Source of the DNA: a virus
IMG/VR virus record: IMGVR_UViG_3300037198_000018
Span: 1-43,747 of that record
Direction: 5' to 3' (one strand)
DNA: 43,747 bases
Shown here piece after piece: positions 1-43,747 of this stretch. The position numbers and the translations under genes were made by a program. The stretch's first letter is position 1; every line of letters begins with the position of its first letter. Below the pieces are notes generated by a model. It saw only the letters and a program-made list of their open reading frames with translations. It did not search any database and was not told where the DNA came from.

Positions 1-21
1 AACCCAAACCCAAGAATCGGC

Positions 22-249
22 GTGCTACTAAAAATCTTCGGGGCAAGTGTGCGCCTGTATAACCAGCTCAATCCTCGATTTGGAATGCAAGGCTTGAACC
101 GCTTTAGCCGCGAATGGCCGGAAGAACGGCTACTCAAGGAACTCCCAGGATTTGGTATGCAAACACTCAAAGAGTGGAAACAACTGCTCGCCCGCCGCAA
201 GCGGCATAACGTCCAAGCTGAGCAATCGGGCGTCGAAAGGAACAAATGA
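22..249 (+). CDS. RNA polymerase alpha C-terminal-domain-like protein (5' end uncertain)
   Basis: This 75-residue protein resembles the alpha C-terminal domain of bacterial RNA polymerase. SVRLYNQL (residues 9-16) lines up with the alpha-CTD segment that carries the DNA-contacting Arg and Asn (E. coli R265 and N268), giving R11 and N14 here. LLKELPGFGMQTLKEW (37-52) matches the helix-hairpin-helix part that ends in GKKSLxEI in alpha. In alpha this domain binds AT-rich UP elements and activators, so a free copy could redirect or mimic polymerase contacts; that role is inferred. The start is uncertain: GTG at 22 is the first usable start, but the frame is open to the window edge, so the gene may begin outside. 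Its stop overlaps the next start by 4 bp. It could also be a generic HhH DNA-binding protein. Confidence 0.7.
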   Translation: MLLKIFGASVRLYNQLNPRFGMQGLNRFSREWPEERLLKELPGFGMQTLKEWKQLLARRKRHNVQAEQSGVERNK

Positions 250-599
250 TAGAACCTCTGAAATGCAAACGCTGCGGAATCGAGCTTCAAGGGCTGGCCG
301 GCTCCGGGCCTGACATGTGTGGTTGGTGCGAGTGTGATGACCGCAATAGAAGCCGCCGCGCAAACTGGAAGGGCAAGCCCGATTGGCTCCGGCGCGGTGT
401 TATCTGGCTCCGACAGCGATTTTGTAACCATACGGGCTACCTCTCCAAAATGAACAGAAGGCATGACCAGCAAGTGGAGTGCCCCTGCAATAAATGCGGG
501 AAAATACTGCTGGCGTCCTATGGCTTGGCGCTCCCGATGAAATGGGAACCTGAGCCAGATAACGCTGCGGGTGAGCAACGGCCACCGCCGGAAAACTGA
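246..599 (+). CDS. Small zinc-ribbon protein, function unknown
   Basis: A 117-residue protein with two cysteine-pair regions. The N-terminal one has CKRC near residues 7-10 and CGWC near 25-28, a typical four-Cys zinc ribbon. A second cluster, CPCNKC, lies around residues 79-84, with a further Cys near 60. A basic stretch (RNRSRRANWKGK) sits between them. The ATG overlaps the stop of the preceding alpha-CTD-like gene, which suggests translational coupling. Zinc ribbons of this size in phages usually bind nucleic acid or protein, but nothing shows a specific role. The acidic, proline-rich C-terminus is probably disordered. Confidence 0.7.
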   Translation: MIEPLKCKRCGIELQGLAGSGPDMCGWCECDDRNRSRRANWKGKPDWLRRGVIWLRQRFCNHTGYLSKMNRRHDQQVECPCNKCGKILLASYGLALPMKWEPEPDNAAGEQRPPPEN

Positions 600-601
600 A
601 A

Positions 602-862
602 GTGAACAATATGCAAACAACTCAACAACAAACTGAAGGCGCGGTGGACGTTGGCTCCAACCGCTTGTTAGGCCAAAAGCGTGGAAAAACATTTGAGCAA
701 GTTCAATCTGCTCTTGTGAATCATGGGTGGTATATCGACGTAAAAATTCACACGCCAGAAATGTCTGAATACTCATTCACGAACCGCAACAAGGCTGGCC
801 GCGTGTCGGTCGTCCGACTCTACAAGGAGCGGAAACAGCGCGTCTATTGGTATTTGGCTTAA
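602..862 (+). CDS. Hypothetical protein of the early cluster
   Basis: A short protein of 83 to 86 residues: GTG at 602 or ATG at 611 could be the start, and I cannot decide between them. It lies 2 bp after the zinc-ribbon gene in the same direction. The N-terminal third is Gln/Thr-rich and probably flexible. The rest alternates charged and aromatic residues and ends in RKQRVYWYLA, suggesting a small alpha/beta fold. I do not recognise a family. Its position in the plus-strand nucleic-acid cluster is the only clue to function. Confidence 0.55.
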   Translation: MNNMQTTQQQTEGAVDVGSNRLLGQKRGKTFEQVQSALVNHGWYIDVKIHTPEMSEYSFTNRNKAGRVSVVRLYKERKQRVYWYLA

Positions 863-900
863 CAAAGCAATTAACCATCACCTAAAATCAACTAATTAGC

Positions 901-1164
901 ATGTCTCGTTATCATTCAAGTGGTTACAAAAACAGGAAGCAGCAAAGGATTGCGGCGTATTACCAACGCAAAGCTGCGGCTGAATTGATTCCTGAGAACA
1001 GTAACGTGTTCCGCCCCAAAATCAGCCCCGACGCTGTTGTGATTGTGAAACTCAAAGGACACCCACAAATGCAGTTCAGCAGCTATCGGACTCCGTGGGG
1101 CGGGTGGACAATATCGCCCACATTAGCAGGTCAAAAAGTTCAACAGGTTATGTTGCATTCATAA
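901..1164 (+). CDS. Small basic hypothetical protein
   Basis: An 87-residue protein with a strongly basic N-terminus (SGYKNRKQQRIAAYYQRKAA) followed by a region with beta character (DAVVIVKLKGHPQ). It sits directly before the helicase gene, with one base between its stop and the helicase ATG, so the two are probably co-translated. No good ribosome-binding site is seen upstream of its own ATG; the leader is AT-rich. The family was not recognised. The basic N-terminus is compatible with nucleic-acid binding, which would fit the neighbouring helicase, but this is only inferred. Confidence 0.55.
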   Translation: MSRYHSSGYKNRKQQRIAAYYQRKAAAELIPENSNVFRPKISPDAVVIVKLKGHPQMQFSSYRTPWGGWTISPTLAGQKVQQVMLHS

Positions 1165-1165
1165 A

Positions 1166-2848
1166 ATGATAACTCCAAGAGATTACCAGCAGGCGATACG
1201 GCAGGCCATTGTGGAGAAGTGGCTAGAATTCACATCCACAATGGCCGTGATGCCCACCGGCACTGGCAAGACCATCGTATTTGCCCTGCTGGTGGGAGAC
1301 GTGCAGCCGCAGAGGGCGCTCGTCGTCGCCCACCGTGAGGAGCTAATCTTCCAAGCCCGTGACAAAATCATGGAGACCACTGGCTTGGACTGCTCCATCG
1401 AAATGGGCGAACTGATGGCTTCCAACAACATCTACACCAAAAGTCCGGTCGTAATCGCCACGGTTCAAACTCTGAATTCGGCCTGTGGAGACCGAACAAG
1501 GATGGGTCGTCTAAACCCAAAAGAGTTTGGTCTTCTGGTTATAGATGAGGCCCACAGAGCGACAGCCAAAACATACAAAAACATCATCCACTATTTCACG
1601 TCAAACAACCCGAACCTAAAGGTGCTGGGGCTGACGGCGACACCAGACAGGTCGGATGAGGAGGCTTTGGGGCGGGTATTCCAGTCGGCTGCATTTGAAT
1701 ACCCGATACTCGATGCAATCCACGACGGCTGGCTGGTGCCGGTAGAGCAGCAGATGGTGACGATAGCTGGTTTGGACTTCTCCCATATCAAGACGACGGC
1801 GGGAGACCTGAACGGCAAGGAGCTATCGGCGGTCATGGAATCCGAGCGTAACCTGCAAGGAGTGGCGGGCGCTTCCATCCCCATCATAGGAACCAAGCGG
1901 GCGATTGTTTTTACCGCGTCAGTCAAGCAGGCTGAGATTCTTTGCGACATATTTAACCGCCACCGTTCAGGAATGGCTGGATGGGTCTGCGGGAAAACCC
2001 CCAAGGATTCCCGCAGGCAGTTGTTGGAAGATTTCAAGTCGGGCGGAATCCAGGTGCTGTGTAACTGTAATGTTTATACCGAGGGATTTGACTGCCCGGA
2101 GGTGGAGGTAGTGATAATGGCGTCGCCAACAAAGTCGAGGTTGCGATATACCCAGCGAGCCGGTCGCTGCATGAGGCCGCTGGCGGGGGTTGTTGACCCC
2201 CACCCAACTAGAGCGTCAAGAAAGCTGGCTATTTCACTGAGCGCCAAGCCTAGATGCAGACTGGTGGACTTCGCTGGGGACTCTGGCCGACATAAGCTGG
2301 TGTGTACTGCCGACATCCTGAGCGGAAACGTGAGCGAGGAGGCCGCACGCAAGGCCGCCGATACCGTCAGGCAGTCGGCGGTGCCGGTGCTGATGACCGA
2401 CCTGCTCAAAGATGAGGAGGAAAAGATACGCAAGAAGCTGGAAGCTCAACGGCTGGCTGAACAGGCCCGCAAGAACCGACTGCTGGCGAAGGTGCAATAC
2501 AGCACGCAGACCGTGGATGCGTTCAATGTGATGGACATTCATCCCGTTCGTCACGGCGCATGGGACAACGTGCGCGTGCTTTCGGAGAAGGGCAGCAATT
2601 TCTTGGTCAGGCAAGGATTCAACCCTGACGATTACAGTTACACTGAGGCGGTAAGGCTCATCGGGGAAATCATGCGCCGGTTCAAAGGCAAACTGGCCAC
2701 GCCCGGTCAATGCAAGCTGGTCAAGAAGTGGTATCCTGAATTGAGCACCAGAGACATGAAACAAATTGAAGCGTCGAGGCTCATCCAAGAGGTGGCTGAC
2801 GCAGGATGGAAACGCAATCAACCAACAAGAGAGGCAATAAAACCATGA
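1166..2848 (+). CDS. Superfamily 2 DEAH-box helicase
   Basis: A 560-residue helicase of the SSL2/UvsW-like SF2 type that would unwind or remodel DNA during replication, recombination or repair. The motifs appear in order: Walker A PTGTGKT (30-36), motif II DEAH (127-130), motif III TATP (157-160), TEGFDCPEVEVV (305-316), and motif VI QRAGRCMRP (330-338). Past about residue 400 there is a charged helical linker and a C-terminal region ending in KLVKKWYPEL and following helices, which may bind partners or DNA. It is the largest gene of the plus-strand cluster and is followed by RusA-like and TOPRIM genes, consistent with a replication/recombination module. The ATG at 1166 starts the domain only a few residues in, which supports this start. 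Its stop overlaps the next ATG. Confidence 0.93.
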   Translation: MITPRDYQQAIRQAIVEKWLEFTSTMAVMPTGTGKTIVFALLVGDVQPQRALVVAHREELIFQARDKIMETTGLDCSIEMGELMASNNIYTKSPVVIATVQTLNSACGDRTRMGRLNPKEFGLLVIDEAHRATAKTYKNIIHYFTSNNPNLKVLGLTATPDRSDEEALGRVFQSAAFEYPILDAIHDGWLVPVEQQMVTIAGLDFSHIKTTAGDLNGKELSAVMESERNLQGVAGASIPIIGTKRAIVFTASVKQAEILCDIFNRHRSGMAGWVCGKTPKDSRRQLLEDFKSGGIQVLCNCNVYTEGFDCPEVEVVIMASPTKSRLRYTQRAGRCMRPLAGVVDPHPTRASRKLAISLSAKPRCRLVDFAGDSGRHKLVCTADILSGNVSEEAARKAADTVRQSAVPVLMTDLLKDEEEKIRKKLEAQRLAEQARKNRLLAKVQYSTQTVDAFNVMDIHPVRHGAWDNVRVLSEKGSNFLVRQGFNPDDYSYTEAVRLIGEIMRRFKGKLATPGQCKLVKKWYPELSTRDMKQIEASRLIQEVADAGWKRNQPTREAIKP

Positions 2849-3039
2849 GCAAAATAGAGATAGGAGATAGAGTGGTGATGACCAAAACAATCCAGAAATG
2901 GGGACTCACTTCCCTTACTGGAGTTGTTATCAGTATCATTCCCCCGAAGGATTATTACGGCAAGAGATTAAGAATAAGGCGCGATGGACAAAAAAGCATC
3001 GAGACATGGGCTTGCAGATTTTGGAGAAAGATTATATGA
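2845..3039 (+). CDS. Small SH3-like beta-barrel protein
   Basis: A 64-residue protein starting at the ATG that overlaps the helicase stop (ATGA). AGAGG lies about 12 bases upstream of the ATG and may serve as ribosome-binding site. An upstream in-frame ATG at 2806 lies inside the helicase gene and is less likely. The sequence IGDRVVMTKTIQKWG, followed by GVVISI and a basic strand, has the pattern of a small SH3/KOW-like barrel. Such proteins often modulate nucleic-acid binding or act as adaptors; no specific role can be assigned. It overlaps the next gene by 4 bp. Confidence 0.6.
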   Translation: MSKIEIGDRVVMTKTIQKWGLTSLTGVVISIIPPKDYYGKRLRIRRDGQKSIETWACRFWRKII

Positions 3040-3371
3040 GCAAACAACGCAGATTCGAGACCGAGCTGGAAATCCGGCTGGCCATCGCCAAGAAACGCAG
3101 GTCGCTCAGGCGGGCCTTGCAGAACGCCGACGACATGGACATCATCGTCAAGAATAACATCAAGGAATCCAACAATCCAAAACTGACCGAAGGAGAGAGG
3201 CAATACTGGCTGGACGGGGCCAATGATTACAAGAAGAAGGCCCATAAGCAGCGCCGGTCAGCCCAGATGATTGAGGAAAACCAGATACCGGCATTGATCA
3301 GGACGCTGGCCGATTTCAGAACTGAGACGTTCGCCTTTATGCCGGACAAGGCGGTCACTATGGCACCATGA
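3036..3371 (+). CDS. Charged helical hypothetical protein
   Basis: A 111-residue protein, very rich in Arg, Lys, Glu and Asp, predicted by eye to be mostly helical or coiled coil (RRFETELEIRLAIAKKRRSL and onward). The ATG at 3036 overlaps the preceding stop (ATGA) and is preferred to an upstream in-frame start at 2898 that would run through the SH3-like gene. The family was not recognised. Its position between the helicase and the RusA-like gene suggests an accessory part in DNA metabolism, but this is inference only. Confidence 0.65.
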   Translation: MSKQRRFETELEIRLAIAKKRRSLRRALQNADDMDIIVKNNIKESNNPKLTEGERQYWLDGANDYKKKAHKQRRSAQMIEENQIPALIRTLADFRTETFAFMPDKAVTMAP

Positions 3372-3375
3372 CTAT

Positions 3376-3708
3376 ATGCCAAACTGGACACCTGAAGAAC
3401 TGAGGAATTATGAGAATAAAAATCGTCGTGTTCCACCCAGTCCCGTCGCTGAACCTGCTGTTCAAAATGAGCCACTGGGACAGGACGGCGGAGAGAAGGA
3501 AGACACAAAACGCATTGCTGTGCGGGTTGTCAGCTTCCGCCAAAAACTGCTCGACCCAGACAACCCTGTCATCAAATATTTTGTGGACGGCCTTCGATAC
3601 TCTGGCCTCATACCTAACGACCGGCAAGAAGACATCACCGTCGAAGTCGGCCAGAAAAAGGTTGCCCACAAAGAAGATGAGCGCACCGAGATAATACTTG
3701 ACCTATGA
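3376..3708 (+). CDS. RusA-like Holliday junction resolvase (candidate)
   Basis: A 110-residue protein whose second half carries the RusA signature: RQKLLDPDNPVIKYFVDGL (residues 55-73) followed by GLIPNDRQ (77-84). In RusA, Asp residues in the D-x-DN motif and in the following D-D-x loop bind the metal that cleaves four-way junctions; here D60, D62 and D82 are the candidates. The first 45 residues are Pro/Glu-rich and lack the usual RusA N-terminal strands, so the protein is shorter than typical members (about 120-140 residues) and may be diverged. It precedes the TOPRIM gene with a 4-bp overlap. A junction-resolving or debranching role before packaging is plausible. Confidence 0.6.
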   Translation: MPNWTPEELRNYENKNRRVPPSPVAEPAVQNEPLGQDGGEKEDTKRIAVRVVSFRQKLLDPDNPVIKYFVDGLRYSGLIPNDRQEDITVEVGQKKVAHKEDERTEIILDL

Positions 3709-4520
3709 GAGTCAGCAAACAGAATCCTTGCCCTGCGTGCGGAAAGCCGGATTACTGCCTTATCTTCGATGACATCGCAATCTGCATGAGGTCATCCTCA
3801 GACCGGCCCCACACGTTCAAAGATGGGTCACAGGGATGGATTCATAAGCTCGGCGGCGAGCATCCCAAGCCGGTCATTCATCGAGAGAAACCAGCGCCGG
3901 TGATTGACGCTGAGGCCATGATGAGGCGGTGGCTGACCGAAACAAGAGCCGACTGGATTGCTCGACTGGCCACAAACCTTGGGGTTTCGGGGGCTTCCCT
4001 GCTCGAATTGAGGGCGGCATGGGCACCAGAACACAAGGCTTGGGCCTTTCCGATGCGTTCTGGGGCCACTGGGATGGCCGTTGGCATCAGATTACGCAGT
4101 GAAAATGGGGAGAAATGGGCGGTCAAGGGGTCAAAGCAGGGGTTATTTCTGCCTTACATGACCGTTCAGCCGACGGCTTACATCGTGGAGGGGCCGACAG
4201 ATTGCGCCGCTGGCCTCACGCTGGGGCTTTTTACCATCGGGAGACCATCTTGTAGCGGCGGCTCATCAGACCTCGCCACAGCCCTTCCTAGGCTCAAAAT
4301 CAGCCGATTAGTCATCATTGCGGACAATGACCCCGACAAGGAGCTGGTCGGCCACAAATACAATCCGGGGCTTGATGGTGCTCAGAGGCTGGCTGAGGTC
4401 ATTGGAGTCCCCTGCGCGACCGTCATTCTGCCCACCAAGGACATCCGGGAATTCGTCAAGCTCGGCGGCACTGCCGAAGACCTTGAGAACATCGTGAATC
4501 AGTGCGTTTGGAAGGTTTGA
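3705..4520 (+). CDS. Primase-like protein with zinc finger and TOPRIM domain
   Basis: A 271-residue protein with a primase layout. The N-terminus has cysteines CPAC (9-12), C18 and C27 that may form a zinc site. The TOPRIM core follows: IVEGPTD (160-166) supplies the conserved Glu, IIADNDPD (204-211) the DxD, and GLDGAQRLAE (222-231) the following helix. TOPRIM domains bind magnesium and catalyse primer synthesis in DnaG-type primases. The length is short and no helicase domain is fused, so it would work with the separate helicase or with host proteins. It could instead be a TOPRIM protein of the RepA/DUF5906-associated type. It is coupled to the RusA-like gene by ATGA. Confidence 0.8.
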   Translation: MRVSKQNPCPACGKPDYCLIFDDIAICMRSSSDRPHTFKDGSQGWIHKLGGEHPKPVIHREKPAPVIDAEAMMRRWLTETRADWIARLATNLGVSGASLLELRAAWAPEHKAWAFPMRSGATGMAVGIRLRSENGEKWAVKGSKQGLFLPYMTVQPTAYIVEGPTDCAAGLTLGLFTIGRPSCSGGSSDLATALPRLKISRLVIIADNDPDKELVGHKYNPGLDGAQRLAEVIGVPCATVILPTKDIREFVKLGGTAEDLENIVNQCVWKV

Positions 4521-4523
4521 ATT

Positions 4524-4694
4524 ATGAAAGCATTCTTACTTAATACCCCTAAGGACGATTGGGTGGAGAGATTCGATGGGAAATGCGACGTTTGCCAAAA
4601 GCCAAAAGCCATCCAGGAGGTGACTCCCGGTGTTTGGTTTGGTTGGCGGGTAGGGTATATCTGTGAAAACTGTAAAAAAGAAAAGGCTCACTGA
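4524..4694 (+). CDS. 56-residue zinc-ribbon protein
   Basis: A short plus-strand gene 3 bp after the TOPRIM gene, ending in a TGA that overlaps the stop of the opposite-strand giant gene by 7 bp. The product has two CxxC knuckles, CDVC (21-24) and CENC (47-50), separated by a Trp/Gly-rich loop (GVWFGWRVGY), and a Lys-rich tail. This is a classic four-Cys zinc ribbon. It is the last gene of the early cluster. Similar miniature zinc ribbons in phages bind nucleic acid or polymerases; the target here is unknown. Confidence 0.7.
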   Translation: MKAFLLNTPKDDWVERFDGKCDVCQKPKAIQEVTPGVWFGWRVGYICENCKKEKAH

Positions 4695-7600
4695 CCCGGA
4701 TTGCCCACCTGCGTCAGATACCACTTCTCCCAGCCGTATAGCAGCTCGTAGCGTTGCTGGACGGCATTGCTGTACATCTCCCGTTCAGCATCGGTCATGG
4801 AATGAATCCACAGCCGGTCTCCGTTATTGCTTCCAGTGAATGGCCGGCGCGCCCAGTTCTGCATGTCCTTCACAATCTGCTCACGGCGGGCATAGGCGCT
4901 TTGGCCGGTCTTGCGTTTGGAAACCAGCGTATCGAAAATCTTCTTGGTTGAACCTTCATCCCCAATCTTGAACGCATGGCGCAGCTTGGCGTAGCTCGGC
5001 TCGTCCGTTGGAATGATGACCTGTGAATCGCTTTTGAGCATGTTGTCCTGCGCGAACTTCCGGGCCGACGCCTCAGCCTGAGTGTTGGCGTCTTGTCCGG
5101 GCTGGGTTTTGATTCCCATTCCAGATGCAATCATTTGCCGCCAAGTGGTTCCGGGTTCAGGTTTTGGACTAACGCCTGCCGCATATCCGGCCCACTGGAT
5201 TCCCTTGCCTAGAGAAATTGGGGTGGGGGTCAACTGCTCAACTGCTGTTGAAATAACGGACGGGGTGGTGGTCAGGTATTCTCCCGACGGAGACCGGCTG
5301 CTTCTCAGGACGTGGGCAAACTTGCCCACTGGCCCCAGCGCATTCTCACCCATTTGGGTAATGGCATCCCACGCTTTGGGCTTGGCCTCACAAAGGCGTA
5401 TCAAGTCGTGGGTCTTCTCCGCGAATACCGACATCGGGGAAATCCAAATCCCGGTCTTTTCGCCCGTCGGAATCCACGCATCCAACTCATGCCCCTTCTC
5501 TTTGTTCTGAAAGGTCAGTTGGCGGCGCGTAACCAGGTTGATGGCTTGGGTCAGCAGGAAGTAGGAGGCAAGGCCGCGAGTGACCGCCCCACCCAGCGCG
5601 CCCAGTTGCGGCACGCCCCTTCGACCCGTCAGGTTTGAGATGCCCGTCAGTCTTCCCATCGTCCTCAATTCCTTTCCAATCAGCCCCTCCTGCCACATCG
5701 GAGCCAGCATGGTCACTTGAGCCGCATCCCGAAGTGTCGGATTGGTGAACACTCCCTGCCTGCCCATGTTTCCATAATAGACGTTCATGTCAGTGATGAC
5801 ATCCCGCATCAGCTTCGAGTAAGGCACGTCCGGGTTCGCCTGGTGCAGCTTCACAAAATTCCTGACCGCACCATCGGAAATCAGTCCAGGCATGAAGCGG
5901 TCAAACAGGAATCGGTTCCAGGGGCCGACCGCCTTGTAAAGCACCTCGCCCACAAGCGGAATCTTCTGGACTGCGTCCTTATAGATGGCATCTCCAATGC
6001 GGGTCGCATTAAGACCTCGCCCGACCATCTCCTGCAAAACCTCCTGATGACTCATCAGTTTGTGGGTTCCAGCGTCGTCTATGACGGCCTCCTTTGCCAG
6101 CGCCCATTTTGCCGATTCTGGATAAACCTCTCCCGACTTGACCGCTGGCCCCGGCTCCCCATTCGGCCCCGCCAAATCCTCGGCCCGATACATCAGTGCG
6201 GCAAAACCGTTGTTGAATGAGGGCACCCCTCTCCGCATTGCGGTTCCGTACTGCATCAAGCGGCTGTAATGAAACGTGTCTCCCACCAGTACGACGCCGT
6301 GCTTAAGCATCGAACTAAAATAAACCGAAAGTTCCCCTGCCGGAGACCCGCGAAATGCGCTTTCTGCCGTGCAGGTCTTCATCAGCCCGGCGTAGGGCTT
6401 CAGGACGGCAATCGGGGTTCCAGAATCAGTCGGCTTTATCATTTCATACTCCGGGGAAGGGGCCTGCCACGGGTCTCCGTGAAATTCTTTCTCGCCGGTA
6501 TCTGGATTGACCAACTGGCGGGGATGCCCCGGAGTTGCATCCATTGCGATTGGCTTCCCGCTGACGGCATCCTTCATGTCTTTCAATGCCTCAACCCACA
6601 TACGCCTTCCAATGGCCCTGGCTCCCTGACGGACACGATGACTGATGATGTCAGCGGCGTCGTAGCTCTTGGGGATGAACGGGCCGTGCATGATGGCCTC
6701 GTAGTGGTCACGGAACACCTTCCTTGCCGTGAACCGATTTCCGATGGTTTCGTCCGAACCGAACCGGATGGTGTCCAGATTGAACATCTCACCTTCGTAG
6801 CGGGTGGGGAAATAGGTCTCACCAAAGTCGGTGGTGCTGACGCCGTGCTCATGCTCCCTGACCAACTGGTCATAAAGCTCCCTTCGGCAGGCCATTGCCA
6901 TGTCCTTCACATCCTGGTCTTTGAAATGGTCTTTGGTGTATTGGGCGATTAACTCAAGACGCTCCGCCGCCGCCTTCATTTGCTTGGCAAGACGCCACTC
7001 CTTGAAGGAGGTCTTGGGGTCGTCCATGACTCCTTGGGCCTTGATTGCTCCAAGCTTGGCCTGTGTGATTTTGGAGTCCAGAGCCTTCTGGTCGTAGAAA
7101 AAGAACTTCTTCCCGGTGTTGGGATTCTCGCCAACCTTGCCGCAGGCCAGCAACGCAATCGGCGTGCTGCGAACCATCTCATCCTTGTTCACCAGTCTCA
7201 ATGTTCTCCTGGCGTGCTCTCCGGCTACGGGGGCCAGATTATCGGCACCATCAGCGGCGGCTGTTATTTCCATTTTGGAAGACCGGCGCAACCAAACGGC
7301 GTTGATTTGACGCCTCTTTTTATCCAGCTCGTTACTGAGCCTTTCCGCCGACATGGGCGACTGCTCCTTGAGCTGCGGCTGCTTTGGTCGGTCAGTCAGC
7401 GTGCGCTCCCCCTCCTTGGCTGGCTCGGGATATTCGACGGTCGGGACGAACTCGGTCGGCTTGTATGCCGCAGCCTGACGAACGGCGTCCTTGGCGTCGG
7501 CATGGAACTCCGGCATTAGAGACAATGCGTTGACCCACTCGGCATCTTCCGGGGACAGGTAATCCGGGTTGCGCGGCGTGGTGGTCGCTTCAGGAACCGG

Positions 7601-10600
7601 CGGATTGTGCGTGAACTCCGGCATCGTGCCCGGAGGAACATTCTCAGGCCGGACATCTGTTGGCGGACGCCGGTTGAGCATGTTCAGGTCGCGCCCGGTT
7701 TCGGAAGGCTTGGCTTGAACTTCAGGCCGAGCAGTCTCGCCAGCCTTGGCAGCCGCGCTTTTCTCTGTACGGGCGACAGTCGCCTCAAGGTTTTTGTCTT
7801 CATAAATTGTCTGGGCCAGCTTGTTGACCAGCTCCTCGGTCGTCAGGTCGGGGTTCTCGCGCTGCAAAAGTTGGGCAATCTTGGATATGCCAGATATGGC
7901 GGAGGGATTTACCTTGGCACCATCCATTTGGATGCGCAGTTTGGATAATTGCGAACCAATCCGTTTGGCGTCCTTCTTTTCCTTTTCAGACCAACCCTCC
8001 TCTGGATTCTCTTTGATTTTATCCAGCTCCTCGGACAGCTTTGAATACTGCTCTGCGGCCTTCTGGTAATTTCCAATCCTGTCTTGGATGTCGAATATAA
8101 CATCAACAACCTCGTCTGGATTGGCAGGCTCCTCTCCCAACGTATCGACAACATGATTGTTGACTGCGCTCGCCTCAACATCAGTAATAGGGGTGTGACT
8201 TCCCCTTTCTGATGCGCCCTCGCCCACTCCGGTCACGGCCATCGCCGCTTTCTTTCCCGGCCCCATCACATCACCACCCTCACCCTCAAGCCCTTCAGTG
8301 CCCTCAACCCCCTCAGTGAACTCGGAAATCGGAACATTGCGCGGGTCGTAGCTGGTCTCCCGGCTGTAATTCCCCTGTGCCTCCTTGCCGAATCTATCGT
8401 TGTAATCGGCCACGGAATCGAACGTGCGCTTGAATCCCTTCACCGGCTGGTCGAGCAGCACGGAATAGAGCACCCGGTAACGCTTCAGAACGTCGTCCAG
8501 CGGCGCGTGGTGGCCCTGTGGATGCACTGGGTCAACCAGCATCGTGCCCTTGGTTGGATGGTTGTAGGTGCTCACCATCGCCACCTTGCCGGATTTCTTG
8601 TCCATGATGACCGTCAGGCGCTTGGTGGTCGTCACCGGGTCTTCACCGGAACGGCGGGCGTCATCCACCAGCATCTTGCCCAGCTCCGGGTCGTTCTGGC
8701 TGGTGGCATCAAAGGACTGATAAGCGGAAATCTCCTTGCCGCCACCGTAGCGGATTTCTGAGGGCGTGACAGTTTTGCGGTCTTGAGGCAGCGCATCCTC
8801 ACGGTAGGCGGGCAGCACCATTCGCTTGAACAGGGCGGAAACAATCATCCGGCGGCGGCGCGGCGCATTCCTCTCCTCCTTCGCCTCCTGCCGCTCTGAA
8901 GCCTTCCGCTCGAACATGGCCGGTCGCTCAGCGTCCTTGGCGCGCTTGAGCCTTCCAGCAGCCGCTTCCGCAGATTCCTCCCGGCTGGTCTTGACCCCGA
9001 TTTCACCCTCCAGCTCCAGTGGCGGGGTGTCCTTGGTGTAGGACAGGGCCGCCCTTGAAAACCTGGCCAGCTTGGATTCCCGACCAAAGCCCGCCTGAAT
9101 CATGGCTCGAAGCTGGTCGTCAGAAGCGGCGCTCAGAGTCCGGTCAACCGCTCCCTGCCACATCTCCTTGAGCTGGCCGGGCTGGACGCCTCCCTGCTGC
9201 TTCTTCATGGACTCCACAAATTCCTTGAACGTAGGCAGCGCGACTGAACCGCCAGCCGTGGGAGCTTTCACCGCCTTGTCCATTGTGGCCGCGACCTGCT
9301 CCTTCATCCACTTGTCAGCCCGGTTCTCCAAATCAGCAGCGGACAGCGGCGGCAATGCGCCAGCCTTCTCAGCGGATAGGCGCTCGCCTTCAGGAACCGG
9401 CTTCTGGGCTTCCTCGACCGTGTTGACTGAGGCTCCGGCAAAATCCATCTTGTCCTGATTGACGGACTCCTTGCGATTTGAAGGGCGGCCACGCTCTGCG
9501 GACATCGGAAATTGTTCTTGGCCAGCCGCCTCATCATACTCCTTGATTTTGTCAGCCTTCTTCTTGGCTAAATCATCAACCGTGGCCGTATCAGGAACGA
9601 CCATCGTGGTCTCACGGCCCTCCTGTGTGATGTTGAACATCCAATAGGGCTTTCCCTTGACGTTCCACTCTCCGATATATTTGAGACCACCAACGTCATC
9701 AGCCATCTTCTCGGCCTTGGGGTTGGGCGCGCGAGGAGTGGGGCCGGGTTCCTTCGGAGCAAGGCTGCCCATCGCATCCTTGAACTTCTGTTTCTCGGCC
9801 CCGGCCATTACCTCCTGGTCTCCGGCGGCAGCAAGGCGCATCTGGCTGAATTTGGCCGCGCTTCTGATGGTGTCAAACACCCCCTGGTTGGGGTCTTCCT
9901 TCTTTGAGCGTTCGGGCCGGGCGGGAAATGATTGCTGGTCAGAGCCGGAATCAAGCTCCCTGCTGAACCTGTCCCTCATCTCCTGATTTTCTCGAATGAA
10001 ATTCTGGAGGTGAGCATCATCTGGTTCGTCCTGAAGCTTCTTTTTCTGGAATTCCAGCGTCTCATCCAAACTCTTGACCCATTCCCTTAATACCGCCCTG
10101 TGGTAATTATCCCTGAGTTCACGGTATTTGCTCAACCACTCCCTTGCTTCCCCCTCGCCAACGCCGTGGTCTTTGGAGAATTTATTGACGAACCATTCTT
10201 CAGTGTCCTTGTCTTCGCCGATTTCGTTAAAAGCTCGATTCCCGGCATCTTTGTAAAACCGGGTCAGAAAATCCTGCCGAGTGCCAATCTTGGTTCCGTA
10301 AGTGTCGGCGGCCTTTCCTGAGTCTCCTATCATTTTACCAAAAAGGGCCTCATGCTCATCAATCTTGGCACGGGCCGAAATGGATTCTCTGGTATTCATA
10401 TTTACCAGAGCGTCGGCCTTGCGGTTCTTTTTCTGGCGTTTGTTCAACTTCTGCTCCCCGGTTTCGTCTTCGCCCGGCTGGGCCATTGGACTGACACCGG
10501 ATGCCACAGCCTTTCCGAGTGTGATGTTGCTTTGAACCCGGTCGAGAATGGCCCGGATTTCCGGGCTGATGTTGGTGCCAAGCCGGGTTCTAATGTTCCT

Positions 10601-12499
10601 GACAACAGACTCCAAGGCGTTTAGGGATTCCAGCTTCCATCGTTGCTTGCCGACGGCGTTGATAACTTCCTCCGTGCGCCAACCGGATAACTTCTCGATG
10701 CGCTGACGAAGCAGCTCATGGCCCCAAAGCGTGTCTGACATCTCATTGAGGGTGCTCCCCATGCTGTAAATTGATTTACCAATCCGCACCTCAAGTCCAC
10801 TCAGGGATTTGAGATAGGTAATCGCGTCTTCGTCGGTGGCGGCCAGGTGGATGCGCTCATGTCCCAAGATGGAACGAATGGCCTGCGCCCGCCTGTCTGG
10901 ACTCATGGCACCAAGGAACCTCGCCATTCTCTTTTGGTTGACCAAAATGGTTCCGGTTTTACGGTCTATTGTCGCAATTCCTATCGCCTTTTTGGAAGAA
11001 AATGGCTGGTTGGGGTCTGTTTCGTCCACCGACCTAACTGGGACATCCATCTTGGCGGCTGCTTCGTTGATGATGGACTGGTATTCATCCTCCAAATCGG
11101 ACTTGGCTGGCTCGGCAGCGGATTCGGGGGCGAGGTTTTTGACCATCCCATACCTGTCCCGCTCCTTTGAGACCAGCTTAACGGCGTCATCCCAGCTCAG
11201 GTGGTATTTGTCTGCAATGGCCTGAATCTTGTCGTGTCCACCGGGTTCAGCTTCCTCTCTTGTGAGCAGAATGTCCTTCGGCTTTGCGGCGGCCTCATCC
11301 CGGTCATGCAGCTTGTTGGCCTCATTGACGGCGATGCTCTGAGTGGGATGGTCGCTCTCAATTCCACCAGCCGGATTGACCACCACCCAGCGGTTCATCC
11401 CGTCGTCGAACTGAACGTCGTAGTTCTTGGCCCTCAGAGGAACTTCCGCTTTTCCTTCCACTGGTGCTGCTGGCGTTTGTGCTCCGGCAGTTTCCCCCGG
11501 TTGTCGAAGTGGTGTTTTTTCACCCACTTGTGGCCGAACTTCTGGTTGAGCAGCGCCCGCTGCGCCTGGCTTACCGCTGGCATTTTGTGCTCCTTTCTTG
11601 AATCCTTCCCGCCAAGGGAACAGCACGTTGGCCATTGCAAGCCCGGCTGCTGACTTTGCGGTCTGGGAGTCTGGTTTCTGTCCTTCAACGGACTTCTGGC
11701 TCAAATCCAATGCCGCGCCAAGAACGCCGCCCTCGGTTGCGGCCCCGATTCGTCCACCCACCCATGCCTTGAACCCAGTGGTTCCCATCTTGGCGGCCAG
11801 ATATTTTCCAAGCGGCTTTCGCATCGCTGCGGGGATGGCATAGAACACCAAGGCCGTAAGCAGCCCCTTATCCACTGAGCGGCTCAGGGCTTGGTCGGCG
11901 GCCTCATCGTCGGGCATTTGTGGATTGGACTGCTTGATGTTGGTGTATTCATCGGGGATTTCGCCCAGCGGCTCAGCGGCATAGGCGGGGATGGCCAGCG
12001 GCCCCAGAGCCATCTTCGCGCCGGAGCCAGCCATCTCGCCGGCCTTTGTCCAGTTGCTCTTTTCCTGCAACGGAGTCATTGGCACTGACTCGGCGGCAGT
12101 TTGACCAATCTTGTAAAGTGGGTTGGTCTTGGTGGCGGCAACCACCTCAAGCGGAGTTCTGGGGACAACCTCGAAAGCGTTCGGAATGGCCGCCGGTGGG
12201 GAGGCGGTGTGGGTCTGACCTCCAGACTGTATGGACATCGGGCCGCTTCGGTCTCCCTGCTCACCATTCCAGAGGGGGACATTGGTGCGCTGAACCTTCG
12301 GTGTGAGGTATTCCTGAACGGCTGCCGCCGCCTTGGGAATCAGCCCTGCGCCCTGCTCAAGCGAGGACAATGCTCCTCGAAACGGGGCTGCTTGGGGCTG
12401 GCCATATTCCTTGTCGAGCGCGGCCTTAATCTGCTCGTCTGCCATCCCGTCAGGGAATTCAACGAGACCCACGCCTTCAACTTGAATCTTGGTAGGCAT
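4688..12499 (-). CDS. Giant 2603-residue virion/ejection-type protein
   Basis: The largest gene of the window, about 18% of it. The N-terminal 30 residues (IQVEGVGLVEFPDGMADEQI at 5-24) form a short domain often seen at the start of phage ejection or structural proteins. Residues about 205-300 are hydrophobic/glycine-rich and may contact membranes. GHERIH (546-551) contains HExxH, a zinc-metalloprotease motif. Long Ala/Pro/Glu-rich linkers alternate with folded blocks, and the last 800 residues are dense and globular. This layout fits large polyvalent ejection proteins delivered with DNA into the cell. It follows two smaller putative ejection proteins in the same operon, as in podoviruses. 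No lysozyme, transglycosylase or N4-type RNA polymerase motif was recognised. Which domains are enzymatic is unknown. Confidence 0.75.
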   Translation of the reverse strand: MPTKIQVEGVGLVEFPDGMADEQIKAALDKEYGQPQAAPFRGALSSLEQGAGLIPKAAAAVQEYLTPKVQRTNVPLWNGEQGDRSGPMSIQSGGQTHTASPPAAIPNAFEVVPRTPLEVVAATKTNPLYKIGQTAAESVPMTPLQEKSNWTKAGEMAGSGAKMALGPLAIPAYAAEPLGEIPDEYTNIKQSNPQMPDDEAADQALSRSVDKGLLTALVFYAIPAAMRKPLGKYLAAKMGTTGFKAWVGGRIGAATEGGVLGAALDLSQKSVEGQKPDSQTAKSAAGLAMANVLFPWREGFKKGAQNASGKPGAAGAAQPEVRPQVGEKTPLRQPGETAGAQTPAAPVEGKAEVPLRAKNYDVQFDDGMNRWVVVNPAGGIESDHPTQSIAVNEANKLHDRDEAAAKPKDILLTREEAEPGGHDKIQAIADKYHLSWDDAVKLVSKERDRYGMVKNLAPESAAEPAKSDLEDEYQSIINEAAAKMDVPVRSVDETDPNQPFSSKKAIGIATIDRKTGTILVNQKRMARFLGAMSPDRRAQAIRSILGHERIHLAATDEDAITYLKSLSGLEVRIGKSIYSMGSTLNEMSDTLWGHELLRQRIEKLSGWRTEEVINAVGKQRWKLESLNALESVVRNIRTRLGTNISPEIRAILDRVQSNITLGKAVASGVSPMAQPGEDETGEQKLNKRQKKNRKADALVNMNTRESISARAKIDEHEALFGKMIGDSGKAADTYGTKIGTRQDFLTRFYKDAGNRAFNEIGEDKDTEEWFVNKFSKDHGVGEGEAREWLSKYRELRDNYHRAVLREWVKSLDETLEFQKKKLQDEPDDAHLQNFIRENQEMRDRFSRELDSGSDQQSFPARPERSKKEDPNQGVFDTIRSAAKFSQMRLAAAGDQEVMAGAEKQKFKDAMGSLAPKEPGPTPRAPNPKAEKMADDVGGLKYIGEWNVKGKPYWMFNITQEGRETTMVVPDTATVDDLAKKKADKIKEYDEAAGQEQFPMSAERGRPSNRKESVNQDKMDFAGASVNTVEEAQKPVPEGERLSAEKAGALPPLSAADLENRADKWMKEQVAATMDKAVKAPTAGGSVALPTFKEFVESMKKQQGGVQPGQLKEMWQGAVDRTLSAASDDQLRAMIQAGFGRESKLARFSRAALSYTKDTPPLELEGEIGVKTSREESAEAAAGRLKRAKDAERPAMFERKASERQEAKEERNAPRRRRMIVSALFKRMVLPAYREDALPQDRKTVTPSEIRYGGGKEISAYQSFDATSQNDPELGKMLVDDARRSGEDPVTTTKRLTVIMDKKSGKVAMVSTYNHPTKGTMLVDPVHPQGHHAPLDDVLKRYRVLYSVLLDQPVKGFKRTFDSVADYNDRFGKEAQGNYSRETSYDPRNVPISEFTEGVEGTEGLEGEGGDVMGPGKKAAMAVTGVGEGASERGSHTPITDVEASAVNNHVVDTLGEEPANPDEVVDVIFDIQDRIGNYQKAAEQYSKLSEELDKIKENPEEGWSEKEKKDAKRIGSQLSKLRIQMDGAKVNPSAISGISKIAQLLQRENPDLTTEELVNKLAQTIYEDKNLEATVARTEKSAAAKAGETARPEVQAKPSETGRDLNMLNRRPPTDVRPENVPPGTMPEFTHNPPVPEATTTPRNPDYLSPEDAEWVNALSLMPEFHADAKDAVRQAAAYKPTEFVPTVEYPEPAKEGERTLTDRPKQPQLKEQSPMSAERLSNELDKKRRQINAVWLRRSSKMEITAAADGADNLAPVAGEHARRTLRLVNKDEMVRSTPIALLACGKVGENPNTGKKFFFYDQKALDSKITQAKLGAIKAQGVMDDPKTSFKEWRLAKQMKAAAERLELIAQYTKDHFKDQDVKDMAMACRRELYDQLVREHEHGVSTTDFGETYFPTRYEGEMFNLDTIRFGSDETIGNRFTARKVFRDHYEAIMHGPFIPKSYDAADIISHRVRQGARAIGRRMWVEALKDMKDAVSGKPIAMDATPGHPRQLVNPDTGEKEFHGDPWQAPSPEYEMIKPTDSGTPIAVLKPYAGLMKTCTAESAFRGSPAGELSVYFSSMLKHGVVLVGDTFHYSRLMQYGTAMRRGVPSFNNGFAALMYRAEDLAGPNGEPGPAVKSGEVYPESAKWALAKEAVIDDAGTHKLMSHQEVLQEMVGRGLNATRIGDAIYKDAVQKIPLVGEVLYKAVGPWNRFLFDRFMPGLISDGAVRNFVKLHQANPDVPYSKLMRDVITDMNVYYGNMGRQGVFTNPTLRDAAQVTMLAPMWQEGLIGKELRTMGRLTGISNLTGRRGVPQLGALGGAVTRGLASYFLLTQAINLVTRRQLTFQNKEKGHELDAWIPTGEKTGIWISPMSVFAEKTHDLIRLCEAKPKAWDAITQMGENALGPVGKFAHVLRSSRSPSGEYLTTTPSVISTAVEQLTPTPISLGKGIQWAGYAAGVSPKPEPGTTWRQMIASGMGIKTQPGQDANTQAEASARKFAQDNMLKSDSQVIIPTDEPSYAKLRHAFKIGDEGSTKKIFDTLVSKRKTGQSAYARREQIVKDMQNWARRPFTGSNNGDRLWIHSMTDAEREMYSNAVQQRYELLYGWEKWYLTQVGNPGQ

Positions 12500-12503
12500 T
12501 GCG

Positions 12504-13346
12504 TCATTTAGTTGACTTCTTGAAAGTGCCAGTCTTGGGGTCGTAGGTGGCTACAACATCACCTCCAGCTCCTGCCGCCGGAGGCCCCGCATCTTCCGGG
12601 GCGACTGCGTCGGCATTTTTATTAGTTTCATCAACCGGGTTTTCACCAGCCGGGTTGTATTTCAGAGCCTTGAATGCAGCGTCGTTGCGCTCCCTTTGAA
12701 TCCTGAGGGTCTTTGCCTTTGCGCTTCTCAGTTCGTCAGGCAGCATCTCGGTTGGCAGCGCGGCCTCAGCCTTGTCAATCCTTGCCTTATCAGCCTGAAG
12801 ATTCTTGAGCTTGAACTCGCGCTCGGCGTCAGCCCTCTTTTGAGCCTCCTTCTGTTCGTCGGTCATGTGACCCGGTAACGAGGCTGCTGTTGGCTTGTCG
12901 AAGCCATAGAGATGGCCCTGAGACTGCCAGATTCGAGTGCCTTCTGGCGTGACGGCAATCTCCTTGGGAATGTCAGCGGCCTGACGGCGGGCATTGGCAA
13001 TCCCCCCCAGCCCAGTCAGCGACTTGCCCATCTGCGGGCCGAACTTCATCATGCCCTCCACCGGGTCGCCGCCACCACTGACGAAGGACTGATACCCCTG
13101 CTGGGCCTGAAACTTGCGCTGGGCGTCCTGAATCTTCAACTTCATCCCCTGCTGCAAAACCTGGTCTTCAATCTGAAGCCGCTGTCCCCTCTGCTGAATT
13201 TCCTGAGCCTGCTGGCCCAGCTCGGCCTTGGCCAGCTCATTGCGCTGACGGTTCTGCTTGAACTCAAGTCCAATCTGCAAGCCCGACATCAACGAATCGC
13301 GGGCATCCGTTGGTCTGGTCTCAAGCCATGAAGGTAAATCAGCCAT
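12504..13346 (-). CDS. Coiled-coil protein, candidate ejection protein
   Basis: A 280-residue protein rich in Gln, Ala, Lys and Glu. Long helices are likely at about residues 20-85 (heptad-like Q/E/L/R pattern) and 160-220, separated by a Gly-rich segment (FVSGGGDPVEGMMKFGPQMG near 88-107). The C-terminus is Pro/Ala/Gly-rich and disordered. It starts 4 bp after the preceding gene and is followed by the giant protein, matching the middle position of a podovirus ejection-protein trio. No family was recognised by sequence, so the role is inferred from context and composition. Confidence 0.7.
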   Translation of the reverse strand: MADLPSWLETRPTDARDSLMSGLQIGLEFKQNRQRNELAKAELGQQAQEIQQRGQRLQIEDQVLQQGMKLKIQDAQRKFQAQQGYQSFVSGGGDPVEGMMKFGPQMGKSLTGLGGIANARRQAADIPKEIAVTPEGTRIWQSQGHLYGFDKPTAASLPGHMTDEQKEAQKRADAEREFKLKNLQADKARIDKAEAALPTEMLPDELRSAKAKTLRIQRERNDAAFKALKYNPAGENPVDETNKNADAVAPEDAGPPAAGAGGDVVATYDPKTGTFKKSTK

Positions 13347-13350
13347 AAAA

Positions 13351-13938
13351 TCACATGCTCATGTCCCAAGCGCCGCCCTCAAGCGGCCCTCCGGTTCCAT
13401 ATCCATAAGGGTCTCCAAAATCAGTTCCGGCAGTTGGGGCGTAGGCCATCCCACCACTGCCGCCCATGCCCCCCGCCGCACCGCCGCCACCCACCATCCC
13501 CAGAATGCTCCCGATGGTTCCCACCCCCAAGTCAAACAAGCCCGCTGCGGCTGGGTTGGGCGCTGCGGCGGCATTGGCAGCCGTCATCTGCTCCTGCACC
13601 GGCATCGTCGTGCTGCCCACTCCGGTCAGGAAGTTCATGTAGTCCCCCTGTCCCTTTTCCATTAAATCGAGCGAGTTGAGTCCCAGACTTTCCAGCGTGA
13701 CATTGTTGGCCGCACCGCTGCCCGGCATCCCGCTCTTGACGCCCCACGCGGCACCGGAGTTTCGTATCTCATCCAGCACATCGGTTGGCAACTGGCCGGA
13801 CAGATAGCTGCTGATGTTGCTGGACACCTTGCCGGTCAGATTGGGCAGCGAGGGGTCAATCTCCTGCACCTGCTGGTACGGGTCTTTGACCTTTGAATAG
13901 TCCGGCTTGGAACCAAACACGCTTGAAAAAAACGACAT
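13351..13938 (-). CDS. Small virion protein with Gly-rich hydrophobic C-terminus
   Basis: A 195-residue protein beginning MSFFSSVFGSKPDY. The ATG at 13938 is preferred to an upstream in-frame start that would overlap the HNH gene. The first 120 residues look folded; LFDLGVGTIGSILGMVGGGG and the following Gly/Ala run (about 140-170) could insert in a membrane. A small protein with such a segment, placed before a coiled-coil protein and a giant protein, resembles the first ejection protein of podoviruses. This is inference by position and composition; sequence homology was not recognised. Confidence 0.7.
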   Translation of the reverse strand: MSFFSSVFGSKPDYSKVKDPYQQVQEIDPSLPNLTGKVSSNISSYLSGQLPTDVLDEIRNSGAAWGVKSGMPGSGAANNVTLESLGLNSLDLMEKGQGDYMNFLTGVGSTTMPVQEQMTAANAAAAPNPAAAGLFDLGVGTIGSILGMVGGGGAAGGMGGSGGMAYAPTAGTDFGDPYGYGTGGPLEGGAWDMSM

Positions 13939-13942
13939 ATAA

Positions 13943-14653
13943 TTAGTTTCTGGTTGCCAGCCACTCATCAAGCGGCTTGTCACCCTTGGATATATTACAC
14001 CTTGGGCAGGCAATAGCCATATTGCTTAATTCATGTCTCCCCATTCGAGAGAGCGGCTGGATGTGGTCGGCGTGAAATTCTTTTCCGTGGAGCGGAAGTC
14101 CGCAGTAGGCGCACTTTGTTGAAAGGGACTGCTTGGCCTCCAAAATCATGTTCTTAATCTTGGCCAATTCTAGTTTGCTGGTCAGGATTTTGCAGCGACG
14201 GCGCAGAGCGCCACTCACCCTTGCCGCCGCCTTTATCTTTTCTGAGTTCCTGTGGTAATACGCCCTAGCATACTCCCGGCCCTTAGCTCTCGACTTTTCA
14301 ATATCTTGATGGTAGCGCCTTCGAGAATACTCCCTCGACTGTGATTTGTGAGTCCTTCCATATTCCCTCATCTTTGGGAGAATCGAGTCCCGCTTTTGCT
14401 GGTGTCTCAAGCGGCTCTTTTCCTTCAGGCGCTCCTTGTTTCGCTGGTAGTATTCGGCCTTCTTCTTCCTAAGTTCGGCATCGTGATGAAATCGGTACTG
14501 GAAACTGTATTCCTTCTGCTTTTCCGGCGTGGGTGGCGTGCGACAATACTTCTTCCTGTTCGCCCTGTGCTCATGGGCGTATTGCTTGTAGAAATCCCTG
14601 TGGGTTTCATAATACCGCTGACACACCAGCCTGTGCTTCGCGGGCGTTTTCAT
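13943..14653 (-). CDS. HNH endonuclease
   Basis: A 236-residue HNH nuclease. The C-terminal domain has CAYC (181-184), HADHI (194-198), N211 and CPRCN (216-220), the pattern of a zinc-stabilised beta-beta-alpha metal HNH fold. The first 150 residues are an extended, very basic array of short repeats of the type YYxRNxExxKxKxR, probably a DNA-binding region. Its ATG overlaps the stop of the adaptor-like gene, and its stop lies 5 bp before the next start, so it sits inside the structural operon without disturbing it. Free-standing HNH genes in phages are often homing endonucleases; packaging-related HNH proteins usually sit next to terminase, which is not the case here. Confidence 0.88.
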   Translation of the reverse strand: MKTPAKHRLVCQRYYETHRDFYKQYAHEHRANRKKYCRTPPTPEKQKEYSFQYRFHHDAELRKKKAEYYQRNKERLKEKSRLRHQQKRDSILPKMREYGRTHKSQSREYSRRRYHQDIEKSRAKGREYARAYYHRNSEKIKAAARVSGALRRRCKILTSKLELAKIKNMILEAKQSLSTKCAYCGLPLHGKEFHADHIQPLSRMGRHELSNMAIACPRCNISKGDKPLDEWLATRN

Positions 14654-15657
14654 ATCATTCCTGTTCCTTGCCCGGCCAGGGAATCATTTCCAAATGGCCG
14701 GAAGCTGACAATGACCTGCTCGTCGGGAACCCGATTCCGCAGCTCGTAGTTTAGCTCCCGAAAGGCGGATTGTTCTGCGGCCCTGGACTCGGTGATGTGG
14801 CCCGCCTCCTTCTCCTTAATGCTCATTACCATGTCCCGGAGGGCGTCCATATTCTCGATGAGCACCAGGTCGTCGTCAAACCTGACCGGGACAAACGCCA
14901 GCTTAACCAGAGCATTTATCATGGTCGGACAACAGCCGCGCCCAGTCCGGGCGTGAACTCGGGTGCGGAAATAATCTGGCGATGTCTCGCCGGCCTCATA
15001 GACGCACATGTCGTAGAGAATCCCATCGGTGTCCACCTGGTATCCGCGAACCCGGCTCAGGGTGGGGTCTTTTACCACCCGGTCAATCCTCCGAATCAGA
15101 AAATTGGTCTCGACGTAGGGAAGCTGAAGCGTGAGCACGATTCCATCCTGAACCGTGTTGTCGGGGCGGATTCCGGTCAGCATCTGGCCGTTGCCGTCCT
15201 TGCCGTAAATTCTGATGGTCTTGCCAGCGTCGTTGGGGTTGTCTATGTAGAATCGAATCAGCCGGCACTGGCCATCGGGAATTGGATTGAACACCGGCAG
15301 GGTTCCGTCGTTGACGCTTTCGTGGCGGCCCGCATGCCCCCGGTGGCGGCGGGAGTAAGCGCCGGCCCAGTCGCTGCACTGCCCGTCCCACTGCATGTAT
15401 TCATACCAGCGGTTGGCGGGAATGGTGGGATGATTGTTGGCGTTCAGGGCGAGCACGGCGGACACGGTGCGGGGCCATACCACGCAGCCGTCATAGACGC
15501 AGCCCCGAATCCCCTGAACAGTCCCCCACCAGCTTCCCCTGGTCATCAACTGGCGGGTGGCGGCGTTGACCAGTGACGCGAATTCCGGGCCGTCCGGGTT
15601 GGCGGAGGCAATCTGGAGCACCCGGCTCCGCTTAATGTCTCCGAACGTCGTTAGCAT
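14650..15657 (-). CDS. Head-tail adaptor / tail tubular-like protein
   Basis: A 335-residue protein. The N-terminal part (SLVNAATRQLMTRGSWWGT, about 28-46) resembles the helical start of tail tubular or adaptor proteins, in which rows of helices join the portal to the tail. The middle is beta-rich (RLIRFYIDN, KTIRIYGKDGNGQ), and the C-terminus returns to helices with conserved acidic residues. It follows the nozzle-like gene in transcription order and precedes the HNH gene with a 4-bp overlap. The assignment rests on size, context and partial sequence character and is not certain. It could be another minor structural protein. Confidence 0.6.
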   Translation of the reverse strand: MLTTFGDIKRSRVLQIASANPDGPEFASLVNAATRQLMTRGSWWGTVQGIRGCVYDGCVVWPRTVSAVLALNANNHPTIPANRWYEYMQWDGQCSDWAGAYSRRHRGHAGRHESVNDGTLPVFNPIPDGQCRLIRFYIDNPNDAGKTIRIYGKDGNGQMLTGIRPDNTVQDGIVLTLQLPYVETNFLIRRIDRVVKDPTLSRVRGYQVDTDGILYDMCVYEAGETSPDYFRTRVHARTGRGCCPTMINALVKLAFVPVRFDDDLVLIENMDALRDMVMSIKEKEAGHITESRAAEQSAFRELNYELRNRVPDEQVIVSFRPFGNDSLAGQGTGMI

Positions 15658-15687
15658 AAGGCGATAATAGTCCTGTCTGGGTTTGTT

Positions 15688-18222
15688 TCAACTTGTTTTA
15701 TCAAACATCGGCACCGCAAACTTGGGCATCGGGATGATGTCGGCTGAGAAACGAGCGCCAAGAAACCTGGCCTGTCCGGTCATCACCAACTTGAACTGGA
15801 ACCAGAACCCTTCGCGCAATGGCCGGTCGTTGACCCTGTCGAAGACCGCTCCATCCGGCTCCGGCAGTCCGATGCGAGGACTGAATCCGGGGTCGCCCGG
15901 GGGAATATATTTTCGAGTCCATGAATGCCACGGAACCCAGTCCGTCCACTGGTCGGGCTTGTAAAATGCCTGGAACTGAACATCCCCCACAATCTCATCA
16001 ACGAAAATCTCCCCGTACTTCAGCCGGTGATAGTTTCTTTTTTCCGCCTTGCGGTCGTCAAAGTCCAGCACGGAAGTTTCAAATGAAACCTGGATGGGCT
16101 GGTTGCCGTTGTCAAAGTGAGCCGAGGTCGGGCCGTCCGATGGCAGGATTTCATGCAGCTCAATCTGGGTCAGGTCGGCGCTCAGGCAGACGGCGAAGCA
16201 GCGCTCCACCCCGCCAAAGAATCCACTGACCAGCTTCAGGACATTCAGGCCAGTCCACTGGCCGTCATACACAGAGTCCTCCTCGCCGCGCAGGGAGCAT
16301 ACCGGGTCGAAGTTCAACGCCACCAGCGAGGAGCAATACACGCCGCGAGTGGAGGCGGTCAGCCCGGTTCCTATGAGCGCCCGGTTATCAAACACCTTGA
16401 TGATGGCGTAATCAAGCAGGGACTGGTCTTCCAGCGCCAGCACTCGATTCATCTCCCGGCTGATGGGGGTATTGCTCCATCGGTTGTAGTCCAGCCGGGC
16501 CATCAGCAGCGAGCGGATTTGTCCGTCGGCGGAGCGGAAAATGATGTCTCCGTTGGTAAGCGCAACGGCTTCGTGGGAGCAGCCGCCGGCCCCCAGAAGT
16601 GCCTGGGTCAGCAACGGGGCGCTGACGGAGGCCCATTGCGTTCCGGGCGGAATCGCACACCCAAACACGCAGGTCGGGGTGAATATTTGGAGCGGCCCCT
16701 GACCAAGCGAAACGTCCAGTTGCGCCACAAACTCCATCGCCCTTATGTCGCCCACCGTCCCCGGAACCCGGAACAGGCCGCCGCCATTCAGAAACGAGTT
16801 CTGAGTGACTCTCAAGACCGAATCCCGGTAGTTATACTGGGGAGAGCCGCTGTCGCTGTCCACGATGTCCGAGGCCAGAAAGCTGATGCCGTCCGTCATG
16901 GATTCCCAGACCTGACCCAGACCGTAGGTAAGCGCGCGCCCGGCGGGAAGCTCAGGCAGGGTTAGTAAGGGGGTGTTCGTCGCAACCGAGTGGGGAGTGT
17001 CGTCAAGATTCTCGACGGTGATGGTCAGGCTGGAGACAGGCTGCGCGGTTCCGAACGAAACCACCCGGTATTGTCCACTCCCAATCCAGACAATGTCGCC
17101 GACGCTTCCAACGTAAGGCTTGGTGATGCCTACGCTTATTTCATTTCCAACAGGTTGGGCGGCGAATCCAGCAGCCAGAGTTCCCACGTTGCTGACCACC
17201 CCGGCAAGGCTGGCAATGGTGCAGATAAGTCCAGTCGATGGCATCACCGACTGTCCGAATGGATACACAAAGAAGAAAAATGAATCGTTCCCGGGCAGTG
17301 TTTTACCAGTATAGGTGTCGTAATTTCCATACGACCTTCCGGTAAAGGCAGCCACACCCCCAATGGTATAAGAAAACAATAGAGGAGTCCAGGGATACGG
17401 CCCTGTAGGAAATCCGGGCGGAAGTGCTCCGGTTGAGGTGGAGGTAACTGGGTATGCCTTGTGCCCCGACGAATCAGCATTAAATCTGGCACCCAAAGTA
17501 ACCCCGCCCACCACCCCCGGCATGATGAGCAAACTGTCTCCAACTGAATGGGACGCGCCGGTTTCAAACAGGCATTGAAGCGTCACTTGGGACGTTGCCG
17601 TGTTTCCGCCTACCGCTGTCACCACATAATGCGCCGAGCCGATGAGGATGGTCTGGTTCAGTGGGCCAGAGTAGCCCGGAGCCGCAACTGTTATATCGAC
17701 AGTGGTTCCGATGGTTGGTGCAGTGAATGCGGGGCCAACCTCGGCAAGCTGCTGGCCCGCCCCGTTTGAGCGGCGACTGGTTGACCCGTCGTAAAACACC
17801 GGCAGGTCAAGGCCGTTGTTAAATATCAGGAAGTTCTCCGCCTGCCTAATCCATGCCTGGGGTTGAGTGGCGGAGCTGGGGTCTCCGGGAATGGAGATTT
17901 CAGTTACGGCGCAGCCCCCTGCCGCATCCGGCGTGAAAAGAAACTGCAACCCGCCCACCTGCACGCCTATGGATTCGGCCCCGGAATCAGGCTTGTAGTA
18001 ACGAGCGCCCTGAAAAAGACCGGCCTGCAAATCATTGCGGACAGAATCGGAGGCGTAGCTGAGGTTGATGTTCGCATAGGCGGGCCGTGGTCTCAGGAAG
18101 TCCCCGCGCACCGTTGCATTGGAGGCGAACGCAAGCTGGGTATTGGGCAGAAGCAGCGGGTCAACCCCGCTGTCCATGCCCTTGGAGAAATTACCGAGCC
18201 TGTCAAATACCTCAGCGGGCAT
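15688..18222 (-). CDS. Tail nozzle-like structural protein with inserted beta modules
   Basis: An 844-residue protein starting at ATG 18222, one base after the preceding stop; a TTG at 18231 in the same frame is less likely. The N-terminus (GNFSKGMDSGVDPLLLPNTQ) resembles the start of podovirus nozzle/stabilisation proteins, where residues announce which positions keep their original sign of structure. Residues about 170-250 and 350-430 contain two copies of a beta module built around G-x-x-I-x-I-G-S-x-x-Y-x-V; related copies occur in the adjacent fibre gene. The C-terminal half is consistent with a beta-propeller. It would close or extend the tail tube. The role is inferred from size, position and N-terminal character. 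Confidence 0.65.
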   Translation of the reverse strand: MPAEVFDRLGNFSKGMDSGVDPLLLPNTQLAFASNATVRGDFLRPRPAYANINLSYASDSVRNDLQAGLFQGARYYKPDSGAESIGVQVGGLQFLFTPDAAGGCAVTEISIPGDPSSATQPQAWIRQAENFLIFNNGLDLPVFYDGSTSRRSNGAGQQLAEVGPAFTAPTIGTTVDITVAAPGYSGPLNQTILIGSAHYVVTAVGGNTATSQVTLQCLFETGASHSVGDSLLIMPGVVGGVTLGARFNADSSGHKAYPVTSTSTGALPPGFPTGPYPWTPLLFSYTIGGVAAFTGRSYGNYDTYTGKTLPGNDSFFFFVYPFGQSVMPSTGLICTIASLAGVVSNVGTLAAGFAAQPVGNEISVGITKPYVGSVGDIVWIGSGQYRVVSFGTAQPVSSLTITVENLDDTPHSVATNTPLLTLPELPAGRALTYGLGQVWESMTDGISFLASDIVDSDSGSPQYNYRDSVLRVTQNSFLNGGGLFRVPGTVGDIRAMEFVAQLDVSLGQGPLQIFTPTCVFGCAIPPGTQWASVSAPLLTQALLGAGGCSHEAVALTNGDIIFRSADGQIRSLLMARLDYNRWSNTPISREMNRVLALEDQSLLDYAIIKVFDNRALIGTGLTASTRGVYCSSLVALNFDPVCSLRGEEDSVYDGQWTGLNVLKLVSGFFGGVERCFAVCLSADLTQIELHEILPSDGPTSAHFDNGNQPIQVSFETSVLDFDDRKAEKRNYHRLKYGEIFVDEIVGDVQFQAFYKPDQWTDWVPWHSWTRKYIPPGDPGFSPRIGLPEPDGAVFDRVNDRPLREGFWFQFKLVMTGQARFLGARFSADIIPMPKFAVPMFDKTS

Positions 18223-18223
18223 A

Positions 18224-19219
18224 TTATCCAATTATTTGCCACGCAACAGTGTCGGTGCAGGCCGCAAGCGTGGCTCCGGCGGCGTTGATGGCCGTGATGG
18301 TGAATGAGCCGGGACTGCCCTGAACGATGGTGGCCACTTGGTATCCGGCGAAGGCGGTTCTCGTCCCGCCCGGAACAAGGAGGCTAACCACCACGACACT
18401 GGTGGTCACGTTGCTGGCGTCTTTGTAGATGGTGGCGGTGTTGACGGTGGCAATTCCATTAACAAGCTGGGCTGTCCCTGACTGCACTGGCTTGAGGGAA
18501 ACTGTCGGAGTCGGAGTGAGCGCCGGATAGGGCGTCGAGGTTCCAGTGCCGCCTTGGGCGATGCTCAGCGGGGTGGTTAACCCGGAGAGTCCGGTGATGT
18601 TTGAGTTGGCTCCGCTGGTGGCCAGTCCGCCGGTGGAAACGGGTGGGCCGCCCGGCGAAACGACTGACCCGGTGAGCGCAGTTCCGACCAGTATGTCGTT
18701 CGATGAGCCGATGTAAGTCAGGCTGCACAAAAGCTGGTTGGTTGGGGCAGCCGCCACGGTGTAGGTGAGCGGCCCTGCGATTACGATGGTCTGACCGACG
18801 GCCATCCAGAGCGAGTTAACCACCTGAATGGAGTAGGTGTTGCCAATCCCGCCAACCCCGGGAGCGGCCACTCCAGCGCGGAGGGTGGTGTAGGAGTTCT
18901 GCCCAGCCGCCCCGGGCGAGCCAACCGGCGTCACGATTGCGCCGTTGGCAATCAGTGTCCCCGTGGCCGAATCCCCCAGCGCATTGAGCCACCGCAAGGT
19001 GAGTTGGGTGATGTTGGCGCTGTTGCCGACAACCATGAAGGTTCCTAAATTGGTTCCATCGGAAACCACGACGATTACTCCATTGGCGGCCCAGATGGAG
19101 CTTTGGACGCTGGCCACGACCGTATTGTTCGCGGCGGGTATGGTGATGCTGGCAGTGGTCAGGGTGAACGCACTCTGGCCGGGCGCTCCGGGGATGTTGA
19201 CAGGAGGACAAGAGTTCAT
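18224..19219 (-). CDS. Modular tail fibre protein
   Basis: A 331-residue Gly/Thr/Ser/Val-rich fibre. It has two repeats, each introduced by a short collagen-like linker (GAPGQS near 11-16, GSPGAAGQ near 98-105), followed by a beta module with the pattern W-x-x-x-G-x-x-x-V/I and a V-x-P exit. A low-complexity linker with LSIAQGGTGTS, a motif common in phage tail fibres, precedes a C-terminal domain of about 90 residues ending TDTVAWQIIG that could be the receptor-binding tip. Unlike its neighbours it has no signal peptide. It lies between the LamG-like and nozzle-like genes. Confidence 0.75.
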   Translation of the reverse strand: MNSCPPVNIPGAPGQSAFTLTTASITIPAANNTVVASVQSSIWAANGVIVVVSDGTNLGTFMVVGNSANITQLTLRWLNALGDSATGTLIANGAIVTPVGSPGAAGQNSYTTLRAGVAAPGVGGIGNTYSIQVVNSLWMAVGQTIVIAGPLTYTVAAAPTNQLLCSLTYIGSSNDILVGTALTGSVVSPGGPPVSTGGLATSGANSNITGLSGLTTPLSIAQGGTGTSTPYPALTPTPTVSLKPVQSGTAQLVNGIATVNTATIYKDASNVTTSVVVVSLLVPGGTRTAFAGYQVATIVQGSPGSFTITAINAAGATLAACTDTVAWQIIG

Positions 19220-19221
19220 AA

Positions 19222-20046
19222 TTAAAGGGTGATGTTGTAGTTGGTTGAAAGCATGTGCTCGGTGTTGGTGACGGACAACAGGGACGCGTTCGTGCTGATG
19301 ATGAATCGGGCGATGTCACAATAAGACAGAAAAGAAGGCTCGATGCCAAGGCCGTTGAACCCCACATCAGTTCCGTTAGCACTGCTCCCGATGTCGGCTC
19401 CGTTCAATCTTATATTATTGGACGCTGAAAACCAGGAGACAGTTATCAGATTGAACCTGTTCGTCGGGAAAAGGGCGGTCGTGATATTGTAGTCGCCCGT
19501 CGCACCAGTAAAAAGGTTTGCGGGGTTGTGCTCCCCAAATAGACCTGGAGCACTAGTGGAGTTGGGGCTGTAATAAAATATCTGCCCCAATGACCAATCC
19601 CCTGACGCCACAGCCACCACCATATAAACAACCAGCGGGCAGGAGTGAACAAGGTTGGTATTGACTAAACTGTCCCCAGTGCCGCCGCTTAGTCCTCCCC
19701 CATAGGGGCTAGAAGCGTATCTCACAATAGAGTGCCCGTTGAGAATATTTGTCTCCAAGGCGGGTCGAACCGCTTGTGTGAAATTATATCCATTCCCGCT
19801 TTGGTCGTTCCATTGGCCTATCAAAGAGCCATTATTGGTGGCTGGAGTGATTCCTGAATCGGAGAAAACTCCTAAGTCGGCATTCAGGTCGAGAAGGTAG
19901 GGCGATGGATTGGTGACGACTGAGGCCGCGCCCCCCGACTGCTGGGCAAGAAACGCAATGTCGCCAAAAGTAAATGGCTGCCCAGAGCCAGGCGTAGCCG
20001 GGATAGCCAGAAAGCAAAACAGGACGAAGTGGAAAAGTCTGCTCAT
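19222..20046 (-). CDS. Secreted LamG-like fibre or surface protein
   Basis: A 274-residue protein from ATG 20046, which overlaps the stop of the collagen-like gene (ATGA). The start MSRLFHFVLFCFLAIPAT looks like a Sec signal peptide, with cleavage probably before residue 24. The body (about 50-270) has the pattern of a concanavalin/LamG-like sandwich: GSLIGQWNDQSGNGYNF, IVRYASS, then strands ending FNLITVSWFSASNNIRLNG. Such domains bind sugars or surface proteins. A host-binding role fits its place among fibres. An export signal on a phage structural protein is unusual, because virions assemble in the cytoplasm; it could instead be a secreted accessory protein. Confidence 0.75.
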   Translation of the reverse strand: MSRLFHFVLFCFLAIPATPGSGQPFTFGDIAFLAQQSGGAASVVTNPSPYLLDLNADLGVFSDSGITPATNNGSLIGQWNDQSGNGYNFTQAVRPALETNILNGHSIVRYASSPYGGGLSGGTGDSLVNTNLVHSCPLVVYMVVAVASGDWSLGQIFYYSPNSTSAPGLFGEHNPANLFTGATGDYNITTALFPTNRFNLITVSWFSASNNIRLNGADIGSSANGTDVGFNGLGIEPSFLSYCDIARFIISTNASLLSVTNTEHMLSTNYNITL

Positions 20047-20603
20047 TGCTGCTGCGCGGTGCAGATGTTTGTCCACGACCCGGTCAGGCAATCCACACTG
20101 ATGTAGGCCATCTTGCCTGGCAGAATGGATAAGCTGTTGGTGCTGATTGGGCCGTAAAATCTTGCCGCCGCCGTTATTGAAAAGTTGTTTGTGGCTGGCC
20201 CGGCGTTTGAAACTATAAGAGTTGACCAAGTGAAAGGCGATGGCGCAATGATGTTTGTCAAAGTTCCACTGCTGGAGATTTGGTTTATCCACCGGCCATT
20301 GTTCAGGGTCAATGTGCTGTCTGAGTACGTTGAGGTCGTAACCAGGTTTGTTCCACTAGGCCCGGCAGCTCCGGTCGCCCCAGTAGCCCCAGTAGCCCCG
20401 GCTGCCCCTGGCGACCCTGGCGCTCCGGGCGCTCCATTGGTGCCATTGATGCCGGGCAATCCGTTGGTTCCGGGCGGGCCTTGCGGCCCCGAAAACTGGT
20501 GGGTCTGCCAGAAGTTGTAAAGGTCTTGGAAGCTTACATAGGCCGCCCTTGCCGGGAGCAGCATGACCACAAACAGAACGATGAGGATGATTATTCTTTT
20601 CAT
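20043..20603 (-). CDS. Secreted collagen-like fibre protein
   Basis: A 186-residue protein. Residues 1-20 form a signal peptide (MKRIIILIVLFVVMLLPARA, with an ARA cleavage site). After a short helix-like segment come 16 uninterrupted Gly-x-y triplets (residues 39-86), including tandem GAP and GAT units, which should fold as a collagen triple helix. The remaining 100 residues are beta-rich (SDSTLTLNNGRWINQI onward) and may be the trimeric tip. Collagen repeats are common in phage fibres, the signal peptide is not. The gene is coupled to both neighbours by 4-bp overlaps. Confidence 0.85.
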   Translation of the reverse strand: MKRIIILIVLFVVMLLPARAAYVSFQDLYNFWQTHQFSGPQGPPGTNGLPGINGTNGAPGAPGSPGAAGATGATGATGAAGPSGTNLVTTSTYSDSTLTLNNGRWINQISSSGTLTNIIAPSPFTWSTLIVSNAGPATNNFSITAAARFYGPISTNSLSILPGKMAYISVDCLTGSWTNICTAQQQ

Positions 20604-20803
20604 TTCCAGGATTGGGATGATGGGTTCCAGACATAGCCCGCGCCAGCGCCGTTATCCTCGAATATCACCGCCCTCATTGAGGGGTAGGGAGGTACGATTC
20701 CCTGCGAGGCCGGGTCTCCCAGCGTGACATCGTAATACATGATGGGGTTCGCTGGCTGCGACTGCACCCCCGGCGGGCAGCATTCGTCGTAAAGCTGGCT
20801 CAT
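20600..20803 (-). CDS. Small fibre-associated hypothetical protein
   Basis: A 67-residue protein starting at ATG 20803 (MSQLYDECCPPG); the longer form from 20821 is less likely. It is the first gene of the leftward tail operon and overlaps the collagen-like gene by 4 bp. The C-terminus AGYVWNPSSQSWK resembles the short W-x-x-x-x-x-x-W endings of carbohydrate-binding or fibre-tip modules, similar to the ending of the gene at 27302-27559. It may be an adhesion accessory. No family was recognised. Confidence 0.6.
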   Translation of the reverse strand: MSQLYDECCPPGVQSQPANPIMYYDVTLGDPASQGIVPPYPSMRAVIFEDNGAGAGYVWNPSSQSWK

Positions 20804-20865
20804 GCGACAACGGTAGCCCAAACAATCAGGTTTTCAACTTAAATCAGATGTGGTAGGGTTGGGCT
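20804..20865. promoter_or_regulatory. Divergent intergenic region between tail operon and terminase
   Basis: A 62-bp gap separates the leftward tail operon from the rightward terminase gene, so promoters for one or both should lie here or in the adjacent coding ends. On the minus strand TTGAAA followed after 16 bases by TACCGT is a weak sigma70-like candidate. No convincing plus-strand promoter was seen, and the GTG start of terminase has only a poor GGG-type ribosome-binding site. Confidence 0.3.
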
Positions 20866-22689
20866 GTGGCAGGAAAAATACGATACGGTCTTCAGTTCAG
20901 CCAGGGCGCATCCGACGTGGACGTTGAAATCGAGATGATTAAGCGCGGCGGCCAGTGGACTGGAAAGCAGGGTCAGGCCATTGGCAACGGCATGTTCTGG
21001 CACTTCAAACAGCTTGAGACCCTGCTCTACGGCGAGGCCAAGATTTGGCACGAATGGAACGAGCTGCAACTGAAGGAGTACCTGACCCACCGCACCATCG
21101 GCATCCTTGGCCCATCCAGCAGCGGCAAGACTAACGGGGCCGCCACCGACGTTCTGGCTGACTGGTATTGCTTTCCGGCCTGCACCACCGTCCTGATTTG
21201 CTCCACCACGACCGAGCGACTTCAAGACCGCATCTTCGGGGAAATCAAGAAGTACCACCGGCTGGCAAAGAGCCGATGGCCAAACCTTCCGGGGCACCTA
21301 ATCGAGGGCCGACTCCGCATTGTGAACGACTCCCGGATGGAGGTCACGGACGGACGCGACTTCCGAAACGGCATCATCGGCGTCCCCTTCAAACGCGGAG
21401 GAAACTTTCAAGGACTGGAGGACTTCATCGGCATCAAGAACAAGCGCATGAGGATGATTGCCGACGAGCTGCAAATGCTACCGGCATCGTTTATGATGGC
21501 CATTTCCAACCTCGACAAGAACCCGGATTTGAAGGTGGTGGGGCTGGGGAACCCCAAGGAGACCACGGACGCGCTGGGCTGCTTCTGTGAGCCTGCATTC
21601 AAGCTGGGTGGCTGGGATGGCGGCATTGACCAGATTCCCAAGACCAAGACGTGGGAGACCCGCAGGCCCGACGGCATCTGCATCCAGTTCGTCGGCACGG
21701 ACTCCCCCAATCTGGACGGACATCTGGGCATCCCCCTCATCACCCAGGAGGCGATTGACCGGGACATCGCCCAATACGGCAGGGACTCGCTCCAGTTCAC
21801 CATGATGAACATGGGCATGATGCCGCGCGGACAAGGGAGCCGACGGGTCATCACCCGCCAGCTCTGCCTCAAGAACCACGCGATGGACGAACCCAACTGG
21901 CTGAACTCCAACCAGACCAGCGCGGCCTTTCTGGATGCGGCCTATGGCGGAGTGGGCGGCGACCGCTGCATCTTTGGTGTGCTGAAGTTCGGGCAGGAGG
22001 CCGAGCCGATTGACCCCTCAGACCTGCTTTACAACATCGTCAACCAGAAGACCGCCAGCAACCGGCACCGCCAAATCGTGGCCCTGAACGAAATCACCCT
22101 CGTCCCCATCAACGTCCAGATTGACGTGGAAGTGACCGACCAGATTGTGAACTACGTCCAGTCCCAGTGCGTCACCCGGAACATCCCGCCCCAGAACTTC
22201 TTCTTCGACTCCGGCATGAGGACGGCGCTGGTCAGCAGCTTTGCCCGGCTCTGGTCTCCCCAGACCAACCCGATTGATTGCGGCGGCACACCCACCGACC
22301 GGCTGGTGTCAGCCCAGATTCAGATTCCGGCCAACAAGTATTACCGCAAGCTGATAACTGAGCTTTGGTTCCGGGTGCGGCTGGCCATTGAAGCCGGTCA
22401 GTTCAGGGGAATGAGGGACGCGGTGATGACCGAGGGCTGCGCGCGCGAATGGAAGATGGTCGGGAACAACCTGATTGAGGTTGAAACCAAGCAGGAGATG
22501 AAGCTGAAAATCGGGCGCTCTCCCGACATGTTTGACGCGCTGTGCATCGGGCTTGAGGGGGCCGCCCGGCTGGGGTTCGTCGTGGACAACGCCCTTTCCG
22601 CAAAGCACGTCGAGAAGGACAGTGCTTGGAAGAAAATCCTCAGGGAGAAGTCGGCGGTCGCGTGGAAGGAAGGCTGCCTCGAAGACTGA
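20866..22689 (+). CDS. terL: Terminase large subunit
   Basis: A 607-residue packaging motor that pumps DNA into the prohead and cuts it. The ATPase has Walker A GPSSSGKT (82-89) and Walker B MRMIADE with D200 and E201. The nuclease has the RNase H-like acids D357 (AAFLDAAYGG), D448 (NFFFDSG) and D554/D557 in GRSPDMFDAL. The motifs are in the expected order and the length is normal. The GTG at 20866 is the best start, since an internal Met at 25 would shorten the N-terminus. It is the only plus-strand gene between two long minus-strand operons; no small terminase subunit was recognised nearby. Confidence 0.94.
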   Translation: MAGKIRYGLQFSQGASDVDVEIEMIKRGGQWTGKQGQAIGNGMFWHFKQLETLLYGEAKIWHEWNELQLKEYLTHRTIGILGPSSSGKTNGAATDVLADWYCFPACTTVLICSTTTERLQDRIFGEIKKYHRLAKSRWPNLPGHLIEGRLRIVNDSRMEVTDGRDFRNGIIGVPFKRGGNFQGLEDFIGIKNKRMRMIADELQMLPASFMMAISNLDKNPDLKVVGLGNPKETTDALGCFCEPAFKLGGWDGGIDQIPKTKTWETRRPDGICIQFVGTDSPNLDGHLGIPLITQEAIDRDIAQYGRDSLQFTMMNMGMMPRGQGSRRVITRQLCLKNHAMDEPNWLNSNQTSAAFLDAAYGGVGGDRCIFGVLKFGQEAEPIDPSDLLYNIVNQKTASNRHRQIVALNEITLVPINVQIDVEVTDQIVNYVQSQCVTRNIPPQNFFFDSGMRTALVSSFARLWSPQTNPIDCGGTPTDRLVSAQIQIPANKYYRKLITELWFRVRLAIEAGQFRGMRDAVMTEGCAREWKMVGNNLIEVETKQEMKLKIGRSPDMFDALCIGLEGAARLGFVVDNALSAKHVEKDSAWKKILREKSAVAWKEGCLED

Positions 22690-22691
22690 AG

Positions 22692-22727
22692 GGCCGGAGC
22701 GGGCAAAATCATAATCCCACCCCGGCC
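22692..22727. terminator. Hairpin between convergent genes
   Basis: An inverted repeat, GGCCGG (22692-22697) and CCGGCC (22722-22727), with additional GGG/CCC pairing inside and an AT-rich loop, lies just after the terminase stop and before the end of the opposing membrane-protein gene. Placement suggests a two-way terminator. Neither side has a strong T-run, so it may depend on other factors. Confidence 0.45.
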
Positions 22728-22746
22728 AGTTCCACTAACCCCAAAG

Positions 22747-22878
22747 TTACTTCACCAGCGCGTTCACAGCCAGCAACAGCACGGCCACCGCCAAAAGCGG
22801 CCAAGCTGGTTTCACCATCCCCGCAACCGCAAGGACTAAGGCCAGCACCGGAAGAATGATATGGATATTTTCGGTCAT
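22747..22878 (-). CDS. 43-residue membrane peptide
   Basis: A short open frame from ATG 22878 to TAA at 22747. The product is almost entirely hydrophobic: IHIILPVLALVLAVAGMV (about 5-22), a short polar turn KPAW, then PLLAVAVLLLAVNALV (27-42), giving two short membrane helices in a hairpin. It is the last gene of the long leftward operon and follows other membrane proteins. A holin-like or antiholin-like role is possible but unproven. The clean hydrophobic pattern and its fit in the operon support a real gene. Confidence 0.55.
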   Translation of the reverse strand: MTENIHIILPVLALVLAVAGMVKPAWPLLAVAVLLLAVNALVK

Positions 22879-22893
22879 AATAATTGTGGCGCG

Positions 22894-23121
22894 TTACTTC
22901 GCGGCGGGAGGCGGCGTAAGGTCGGCTGCGACCTTTGTGGCGACCGTTCCGCCGAGGGCATTCAACTGGTCAATCTCCGGCTGGAGGTCGGCCCCGCCAG
23001 CGCTGGCCTGAATTGCGGCTATGATGGGAGCTAGGGCGGTTTCAACTGCGGTTTCAATGGCAGCGGGCAATGCTGCGATTACTGTGTCGAGGTCTGCTTT
23101 TGTAGCCATAAGTTTGCTCAT
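22894..23121 (-). CDS. Small helical hypothetical protein
   Basis: A 75-residue protein starting MSKLMATKADL at 23121, or at the second Met at 23109. A longer frame upstream would overlap the next gene and has no protein-like sequence. The body is Ala/Ile-rich and amphipathic (IAALPAAIETAVETALAPII) and suggests a helical bundle or coiled coil. The C-terminus is Pro-rich. It sits in the block of small membrane-associated genes. The family was not recognised. Confidence 0.55.
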   Translation of the reverse strand: MSKLMATKADLDTVIAALPAAIETAVETALAPIIAAIQASAGGADLQPEIDQLNALGGTVATKVAADLTPPPAAK

Positions 23122-23194
23122 TTCAATCAAGTCGTTTTTGGTTGCTGGAAGGCAGCGTGACCTGAACCACTGCCAGCCAGATGAAATTGACATA

Positions 23195-23428
23195 TCAGAC
23201 AAGAGCCAACATCGCAATGCCCTGCGGACTTGCGGGGTCAATGCCTGCGGCAATGAGCTGAAGCCTCATGCGGTCTTTTGCGGTCTGCGTTAGGGACGCG
23301 CTCAGGGCGGCCCATTCAGCCGAGGTGACAGAACCGTTGGTTTCCCACTTTGCGATTAGCGCCGTGATTAGTTGCACCGCCGACGGCCCGAAAGTCGTCA
23401 ACAGGGCGATGATAAGTGATACTGGCAT
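23195..23428 (-). CDS. Small hydrophobic hypothetical protein
   Basis: A 77-residue protein with a hydrophobic first third (SLIIALLTTFGPSAVQLITA) and an amphipathic rest that includes SAEWAALSASL. The pattern of a hydrophobic N-terminus followed by W-containing helices is common among small phage proteins near lysis genes. It is separated by one base from the lipoprotein gene upstream. It may associate with the membrane, but it lacks a clear second transmembrane helix. No specific function is assigned. Confidence 0.6.
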   Translation of the reverse strand: MPVSLIIALLTTFGPSAVQLITALIAKWETNGSVTSAEWAALSASLTQTAKDRMRLQLIAAGIDPASPQGIAMLALV

Positions 23429-23429
23429 A

Positions 23430-23795
23430 TTATTTCTTGGTTGTGGCTTCGATGTTTTGAATCAGGCTTCCGAGGGCGGTGGCCTCGACGATTAAACTTG
23501 ATGGGGCAAGCGCATTCGTCCCGTACTCCGAGGCAGCCGCAGCCAGCCTGCCAGCGGCCTGAAGGTCATTAAATCCCTTGGCCACAATCGGGACTCCGTT
23601 CGTTGTAACAGTCCCCTTGATGACCAGTGTGAAGTAGTCGTCCACGGCAAGGGTGGCCGTTTGTTCCACCGAAAAGATGGTGTTGTAGGCCGTGCGCTGC
23701 GATGAGGATGAGCAGCCGACAATGGCGGTTGATGCACAGAAACCCACCAGCATGATGCAGGTGGCGATTGCGAATGATTTCAGGAGTGTTTTCAT
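23430..23795 (-). CDS. Putative lipoprotein
   Basis: A 121-residue protein with a lipoprotein-type signal peptide: basic MKTLLK, hydrophobic core, and lipobox IVGC (25-28) with C28 as the modified cysteine, followed by a Ser-rich linker. The mature part of about 93 residues is helical (VEQTATLAVDDYFTLVIKG). It overlaps the upstream membrane-protein gene by 4 bp. Phage lipoproteins next to membrane proteins are often outer-membrane spanins, but this one is longer and less Pro-rich than usual, so it may have another envelope role, such as blocking superinfection. Confidence 0.7.
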   Translation of the reverse strand: MKTLLKSFAIATCIMLVGFCASTAIVGCSSSSQRTAYNTIFSVEQTATLAVDDYFTLVIKGTVTTNGVPIVAKGFNDLQAAGRLAAAASEYGTNALAPSSLIVEATALGSLIQNIEATTKK

Positions 23796-24124
23796 GGTTT
23801 GGGTATTGCTGCGGTCGGGGTTGGGGGGTTGGTTGCGGAGGGTGCCGCAAGCGGACTGGCACCCTTCTGGTTAATCTGGTCAACTGCGGCAGCCACATTG
23901 TTCACAATCGAGGCGTCTGCTGCAAACCAAGAGGTCATGGCTGTTCCCACCACCCCAAGAACAACGCCAGCCAATGTTATCCACCAAATGGCCAGAAGGA
24001 TGGAGGCTGGAATTACGTTTGAGGCGGGCAGCAGTTGGGTGAGCTGGGCCAGTATTCCCGTGCCCGCCAGCGCCTTACCAACAGATGAGAGCAGGCCGCC
24101 GATGGTTGTTTTGGAATGAGTCAT
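23792..24124 (-). CDS. Membrane protein, candidate holin
   Basis: A 110-residue protein with a soluble amphipathic N-terminus, a strong membrane helix at about 40-66 (IPASILLAIWWITLAGVVLGVVG), a following amphipathic helix and a Pro/Ala/Thr-rich tail. Size, membrane character and neighbours (lipoprotein, other small membrane proteins) fit a holin, though only one clear transmembrane helix is seen and no holin family signature was recognised. It may instead anchor another envelope protein. It overlaps the lipoprotein gene by 4 bp. Confidence 0.55.
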   Translation of the reverse strand: MTHSKTTIGGLLSSVGKALAGTGILAQLTQLLPASNVIPASILLAIWWITLAGVVLGVVGTAMTSWFAADASIVNNVAAAVDQINQKGASPLAAPSATNPPTPTAAIPKP

Positions 24125-24161
24125 AGTTTTAAGTTAGCTCTGTTTTCAGGATAGTCAAATA

Positions 24162-24554
24162 TCAGATGTGTTTTCGGAACGGTAGCTGGGCCAGCTTCAG
24201 CCTCTTGCGGCATTCTATTGAAACAAAGGCCGCCAACGCCCGCTCAAACTTGGGGTTGGAAAGATTCTTTTCTTCTTCTGTGGCCATCTCAAGCAGTCTT
24301 TTCCAATCAGCTTCGTCCAAGTTGTTAGCCTGGTCTTTCTCAATCAGCCTGTCCAGCTCTGGGGTGTGCGGGCTGTGCAGCATCGCCATTGCCTTCTTGC
24401 CGAACATCTCCATTTCTTGCGTCCAGAATTTTAGCGCCACCTCAAGGGCGGTCACCCGGTTTGATATTAGGAAAGCGACGGTCGTTCCGGCGGCAATGCA
24501 GGCACCCACAGCGCCGAAGATTAAAAGGAAAAGTCCTATTTCAAGTGTGCTCAT
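24162..24554 (-). CDS. Membrane-anchored helical protein
   Basis: A 130-residue protein with an N-terminal transmembrane segment (about 4-30, IGLFLLIFGAVGACIAAGTT) and a long charged helical domain. The start at 24554 is chosen because AAGGGG lies 9 bases before it; an ATG two codons upstream (24560) has only 3 bases of spacing. The topology, one membrane helix followed by a periplasmic- or cytoplasmic-facing coiled coil, resembles inner-membrane spanins, and a lipoprotein gene lies nearby. LHSPHTPELDRLI in the middle looks conserved but I cannot name the family. Confidence 0.6.
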   Translation of the reverse strand: MSTLEIGLFLLIFGAVGACIAAGTTVAFLISNRVTALEVALKFWTQEMEMFGKKAMAMLHSPHTPELDRLIEKDQANNLDEADWKRLLEMATEEEKNLSNPKFERALAAFVSIECRKRLKLAQLPFRKHI

Positions 24555-24560
24555 TGCCAT

Positions 24561-25085
24561 TCACCCCTTCACTTTGTTAATTGCCAGTCTGTTCGTACCC
24601 GCCTGAAAGAACACTACGGGCGTTGAGTATATCGGACAGGAAGGCGGCAGTAAGACCAGCTCCGCTGAAAATGGACTGCCAATACCCGTGGCGTTATACG
24701 TTGTCGTAGCGAGATAATAGGTGGTATTCTCGACCAAACCACTGACGACAAAGTGTCCATTTGTTCCAGTGTTCGTGCTATTGGTGTAAACCCCGGATAC
24801 TCCACCCAAGTAAAAGCGGTAGCCATTGGGAGCGGTTTCCCAGACGACATCCACCGACCAGGACTGACATGGATAAATCACCCGGCGCGGATTCAGCGCA
24901 TCAATCGTTGTACTGGCCACGGTAATCTCACCATTCCCAAACAACCACGGCGTCCAGTTTGGGGCAGCCAGATTGGTGCAATAACTCACCGCGAAGTTGG
25001 TACTCGGCGACGTGAACTCAATCCAGTCAGCCATCGCCGGGATAGCCAGTAGCAGGGCAAACAGGATGGAGAGGATGTGGCGCAT
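24561..25085 (-). CDS. Secreted fibronectin type III-like protein
   Basis: A 174-residue protein with a signal peptide (MRHILSILFALLLAIPAMA, cleavage after A19). Residues about 75-145 match an FN3-like beta sandwich: SVDVVWETAPNGYRFYLGG, then GHFVVSGLVENTTYYLATTT with the typical L-x-x-x-T-x-Y ending. FN3 domains are common in phage fibres and in secreted enzymes, where they aid surface binding. It follows the beta-helix fibre gene with one base between them. The export signal suggests action outside the cytoplasm; a virion role cannot be excluded. Confidence 0.75.
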   Translation of the reverse strand: MRHILSILFALLLAIPAMADWIEFTSPSTNFAVSYCTNLAAPNWTPWLFGNGEITVASTTIDALNPRRVIYPCQSWSVDVVWETAPNGYRFYLGGVSGVYTNSTNTGTNGHFVVSGLVENTTYYLATTTYNATGIGSPFSAELVLLPPSCPIYSTPVVFFQAGTNRLAINKVKG

Positions 25086-25086
25086 T

Positions 25087-27300
25087 TTAATAAATCAAAT
25101 CGCAGTTGGTTATGTACCCACTGCCTGCCGCAGTATTATCCACAAACTGAAAAACTTCTCCTGCGTTGACAGGCTGAAAGACTGGCATCATTGCAACAAA
25201 CCCCGATGCTCCCTTAACCTGATAATTATTGGTTTTATTGTTTCCATCGCGTCCGCCCGAAACAGAAACGAAGTAGTAACCCCCTGTCCCCGGTGAAGAC
25301 ATTGTTGAAACATATCTACCAATAATAATTGCTCTCTGCGACAAACTATTCGAGTACATCACCCCATTGACAAGATTGTTTGTGAGGATTGACCAGCTTG
25401 CCTTCACTGGATAATTGGTTACAGACAGTGAGTAATTTGTTTGGCCATTCGCATTCACCGTCGGAGTGCTGCTCATGGTGGTATCAACTGTGACGCTCGA
25501 TGATGGAACATTGGTCAGACCGGAGCCGTTGCCAACAAATGTTCCGACAAAGCCAACCGCATTTGTGCTGACCACCGTCCCACCAAATGTCCTGCCCCTG
25601 CTGGTATACCCATTGCGGTCATCGTCAACTGTTATCTGGCTGCTGTTGCCACCGGGGTAGAGAGTGGTGGTCGTCGGGTCAGACGGACTATAACTTATAG
25701 AATCATAAATCCTACCCCAATACGTTAAACCTACACCCGCGAATATTCTTGGGTTTTTGAAAGTCCAAAACTGATTCGTATTAAGCTCTACTCCAACAAC
25801 GACGCTCTCAAATTGGTCGTCTATTGACATAAAGTTATTCGTAGCTATCGAGTTCACTGGTGGCACGAGCAGGTATGCAACAGTTGTAAGCCCGAAGTAG
25901 TTGTCCTCAATCTCCGCATGATTGTTTTGCGATGCCTCGAAAATCACAGCAGCACCAGAAGCGTACGGCGAATTGGTAGGCCATGAGTTTGTTCCGCTCA
26001 TGTACTCGATGCCATTATCTTTGAACAACGGCCCATCGGCATACATATCAGCCCCACAAGCTAAATTGAGAAACCAGCACCTTTGAACCTGAGCCGGGCC
26101 ATAGTTAAATCCCATCGTAATACCGATGGATTCGTTATCAGGAATCCCACCACTTGTTTCCCACAGCGGAACAAAGGCACCGTTAGTTAAAGCGGCCCAT
26201 GGCTCAAACCAGCAATCGGTAACGAACAAACTTTGAGCGGGACTAAACGCAACGTATGTCTTGTGGTCATTGACCGTGGAAGTAATTGTTGCTCCTGATA
26301 TTCCCCTGTTAATCGTTCCGGTGAAATAAATAATGGGTGAGTTCGTGGATTGATTTTGTATGATTGTGTTTTGAAAACCAGAACAGATAATTTGGTTGTT
26401 GCAGTTTATTGTGTCGGTGACGATATACGTTCCCTCTCCCAAATGCACGACATCATTCGGATGATCAAAAATGAATTCGTTAATCCCGGACGTGGTGGAG
26501 TTTGACCCTGTGTTATAGTTAATCGAATCCGGCCCATACTCTGCCCCGCCATTGAAGAAGATAGAGCCTCCGTTTGCAATCCCGACTGGCGAAATGACTC
26601 CCTGTCCATCCCATGCGCCAACTGGCAGTGATAATGTTCCGATAACAGTTTTGGGGAATGTGTTCGTGACCGAATTGGTTGAGATGTTCCATGCCAAAGT
26701 AAAACTACCAGAACCGCTGTTCACGTTCGTTAAAGTAATCAATGGAGTTGCAGTACCACCGTTCCCCCTCCCATGATGCGTAAATCCATTCGTTCCGCCA
26801 GCCAAAGGCGTCACATAAAACCACCAGCCACGCTGATTCGTTGGTAAAGGCGATGGAGAATAGCACGTCACGCCTCCAGACGCAGTTACCCAAGCACCAG
26901 TTTGCACTGTAAGCGCAAAATTCGTCGCCAACCAATTTGCATTCCAAGTCCACACCCCGGCATAATTTGTGGGAGTGTAAGTGCCAAAGACTGCGGTATT
27001 CGTCAAGCCATTGGTAACGCTGTAATAGTTAATCGGGTTGGCGTATTGTACCACGGAAGTATTCGTCGGATTGACGGCATTCGCCGTGGCTGCGGAGCCG
27101 ACTGACAGGCTGGGCGCATTGGTATGGCTATTCGCAATCTGGTCTTGGACAAAGGTTGTGCTGTTGCTGCCAACAAAAGACTGAACGCGCGCATCCACCC
27201 CTGCCGTATTGGTCTGGTCATAGGCGTTGGGTACGAATCCAGCCTCCGCTGGCAGACAGGCCAGCAGCGCAAACAGGATGACGGTAATTAGGTTTTTCAT
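25087..27300 (-). CDS. Secreted beta-helix tail fibre or tailspike-like protein
   Basis: A 737-residue protein from ATG 27300. A signal peptide covers residues 1-20 (MKNLITVILFALLACLPAEA, AEA cleavage site). An Asn/Thr-rich beta region follows, then about residues 280-500 show the repeating short strands of a right-handed beta helix, beginning with HLGEGTYIVTDTINCNNQII, typical of pectate-lyase-like spikes. GNGSGLTNVP (about 589-598) is a motif seen in fibre and surface proteins and marks a linker. The C-terminal 130 residues form a separate domain. The protein may bind or cleave host polysaccharide. No catalytic residues can be assigned. The signal peptide is atypical for a virion fibre. Confidence 0.78.
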   Translation of the reverse strand: MKNLITVILFALLACLPAEAGFVPNAYDQTNTAGVDARVQSFVGSNSTTFVQDQIANSHTNAPSLSVGSAATANAVNPTNTSVVQYANPINYYSVTNGLTNTAVFGTYTPTNYAGVWTWNANWLATNFALTVQTGAWVTASGGVTCYSPSPLPTNQRGWWFYVTPLAGGTNGFTHHGRGNGGTATPLITLTNVNSGSGSFTLAWNISTNSVTNTFPKTVIGTLSLPVGAWDGQGVISPVGIANGGSIFFNGGAEYGPDSINYNTGSNSTTSGINEFIFDHPNDVVHLGEGTYIVTDTINCNNQIICSGFQNTIIQNQSTNSPIIYFTGTINRGISGATITSTVNDHKTYVAFSPAQSLFVTDCWFEPWAALTNGAFVPLWETSGGIPDNESIGITMGFNYGPAQVQRCWFLNLACGADMYADGPLFKDNGIEYMSGTNSWPTNSPYASGAAVIFEASQNNHAEIEDNYFGLTTVAYLLVPPVNSIATNNFMSIDDQFESVVVGVELNTNQFWTFKNPRIFAGVGLTYWGRIYDSISYSPSDPTTTTLYPGGNSSQITVDDDRNGYTSRGRTFGGTVVSTNAVGFVGTFVGNGSGLTNVPSSSVTVDTTMSSTPTVNANGQTNYSLSVTNYPVKASWSILTNNLVNGVMYSNSLSQRAIIIGRYVSTMSSPGTGGYYFVSVSGGRDGNNKTNNYQVKGASGFVAMMPVFQPVNAGEVFQFVDNTAAGSGYITNCDLIY

Positions 27301-27301
27301 A

Positions 27302-27559
27302 TCAGTGCCATGCTCCATTGTAGTATTCCCACAGGGTTCCATCCGAGGTGTCAACAGCCAGCCCGGTTCCGGCTGACGGGGTAAATGTAGGCGCTCCACC
27401 GCCATAGTCGGCAAAGGTGGCACCTGAGCCAGTGCCGCCATTGGCAGCTATCTGGCTGGCCAAATAGATTAGGACGGCCAACTGGAAGCCGGGCGGGATG
27501 CACGAATTGATGCACACCGAATCGGCTATCAACACGGCAATCTGGTCTTGGGTAAGCAT
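27302..27559 (-). CDS. Small CIxxCIPxG-motif protein
   Basis: An 85-residue protein. The N-terminal half holds one copy of a cysteine motif, SVCINSCIPPGFQLAVLIY (14-32), which occurs twice more in the neighbouring gene. The C-terminal half is a short beta region with DTSDGTLWEYYNGAWH, the ending of many phage fibre or carbohydrate-binding modules. It lies between the repeat protein and the beta-helix fibre with gaps of 1-3 bp. It may link fibres to the particle. The family is not known to me. Confidence 0.7.
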   Translation of the reverse strand: MLTQDQIAVLIADSVCINSCIPPGFQLAVLIYLASQIAANGGTGSGATFADYGGGAPTFTPSAGTGLAVDTSDGTLWEYYNGAWH

Positions 27560-27562
27560 AAA

Positions 27563-28135
27563 TTAAACAGCGTAGATGGTTGCGGTGACAAGTGCGCCGG
27601 GAGTCGAAGATGTTAAATAGAATCCCAAATCTCCACCTGCGCCGTTGTAGGTAAATTGAACACTGGACTGCGCTCCGGGTCGGCCAGATGCCGGACTGAA
27701 ATAAGTCCCGTTGGAGGACATATCTGATGCTGAAAATTCAGTGTTGCCCCACTTCAATAGATAAGTGCCTCCGAATTGAATGATTGAGGCTGCGGGGTTA
27801 TTCCCATCTCCACCTCGCATATAATACCGACCCGCCACATCATACACCGCCCCCGCAGGTATCAGGTTCGTGGTCGGCGTGGGCATCGGAACTGTGTCAA
27901 TCCCGGCAAGCTTGGCGAACAGGCCAATCAGAACCGCCCACTTCAGGCCATCCGGGATGCACTTGTCAATGCAGACTGAATTGTCAATGAGGCTCTGGAT
28001 GCCAGCCTTGTCGGTCGGCAGCCCGGCAATGGTGGCCAGTTGATAGATGAGGACGGACATCTTCATTCCGTCCGGGATGCAGCGATGGATGCAAAGCGAG
28101 TTGGCAATCAATGAATCGGTGTTGTTGGCGGGCAT
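27563..28135 (-). CDS. Two-repeat CIxxCIPxG protein
   Basis: A 190-residue protein starting at ATG 28135. It has two tandem copies of the cysteine module: SLCIHRCIPDGMKMSVLIY near residues 12-30 and SVCIDKCIPDGLKWAVLIG near 49-67, each followed by a hydrophobic helix ending in IAG or LAG. The C-terminal 110 residues are beta-rich (YDVAGRYYMRGGDGN onward) and end in a Thr/Ala-rich strand. It lies two genes after the major capsid protein. Paired cysteines could form disulfides or a metal site. A head-decoration or fibre-attachment role is possible but only inferred. Confidence 0.72.
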   Translation of the reverse strand: MPANNTDSLIANSLCIHRCIPDGMKMSVLIYQLATIAGLPTDKAGIQSLIDNSVCIDKCIPDGLKWAVLIGLFAKLAGIDTVPMPTPTTNLIPAGAVYDVAGRYYMRGGDGNNPAASIIQFGGTYLLKWGNTEFSASDMSSNGTYFSPASGRPGAQSSVQFTYNGAGGDLGFYLTSSTPGALVTATIYAV

Positions 28136-28139
28136 AAAA

Positions 28140-28439
28140 TCAATCAGAAAGCATGGACGACATCTCGCTGGGAGGGGCGGCAGGCTCAGACTCATCGCCG
28201 CCTTCTGGTTCGGGCTTCTCGCCCTCGTCGTGGCCCACGCATCCCTTGACGGCGTAGTCCTGCTCATGGACGGCCACGACTTCGATGTCGCACTTGTCTC
28301 CGGGCCTCAACTCATGGCCGAACAGGGATTTGGGAAGCAGGCCGGTTTTGGCACCGGAATCATCCGGCTTGTCCGAATCGGTTTTCTCCGGGGCGTCTCC
28401 GCCGGGAGCGTCATTGTAATAGGAAGCGTCATTGGGCAT
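28140..28439 (-). CDS. Acidic capsid-associated hypothetical protein
   Basis: A 99-residue, very acidic protein. Both ends are Asp/Glu/Pro-rich and probably disordered. The middle (FGHELRPGDKCDIEVVAVHEQDYAVKG) has a small beta-barrel pattern. AAAGG lies about 7 bases before its ATG. It is the first gene after the major capsid gene, beyond a hairpin. Small acidic proteins in this place are often head-decoration or head-completion factors, but homology was not recognised. Confidence 0.65.
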   Translation of the reverse strand: MPNDASYYNDAPGGDAPEKTDSDKPDDSGAKTGLLPKSLFGHELRPGDKCDIEVVAVHEQDYAVKGCVGHDEGEKPEPEGGDESEPAAPPSEMSSMLSD

Positions 28440-28492
28440 TGGTTGCCTTTCGGTTCAGTCACTGTAATCCATGTTTTCATAATGGTCAAAGG

Positions 28493-28531
28493 GCGGCTGC
28501 CCTGGGGAAAACACTAAGCCAGGACAGCCGC
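28493..28531 (-). terminator. Hairpin after the major capsid gene
   Basis: Two 13-base arms, 28493-28505 and 28519-28531, pair with one G-T wobble around a 13-base loop, starting 16 bp beyond the capsid stop in the direction of transcription. The trailing minus-strand sequence CCTTTGACC has only a short T-run, so it may be a partial terminator or an mRNA-stabilising hairpin. Such an element would let the capsid message be more abundant than the genes after it. Confidence 0.55.
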
Positions 28532-28546
28532 ATGACGCAACCACTA

Positions 28547-30094
28547 TTATCGGTCGGGCGGATTCGTGCTGGTCTCGCCCGCAATCGGCTGGGCGGTATC
28601 AACAGGCTCCGTGTTGCCGGTCGCAATCGGGACGCTGACGCCCTGGATTGTGCCCGTGGTCTGCGGGATGGCTATGGGGCCAGTGTTGGCTGGCCAGCCA
28701 GTCGGCAGCGGACATATCGGCAAGGACGAGTTGTACGATTGCACGGGGTATCCGGGGTCGGGGTTGCACGGGCTGACCTGCGGGATGCAGAACTGCTCGC
28801 GTTTGTGGAAGATGGCTTCCGCAAACTCGGTGTGCAACGGACGGACGTAATACCGGAAGTCGGCAATGAACTGCCCCTTGTTCCGGCGCTTGTTGGTGAT
28901 GGCCACACCATTGGCGTCTGCGCCGAGGTTGTCCATCACGAACTGCCACTTGCCGCCAAAGTCGCGGTGGCCGAATGGCATTTCAGCGTTGAGCGGGCGC
29001 GCGTCAGGCACCAGCAGCTCCATCGCTTTCTTGTGCCAGATGTAGCTGATGCTGTACTGGGCGTTGTCGAAGTCGGGATTCTCGTCCGACCCCAGGCCCG
29101 CAGAGCCGCCTGCGCCAGTGGTGATGCCGTTCCTGAAGGGCAGCACAATCTGGTAGCGGTAGCGGTTGCCGTTGCTGGAGTGGGCAGTGGCGCCAAGGTC
29201 GCCGACGAAGTTGAAACGGAGGCCCATTTCATCCACGCGCACCATGTAGTTGCCAATCTGTCCGCTGAAACCGTAGCGCCAATACTCATTGGCCGCGCCC
29301 CATTCGGTGAACCGCCAGTTGCCGTTCACGCTGGGAGTCCCGCCAACACCGACCGAGCCGCCGAGCTTGTCGAGCGACCAGCAGGTGTCCATGTCCGTCA
29401 CCAGCTCGATGAACGGAGCGGTCTCCTTGAAGGGGTTCTTGCCGCCATAGCCGCGCCGCATCAGGGGGCTGAAGCGGTTTTGCAGCATCTGCGGCACCAG
29501 CAGGTACAGGTTGGCCGGGCTGACCGAGCAATCAAAATAGATTTCCTCGTCAGAAAGGAGTCCACCCAGCGTCCACTGATAGGTGAAGGCGGACATTGAC
29601 TGGTTGGCGGCCCATTTCTGCTTGGCCCACAACAGCGCGCGCTTGCGGAGAAACACGCTCGAAATGGACGTGGTCGCCGGACGCAGGATTTCATTGATGA
29701 TTTGCTGGACGTGCTGCTCCGCATGAGTGATGTGCATGTCCTGGTCGTAGCACAACAGCGGCGTCTGCCATTCCTGGCCTTCCAGGAAGTAAGTCAGACG
29801 GTCAGCGCCCCAGCCGATTTGATGTTCGGGCGGGTCGCATGGATTGCCCTGACAGCCGGGGCCATTGGCAACCACCTTGCGCCACGCCTTCGTGACGTTC
29901 GGATACACGTTGCGGAATCGGTCTTGAGTGATTTCAACCGGCGTACCCATCGGGGTAGTGCCAGTTGATACGTTGAGGAGCCAGCCGTCAGTAGGCCTTA
30001 TATCCTCCATAATCAATTCGTCAAACTTCGGCGTCTGGTCCACGAGGAACTGCGGAAAATCGCAAGCTTGGATTATCGAACCTGCACATGCCAT
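28547..30094 (-). CDS. Major capsid protein (candidate)
   Basis: A 515-residue protein assigned as major capsid from size, position and context: it follows portal, scaffold and GroES-like genes, has its own flanking hairpins and is followed by an acidic small protein. The sequence has many aromatic and Asn/Gly residues and a mixed alpha/beta pattern, with a C-terminal Pro/Thr/Gly-rich tail of about 60 residues (from QVSPCNPDPGYPVQSYN) that may be a surface-exposed extension. Unusually for a capsid it has numerous cysteines (C3, C11, several near 80-86, and the C-terminal set). Direct homology to HK97-fold families was not recognised by eye. Confidence 0.75.
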   Translation of the reverse strand: MACAGSIIQACDFPQFLVDQTPKFDELIMEDIRPTDGWLLNVSTGTTPMGTPVEITQDRFRNVYPNVTKAWRKVVANGPGCQGNPCDPPEHQIGWGADRLTYFLEGQEWQTPLLCYDQDMHITHAEQHVQQIINEILRPATTSISSVFLRKRALLWAKQKWAANQSMSAFTYQWTLGGLLSDEEIYFDCSVSPANLYLLVPQMLQNRFSPLMRRGYGGKNPFKETAPFIELVTDMDTCWSLDKLGGSVGVGGTPSVNGNWRFTEWGAANEYWRYGFSGQIGNYMVRVDEMGLRFNFVGDLGATAHSSNGNRYRYQIVLPFRNGITTGAGGSAGLGSDENPDFDNAQYSISYIWHKKAMELLVPDARPLNAEMPFGHRDFGGKWQFVMDNLGADANGVAITNKRRNKGQFIADFRYYVRPLHTEFAEAIFHKREQFCIPQVSPCNPDPGYPVQSYNSSLPICPLPTGWPANTGPIAIPQTTGTIQGVSVPIATGNTEPVDTAQPIAGETSTNPPDR

Positions 30095-30184
30095 ATCATT
30101 AGTCTTTCTCTAAAAAAAGTTAGCGTTCAAAACTGGGCGCGTCCGCACACACGGACACGTCATTTACTGAAGGTGTAATTGAAG

Positions 30185-30223
30185 CCCGACAACTTCGGCG
30201 CACCAAGGCCGTTTCAAGTCGGG
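30185..30223 (-). other. Structured leader hairpin upstream of the capsid gene
   Basis: The 158-bp gap between the HNH gene and the capsid ATG (30095-30252) contains an imperfect hairpin: CCCGAC (30185-30190) pairs with GTCGGG (30218-30223), with inner CTT/AAG and CGGC/GCCG pairs. A smaller stem, GTCCG/CGGAC, lies near 30141-30155. No T-run follows, so this is more likely an mRNA leader structure than a terminator. GAAAG about 9 bases before the capsid ATG is the likely ribosome-binding site. No clear promoter was identified. Confidence 0.4.
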
Positions 30224-30252
30224 GGCATTTTCGGCTGTCTAAACCGCCGGTT

Positions 30253-30699
30253 CTACGTCCCGGAAAGTGAAGCCACGGAAACGCGGTTGCGATTACGAAG
30301 CTGGATATGAATAACCCACGCCATGAAAGCTGTCAAATAATTTTCTGTTGCGACTGCTTTTTCGAGGTGCATCCTTCGGTATGTTCTTCCTGTGAAGATT
30401 TCATGGACGCCTGGAATCCTAATCCTAAATCGTATCTGCTTCCAGTTAAGGCCTGGCCTTTCTTCCATTATTTTATGAACCAATTCGTGATGCTCTCGGC
30501 ACAGCGTCACAAGGTCTTGAATCTTTGTGTCGAACCAGTTCTTCGGATACCTTATGTGATGTGCGTCGTTAGATAAATCCCTTACCTTGCATATCCTGCA
30601 TTTAGTACCATCCCTAGCGAGGCAGTCCAGTCGGAGCTGTTGCCACCTGTCCGACTTCAAAAACCCAAACCGATAGGCATGTTTTGCTTCAATTCCCAT
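30253..30699 (-). CDS. HNH endonuclease (second)
   Basis: A 148-residue HNH protein. It begins with a basic helix (FLKSDRWQQLRLDCLARDG, 13-31), then CRIC (34-37), DAHHI (45-49), N54 and LVTLCREHHELVH (63-75), giving two CxxC/CxxH zinc contacts around the H-N-H core. A basic tail of about 60 residues may contact DNA. It is unlike the 236-residue HNH of the tail operon. It sits between a terminator at 30740-30769 and the capsid gene, a favoured insertion position for homing endonucleases. Some HNH proteins aid packaging, but the neighbours do not suggest this. Confidence 0.88.
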   Translation of the reverse strand: MGIEAKHAYRFGFLKSDRWQQLRLDCLARDGTKCRICKVRDLSNDAHHIRYPKNWFDTKIQDLVTLCREHHELVHKIMEERPGLNWKQIRFRIRIPGVHEIFTGRTYRRMHLEKAVATENYLTAFMAWVIHIQLRNRNRVSVASLSGT

Positions 30700-30739
30700 G
30701 CCTCAAAGGTAGCAGGTATCGCCACTAATTCAACCAACT

Positions 30740-30769
30740 AAAAGCCCCGCCAGATTTCTCCAGCGGGGC
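30740..30769 (-). terminator. Rho-independent terminator
   Basis: On the minus strand GCCCCGC and GCGGGGC form a perfect 7-bp GC stem (arms 30763-30769 and 30744-30750) with a 12-base loop, followed by TTTT. It lies 24 bp after the stop at 30793 and should end much of the transcription coming from the scaffold/GroES genes, so the HNH and capsid genes probably have a further promoter or rely on read-through. Confidence 0.75.
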
Positions 30770-30792
30770 GTGAACACATGAACGAAGATTGT

Positions 30793-31095
30793 TCAGATTT
30801 CGAGCAGCTTCATGGCTTCTTGAATGCGCGCATTAGCGGCGATGATTCCACTGTTGCCCTCCTCCAAGATTCGCATAAACGTCTTTCCTTTTGGGTGTTC
30901 GGGACAGGGGCATGGATTTCCCTCAACCGACTTGTTGGATGATTCGCAGCTCACTTTATACAGCCTGTCTTCGAGCTTGGTAATGGAGCCGTGCAGTGTG
31001 TTGATAAGTTTTTCCTGAGCCTCCAGAAGCTCTGGGATTCTTGCCTTTTTGGATTCACAGGCAGCGCCGGTGTCGTTGGGGTAAGTTTCTCTCAT
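30793..31095 (-). CDS. Coiled-coil hypothetical protein
   Basis: A 100-residue protein with heptad-like residues 20-48 (IPELLEAQEKLINTLHGSIT and onward) suggesting a coiled coil. Cysteines at the middle (VSCESS, NPCPCPEH) could form a zinc knuckle with the nearby His. It lies 12 bp after the GroES-like gene and before a terminator. It may be a small head-assembly factor given its place, but the sequence gives no family. Confidence 0.65.
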   Translation of the reverse strand: MRETYPNDTGAACESKKARIPELLEAQEKLINTLHGSITKLEDRLYKVSCESSNKSVEGNPCPCPEHPKGKTFMRILEEGNSGIIAANARIQEAMKLLEI

Positions 31096-31107
31096 TGGTG
31101 TTTTCCT

Positions 31108-31371
31108 TTATTTGTTTGCTGTTATCACTGCCACAATATCCTGCCGGTTCAGCAGCCAGCAGATTTTCCCTTCATGGGTAACGTGGGTATTGAACTGGCG
31201 TTCGACCATGACGTGGTCGCCGGGTTTGACATCGTCATTGCCATCACCGACGGCCAGCACGACGCCAGTATTCGGCTCGGACTTATGGGCATCCGGCACG
31301 ATGATTTTCTGGCCTTGGAGCAGTCCCGGCTGGTCAATCCAGACCAGGACGCGCTTGTTGACGGGTCTCAT
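31108..31371 (-). CDS. GroES-like co-chaperonin
   Basis: An 87-residue protein with the Cpn10 layout: RPVNKRVLV (2-10) matches the first strand, GLLQGQKIIVPDAHKSEPN (16-34) the mobile loop region with a hydrophobic I-I-V contact, GVVLAVGDG (36-44) the roof strand, VKPGDHVMV (48-56), and EGKICWLLNRQDIVAVI (67-83) the C-terminal strands. The GroES heptamer caps the GroEL chamber. Phage homologues such as T4 gp31 replace host GroES to fold a large capsid protein, and the position two genes before the candidate capsid fits this. It overlaps the scaffold gene by 4 bp. No phage GroEL is present, so it would work with host GroEL. Confidence 0.85.
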   Translation of the reverse strand: MRPVNKRVLVWIDQPGLLQGQKIIVPDAHKSEPNTGVVLAVGDGNDDVKPGDHVMVERQFNTHVTHEGKICWLLNRQDIVAVITANK

Positions 31372-32654
31372 TTCGCCCTCTTTCTCAGGTCTTCAAGGAC
31401 GCCTGCCATGCCCTTGGTTCCGGGAGGCGATGCCGGGGCTGCGCTACCACCATCAGCGGGCGGCTCGGCTCCGTTGAATTCGGCCAGTTGTTTCTTCAAC
31501 TCGGCGATTTCAGAAGCCTTCGTTTCGTTCATATAGACCAGCCTGCCGAATGCGGCGCAGCGGTTGCGGACGGCGGCATGGCGCTGGACGATGGCGGTGC
31601 GCTGTTCGGGGGTAAGCCCCTTGGACAGCGGGTTCTCGGAGAACGCGCGGTCGGCCAGCTCAAATCCCTTGGCCAGCCTTTGGTTGCCCTGTTCATCGCC
31701 CTCAACCGGCTTGAAGTAGGTGCCGTACTTGGGGTGGGAGGCGGCGTCCTCGTTGGCCTTTGACCATTGTTCCCGGATGGTGCCGGTCATTTCGCCGACT
31801 TCCTTCTTGCGGGCCTCGGCGGTTTCCTTCTCCCGCGCCTCGCCGTTGGTTCGGGCCTCCTCCAGCGCAGCGGATTGCTCGTCGAACAGCTTGCGAATCT
31901 CCTTGCGATGGGCCATCACGTCATCAGCGAACTCGCCAAACTTCTCCACGGCCTCCTTGCGGGCCATTGGCAGGGGCAGGTTGACCAAGTCCAGAATGTC
32001 CTTGGGTTCAACCGGGCGGGTGTTCCCATCGCCAGCCTCGATGGTCAGCTCCTTGAGTTCGCCCATTGCGCGCTTCCATGCGTCGTCGTAGGGCTTCTGG
32101 TATTTATTCTTGAACTCGTCGCTCTTGGAGTAGTTGACGTATCGGATTTCCTCCTCCAGTTCCTTGAGGCGGGCCTCGCGCTGGGTGAGGGTTTCCTGCT
32201 GCTCCTTCCACTTGGATTCGGGGATGGCCCGCTTCTCGACTTCAGCAATCTTGCCCTCGTATTCCTTGACCTTGGCCTTGTACTCGTCCACCAGCTTCCA
32301 GGGATTGACCTTCTTCTTGTCGGCTGGCTTGGTGCCCTCGGCGGGAGCGGCTGGCTCGTCGCCTTCTGCCGGGACTTCCGGCTCATCGCCCTCAACGGGA
32401 GCGGTGGCTGCGGCAGTAGTCGGTTCGGGGGCGGCGGTGCCAGGTTCGGGCTTGGCCTTGCCCCGCAGGTTTTCCAGCATCTTCTCCCGCGCGGAGCCTT
32501 TCTTGGGAGGCGTTATAGGCGTAGTTGGGGCCGGTATTGCCGAGACGTTAATCTCCCGGCGCTGCGGCTGTGCCGGACTGGACACGGCGGCGGGAGTGGC
32601 TGCTGCTGGAACTGCTGCGGCGGCGGGTGCTGCGCTGGATGGTTCGTCGGCCAT
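31368..32654 (-). CDS. Scaffold-like head assembly protein
   Basis: A 428-residue, highly charged protein. Residues 1-115 are Ala/Pro/Glu-rich and disordered; residues about 120-175 form a coiled coil (LVDEYKAKVKEYEGKIAEVE), and further helices rich in Glu, Lys and Ala extend to about 385. The C-terminal end is basic (VLEDLRKRAK), like scaffold proteins that contact the capsid through a basic helix-turn-helix tip. Location between the portal and capsid genes supports a scaffold role. No protease was recognised, so scaffold exit or cleavage cannot be inferred. Confidence 0.7.
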   Translation of the reverse strand: MADEPSSAAPAAAAVPAAATPAAVSSPAQPQRREINVSAIPAPTTPITPPKKGSAREKMLENLRGKAKPEPGTAAPEPTTAAATAPVEGDEPEVPAEGDEPAAPAEGTKPADKKKVNPWKLVDEYKAKVKEYEGKIAEVEKRAIPESKWKEQQETLTQREARLKELEEEIRYVNYSKSDEFKNKYQKPYDDAWKRAMGELKELTIEAGDGNTRPVEPKDILDLVNLPLPMARKEAVEKFGEFADDVMAHRKEIRKLFDEQSAALEEARTNGEAREKETAEARKKEVGEMTGTIREQWSKANEDAASHPKYGTYFKPVEGDEQGNQRLAKGFELADRAFSENPLSKGLTPEQRTAIVQRHAAVRNRCAAFGRLVYMNETKASEIAELKKQLAEFNGAEPPADGGSAAPASPPGTKGMAGVLEDLRKRAK

Positions 32655-32656
32655 AA

Positions 32657-32896
32657 TCAGACTTTCTCGTAGGTTGATTCAAAGATGTCTGGTTTGCAGG
32701 GATAGAATTCCCTGCAAACCCCCTTGATTATCCAGTCGTTCATACGGGCCGTAAGCCCTCCCTCAAGTGTTTTAATCCAGAGCGTGTCTCCAGTTAGAGA
32801 CTCAAGGCTTTCGCCCGCAAAAGCAGACACTTCCTGAATGTTTCCCGTCCATTGAACGGCCTCGATGACTACTGGTTTCTTTCGGTATTGAGCCAT
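32657..32896 (-). CDS. Widespread small phage protein (KKPVVIEA type)
   Basis: A 79-residue protein of a small family that I recognise as common in phages and prophages: it begins AQYRKKPVVIEAVQWTGN (2-19), has a middle strand pair with TLEGGLTARMNDWIIKGV, and ends FYPCKPDIFESTYEKV. The function is not established. It lies 2 bp downstream of the next gene and 2 bp before the scaffold gene. Members occur in varied places in phage genomes, so the location is not informative. Confidence 0.8.
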   Translation of the reverse strand: MAQYRKKPVVIEAVQWTGNIQEVSAFAGESLESLTGDTLWIKTLEGGLTARMNDWIIKGVCREFYPCKPDIFESTYEKV

Positions 32897-32898
32897 AA

Positions 32899-33228
32899 TC
32901 AGTCAAGGTTGTCGGCGTTTTTGGTGGCTGTCCGGGGAGTTGGAACTTCAGACAGGTTCATCAGCACGGTGATGAAGTCCTGCATCCCCTGAATGCGCTG
33001 GAAGTTCATCGCGCTGGCGGCCATGAAGTTTGGATGAGTCAGGTCAGTGGGGGCGATTCCATGCAGCGACCTGACGTAGTGCTGGGCGGCGAAGTCAATG
33101 GCCCTCTGGAATTCAGGGCTGTCAGTCATCTTGCGATGGGCTGATACCCATGTTCCCATTTCGAGGAACCTCTGCTTTGGAGTGGGGTTGATGGGCCGTG
33201 GTGATACGAGTGGTGTTTTGGTTTCCAT
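32899..33228 (-). CDS. Hypothetical helical protein of the head operon
   Basis: A 109-residue protein starting at ATG 33228 (METKTPLVSP); a TTG two codons upstream is less likely. The first 20 residues are Pro-rich. The rest is helical, with Met and Phe spaced as in a small bundle (HPNFMAASAMNFQRIQGMQD), and a charged tail. The family was not recognised. It lies among the small genes between ATP-grasp and scaffold. Confidence 0.6.
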   Translation of the reverse strand: METKTPLVSPRPINPTPKQRFLEMGTWVSAHRKMTDSPEFQRAIDFAAQHYVRSLHGIAPTDLTHPNFMAASAMNFQRIQGMQDFITVLMNLSEVPTPRTATKNADNLD

Positions 33229-33230
33229 AA

Positions 33231-33431
33231 TCAATAGAACTTGTGCTTCTTTTGTTTTCCGGTTTGAAGTTTTGAAATGCGTTTCATCTGCGGCTTGAGC
33301 ATCCTGCTCATCAGCCGGTTCAGCGTGTTGGGCGTTTTGGGAACGGATGCCGCCACCGCCGCAGGAATCACGGCTGGCTTGCGCTCGACCGGCTTCTGGT
33401 ACACCGGCAATGTTGGGACGGCTTCGCTCAT
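33231..33431 (-). CDS. Small basic hypothetical protein
   Basis: A 66-residue protein starting at ATG 33431. The N-terminal half is Pro/Val/Ala-rich (VPTLPVYQKPVERKPAVIP); the second half is very basic and helical (LNRLMSRMLKPQMKRISKLQ, then a Lys-rich end). It lies one base after the upstream stop. The basic half suggests binding to nucleic acid or an acidic partner such as the scaffold; this is only inferred. Confidence 0.55.
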   Translation of the reverse strand: MSEAVPTLPVYQKPVERKPAVIPAAVAASVPKTPNTLNRLMSRMLKPQMKRISKLQTGKQKKHKFY

Positions 33432-33432
33432 G

Positions 33433-33612
33433 TCAGGACTCCGATTTTCCAAGGTCAGGTTCCTCGATGACCAGCTTGAGCCACACTTTGCCGGTGCGGG
33501 GGTCATAGTTTGACTCATGGCTGGCCACCCGTTGTCCCGGCTCAAGGTTGTACCCCTCCACGAAATACCGAATGACCTCCTCGATGGTGTGCTCCTGATG
33601 CTGGATTTTCAT
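33433..33612 (-). CDS. 59-residue hypothetical protein
   Basis: A small open frame from ATG 33612, whose start overlaps the stop of the preceding 43-residue gene (ATGA). The product starts MKIQHQEHTIEEVIRYFVEG, with a helix, then strands around QRVASHESNYDPRTGKVWLKLVI and an acidic end. Balanced composition and coupling to both neighbours support a real gene. The family was not recognised. Confidence 0.65.
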   Translation of the reverse strand: MKIQHQEHTIEEVIRYFVEGYNLEPGQRVASHESNYDPRTGKVWLKLVIEEPDLGKSES

Positions 33613-33740
33613 GGCTGTTTCCTTTTCTTCCGGCGCTTGCGACCCTTGCGGACGGCGTTGTCATATTTCGGCGTCTGGTCAACCTTGGCCTGTGGGTAGC
33701 CACAGCTTCCAATCGTTCCGTTGTAGGCGCAGGTTGTCAT
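33609..33740 (-). CDS. 43-residue basic protein
   Basis: A short frame from ATG 33740, ending in a TGA that overlaps the next ATG. The first half has two Cys (TTCAYNGTIGSCGYPQAK), and the last 14 residues are nearly all Arg and Lys (VRKGRKRRKKRKQP), a charge pattern suited to DNA or RNA binding. It follows the ATP-grasp gene after about 50 bp. A small nucleic-acid-binding or packaged protein is possible. Because it is so short, translation is inferred mainly from the 4-bp overlap. Confidence 0.5.
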   Translation of the reverse strand: MTTCAYNGTIGSCGYPQAKVDQTPKYDNAVRKGRKRRKKRKQP

Positions 33741-33790
33741 GCTGGCGAGACAATAAGGCCGCCATTGGCCGTTTGTCAAGGAATAACTGG

Positions 33791-35083
33791 TTACTCTTTG
33801 GAAACCACCGTCTCAGGGCCGGGAATCTTGCCTTCTGTGAAGCTCATGCCCAATTCCTCAGCCGTCTGGATTTCCTTGAGCAGGTCGGCGATGGATGAGA
33901 ACTGGACGTTGCAGCCGTCGGGCATGGCGTCCTTGTTCTCGCGCAGGTGCTCGATGGCTTCTTCCATCGTGTCGCCCACGCCCACGACCCAGCCGATTTC
34001 CTCAACGCCGGTCTGGTCAGGGGGAACACATATCTTGCCGTCCACCTTGCAAGAGAAGGCTATCTTAACCCATTGGTCGAGTTCGTCCTGGATTTCAAAC
34101 ACGCCCCACTCGTCCCGGTCAACCTTGAAGATGGCCTGCGCTCCGAACTTGAAGGACTGTTCCGGCTCAATCACCTCGCCATTGGCACCTTTCCAGATGA
34201 CCTCTCCGAGGTTTCCAATCATCTCGCACATGCACTGGCTGGGCGGGCTGGGGAAGCGGCAGGTCGGGTCAATGAAATAGGTCTCGCCGTCCTTGGTAAT
34301 GCGGCCCTCAGTGGAGAACGCGCCGCGATAGCCGTACTTCTTCAGGATGGGGCCGAACTCCTCGTTGATGACGCGGATTTCCTCAGGGCAATCGGCCAGC
34401 TTCTGGAACGCGCCGATGTAGGCGGAGTCCTTGCACTCCATCCCGTGGATGATGGTTTCGGGCCACTGGCCGTCAATGCACCACGAATCAATCCCGTCCT
34501 CGATTTCCGTGTCAATCGGCTCGAACACGAAGAAGTTCATGTATTCCCGGAGCGGCCCCAGCGTGACGGCCCATTTGTCCAGCACGGATTCGTCGGCGGC
34601 CATGCTTCGGAAATGAGTGGTCTCAAAATCGCCCCGATAGGTGGAGACCTTGATGTACTGGTCTTCCTTGTCCTTCAGGAACAGCTTCAGACTGGTGATG
34701 CCCATTACCTTCTTGAACTTAGGAACAGGCAGGTTGGTGGTGCCGAGGACTTCCAGAAACTTCCCGCGCCGAGCCTCCAGCTCATCCCCCCGGCGGCAGC
34801 CCCAGACGGCCTTGCCCTGCTTCACCAGCTCCTCTTGCAGGTCGGAATAGCCGATGTCGGGGAACACGAACAGGTCGCATTCGGCCTTCACCTCCTCGAT
34901 GGATTCGCAGGCGATGATGTCGGGGTAGCCGTCACCAATGACTGAGTCCTTGAGTCTTGGAAATGCGGATTCCCACGGAGTCCAATACCAGACGGTGTCA
35001 AATTCCCTTGCCAGTCTGCGGGCAATATGAGGGAAAATTCCCGTGTCCACGCACAGCGCTTTGACATCCTTGGCGTCCTTCAT
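33791..35083 (-). CDS. ATP-grasp ligase-like protein
   Basis: A 430-residue protein of the ATP-grasp superfamily, whose members join a carboxylate to an amine, thiol or imine through an acyl-phosphate. The N-terminal 90 residues form a Rossmann-like domain (LCVDTGIFPHIARRLA). The ATP-grasp part includes PVPKFKKVMG (119-128), YIKVSTYRGD (143-152) with K145 as a candidate ATP-binding lysine, and YRGAFSTEGRITKDG (252-266), followed by TYFIDPTCRFPSPP (268-281), the metal-binding region equivalent to ENxRxGDP in phosphoribosylamine-glycine ligase. The last 70 residues are helical. It most resembles GARS-type enzymes, but the changed motif argues against purine synthesis. The substrate is unknown. 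It lies between portal and scaffold and overlaps the HELVE gene by 4 bp. Confidence 0.8.
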   Translation of the reverse strand: MKDAKDVKALCVDTGIFPHIARRLAREFDTVWYWTPWESAFPRLKDSVIGDGYPDIIACESIEEVKAECDLFVFPDIGYSDLQEELVKQGKAVWGCRRGDELEARRGKFLEVLGTTNLPVPKFKKVMGITSLKLFLKDKEDQYIKVSTYRGDFETTHFRSMAADESVLDKWAVTLGPLREYMNFFVFEPIDTEIEDGIDSWCIDGQWPETIIHGMECKDSAYIGAFQKLADCPEEIRVINEEFGPILKKYGYRGAFSTEGRITKDGETYFIDPTCRFPSPPSQCMCEMIGNLGEVIWKGANGEVIEPEQSFKFGAQAIFKVDRDEWGVFEIQDELDQWVKIAFSCKVDGKICVPPDQTGVEEIGWVVGVGDTMEEAIEHLRENKDAMPDGCNVQFSSIADLLKEIQTAEELGMSFTEGKIPGPETVVSKE

Positions 35084-35466
35084 AGGCTGTTGATTTCAGT
35101 CTCATACACCGACCACTTCACGCCCATGAACGCGGCCACGATTCTCTCCACTCCGGTTGCAAGACAATGCTGGACATGGTAGGGGGCGTCAGGCTCGTCG
35201 CCCGGCTCGCGGGTATCAAGGGTCAGTGATTTTTCGCGCTGCTTCTCGAAGGCGATGTCGAAGGCGTCCACAGACTCCTGTGTCACCCCGGCTACCTTGC
35301 ACAGTAGCACTTCTACCAGTTCATGGACGGCCACCAGCATCTCATAGCGCCAGTCGGACATCTTGCTGACCAGAATTTCCAGCGAGCCGTCGGGAAGGAA
35401 GACCCAGTCGCCGACGGTTTCGTAGCGTTGCATCTTGTGCGGAATGACCTTGATGCTTACGTTCAT
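35080..35466 (-). CDS. HELVE-motif zincin-like protein
   Basis: A 128-residue protein with HELVE (48-52) inside VAVHELVEVLLCKVAG, an HExxE version of a zinc-metalloprotease motif, followed by a conserved-looking acidic helix (VDAFDIAFEKQRE). A Gly/Asp/Pro segment, PGDEPDAPYHVQHCLATG, adds further His residues, and a helix ends the protein. I recognise this overall pattern from small phage proteins of unknown function. The last Glu could replace a His ligand, so proteolysis is uncertain. The gene overlaps the portal and ATP-grasp genes by 4 bp on both sides. Confidence 0.7.
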   Translation of the reverse strand: MNVSIKVIPHKMQRYETVGDWVFLPDGSLEILVSKMSDWRYEMLVAVHELVEVLLCKVAGVTQESVDAFDIAFEKQREKSLTLDTREPGDEPDAPYHVQHCLATGVERIVAAFMGVKWSVYETEINSL

Positions 35467-37769
35467 TCACCCTCTCCCTCACTCATTGATTTCAGGTTGG
35501 TTCTCCCGGCCTCATGCAGCGCCTCGACGTTCTTGCGGTGCTGCTCGGCGTCGAAATCGCGCTGCTTGCGCTGTTCCTCCATCTCGAAGGCCACCTGCCG
35601 CTGGGCGGTCTTCTGCGTGTGGCTGTCCTGAGAAATCTTCGCCTTGGACTGGGCGGTGATGACCTGCGCCTGCATCTTGGCCTTGGTCTGCGGGTCAACT
35701 CCGTCGCCCTGCGATTGCTGCTGCTTCTTCATCTGCTCTTGCAAGCGCTGGATGAACGCCTTGACCAGGTTCATCAGCTTGGCGAGCTGCTTCTCGGCCT
35801 GTGCCACGAACTGTTTCTCATCCTTGTCCTGAGCCAGCACCTTCAGATGCTGCTCGATGCACTGGGCCACCATCTGGAAGCCCTTGATTTTGTCGGGCGG
35901 GGCCATGCCGCCGGACTGCTCGGTCTGCTGGATGATTTGGCCCAGCTCGGTCAGCAGCACCATGATGAACTCCTTGTGGTTCTGGCCGGTCTTGACGGCG
36001 ACGGGGAAGCCCATCATCAGCGTGCCCATACTCAACTGGGCGTCGTGGACGGTGTCTGAAATCTTGAGCGGCTGCTCCGGCACCAGGCGCAGAGCGCGGG
36101 CCGGGTCGTCGGTGATGGCCAGCGTAACGTCCCGCAGAATATCCCGCTGAGGCTCCGGGTCGTACAGGTTTCGCATCTGCATCAACTGTTCGGAGATGGC
36201 CATTTCCAGGGTCTTGTTACCGGCCCCCATGATGCGGGTCGGCTCGATGTCCCAGCATTCCGCATTGAGCACGGATTCGGGAACCCCCTGACGCAGCACG
36301 GCGGCGCGGAAGGAAAGCACGTCCCTGTCCTGGGATTTCTTGTTGCAGAACCGGCGGAAGATTTCCCGGTATTCCGGCTCCTGATAATGGTACGCCTGGC
36401 CCAGCGCGGCGGACACCAGCGCGGTGGACTGGTTCATCTCGGCCATGACCTGGAACTTGGTCTTGCGGTCGCCGGGCTGGTTCTGGCCCTGCTGGGCCGT
36501 CCAGGAGCTTGAGTTCTTGTCTATGATGCGCTGGTTCTCCACCATGCCCAGCTCGATGAGATTGGCATTGACCTGCCAGCGCTCGTCGGGCTTCACGAAA
36601 TGGATGGTCTCGTCTATGAACCCCTGGTTGACCATGTCCAGCTTGAGCGCCCGCTCCACGTCGTCCATTGACTTGACCCGGTAATAGTTCATCAGCGCCT
36701 CGAACACGGCGGCGTTGAAGCGGCAGCGCATCCGGTTCTGGAGATGGCATACGGCATAGAGCAGGAAGCCCAGCGACCGGACGCTGTGATAGCGGAAGGG
36801 GGCCACGCTTGACAGGTCGGCAAACTGGAAGGAGACGAGTTCTGAAAGCTGGTCGGCATACTTGCGGTTGCCGGAGTTGAACAAGAACTGGTTGCGGTCA
36901 ACACCCTCCTTGTCGTTCCGCTCCATCCTGGTGCTCTCGCCTCGCCCGGTGCCGGACTGGGGGGCCGACCACGAATCCAGTATGATGCGCCGGTTCCAGC
37001 CCTCATGCTTGTCATCGTCGTTCCAGAAATAGAAATCGAAGCAGTCAATCGTCGGCACCTGGTCGGAGGCGTAGAACACGCCATCGCCCTTGGTGCGCTC
37101 GACGGTCTTCTCCGGCGACCAGACTTCGGGCCAGTTGGTTCCCATCAGGGCAATCGTTTCCCGGTCAACCCACTCGACGCACTGGTCAACCAGCGCAAGA
37201 TTCCACCCAGCCTTCTTCGCCACGTCCCGGTTGCGGGTCAGCTTGATGAGTTCGGGAACGGTGTAGGAGCGGTAGATGTAGAAGAAGGGGAGGTTCTCCA
37301 TCGTCAGGAGCGTGTTGGCGGGGATGCCAACGTCCTCGACCCCGACGGCGTTGGGCAGCCAGCAGTCCTTGTTGCGCCACGCGGCAGGCCCGATTCCGTG
37401 CAGCACGTCCATCGCAAACTTGCTGCGGAAGGTCTCGTAATAAACCATCGAGCGGCCCATGATTCGGTTCATCTCCTTGGTCACGACGGCAGACCAGATG
37501 GAGCGCTTGTGCGTCGGGCCGCTGTCCACGCTGGCGCTGAAATACTTTCCGGGCTTCAGGAAGGCCGAGTTGAACTGGGCGCGGGCGTCATGGGCGATGA
37601 CTGTGCCTCCCAGGAAATTCACGTTGATGGGGTTCTCCTCGTCATTCTCGAAGGGCTTGACCCCGTTGAACAGGTTGTTGATTCTCGCCCGGTTCTTGCC
37701 GCGCGTGTAGTCGGCAAGTTTCATGTCATAGCAGACCGATTCGACCTGTTCCGCAGTTTTGAAATTCAT
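35463..37769 (-). CDS. Portal protein
   Basis: A 768-residue portal: a twelve-fold ring at the head vertex through which DNA enters and leaves. The central part, with alternating helices and strands (DCFDFYFWNDDDKHEGWNRR, near 240-260) and a long helical stretch, fits the portal crown, wing and stem. After about residue 600 there is a long Gln/Lys/Glu-rich coiled coil (AKLMNLVKAFIQRLQEQMKK and onward), typical of podovirus-type portals with a barrel extension. It is the largest protein of the head operon and follows the glycosyltransferase cassette with a 4-bp overlap. Family-level homology was inferred from size, context and composition. Confidence 0.8.
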   Translation of the reverse strand: MNFKTAEQVESVCYDMKLADYTRGKNRARINNLFNGVKPFENDEENPINVNFLGGTVIAHDARAQFNSAFLKPGKYFSASVDSGPTHKRSIWSAVVTKEMNRIMGRSMVYYETFRSKFAMDVLHGIGPAAWRNKDCWLPNAVGVEDVGIPANTLLTMENLPFFYIYRSYTVPELIKLTRNRDVAKKAGWNLALVDQCVEWVDRETIALMGTNWPEVWSPEKTVERTKGDGVFYASDQVPTIDCFDFYFWNDDDKHEGWNRRIILDSWSAPQSGTGRGESTRMERNDKEGVDRNQFLFNSGNRKYADQLSELVSFQFADLSSVAPFRYHSVRSLGFLLYAVCHLQNRMRCRFNAAVFEALMNYYRVKSMDDVERALKLDMVNQGFIDETIHFVKPDERWQVNANLIELGMVENQRIIDKNSSSWTAQQGQNQPGDRKTKFQVMAEMNQSTALVSAALGQAYHYQEPEYREIFRRFCNKKSQDRDVLSFRAAVLRQGVPESVLNAECWDIEPTRIMGAGNKTLEMAISEQLMQMRNLYDPEPQRDILRDVTLAITDDPARALRLVPEQPLKISDTVHDAQLSMGTLMMGFPVAVKTGQNHKEFIMVLLTELGQIIQQTEQSGGMAPPDKIKGFQMVAQCIEQHLKVLAQDKDEKQFVAQAEKQLAKLMNLVKAFIQRLQEQMKKQQQSQGDGVDPQTKAKMQAQVITAQSKAKISQDSHTQKTAQRQVAFEMEEQRKQRDFDAEQHRKNVEALHEAGRTNLKSMSEGEGE

Positions 37770-38515
37770 GGTATCACTCGTTCCAATCTTGAAAGTATCA
37801 TGTTGCGTTTGTCGAGGGCGTGCTTGATGCCCGGCTCGAAGTTGCCCCAGCCGTGCTGGACATTGGCTTCACACATTCTGGAGCGGGTTCGGTCATACTT
37901 TTTGGCAATCCTTTCAATAGGCCCGATTTGATGATAATGCAATAGGTAAAACGGAGGCTCGGTCGGAATTCCCGGACTGCCGAATGTGCTTCCGTCCTTC
38001 AGTGTGGCAATCGAGGTGTGCGCTCCGGGGGCGAATTCCATCGCCGCCACCAGCAGGGGCGAGAACACACAGGGCTTGCCGTACCAGTGGTCGTCGCGCG
38101 CGCCGTCCTTGATTTCATCGTATATCTGGCCCTCGCCGGAAGGCTCAACGGACGAGAACATTTCGTAGCCTTGGGGACGAACCAGTGGAAGCCCGGCCAT
38201 GACGTACCAGGAGAGGGTGGAAACGGCACCTTCCGGGAAATAAATGAACTCGTCGGCGTCCACCACCATGACCCAGTCGGCCTTGGTTCCCAGCCAGCAT
38301 TCGTTCTTGATTCGCATGTTGACCCGGTCATCCACCTTGTCCTTGGTGTCCCAGTGCCGGACTTTGACGCCGTGGTGAAAGGCGATTTCCAAGCTGTTGT
38401 CGGTGCTGCCCATGTCGTGCAGCGTGATTTCGGATGCGAACGTGAGGTAATGGCGGAAGGCGTAGGGCAGGATTTCCGCCTCGTCGCGTCCCAGGATGTG
38501 AACGTCAATGTTCAT
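37766..38515 (-). CDS. Glycosyltransferase family 2-like protein
   Basis: A 249-residue GT-A glycosyltransferase. The start DVHILGRDEAEILPYAFRH (4-22) is the typical nucleotide-sugar binding strand with an acidic loop; ITLHDMGSTDNSLEIA (30-45) matches the second conserved segment D-x-x-S-x-D; and VVDADEFI (84-91) is the DxD motif that binds the metal and the sugar diphosphate. The C-terminal half contains acceptor-side helices. It would transfer a sugar from a nucleotide-sugar donor. It is the last gene of a four-gene cassette and overlaps the portal gene by 4 bp. The acceptor is unknown. Confidence 0.85.
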   Translation of the reverse strand: MNIDVHILGRDEAEILPYAFRHYLTFASEITLHDMGSTDNSLEIAFHHGVKVRHWDTKDKVDDRVNMRIKNECWLGTKADWVMVVDADEFIYFPEGAVSTLSWYVMAGLPLVRPQGYEMFSSVEPSGEGQIYDEIKDGARDDHWYGKPCVFSPLLVAAMEFAPGAHTSIATLKDGSTFGSPGIPTEPPFYLLHYHQIGPIERIAKKYDRTRSRMCEANVQHGWGNFEPGIKHALDKRNMILSRLERVIP

Positions 38516-39189
38516 GCGGCGGGCTTTTTAAGCACGACCTTGTTGATGACGATTCGCTTCGTCAGGCCCTTCGCCAAACAGAACTTGTCCACGTCCCGAA
38601 TCAGTCCGACGAACATCTTTTCGTGGGGGTCGTAATCATCCACCAGCATGGTTCCGCCCGGCTCCAGAAATTCCCAGTACATCTCAAGGTCGCGCAGGCA
38701 GTCGCCCTCCTCATGGCAGCCGTCAATGTAGATGAGCTGGGCCTTTTGAATGCCAAGTTCCCGGATGTACCTTCCCGCCGAAATGCTGGGCATGGGCAGC
38801 GGGACAATGACATCCTCCAGCTTCCTGCCCAGGACGTTGGAGAGGAACGTGTAGTAGAAGCAGGGGCGGCCAAACTGGATTTTCAGCTTCACCCGATGCT
38901 CCGGCATTGACCACAGAATCTGCTCGGCCAGCCAGGTGTCCACGCAGAGAATGGCCGAGCCGGTCAGCCCCAGACGCTTTATGGCCCCACCCATGGTGAT
39001 GGCTGAGCCGCCCAGAAAAGAGCCGACCTCGATGATGAGCCTGGGTTTTATCTCCGCCACCAGCTCGTCGAAGATGGGCTGGCCGGGGCCGAAGGCGAAA
39101 TAGTCCGGCGGCCAGTACGCGCTGGGATAGTCGGCGTAGGGGTTGATGCCCAGGTGGATTTTTTGGATGAGTTCTTCGTAGGCGGTCAT
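38512..39189 (-). CDS. Class I SAM-dependent methyltransferase
   Basis: A 225-residue methyltransferase with the Rossmann pattern: motif I IIEVGSFLGGSAITM (52-66), motif II with the acidic ILCVDTWLAE (80-89), motif IV LIYIDGCHEEGD (152-163) and post-motif GGTMLVDDYDPH (178-189). It resembles the Methyltransf_24 group, often found beside glycosyltransferases, in which the enzyme methylates a sugar hydroxyl. Overlaps of 4 bp on both sides place it firmly within the cassette, so methylation of the added sugar is likely. It could also act on a nucleotide or protein. Confidence 0.85.
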   Translation of the reverse strand: MTAYEELIQKIHLGINPYADYPSAYWPPDYFAFGPGQPIFDELVAEIKPRLIIEVGSFLGGSAITMGGAIKRLGLTGSAILCVDTWLAEQILWSMPEHRVKLKIQFGRPCFYYTFLSNVLGRKLEDVIVPLPMPSISAGRYIRELGIQKAQLIYIDGCHEEGDCLRDLEMYWEFLEPGGTMLVDDYDPHEKMFVGLIRDVDKFCLAKGLTKRIVINKVVLKKPAA

Positions 39190-39872
39190 AAATGGTAAAA
39201 GGGGGCGTATAGCTCCGCATCACCGTGGATGAGGGAGCGCAGTTTGTCCAGCGAATGGTCGGCGTGGGCGTTGGGTTCGTCGGGGCCGTGGCCGTTGCCA
39301 TAGCCCTGTCTTCCGGGCATTCCCTTGATGCCGACCACCAGCTTGTCAGTTCCCTGGTCATAGACCTTGCGGGGCCGCTCATGCAGCCAGATTCGGGCGT
39401 CAATGAAAGGGCCGGGGTCTTTGGCCTCCCATTCCAGGGCGCACAGGGCCGTTTGCCGGATGGCGGTGGAGCAGAGGGAGGCGTGGGCCATGTTGTAGTG
39501 GGCATACCACTGACGCCATCCGACGTTGTAATAGATTGCGTTTCCCTCGCCGATTATCTCATGCGACTCCAGGGCGCGCGCACAGAACTCCAGCCAGCGC
39601 GGAGAGTACCAGTCATCATCTTCCCAGAAGACAATGCCGCCGTCCTTGACCAGCCCAGAAGATGCCAGATGAGTCAGTTTTTTGGTAAGGCTGCCATCGG
39701 AAGCGTATGGCAGTATCAGGTGGGTCTGACCCATCAGGCATCGCACCGGGGTGTGGCCGTCGTCCAGCACAATCCATTGCGAGGGTTGCACGGTCTGTCT
39801 CGACATCCACAACTGGCAGAGCAGAAAAGCTTCGGGCCGGTCTCCGGTGCAGGTGACGGCGGTGAGGTTCAT
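39186..39872 (-). CDS. Second glycosyltransferase, GT-A type
   Basis: A 228-residue protein with GT-A features: a short N-terminal strand (MNLTAVTCTGDRPEAF), SQWIVLDDGHTP (31-42), and FWEDDDWYSPRWLEF (82-96), where EDDD serves as the metal-binding acidic motif, as in GT2 enzymes with W-E-D-D-D. The remaining residues form the acceptor side with several Trp and His. It is coupled by 4-bp overlaps to the fusion glycosyltransferase before it and the methyltransferase after it. The donor and acceptor sugars are unknown. Confidence 0.82.
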   Translation of the reverse strand: MNLTAVTCTGDRPEAFLLCQLWMSRQTVQPSQWIVLDDGHTPVRCLMGQTHLILPYASDGSLTKKLTHLASSGLVKDGGIVFWEDDDWYSPRWLEFCARALESHEIIGEGNAIYYNVGWRQWYAHYNMAHASLCSTAIRQTALCALEWEAKDPGPFIDARIWLHERPRKVYDQGTDKLVVGIKGMPGRQGYGNGHGPDEPNAHADHSLDKLRSLIHGDAELYAPFYHL

Positions 39873-41248
39873 TGGAAGAACTCCTCCGGGATGGACAGTT
39901 CCGGGTCAACGGTTCCCAATCCCCAGTAAATCACGTTCTTGCGCGGCAGGAAACAGTTGGGGTTCCCCTGCCAGCATTCCTGGATGATGTTCTTGCCCAG
40001 GCCCAGGGCAATGGCCATCGGGCAGGACTGGTTCCCGATGAACACCCTGGCCCCGGCAATGATTCGGGCGGCCACCAGCAGGTTGGAAGTCTTGAGCCAG
40101 GGCACCTTTTTGCCCACGCCATAGGCGAGCTGGTCGAACAGGCCGTACTCTTTGTCCGAGCCGATGAAGGCCATCTGGTCGCCGTACTTTTTGATGAGAT
40201 GCAGCCAGGGGAAGTGGTAGTTGCGATACCGGGAGGTCAGATTGACGACGATGGGGCGGTCAACCACGGGACTGGCCACCGTCAGCCAGGGCCTGTCCGT
40301 GGGCCACTGAACACCAAAGGCATCCAGGTGCTGCTGGAAGATGGACTTGACCGGAGTCTGGAGCGGCTGGCTCCACTCAATGCGGAACCGATTCAGGTCG
40401 TAGTCAGTGGAGAAGGGGGTTGAATGGGTGAAGGACGCCCGCCAGATGCAATCCTGGGATTCCAGCAGCGGGGCCAGATTGTTGACCCAGTCCGGGTTGA
40501 CGGTGGAGCGCGAGCGCCGGGGGAACGGGAACTTGTTGTCGTCGGACAGGAACAGGACGCCTCCGCCCAGCGCCCGAATCACCGGGATGGAATAGATGAC
40601 ATCGCCTGAATCACCGGTGTGATGGAAGATTCTTGGACGGTCAATTCTGAACCCAGTTTGGGACATTTCCGGGAGCGGCGTCAGCCACGAATGGAACCCG
40701 AATGAGCCGTTCCAGCGCAGCGGAACACTGGCCCATTCACCGCTGCCGTTCCAGGAGCGGCCCTCGAAGGCGAACTTCAGGGCGGTGGCCAGTTCAGGGA
40801 ACTTGAATCCGGCGTCCTCAAGGGACTTTCGATGGCGCAGGCAGATGTAATTGTCCTCCGGGTGGGGGTTGTCACCAAAGGGATTGGCGGCCAGATATTT
40901 CAGGAGCTTGCGGCTGCGGAGGCTGAATCCCCCGTTGCCAACCAGCCCGGACGGGAGCCACGGAGCGCCGATGTAATCGTACTGGAGGAACCCGTCGCAC
41001 CAGGCGTCCCCGTTCAGGACGTAGCCGTCGGACTGAATCAGCAGACAGTGGGTGGTTTGGACGTGCTGGTGAAGCTCCAGGATGCAGAAATTGCTGTACT
41101 CCTCAAGGCCGGACAGGGGCGGCGACAGGAACTTGACCGAGCCAAAATCGCACTGTTCCATTGACTTCTCCAACGCCCGGTAAGCCAGATGTTTTTTGGG
41201 TGTGGAGTCAATGATGACAAGGGTTACGTCCCTGAGGTTGGGCTTCAC
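39869..41248 (-). CDS. Fusion glycosyltransferase: DUF5672-like plus GT9-like domains
   Basis: A 459-residue protein with two glycosyltransferase domains. The first, about residues 1-190, resembles DUF5672: LVIIDSTPKKHLAYRALEKS, LLIQSDGYVLN (69-79), then VGNGGFSLRS (103-112) and PEDNYIC (130-136). The second begins HHTGDSGDVIYSIPVIRALG (209-228), the nucleotide-sugar region of heptosyltransferase-like GT-B enzymes, and ends with ARVFIGNQSCPMAIALGLGK (400-419). The start is taken as GTG 41248, which overlaps the preceding stop (GTGA), matching the other cassette junctions; a TTG at 41266 in the same frame is possible. It may add two sugars in sequence. Confidence 0.82.
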   Translation of the reverse strand: MKPNLRDVTLVIIDSTPKKHLAYRALEKSMEQCDFGSVKFLSPPLSGLEEYSNFCILELHQHVQTTHCLLIQSDGYVLNGDAWCDGFLQYDYIGAPWLPSGLVGNGGFSLRSRKLLKYLAANPFGDNPHPEDNYICLRHRKSLEDAGFKFPELATALKFAFEGRSWNGSGEWASVPLRWNGSFGFHSWLTPLPEMSQTGFRIDRPRIFHHTGDSGDVIYSIPVIRALGGGVLFLSDDNKFPFPRRSRSTVNPDWVNNLAPLLESQDCIWRASFTHSTPFSTDYDLNRFRIEWSQPLQTPVKSIFQQHLDAFGVQWPTDRPWLTVASPVVDRPIVVNLTSRYRNYHFPWLHLIKKYGDQMAFIGSDKEYGLFDQLAYGVGKKVPWLKTSNLLVAARIIAGARVFIGNQSCPMAIALGLGKNIIQECWQGNPNCFLPRKNVIYWGLGTVDPELSIPEEFFQ

Positions 41249-41925
41249 TTGTCGAGTATCCAGCAATGGGCTGGCAGGTCGTTTTTAACCTCCTGGGATA
41301 GGTGCTTTTTGATGAGCGGCAGCGGTGCCCACACCTTGAGCTTGAGCGGGCACATGCACGCCATGCAGACGCCCAGCTTTTCATCGCTGGGAGTGGTGAG
41401 TTTGAGGGAGTGCAGGCGACCGATGCGGCCACGGATGAGTTCGGCGGCGGGGACGGTGAACCAAGAGGTCAGGTCGCCCTTGCCGTTTTGGGGACAGGTC
41501 TCGCAGATGACGGAGCGGCGGACGGCCTCGGCGGATTCGACGGGCGGCTCACCGGTTTTTTCCCATTCCAGCAGCAGGGCGGCACCGGCGTTAACCCTTT
41601 TTACGGCCCCCGCAACAGACGCCATCCTTGTCTGGGACGCGGGGGCCATCGGTTTTGGGGGCGGCGGGGAGGGGTCGCCGGTGATGTAGGCCGTCCATCC
41701 GTTCTGCTGGCATATCATCGTGTTGAACTGGTCAACGAGGGCCGCCACAGATTCCCGGTCGGTCGGGTAGGTTTGCTGAAGCGCGGGGTTGGAATTGATG
41801 ATGGCCGTCGCCTGGTTGACGATGGTGTCGAAGGAGGCGAAGGGAGCCGACCTCCACTTGACCTCCGGGATTTGGAATTTCATGCCGTGAGGCACCTGCA
41901 TCTGCCGGTTCTTTAGTGCTGCCAT
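41245..41925 (-). CDS. Cys-rich protein at the head of the late operon
   Basis: A 226-residue protein. The N-terminal 70 residues are folded and helical; a Pro-rich linker (PSPPPPKPMAP) follows. The C-terminal half holds a cysteine cluster: CETC (141-144), CMACMC (187-192) followed by PLKLKVWAPL, and CW at 221. The spacing suggests a zinc or iron-sulfur site. Such C-x-x-C-x-C-PLK-K endings occur in other phage proteins near glycosyltransferase genes, from memory, without an assigned function. It is the first gene of the long minus-strand operon, coupled by GTGA to the fusion glycosyltransferase. Confidence 0.72.
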   Translation of the reverse strand: MAALKNRQMQVPHGMKFQIPEVKWRSAPFASFDTIVNQATAIINSNPALQQTYPTDRESVAALVDQFNTMICQQNGWTAYITGDPSPPPPKPMAPASQTRMASVAGAVKRVNAGAALLLEWEKTGEPPVESAEAVRRSVICETCPQNGKGDLTSWFTVPAAELIRGRIGRLHSLKLTTPSDEKLGVCMACMCPLKLKVWAPLPLIKKHLSQEVKNDLPAHCWILDK

Positions 41926-41948
41926 GAAGGACTGTTACCACGGGACGA

Positions 41949-42323
41949 ATGAGCCGTCAACAGTTTTCGTTTGCAGAATTGCAACCAGTGTGGGAAGATG
42001 GGCCTGTGAAGTTCTACAAACTGCTGCCCGACCGGAACCCATTGCGGGTTGAATTCCGCAAGACAAAAACGTCCCCAATTGGGGACAAATGCAAGCGCTG
42101 CCGGGGCACCGGAATCGAGCCAAATCAGGCCGCCATTGGCGCGGAACTGAAGAAGCTGCGGCTGGCCGCCCACATCAGCCTTCGCCGGATGGCCCAGCGC
42201 CTGCACATCAGCCACGGGTTCCTGCATCAGCTTGAAGCCGGTCGCCGACGCTGGAATCCCGTGCTGGAGGAATGGTTCATCAGGGAGACAGAGAAGCGTA
42301 CCCCCAAAGGCCATCCCGTTTAA
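41949..42323 (+). CDS. XRE-type transcriptional regulator with CxxC knuckle
   Basis: A 124-residue DNA-binding protein. Residues 1-45 are mixed, then CKRCRGTG (48-55) makes a single zinc-knuckle-like CxxCxGxG, and about residues 63-105 form a helix-turn-helix: IGAELKKLRLAAHISLRRMA, then HISHGFLHQLEAGRR, as in the Cro/CI-like XRE family. The gene diverges from the late operon start at 41925 with only 23 bp between them, so it could control that operon or itself. Its 3' end overlaps the end of the small minus-strand gene by 44 bp. Confidence 0.85.
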   Translation: MSRQQFSFAELQPVWEDGPVKFYKLLPDRNPLRVEFRKTKTSPIGDKCKRCRGTGIEPNQAAIGAELKKLRLAAHISLRRMAQRLHISHGFLHQLEAGRRRWNPVLEEWFIRETEKRTPKGHPV

Positions 42324-42465
42324 TCAGTTTTATGGCCTTTTTACGGGGGCGGACGTCAATCCCCCACTTCTCCATCATTGTCTGCTGGTCTTTGATGGTC
42401 TGAGGGTCGTTCTCGACCTGCCACCTGATTATTTCCCGAATCGTCGGCCTGCGGCTTATTTTCAC
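42280..42465 (-). CDS. 61-residue basic hypothetical protein
   Basis: A small basic protein (VKISRRPTIREIIRWQVEND) starting at GTG 42465, which overlaps the stop of the initiator-like gene (GTGA). Helical character and basic residues suggest nucleic-acid or protein binding. It ends 44 bp inside the 3' end of the opposite-strand regulator. Coupling to its upstream neighbour is the main support. The family was not recognised. Confidence 0.6.
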   Translation of the reverse strand: MKISRRPTIREIIRWQVENDPQTIKDQQTMMEKWGIDVRPRKKAIKLIKRDGLWGYASLSP

Positions 42466-42974
42466 GACGCGTCCTTTTCCCTGAGTTCTTCCAGTTCATC
42501 GTCGGGGCCGGCGGGAAGACCATCCTTGTCAGTATAGCCGTTTTCAAACATCTTCACTGCCGCCGATTCGCCGGGCAATGGCCCGCTGCCAGCCGGCTTC
42601 CTGATTTTGAGCTTCTTCTTCAGCGCCCGGTACTCCGCCTGCTTCACCCGGTTGTACTCCCGTTTGTCCTCCGCCGTCTTGATTCGCTGGTAATACTCCC
42701 AGTTCACCAGCCGGTACTGGAACTCTCCCTCCCGCACTATCCTGCGGCCCTCCTCCAGCTTCGACCGGCTCTCCGGGTCGGGTGACGACAAGAACTCCAA
42801 AGCGTCCCTTACCTGCTGCTCTGTCCCTCCCAACGTAAACGCCAATAGCTTTGGATTGATTTCAACCGCGCCCCCGCGCGCCTTTGTGATGATGTAGTTC
42901 CAGACTGCGAAAACGTGCATTCCAGCACCAATCATTGAACCTTCGTACATTGCCTCATAGCATTTTCCGTACAT
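42462..42974 (-). CDS. Replication initiator / replisome organiser-like protein
   Basis: A 170-residue protein. The N-terminal 100 residues have the winged-helix pattern of phage replication organisers: YEAMYEGSMIGAGMHVFAVW, then INPKLLAFTLGG, then ALEFLSSPDPESRSKLEEGR and a strand-rich EFQYRLVNWEYYQRI. The following 70 residues are a basic helix (REYNRVKQAEYRALKKKLKI) and an acidic tail. Such proteins bind the origin and recruit helicase. The promoter-like and dyad elements just upstream suggest autoregulation. No ribosome-binding site is visible before the ATG. The helicase loader or DnaD-type C-terminal domain is absent, so it would need partners. Confidence 0.72.
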   Translation of the reverse strand: MYGKCYEAMYEGSMIGAGMHVFAVWNYIITKARGGAVEINPKLLAFTLGGTEQQVRDALEFLSSPDPESRSKLEEGRRIVREGEFQYRLVNWEYYQRIKTAEDKREYNRVKQAEYRALKKKLKIRKPAGSGPLPGESAAVKMFENGYTDKDGLPAGPDDELEELREKDAS

Positions 42975-42978
42975 GGGT

Positions 42979-43009
42979 TTGACATTATCACACTATGTTT
43001 CGATGTCAA
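42979..43009. promoter_or_regulatory. Operator-like inverted repeat over a minus-strand promoter
   Basis: TTGACAT (42979-42985) and ATGTCAA (43003-43009) form a perfect 7-bp inverted repeat spaced by 17 bases. On the minus strand the right arm contains a consensus -35 TTGACA, and 16 bases later TAATGT may act as -10, overlapping the left arm. A protein bound here would block polymerase. The start of transcription would fall at about the initiator ATG, giving a nearly leaderless message. Confidence 0.5.
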
Positions 43010-43024
43010 CAACATTCTTACACA

Positions 43025-43053
43025 TTTATACATTTGTCACAAAACGTGTACAA
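43025..43053 (-). promoter_or_regulatory. Second minus-strand promoter candidate
   Basis: On the minus strand TTGTAC (43048-43053) and TATAAA (43025-43030) are separated by exactly 17 bases, a good sigma70-type arrangement with a 5/6 match at -10 and 3/6 at -35. Transcription would start near 43018 and carry a 44-base leader that includes the inverted repeat at 42979-43009. Confidence 0.45.
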
Positions 43054-43146
43054 CTCAGAAGCAGAAGCAGACAAATACACCAACCCCACCTCCAGCCCAT
43101 CCGTCGCAAAAACGGGGAGAGCGCAAAGAAGCACAGGAGTCCAGAA

Positions 43147-43172
43147 CCCACCACCCACTCCAACCCACACCC
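43147..43172 (-). other. G-quadruplex-forming sequence on the minus strand
   Basis: Four CCC tracts on the plus strand, at 43147, 43154, 43164 and 43170, with loops of 4, 7 and 3 bases, give a canonical four-tract G-quadruplex motif on the minus strand, the strand that carries the leftward mRNA sense. It lies upstream of the initiator promoters. Further CCC runs occur near 43200-43213. Confidence 0.45.
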
Positions 43173-43280
43173 TCCGCTCGCAAAGCCTCGCTGGGCTTGC
43201 CCTACCCACCCCCACAGCTACATTGCGGCCCCAACATCATAAGACGCCTGTAATCGAATCGTGGAGCGAATGTGGGCCAG

Positions 43281-43484
43281 TCATGGCCTCAATTCTTCAG
43301 AGATGTTTCCGGAAGCGTCAATCACCCTCACCACCCTCGGTCTCCTGGGCTTTGGGTCGGGCGGATACCCGAACCCGCCACGATACTTCGCCCTCTGCCA
43401 CATGCAGACAACGTGAGCCTCATGGTCGTGACGAGAATGAGCCTCCACCAACACGTCATGCTCAACTCCTGGGTCGGTGTACAT
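43281..43484 (-). CDS. 67-residue hypothetical protein
   Basis: A small protein starting MYTDPGVEHDVLVEAHSR, with several His residues (HDHEAH near 19-24), a basic Pro-rich middle and a VVRVIDASGNISEELRP end. The frame has protein-like composition, unlike the repetitive frames nearby. It lies 13 bp after the preceding minus-strand gene, but no clear ribosome-binding site is visible. The family was not recognised. Confidence 0.45.
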   Translation of the reverse strand: MYTDPGVEHDVLVEAHSRHDHEAHVVCMWQRAKYRGGFGYPPDPKPRRPRVVRVIDASGNISEELRP

Positions 43485-43497
43485 AAATCAGGTGTGT

Positions 43498-43747
43498 TCA
43501 GTGAGGTGGGTTTGTATCAAGGTCGCCGCCGCCTGCTAGGGGCTTGGGGGTGGGTGGTGTGGGGACCAGGTCGGGTGAAAGAGATTCCTTTGAGTCTTCG
43601 ATGAGTTCTATCGGTGCCTGGATGATGGCTTGCGTGCGTGGTGCGCGGTTGCTGTGATAGTACAGCCTAAGCTCTTTCTTACAATCAATCACCTTGCACA
43701 GCGACGCTGCTGCTGCCGCTGCTTCACGCGCAAGCGACGTGGCTGCA
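43498..43747 (-). CDS. Partial hypothetical protein at the window edge
   Basis: The frame is open from the right window edge to TGA at 43498, so the start lies outside or the gene begins at GTG 43692. The visible part has an Ala-rich helix, then IDCKKELRLYYHSNRAPRTQ and an acidic, Pro-rich C-terminus (VPTPPTPKPLAGGG). The Pro/Gly codons produce the plus-strand G-rich tract at 43539-43564. The family was not recognised. It is the first visible gene of the leftward early cluster. Confidence 0.5.
   Translation of the reverse strand, partial: AATSLAREAAAAAASLCKVIDCKKELRLYYHSNRAPRTQAIIQAPIELIEDSKESLSPDLVPTPPTPKPLAGGGDLDTNPPH
43539..43564 (+). other. G-quadruplex-forming sequence on the plus strand
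   Basis: GGGG, GGGGG, GGG and GGGG tracts with loops of 3, 1 and 6 bases form a canonical G-quadruplex motif on the plus strand. It overlaps Pro-rich codons of the minus-strand gene, so codon composition could explain it. Confidence 0.4.

Follow-up and report, generated by a model that had tools for sequence, protein, structure and literature searches.

The window spans an entire IMG/VR record, 43,747 bases long, of an uncultivated, podovirus-type virus. A longer contig of 57,215 bases (L002/G001) is identical to it over the 18,282 bases compared and represents the same virus. Four consecutive genes (gtA, gtB, mtC and gtD) occupy positions 37766-41248 on the minus strand, between the gene of a conserved cysteine-rich protein (up1) and the portal gene. 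The interval from up1 to the portal gene is referred to below as the slot, and the four genes as the cassette. A summary of the features is given in Table 1.

Table 1. Features of the cassette and its surroundings in the window
Feature	Coordinates	Strand	Description
Conserved 430-aa protein, two genes past the portal gene	33791-35083	minus	Probable major capsid protein, by position only
Portal protein, podovirus type	35463-37769	minus	Downstream fixed border of the slot; assigned by AlphaFold, Foldseek and VIA
gtD	37766-38515	minus	Family-2-type glycosyltransferase (Glyco_tranf_2_4) of 249 residues; DxD motif in VVDADEF
mtC	38512-39189	minus	Predicted class-I SAM O-methyltransferase, sugar or antibiotic O-methyltransferase type
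gtB	39186-39872	minus	Putative GT-A-like protein; EDDDW motif
gtA	39869-41248	minus	DUF5672 domain (residues 51-170) and C-terminal half with weak heptosyltransferase (GT9) resemblance; starts at GTG 41248 or TTG 41266 possible
up1	41245-41925	minus	Conserved Cys-rich protein, upstream fixed border of the slot; N-terminal LKxRQ domain and CxxCP...CxxCxCPLKLKV...CW module
HTH (XRE-like) regulator ORF	41949-42323	plus	Divergent from up1; weak PHROG transcriptional regulator matches

Three of the four cassette genes belong to recognized families. The N-terminal half of gtA is a member of DUF5672 (Pfam E 4.4e-18, 65.9 bits against a cut-off of 24.4), a domain found beyond the window only in G001, G010 and G022. 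The product of gtD is a member of the Glyco_tranf_2_4 family (E 3.3e-13, 50.4 bits against a cut-off of 27.5); its DxD motif is the DAD at residues 86-88, both aspartates of which are invariant in the family alignment. Among solved structures, the gtD family profile matched GmaR (E 4e-7), galactan synthase (E 1e-4) and, at only E 0.13, the S-glycosyltransferase SunS. The mtC product matched Methyltransf_24 (E 1.9e-13, 51.7 bits, cut-off 26.3), RMNT_CmcI (E 5.5e-6, 26.7 bits, cut-off 23.2) and the NCBIfam rhamnosyl O-methyltransferase (E 3e-4), and its family profile matched several O-methyltransferases of solved structure, CmcI included; on these SAM methyltransferase and RMNT_CmcI matches it is a predicted sugar O-methyltransferase.

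The initial annotation had named DUF5672, a methyltransferase and a GT2-type enzyme with DxD, all of which were recovered above Pfam cut-offs, while its 'GT9-like' and 'GT-A' labels proved weak. The C-terminal half of gtA matched NCBIfam heptosyltransferase III (TIGR02201) with E 0.012 over residues 400-428 (14.7 bits against 170); no Pfam GT9 match was obtained, and hhalign was not significant. For gtB, the Pfam GT2 match has E 0.045 (14.1 bits against a cut-off of 23.3), the AlphaFold model built from two sequences has a pLDDT of 28, and relatives in the viral contigs and genomes searched were confined to L002, L012 and one Planctomycetota MAG locus (26%); it is termed GT-A-like by its DDD motif only. 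Comparisons between the cassette families by hhalign were not significant at the depths used. The dN/dS values against L012 are about 0.2 for gtA, gtB and gtD, similar to those of the portal and capsid genes. Since these three genes shared with L012 are under purifying selection, the reading frames are real and the proteins maintained.

Each adjacent pair of cassette ORFs shares 4 bp, and the same overlap joins the cassette to up1 and to the portal gene. For gtA this depends on the start: the ORF runs to 41266 with the TTG, and the GTG at 41248 gives the 4-bp overlap with up1. The ORF coordinates thus bear out the reported chain of overlaps between the four genes and the portal gene. The initial annotation had taken this chain to tie the cassette to virion assembly, which did not hold up, as the overlaps are not distinctive. 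Seven successive 4-bp junctions lead from up1 through the cassette and the portal gene to the ORFs at 35080-35466 and 33791-35083. Four more such junctions occur among minus-strand ORF pairs elsewhere in the genome, so this spacing is normal for it. By mechanical ORF calls, a 4-bp overlap of the portal gene with the preceding ORF is present in only 7 of 28 records. As a distinguishing mark of special coupling, the overlaps were therefore rejected. Translational reinitiation at mtC and gtD is possible, since gtB is the only cassette gene with a clear GGAGG upstream. Scans for promoters and terminators near the slot gave nothing above chance. Recent transfer was rejected on composition, the GC content of the cassette being like that of its neighbours.

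Sequence queries built from one, ten or 28 portal members yielded nothing usable in PDB, PHROGs or the phage collection. An AlphaFold model was built from 28 sequences (pLDDT 67, pTM 0.53), and Foldseek matched it to the portals of SU10, N4, T7, Pan3, GP4 and PaP3. In VIA-align the model reached Z 19.4 over 318 residues with VP1 (rmsd 4.2), Z 18 with N4 and Z 17 with T7. By its modelled fold the protein is a portal of podovirus type. The homologue of the probable capsid gene keeps its order in L002-L012 and has no informative family match. No record of the phage collection matches either the portal or the capsid gene, and for this reason the lineage looks uncultivated. Upstream, the regulator ORF, which has a comparable divergent counterpart in L003 and L004, probably indicates where the late operon of the minus strand starts; this operon appears to begin at up1 with the cassette at its head. 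The Pfam assignments and the portal structure matches support the earlier placement of genes of the sugar-modification type at the front of this operon, adjoining a genuine podovirus-type portal gene.

Portal searches yielded 27 distinct relatives, the window's own virus excluded, with portals 41-67% identical. A search for relatives with the same portal and no cassette found none: in 25 of the 27 the portal gene is preceded by glycosyltransferase, methyltransferase or radical-SAM genes with Pfam support, most of them from families other than those of the window, and the other two (L047 and L048) have related-looking proteins only, with no family match. The initial description of such a cassette as not a standard part of the genome may hold for podoviruses in general; within this lineage the cassette is standard. 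An up1 homologue lies upstream of the portal gene in 23 of the 27, at a distance of 1.3-7.8 kb.

The slots of the 24 up1-bearing records, window's virus included, hold 110 ORFs of at least 150 aa. Pfam families counted there at E 0.001 are Methyltransf_24 (13), radical SAM (9), Glyco_tranf_2_4 (8), GT2 (4), DUF5672 (3) and DUF6492 (3). Further slot families comprise TylF, CmcI, FkbM, C-methyltransferases, GT9, RmlD, PLOD-GT and a few unrelated ones. Many of the remaining slot ORFs have no family match, which makes the true number of glycosyltransferases uncertain; for two common families of this kind (A9 and A10) profile searches of PDB gave nothing. In L005 the supported sugar and methyl genes lie directly before up1, the slot itself containing two families without assignment, and in L027 the methyltransferase genes run in the other direction from the portal gene, on the other strand.

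The concentration of these families at one place was assessed by a scan of whole records, in which the slot makes up about 10% of the 1.36 Mb scanned. The slot contains 24 of 26 Methyltransf_24 matches and 15 of 16 Glyco_tranf_2_4 matches, together 39 of 42, and two of the three matches outside it sit right before up1 in the record of L005. In records with no detected up1, a stretch of 8 kb ahead of the portal gene was counted as the slot, which slightly favours the positional claim. Binomial p values are about 4e-22 and 2e-14, respectively, and are indicative only, kinship being ignored.

The content of the slot is exchanged between relatives. Relatives whose portals are 65-67% identical to that of the window virus differ in how far they match its cassette: L012 has most of the families, L003 has some, and L005 and L006 have none. 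The L012 methyltransferase at the mtC position is 26% identical to mtC and resembles the one adjoining up1 in L005. Cargo sharing follows portal identity loosely (Spearman 0.26). With up1 and the portal gene as conserved borders, the slot is, on sequence comparison, a hypervariable island that is rich in glycosyltransferases and lies inside the structural region. The main finding is this conserved position with changing content, and the argument from coupling is weak: the locus is an exchangeable sugar-modification island that keeps its place in the genomes of an uncultivated podovirus lineage.

As to function, we favour modification of a virion protein exposed at the surface (capsid or fibre), at about even odds, over modification of the host surface. 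A virion protein is the most likely acceptor because the cassette genes sit with the head genes and encode soluble-type enzymes. Presumably co-expressed as a cassette, gtA, gtB and gtD would act as cytosolic glycosyltransferases that draw activated host sugars and build a short glycan, one sugar of which would be O-methylated by mtC. On a virion protein, this glycan would change what host cells or antagonists bind, and selection to alter it would lead to the swapping of the enzyme set between relatives. A collagen-fibre target reached via PLOD-type glycosyltransferases was considered and rejected: only the window virus and the identical contig have collagen matches above the cut-off, and only three other records have PLOD-GT.

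The cassette might instead act late in infection on a glycan of the host surface (LPS O-chain, capsule or similar), thereby blocking adsorption by competing phages or the re-adsorption of progeny to debris; this reading is tentative and somewhat unlikely. It is the one given by the authors who described pelagimyophage islands with many glycosyltransferases and radical SAM genes, for which modification of the host O-chain was inferred (PMC7029224). The match of the gtD family to galactan synthase is consistent with it, methylated sugars, like heptosyltransferase-like domains, are typically associated with envelope glycans, and the enzyme set differs among relatives as receptors do. However, the cassette is co-located with the head operon and comes without a membrane partner: no clear membrane segment was found in its proteins, and the GtrA flippase was absent from all 30 records, so that GtrABC-type serotype conversion was rejected. 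The window virus also has no integrase, and hence nothing points to lasting conversion of the host. Glycosylation of a modified base in the phage DNA, as a defence against host nucleases, is very improbable. Phage glycosyltransferases that act on DNA are known (PMC12619734), but no thymidylate-synthase-type gene was found in the window virus or the 29 related records, the slot has sugar-type O-methyltransferases, and gtD is closer to GmaR than to DNA glucosyltransferase. With GtrA, thymidylate synthase and (in the window virus) integrase not found, both serotype conversion and DNA hypermodification become less likely.

It is also unlikely that the slot is a general hotspot for accessory genes ahead of the portal gene, in which the sugar genes are ordinary mixed cargo, counter-defence included. 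Genes of unrelated function do occur there in some relatives, namely an Acb3 anti-CBASS gene in L048 and HNH endonuclease and bL20 genes in others, and in part the slot may serve as a site for accessory genes of any kind. The two sugar and methyl marker families nevertheless cluster in the slot and are seldom present outside it in these genomes, beyond what a hotspot would lead one to expect.

To our knowledge, glycosylation of phage particles has been demonstrated in few systems. The preferred reading, a glycan on a virion protein, has functional parallels. Phage-encoded glycosyltransferases of mycobacteriophages are linked to glycans of the major capsid protein, and capsid glycans are given for Che8 and Rita (PMC11256854, citing Freeman et al. 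2023). The likeness drawn here is one of function. The glycosyltransferase genes of Maravista are located close to the genome's 3' end, and that source describes no exchangeable, methyltransferase-bearing cassette between two conserved genes (PMC11256854). In chlorovirus PBCV-1, the capsid glycan is finished by A064R and A061L, which provide two glycosyltransferases and sugar O-methyltransferases; A064R itself combines two rhamnosyltransferases with a sugar O-methyltransferase (PMC9614988). This is again a parallel by function; PBCV-1 is a eukaryotic giant virus with the domains fused in a single, rhamnose-specific protein (PMC9614988). The best solved relative of the gtD family, the flagellar glycosyltransferase domain of Listeria GmaR, belongs to a bifunctional anti-repressor and glycosyltransferase with TPR repeats and an anti-repressor domain (PMC3150276), both of which are missing from gtD; a shared acceptor is not implied. 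The host-recognition cluster of pelagimyophages and cyanomyophages is similar in being hypervariable, fixed in place within the structural region and rich in glycosyltransferases, with some radical SAM genes (PMC7029224). That cluster, however, belongs to large T4-like myophages and forms islands of about 45 kb with tail fibres, whereas the present slot is far shorter, has no recognized fibres and lies beside podovirus-type portal genes on contigs of up to about 58 kb. A slot that stays in place as its enzymes change from one relative to the next, within a small podovirus-type lineage, amounts to a natural experiment, and comparison of virion or host-surface glycans across differing cassettes could reveal the purpose of the sugars.

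The finding also draws attention to up1, the conserved cysteine-rich gene beside the cassette. The protein has no family match, and its second cysteine module had no significant match in the phage collection. It might serve as acceptor or adaptor of the cassette, either carrying a glycan onto the virion or bringing the enzymes there, a role that we consider quite improbable; the glycan would perhaps be S-linked, in view of the faint resemblance between the gtD family and SunS. If this were true, the lineage would possess a dedicated glycan-carrier protein. The gene varies in structure among the relatives: its cysteine-rich end is swapped for another (GVGDT...CGCxxRxxxWN) in L003, L004 and L006, and its two halves are separate genes in L047 and L048.

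The region between up1, a conserved Cys-rich gene, and the portal gene carries exchangeable cargo in the relatives of this phage. A PLOD-type glycosyltransferase domain (cf. lysyl hydroxylases) was found in this slot with an E-value of about 1e-25 in three related records, G012, G023 and G029, where the domains sit upstream of the portal gene and correspond to the portal-region loci L025, L044 and L052. Radical SAM proteins occupy the slot in three loci, and the nearest NCBIfam of the L010 protein is that of the tungsten-cofactor oxidoreductase maturases. In locus L027, methyltransferase genes lie upstream of the portal gene on the strand opposite to it, an arrangement that differs in other relatives. 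Non-sugar cargo includes an Acb3-family gene and a bL20-containing ORF; the Pfam family Ribosomal_L20 was matched with an E-value of 2.5e-36 for one slot member, and the bL20-type ORF of L050 was absent from all other fetched loci.

Features of the window and of related loci and records
Feature	Location	Strand	Remark
up1	window 41245-41925	-	upstream border of slot
Palindrome, 16 bp	window 42071-42086		ahead of up1
Radical SAM protein	L009:6943-8028		in slot
Radical SAM protein	L010:7614-8690		in slot
Radical SAM protein	L042:6744-7835		in slot
bL20-containing ORF	L050:7435-7905	+	immediately upstream of portal; bL20 is C-terminal part
Acb3-family anti-CBASS gene	L048:6491-7285	+	within slot
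Acb3-family anti-CBASS gene	G020 20744-21508		outside slot
2603-aa ORF	window 4688-12499	-	
Collagen-like (GXY) tail-fibre-type ORF	window 20043-20603		collagen domain 20352-20489

The N-terminal domain of up1 is conserved between the window and its relatives, and the Cys-rich end is of two alternative kinds; in L047 and L048 up1 is present as two separate genes. No family match was found for up1. The perfect palindrome GTCCCCAATTGGGGAC lies within a divergent HTH ORF, occurs once in the window and was found elsewhere only in the identical contig of the same virus. It is a possible operator.

For the 2603-aa ORF, no PHROG match was found. Among the 30 records compared, a collagen match above the cut-off was obtained for the window virus only.
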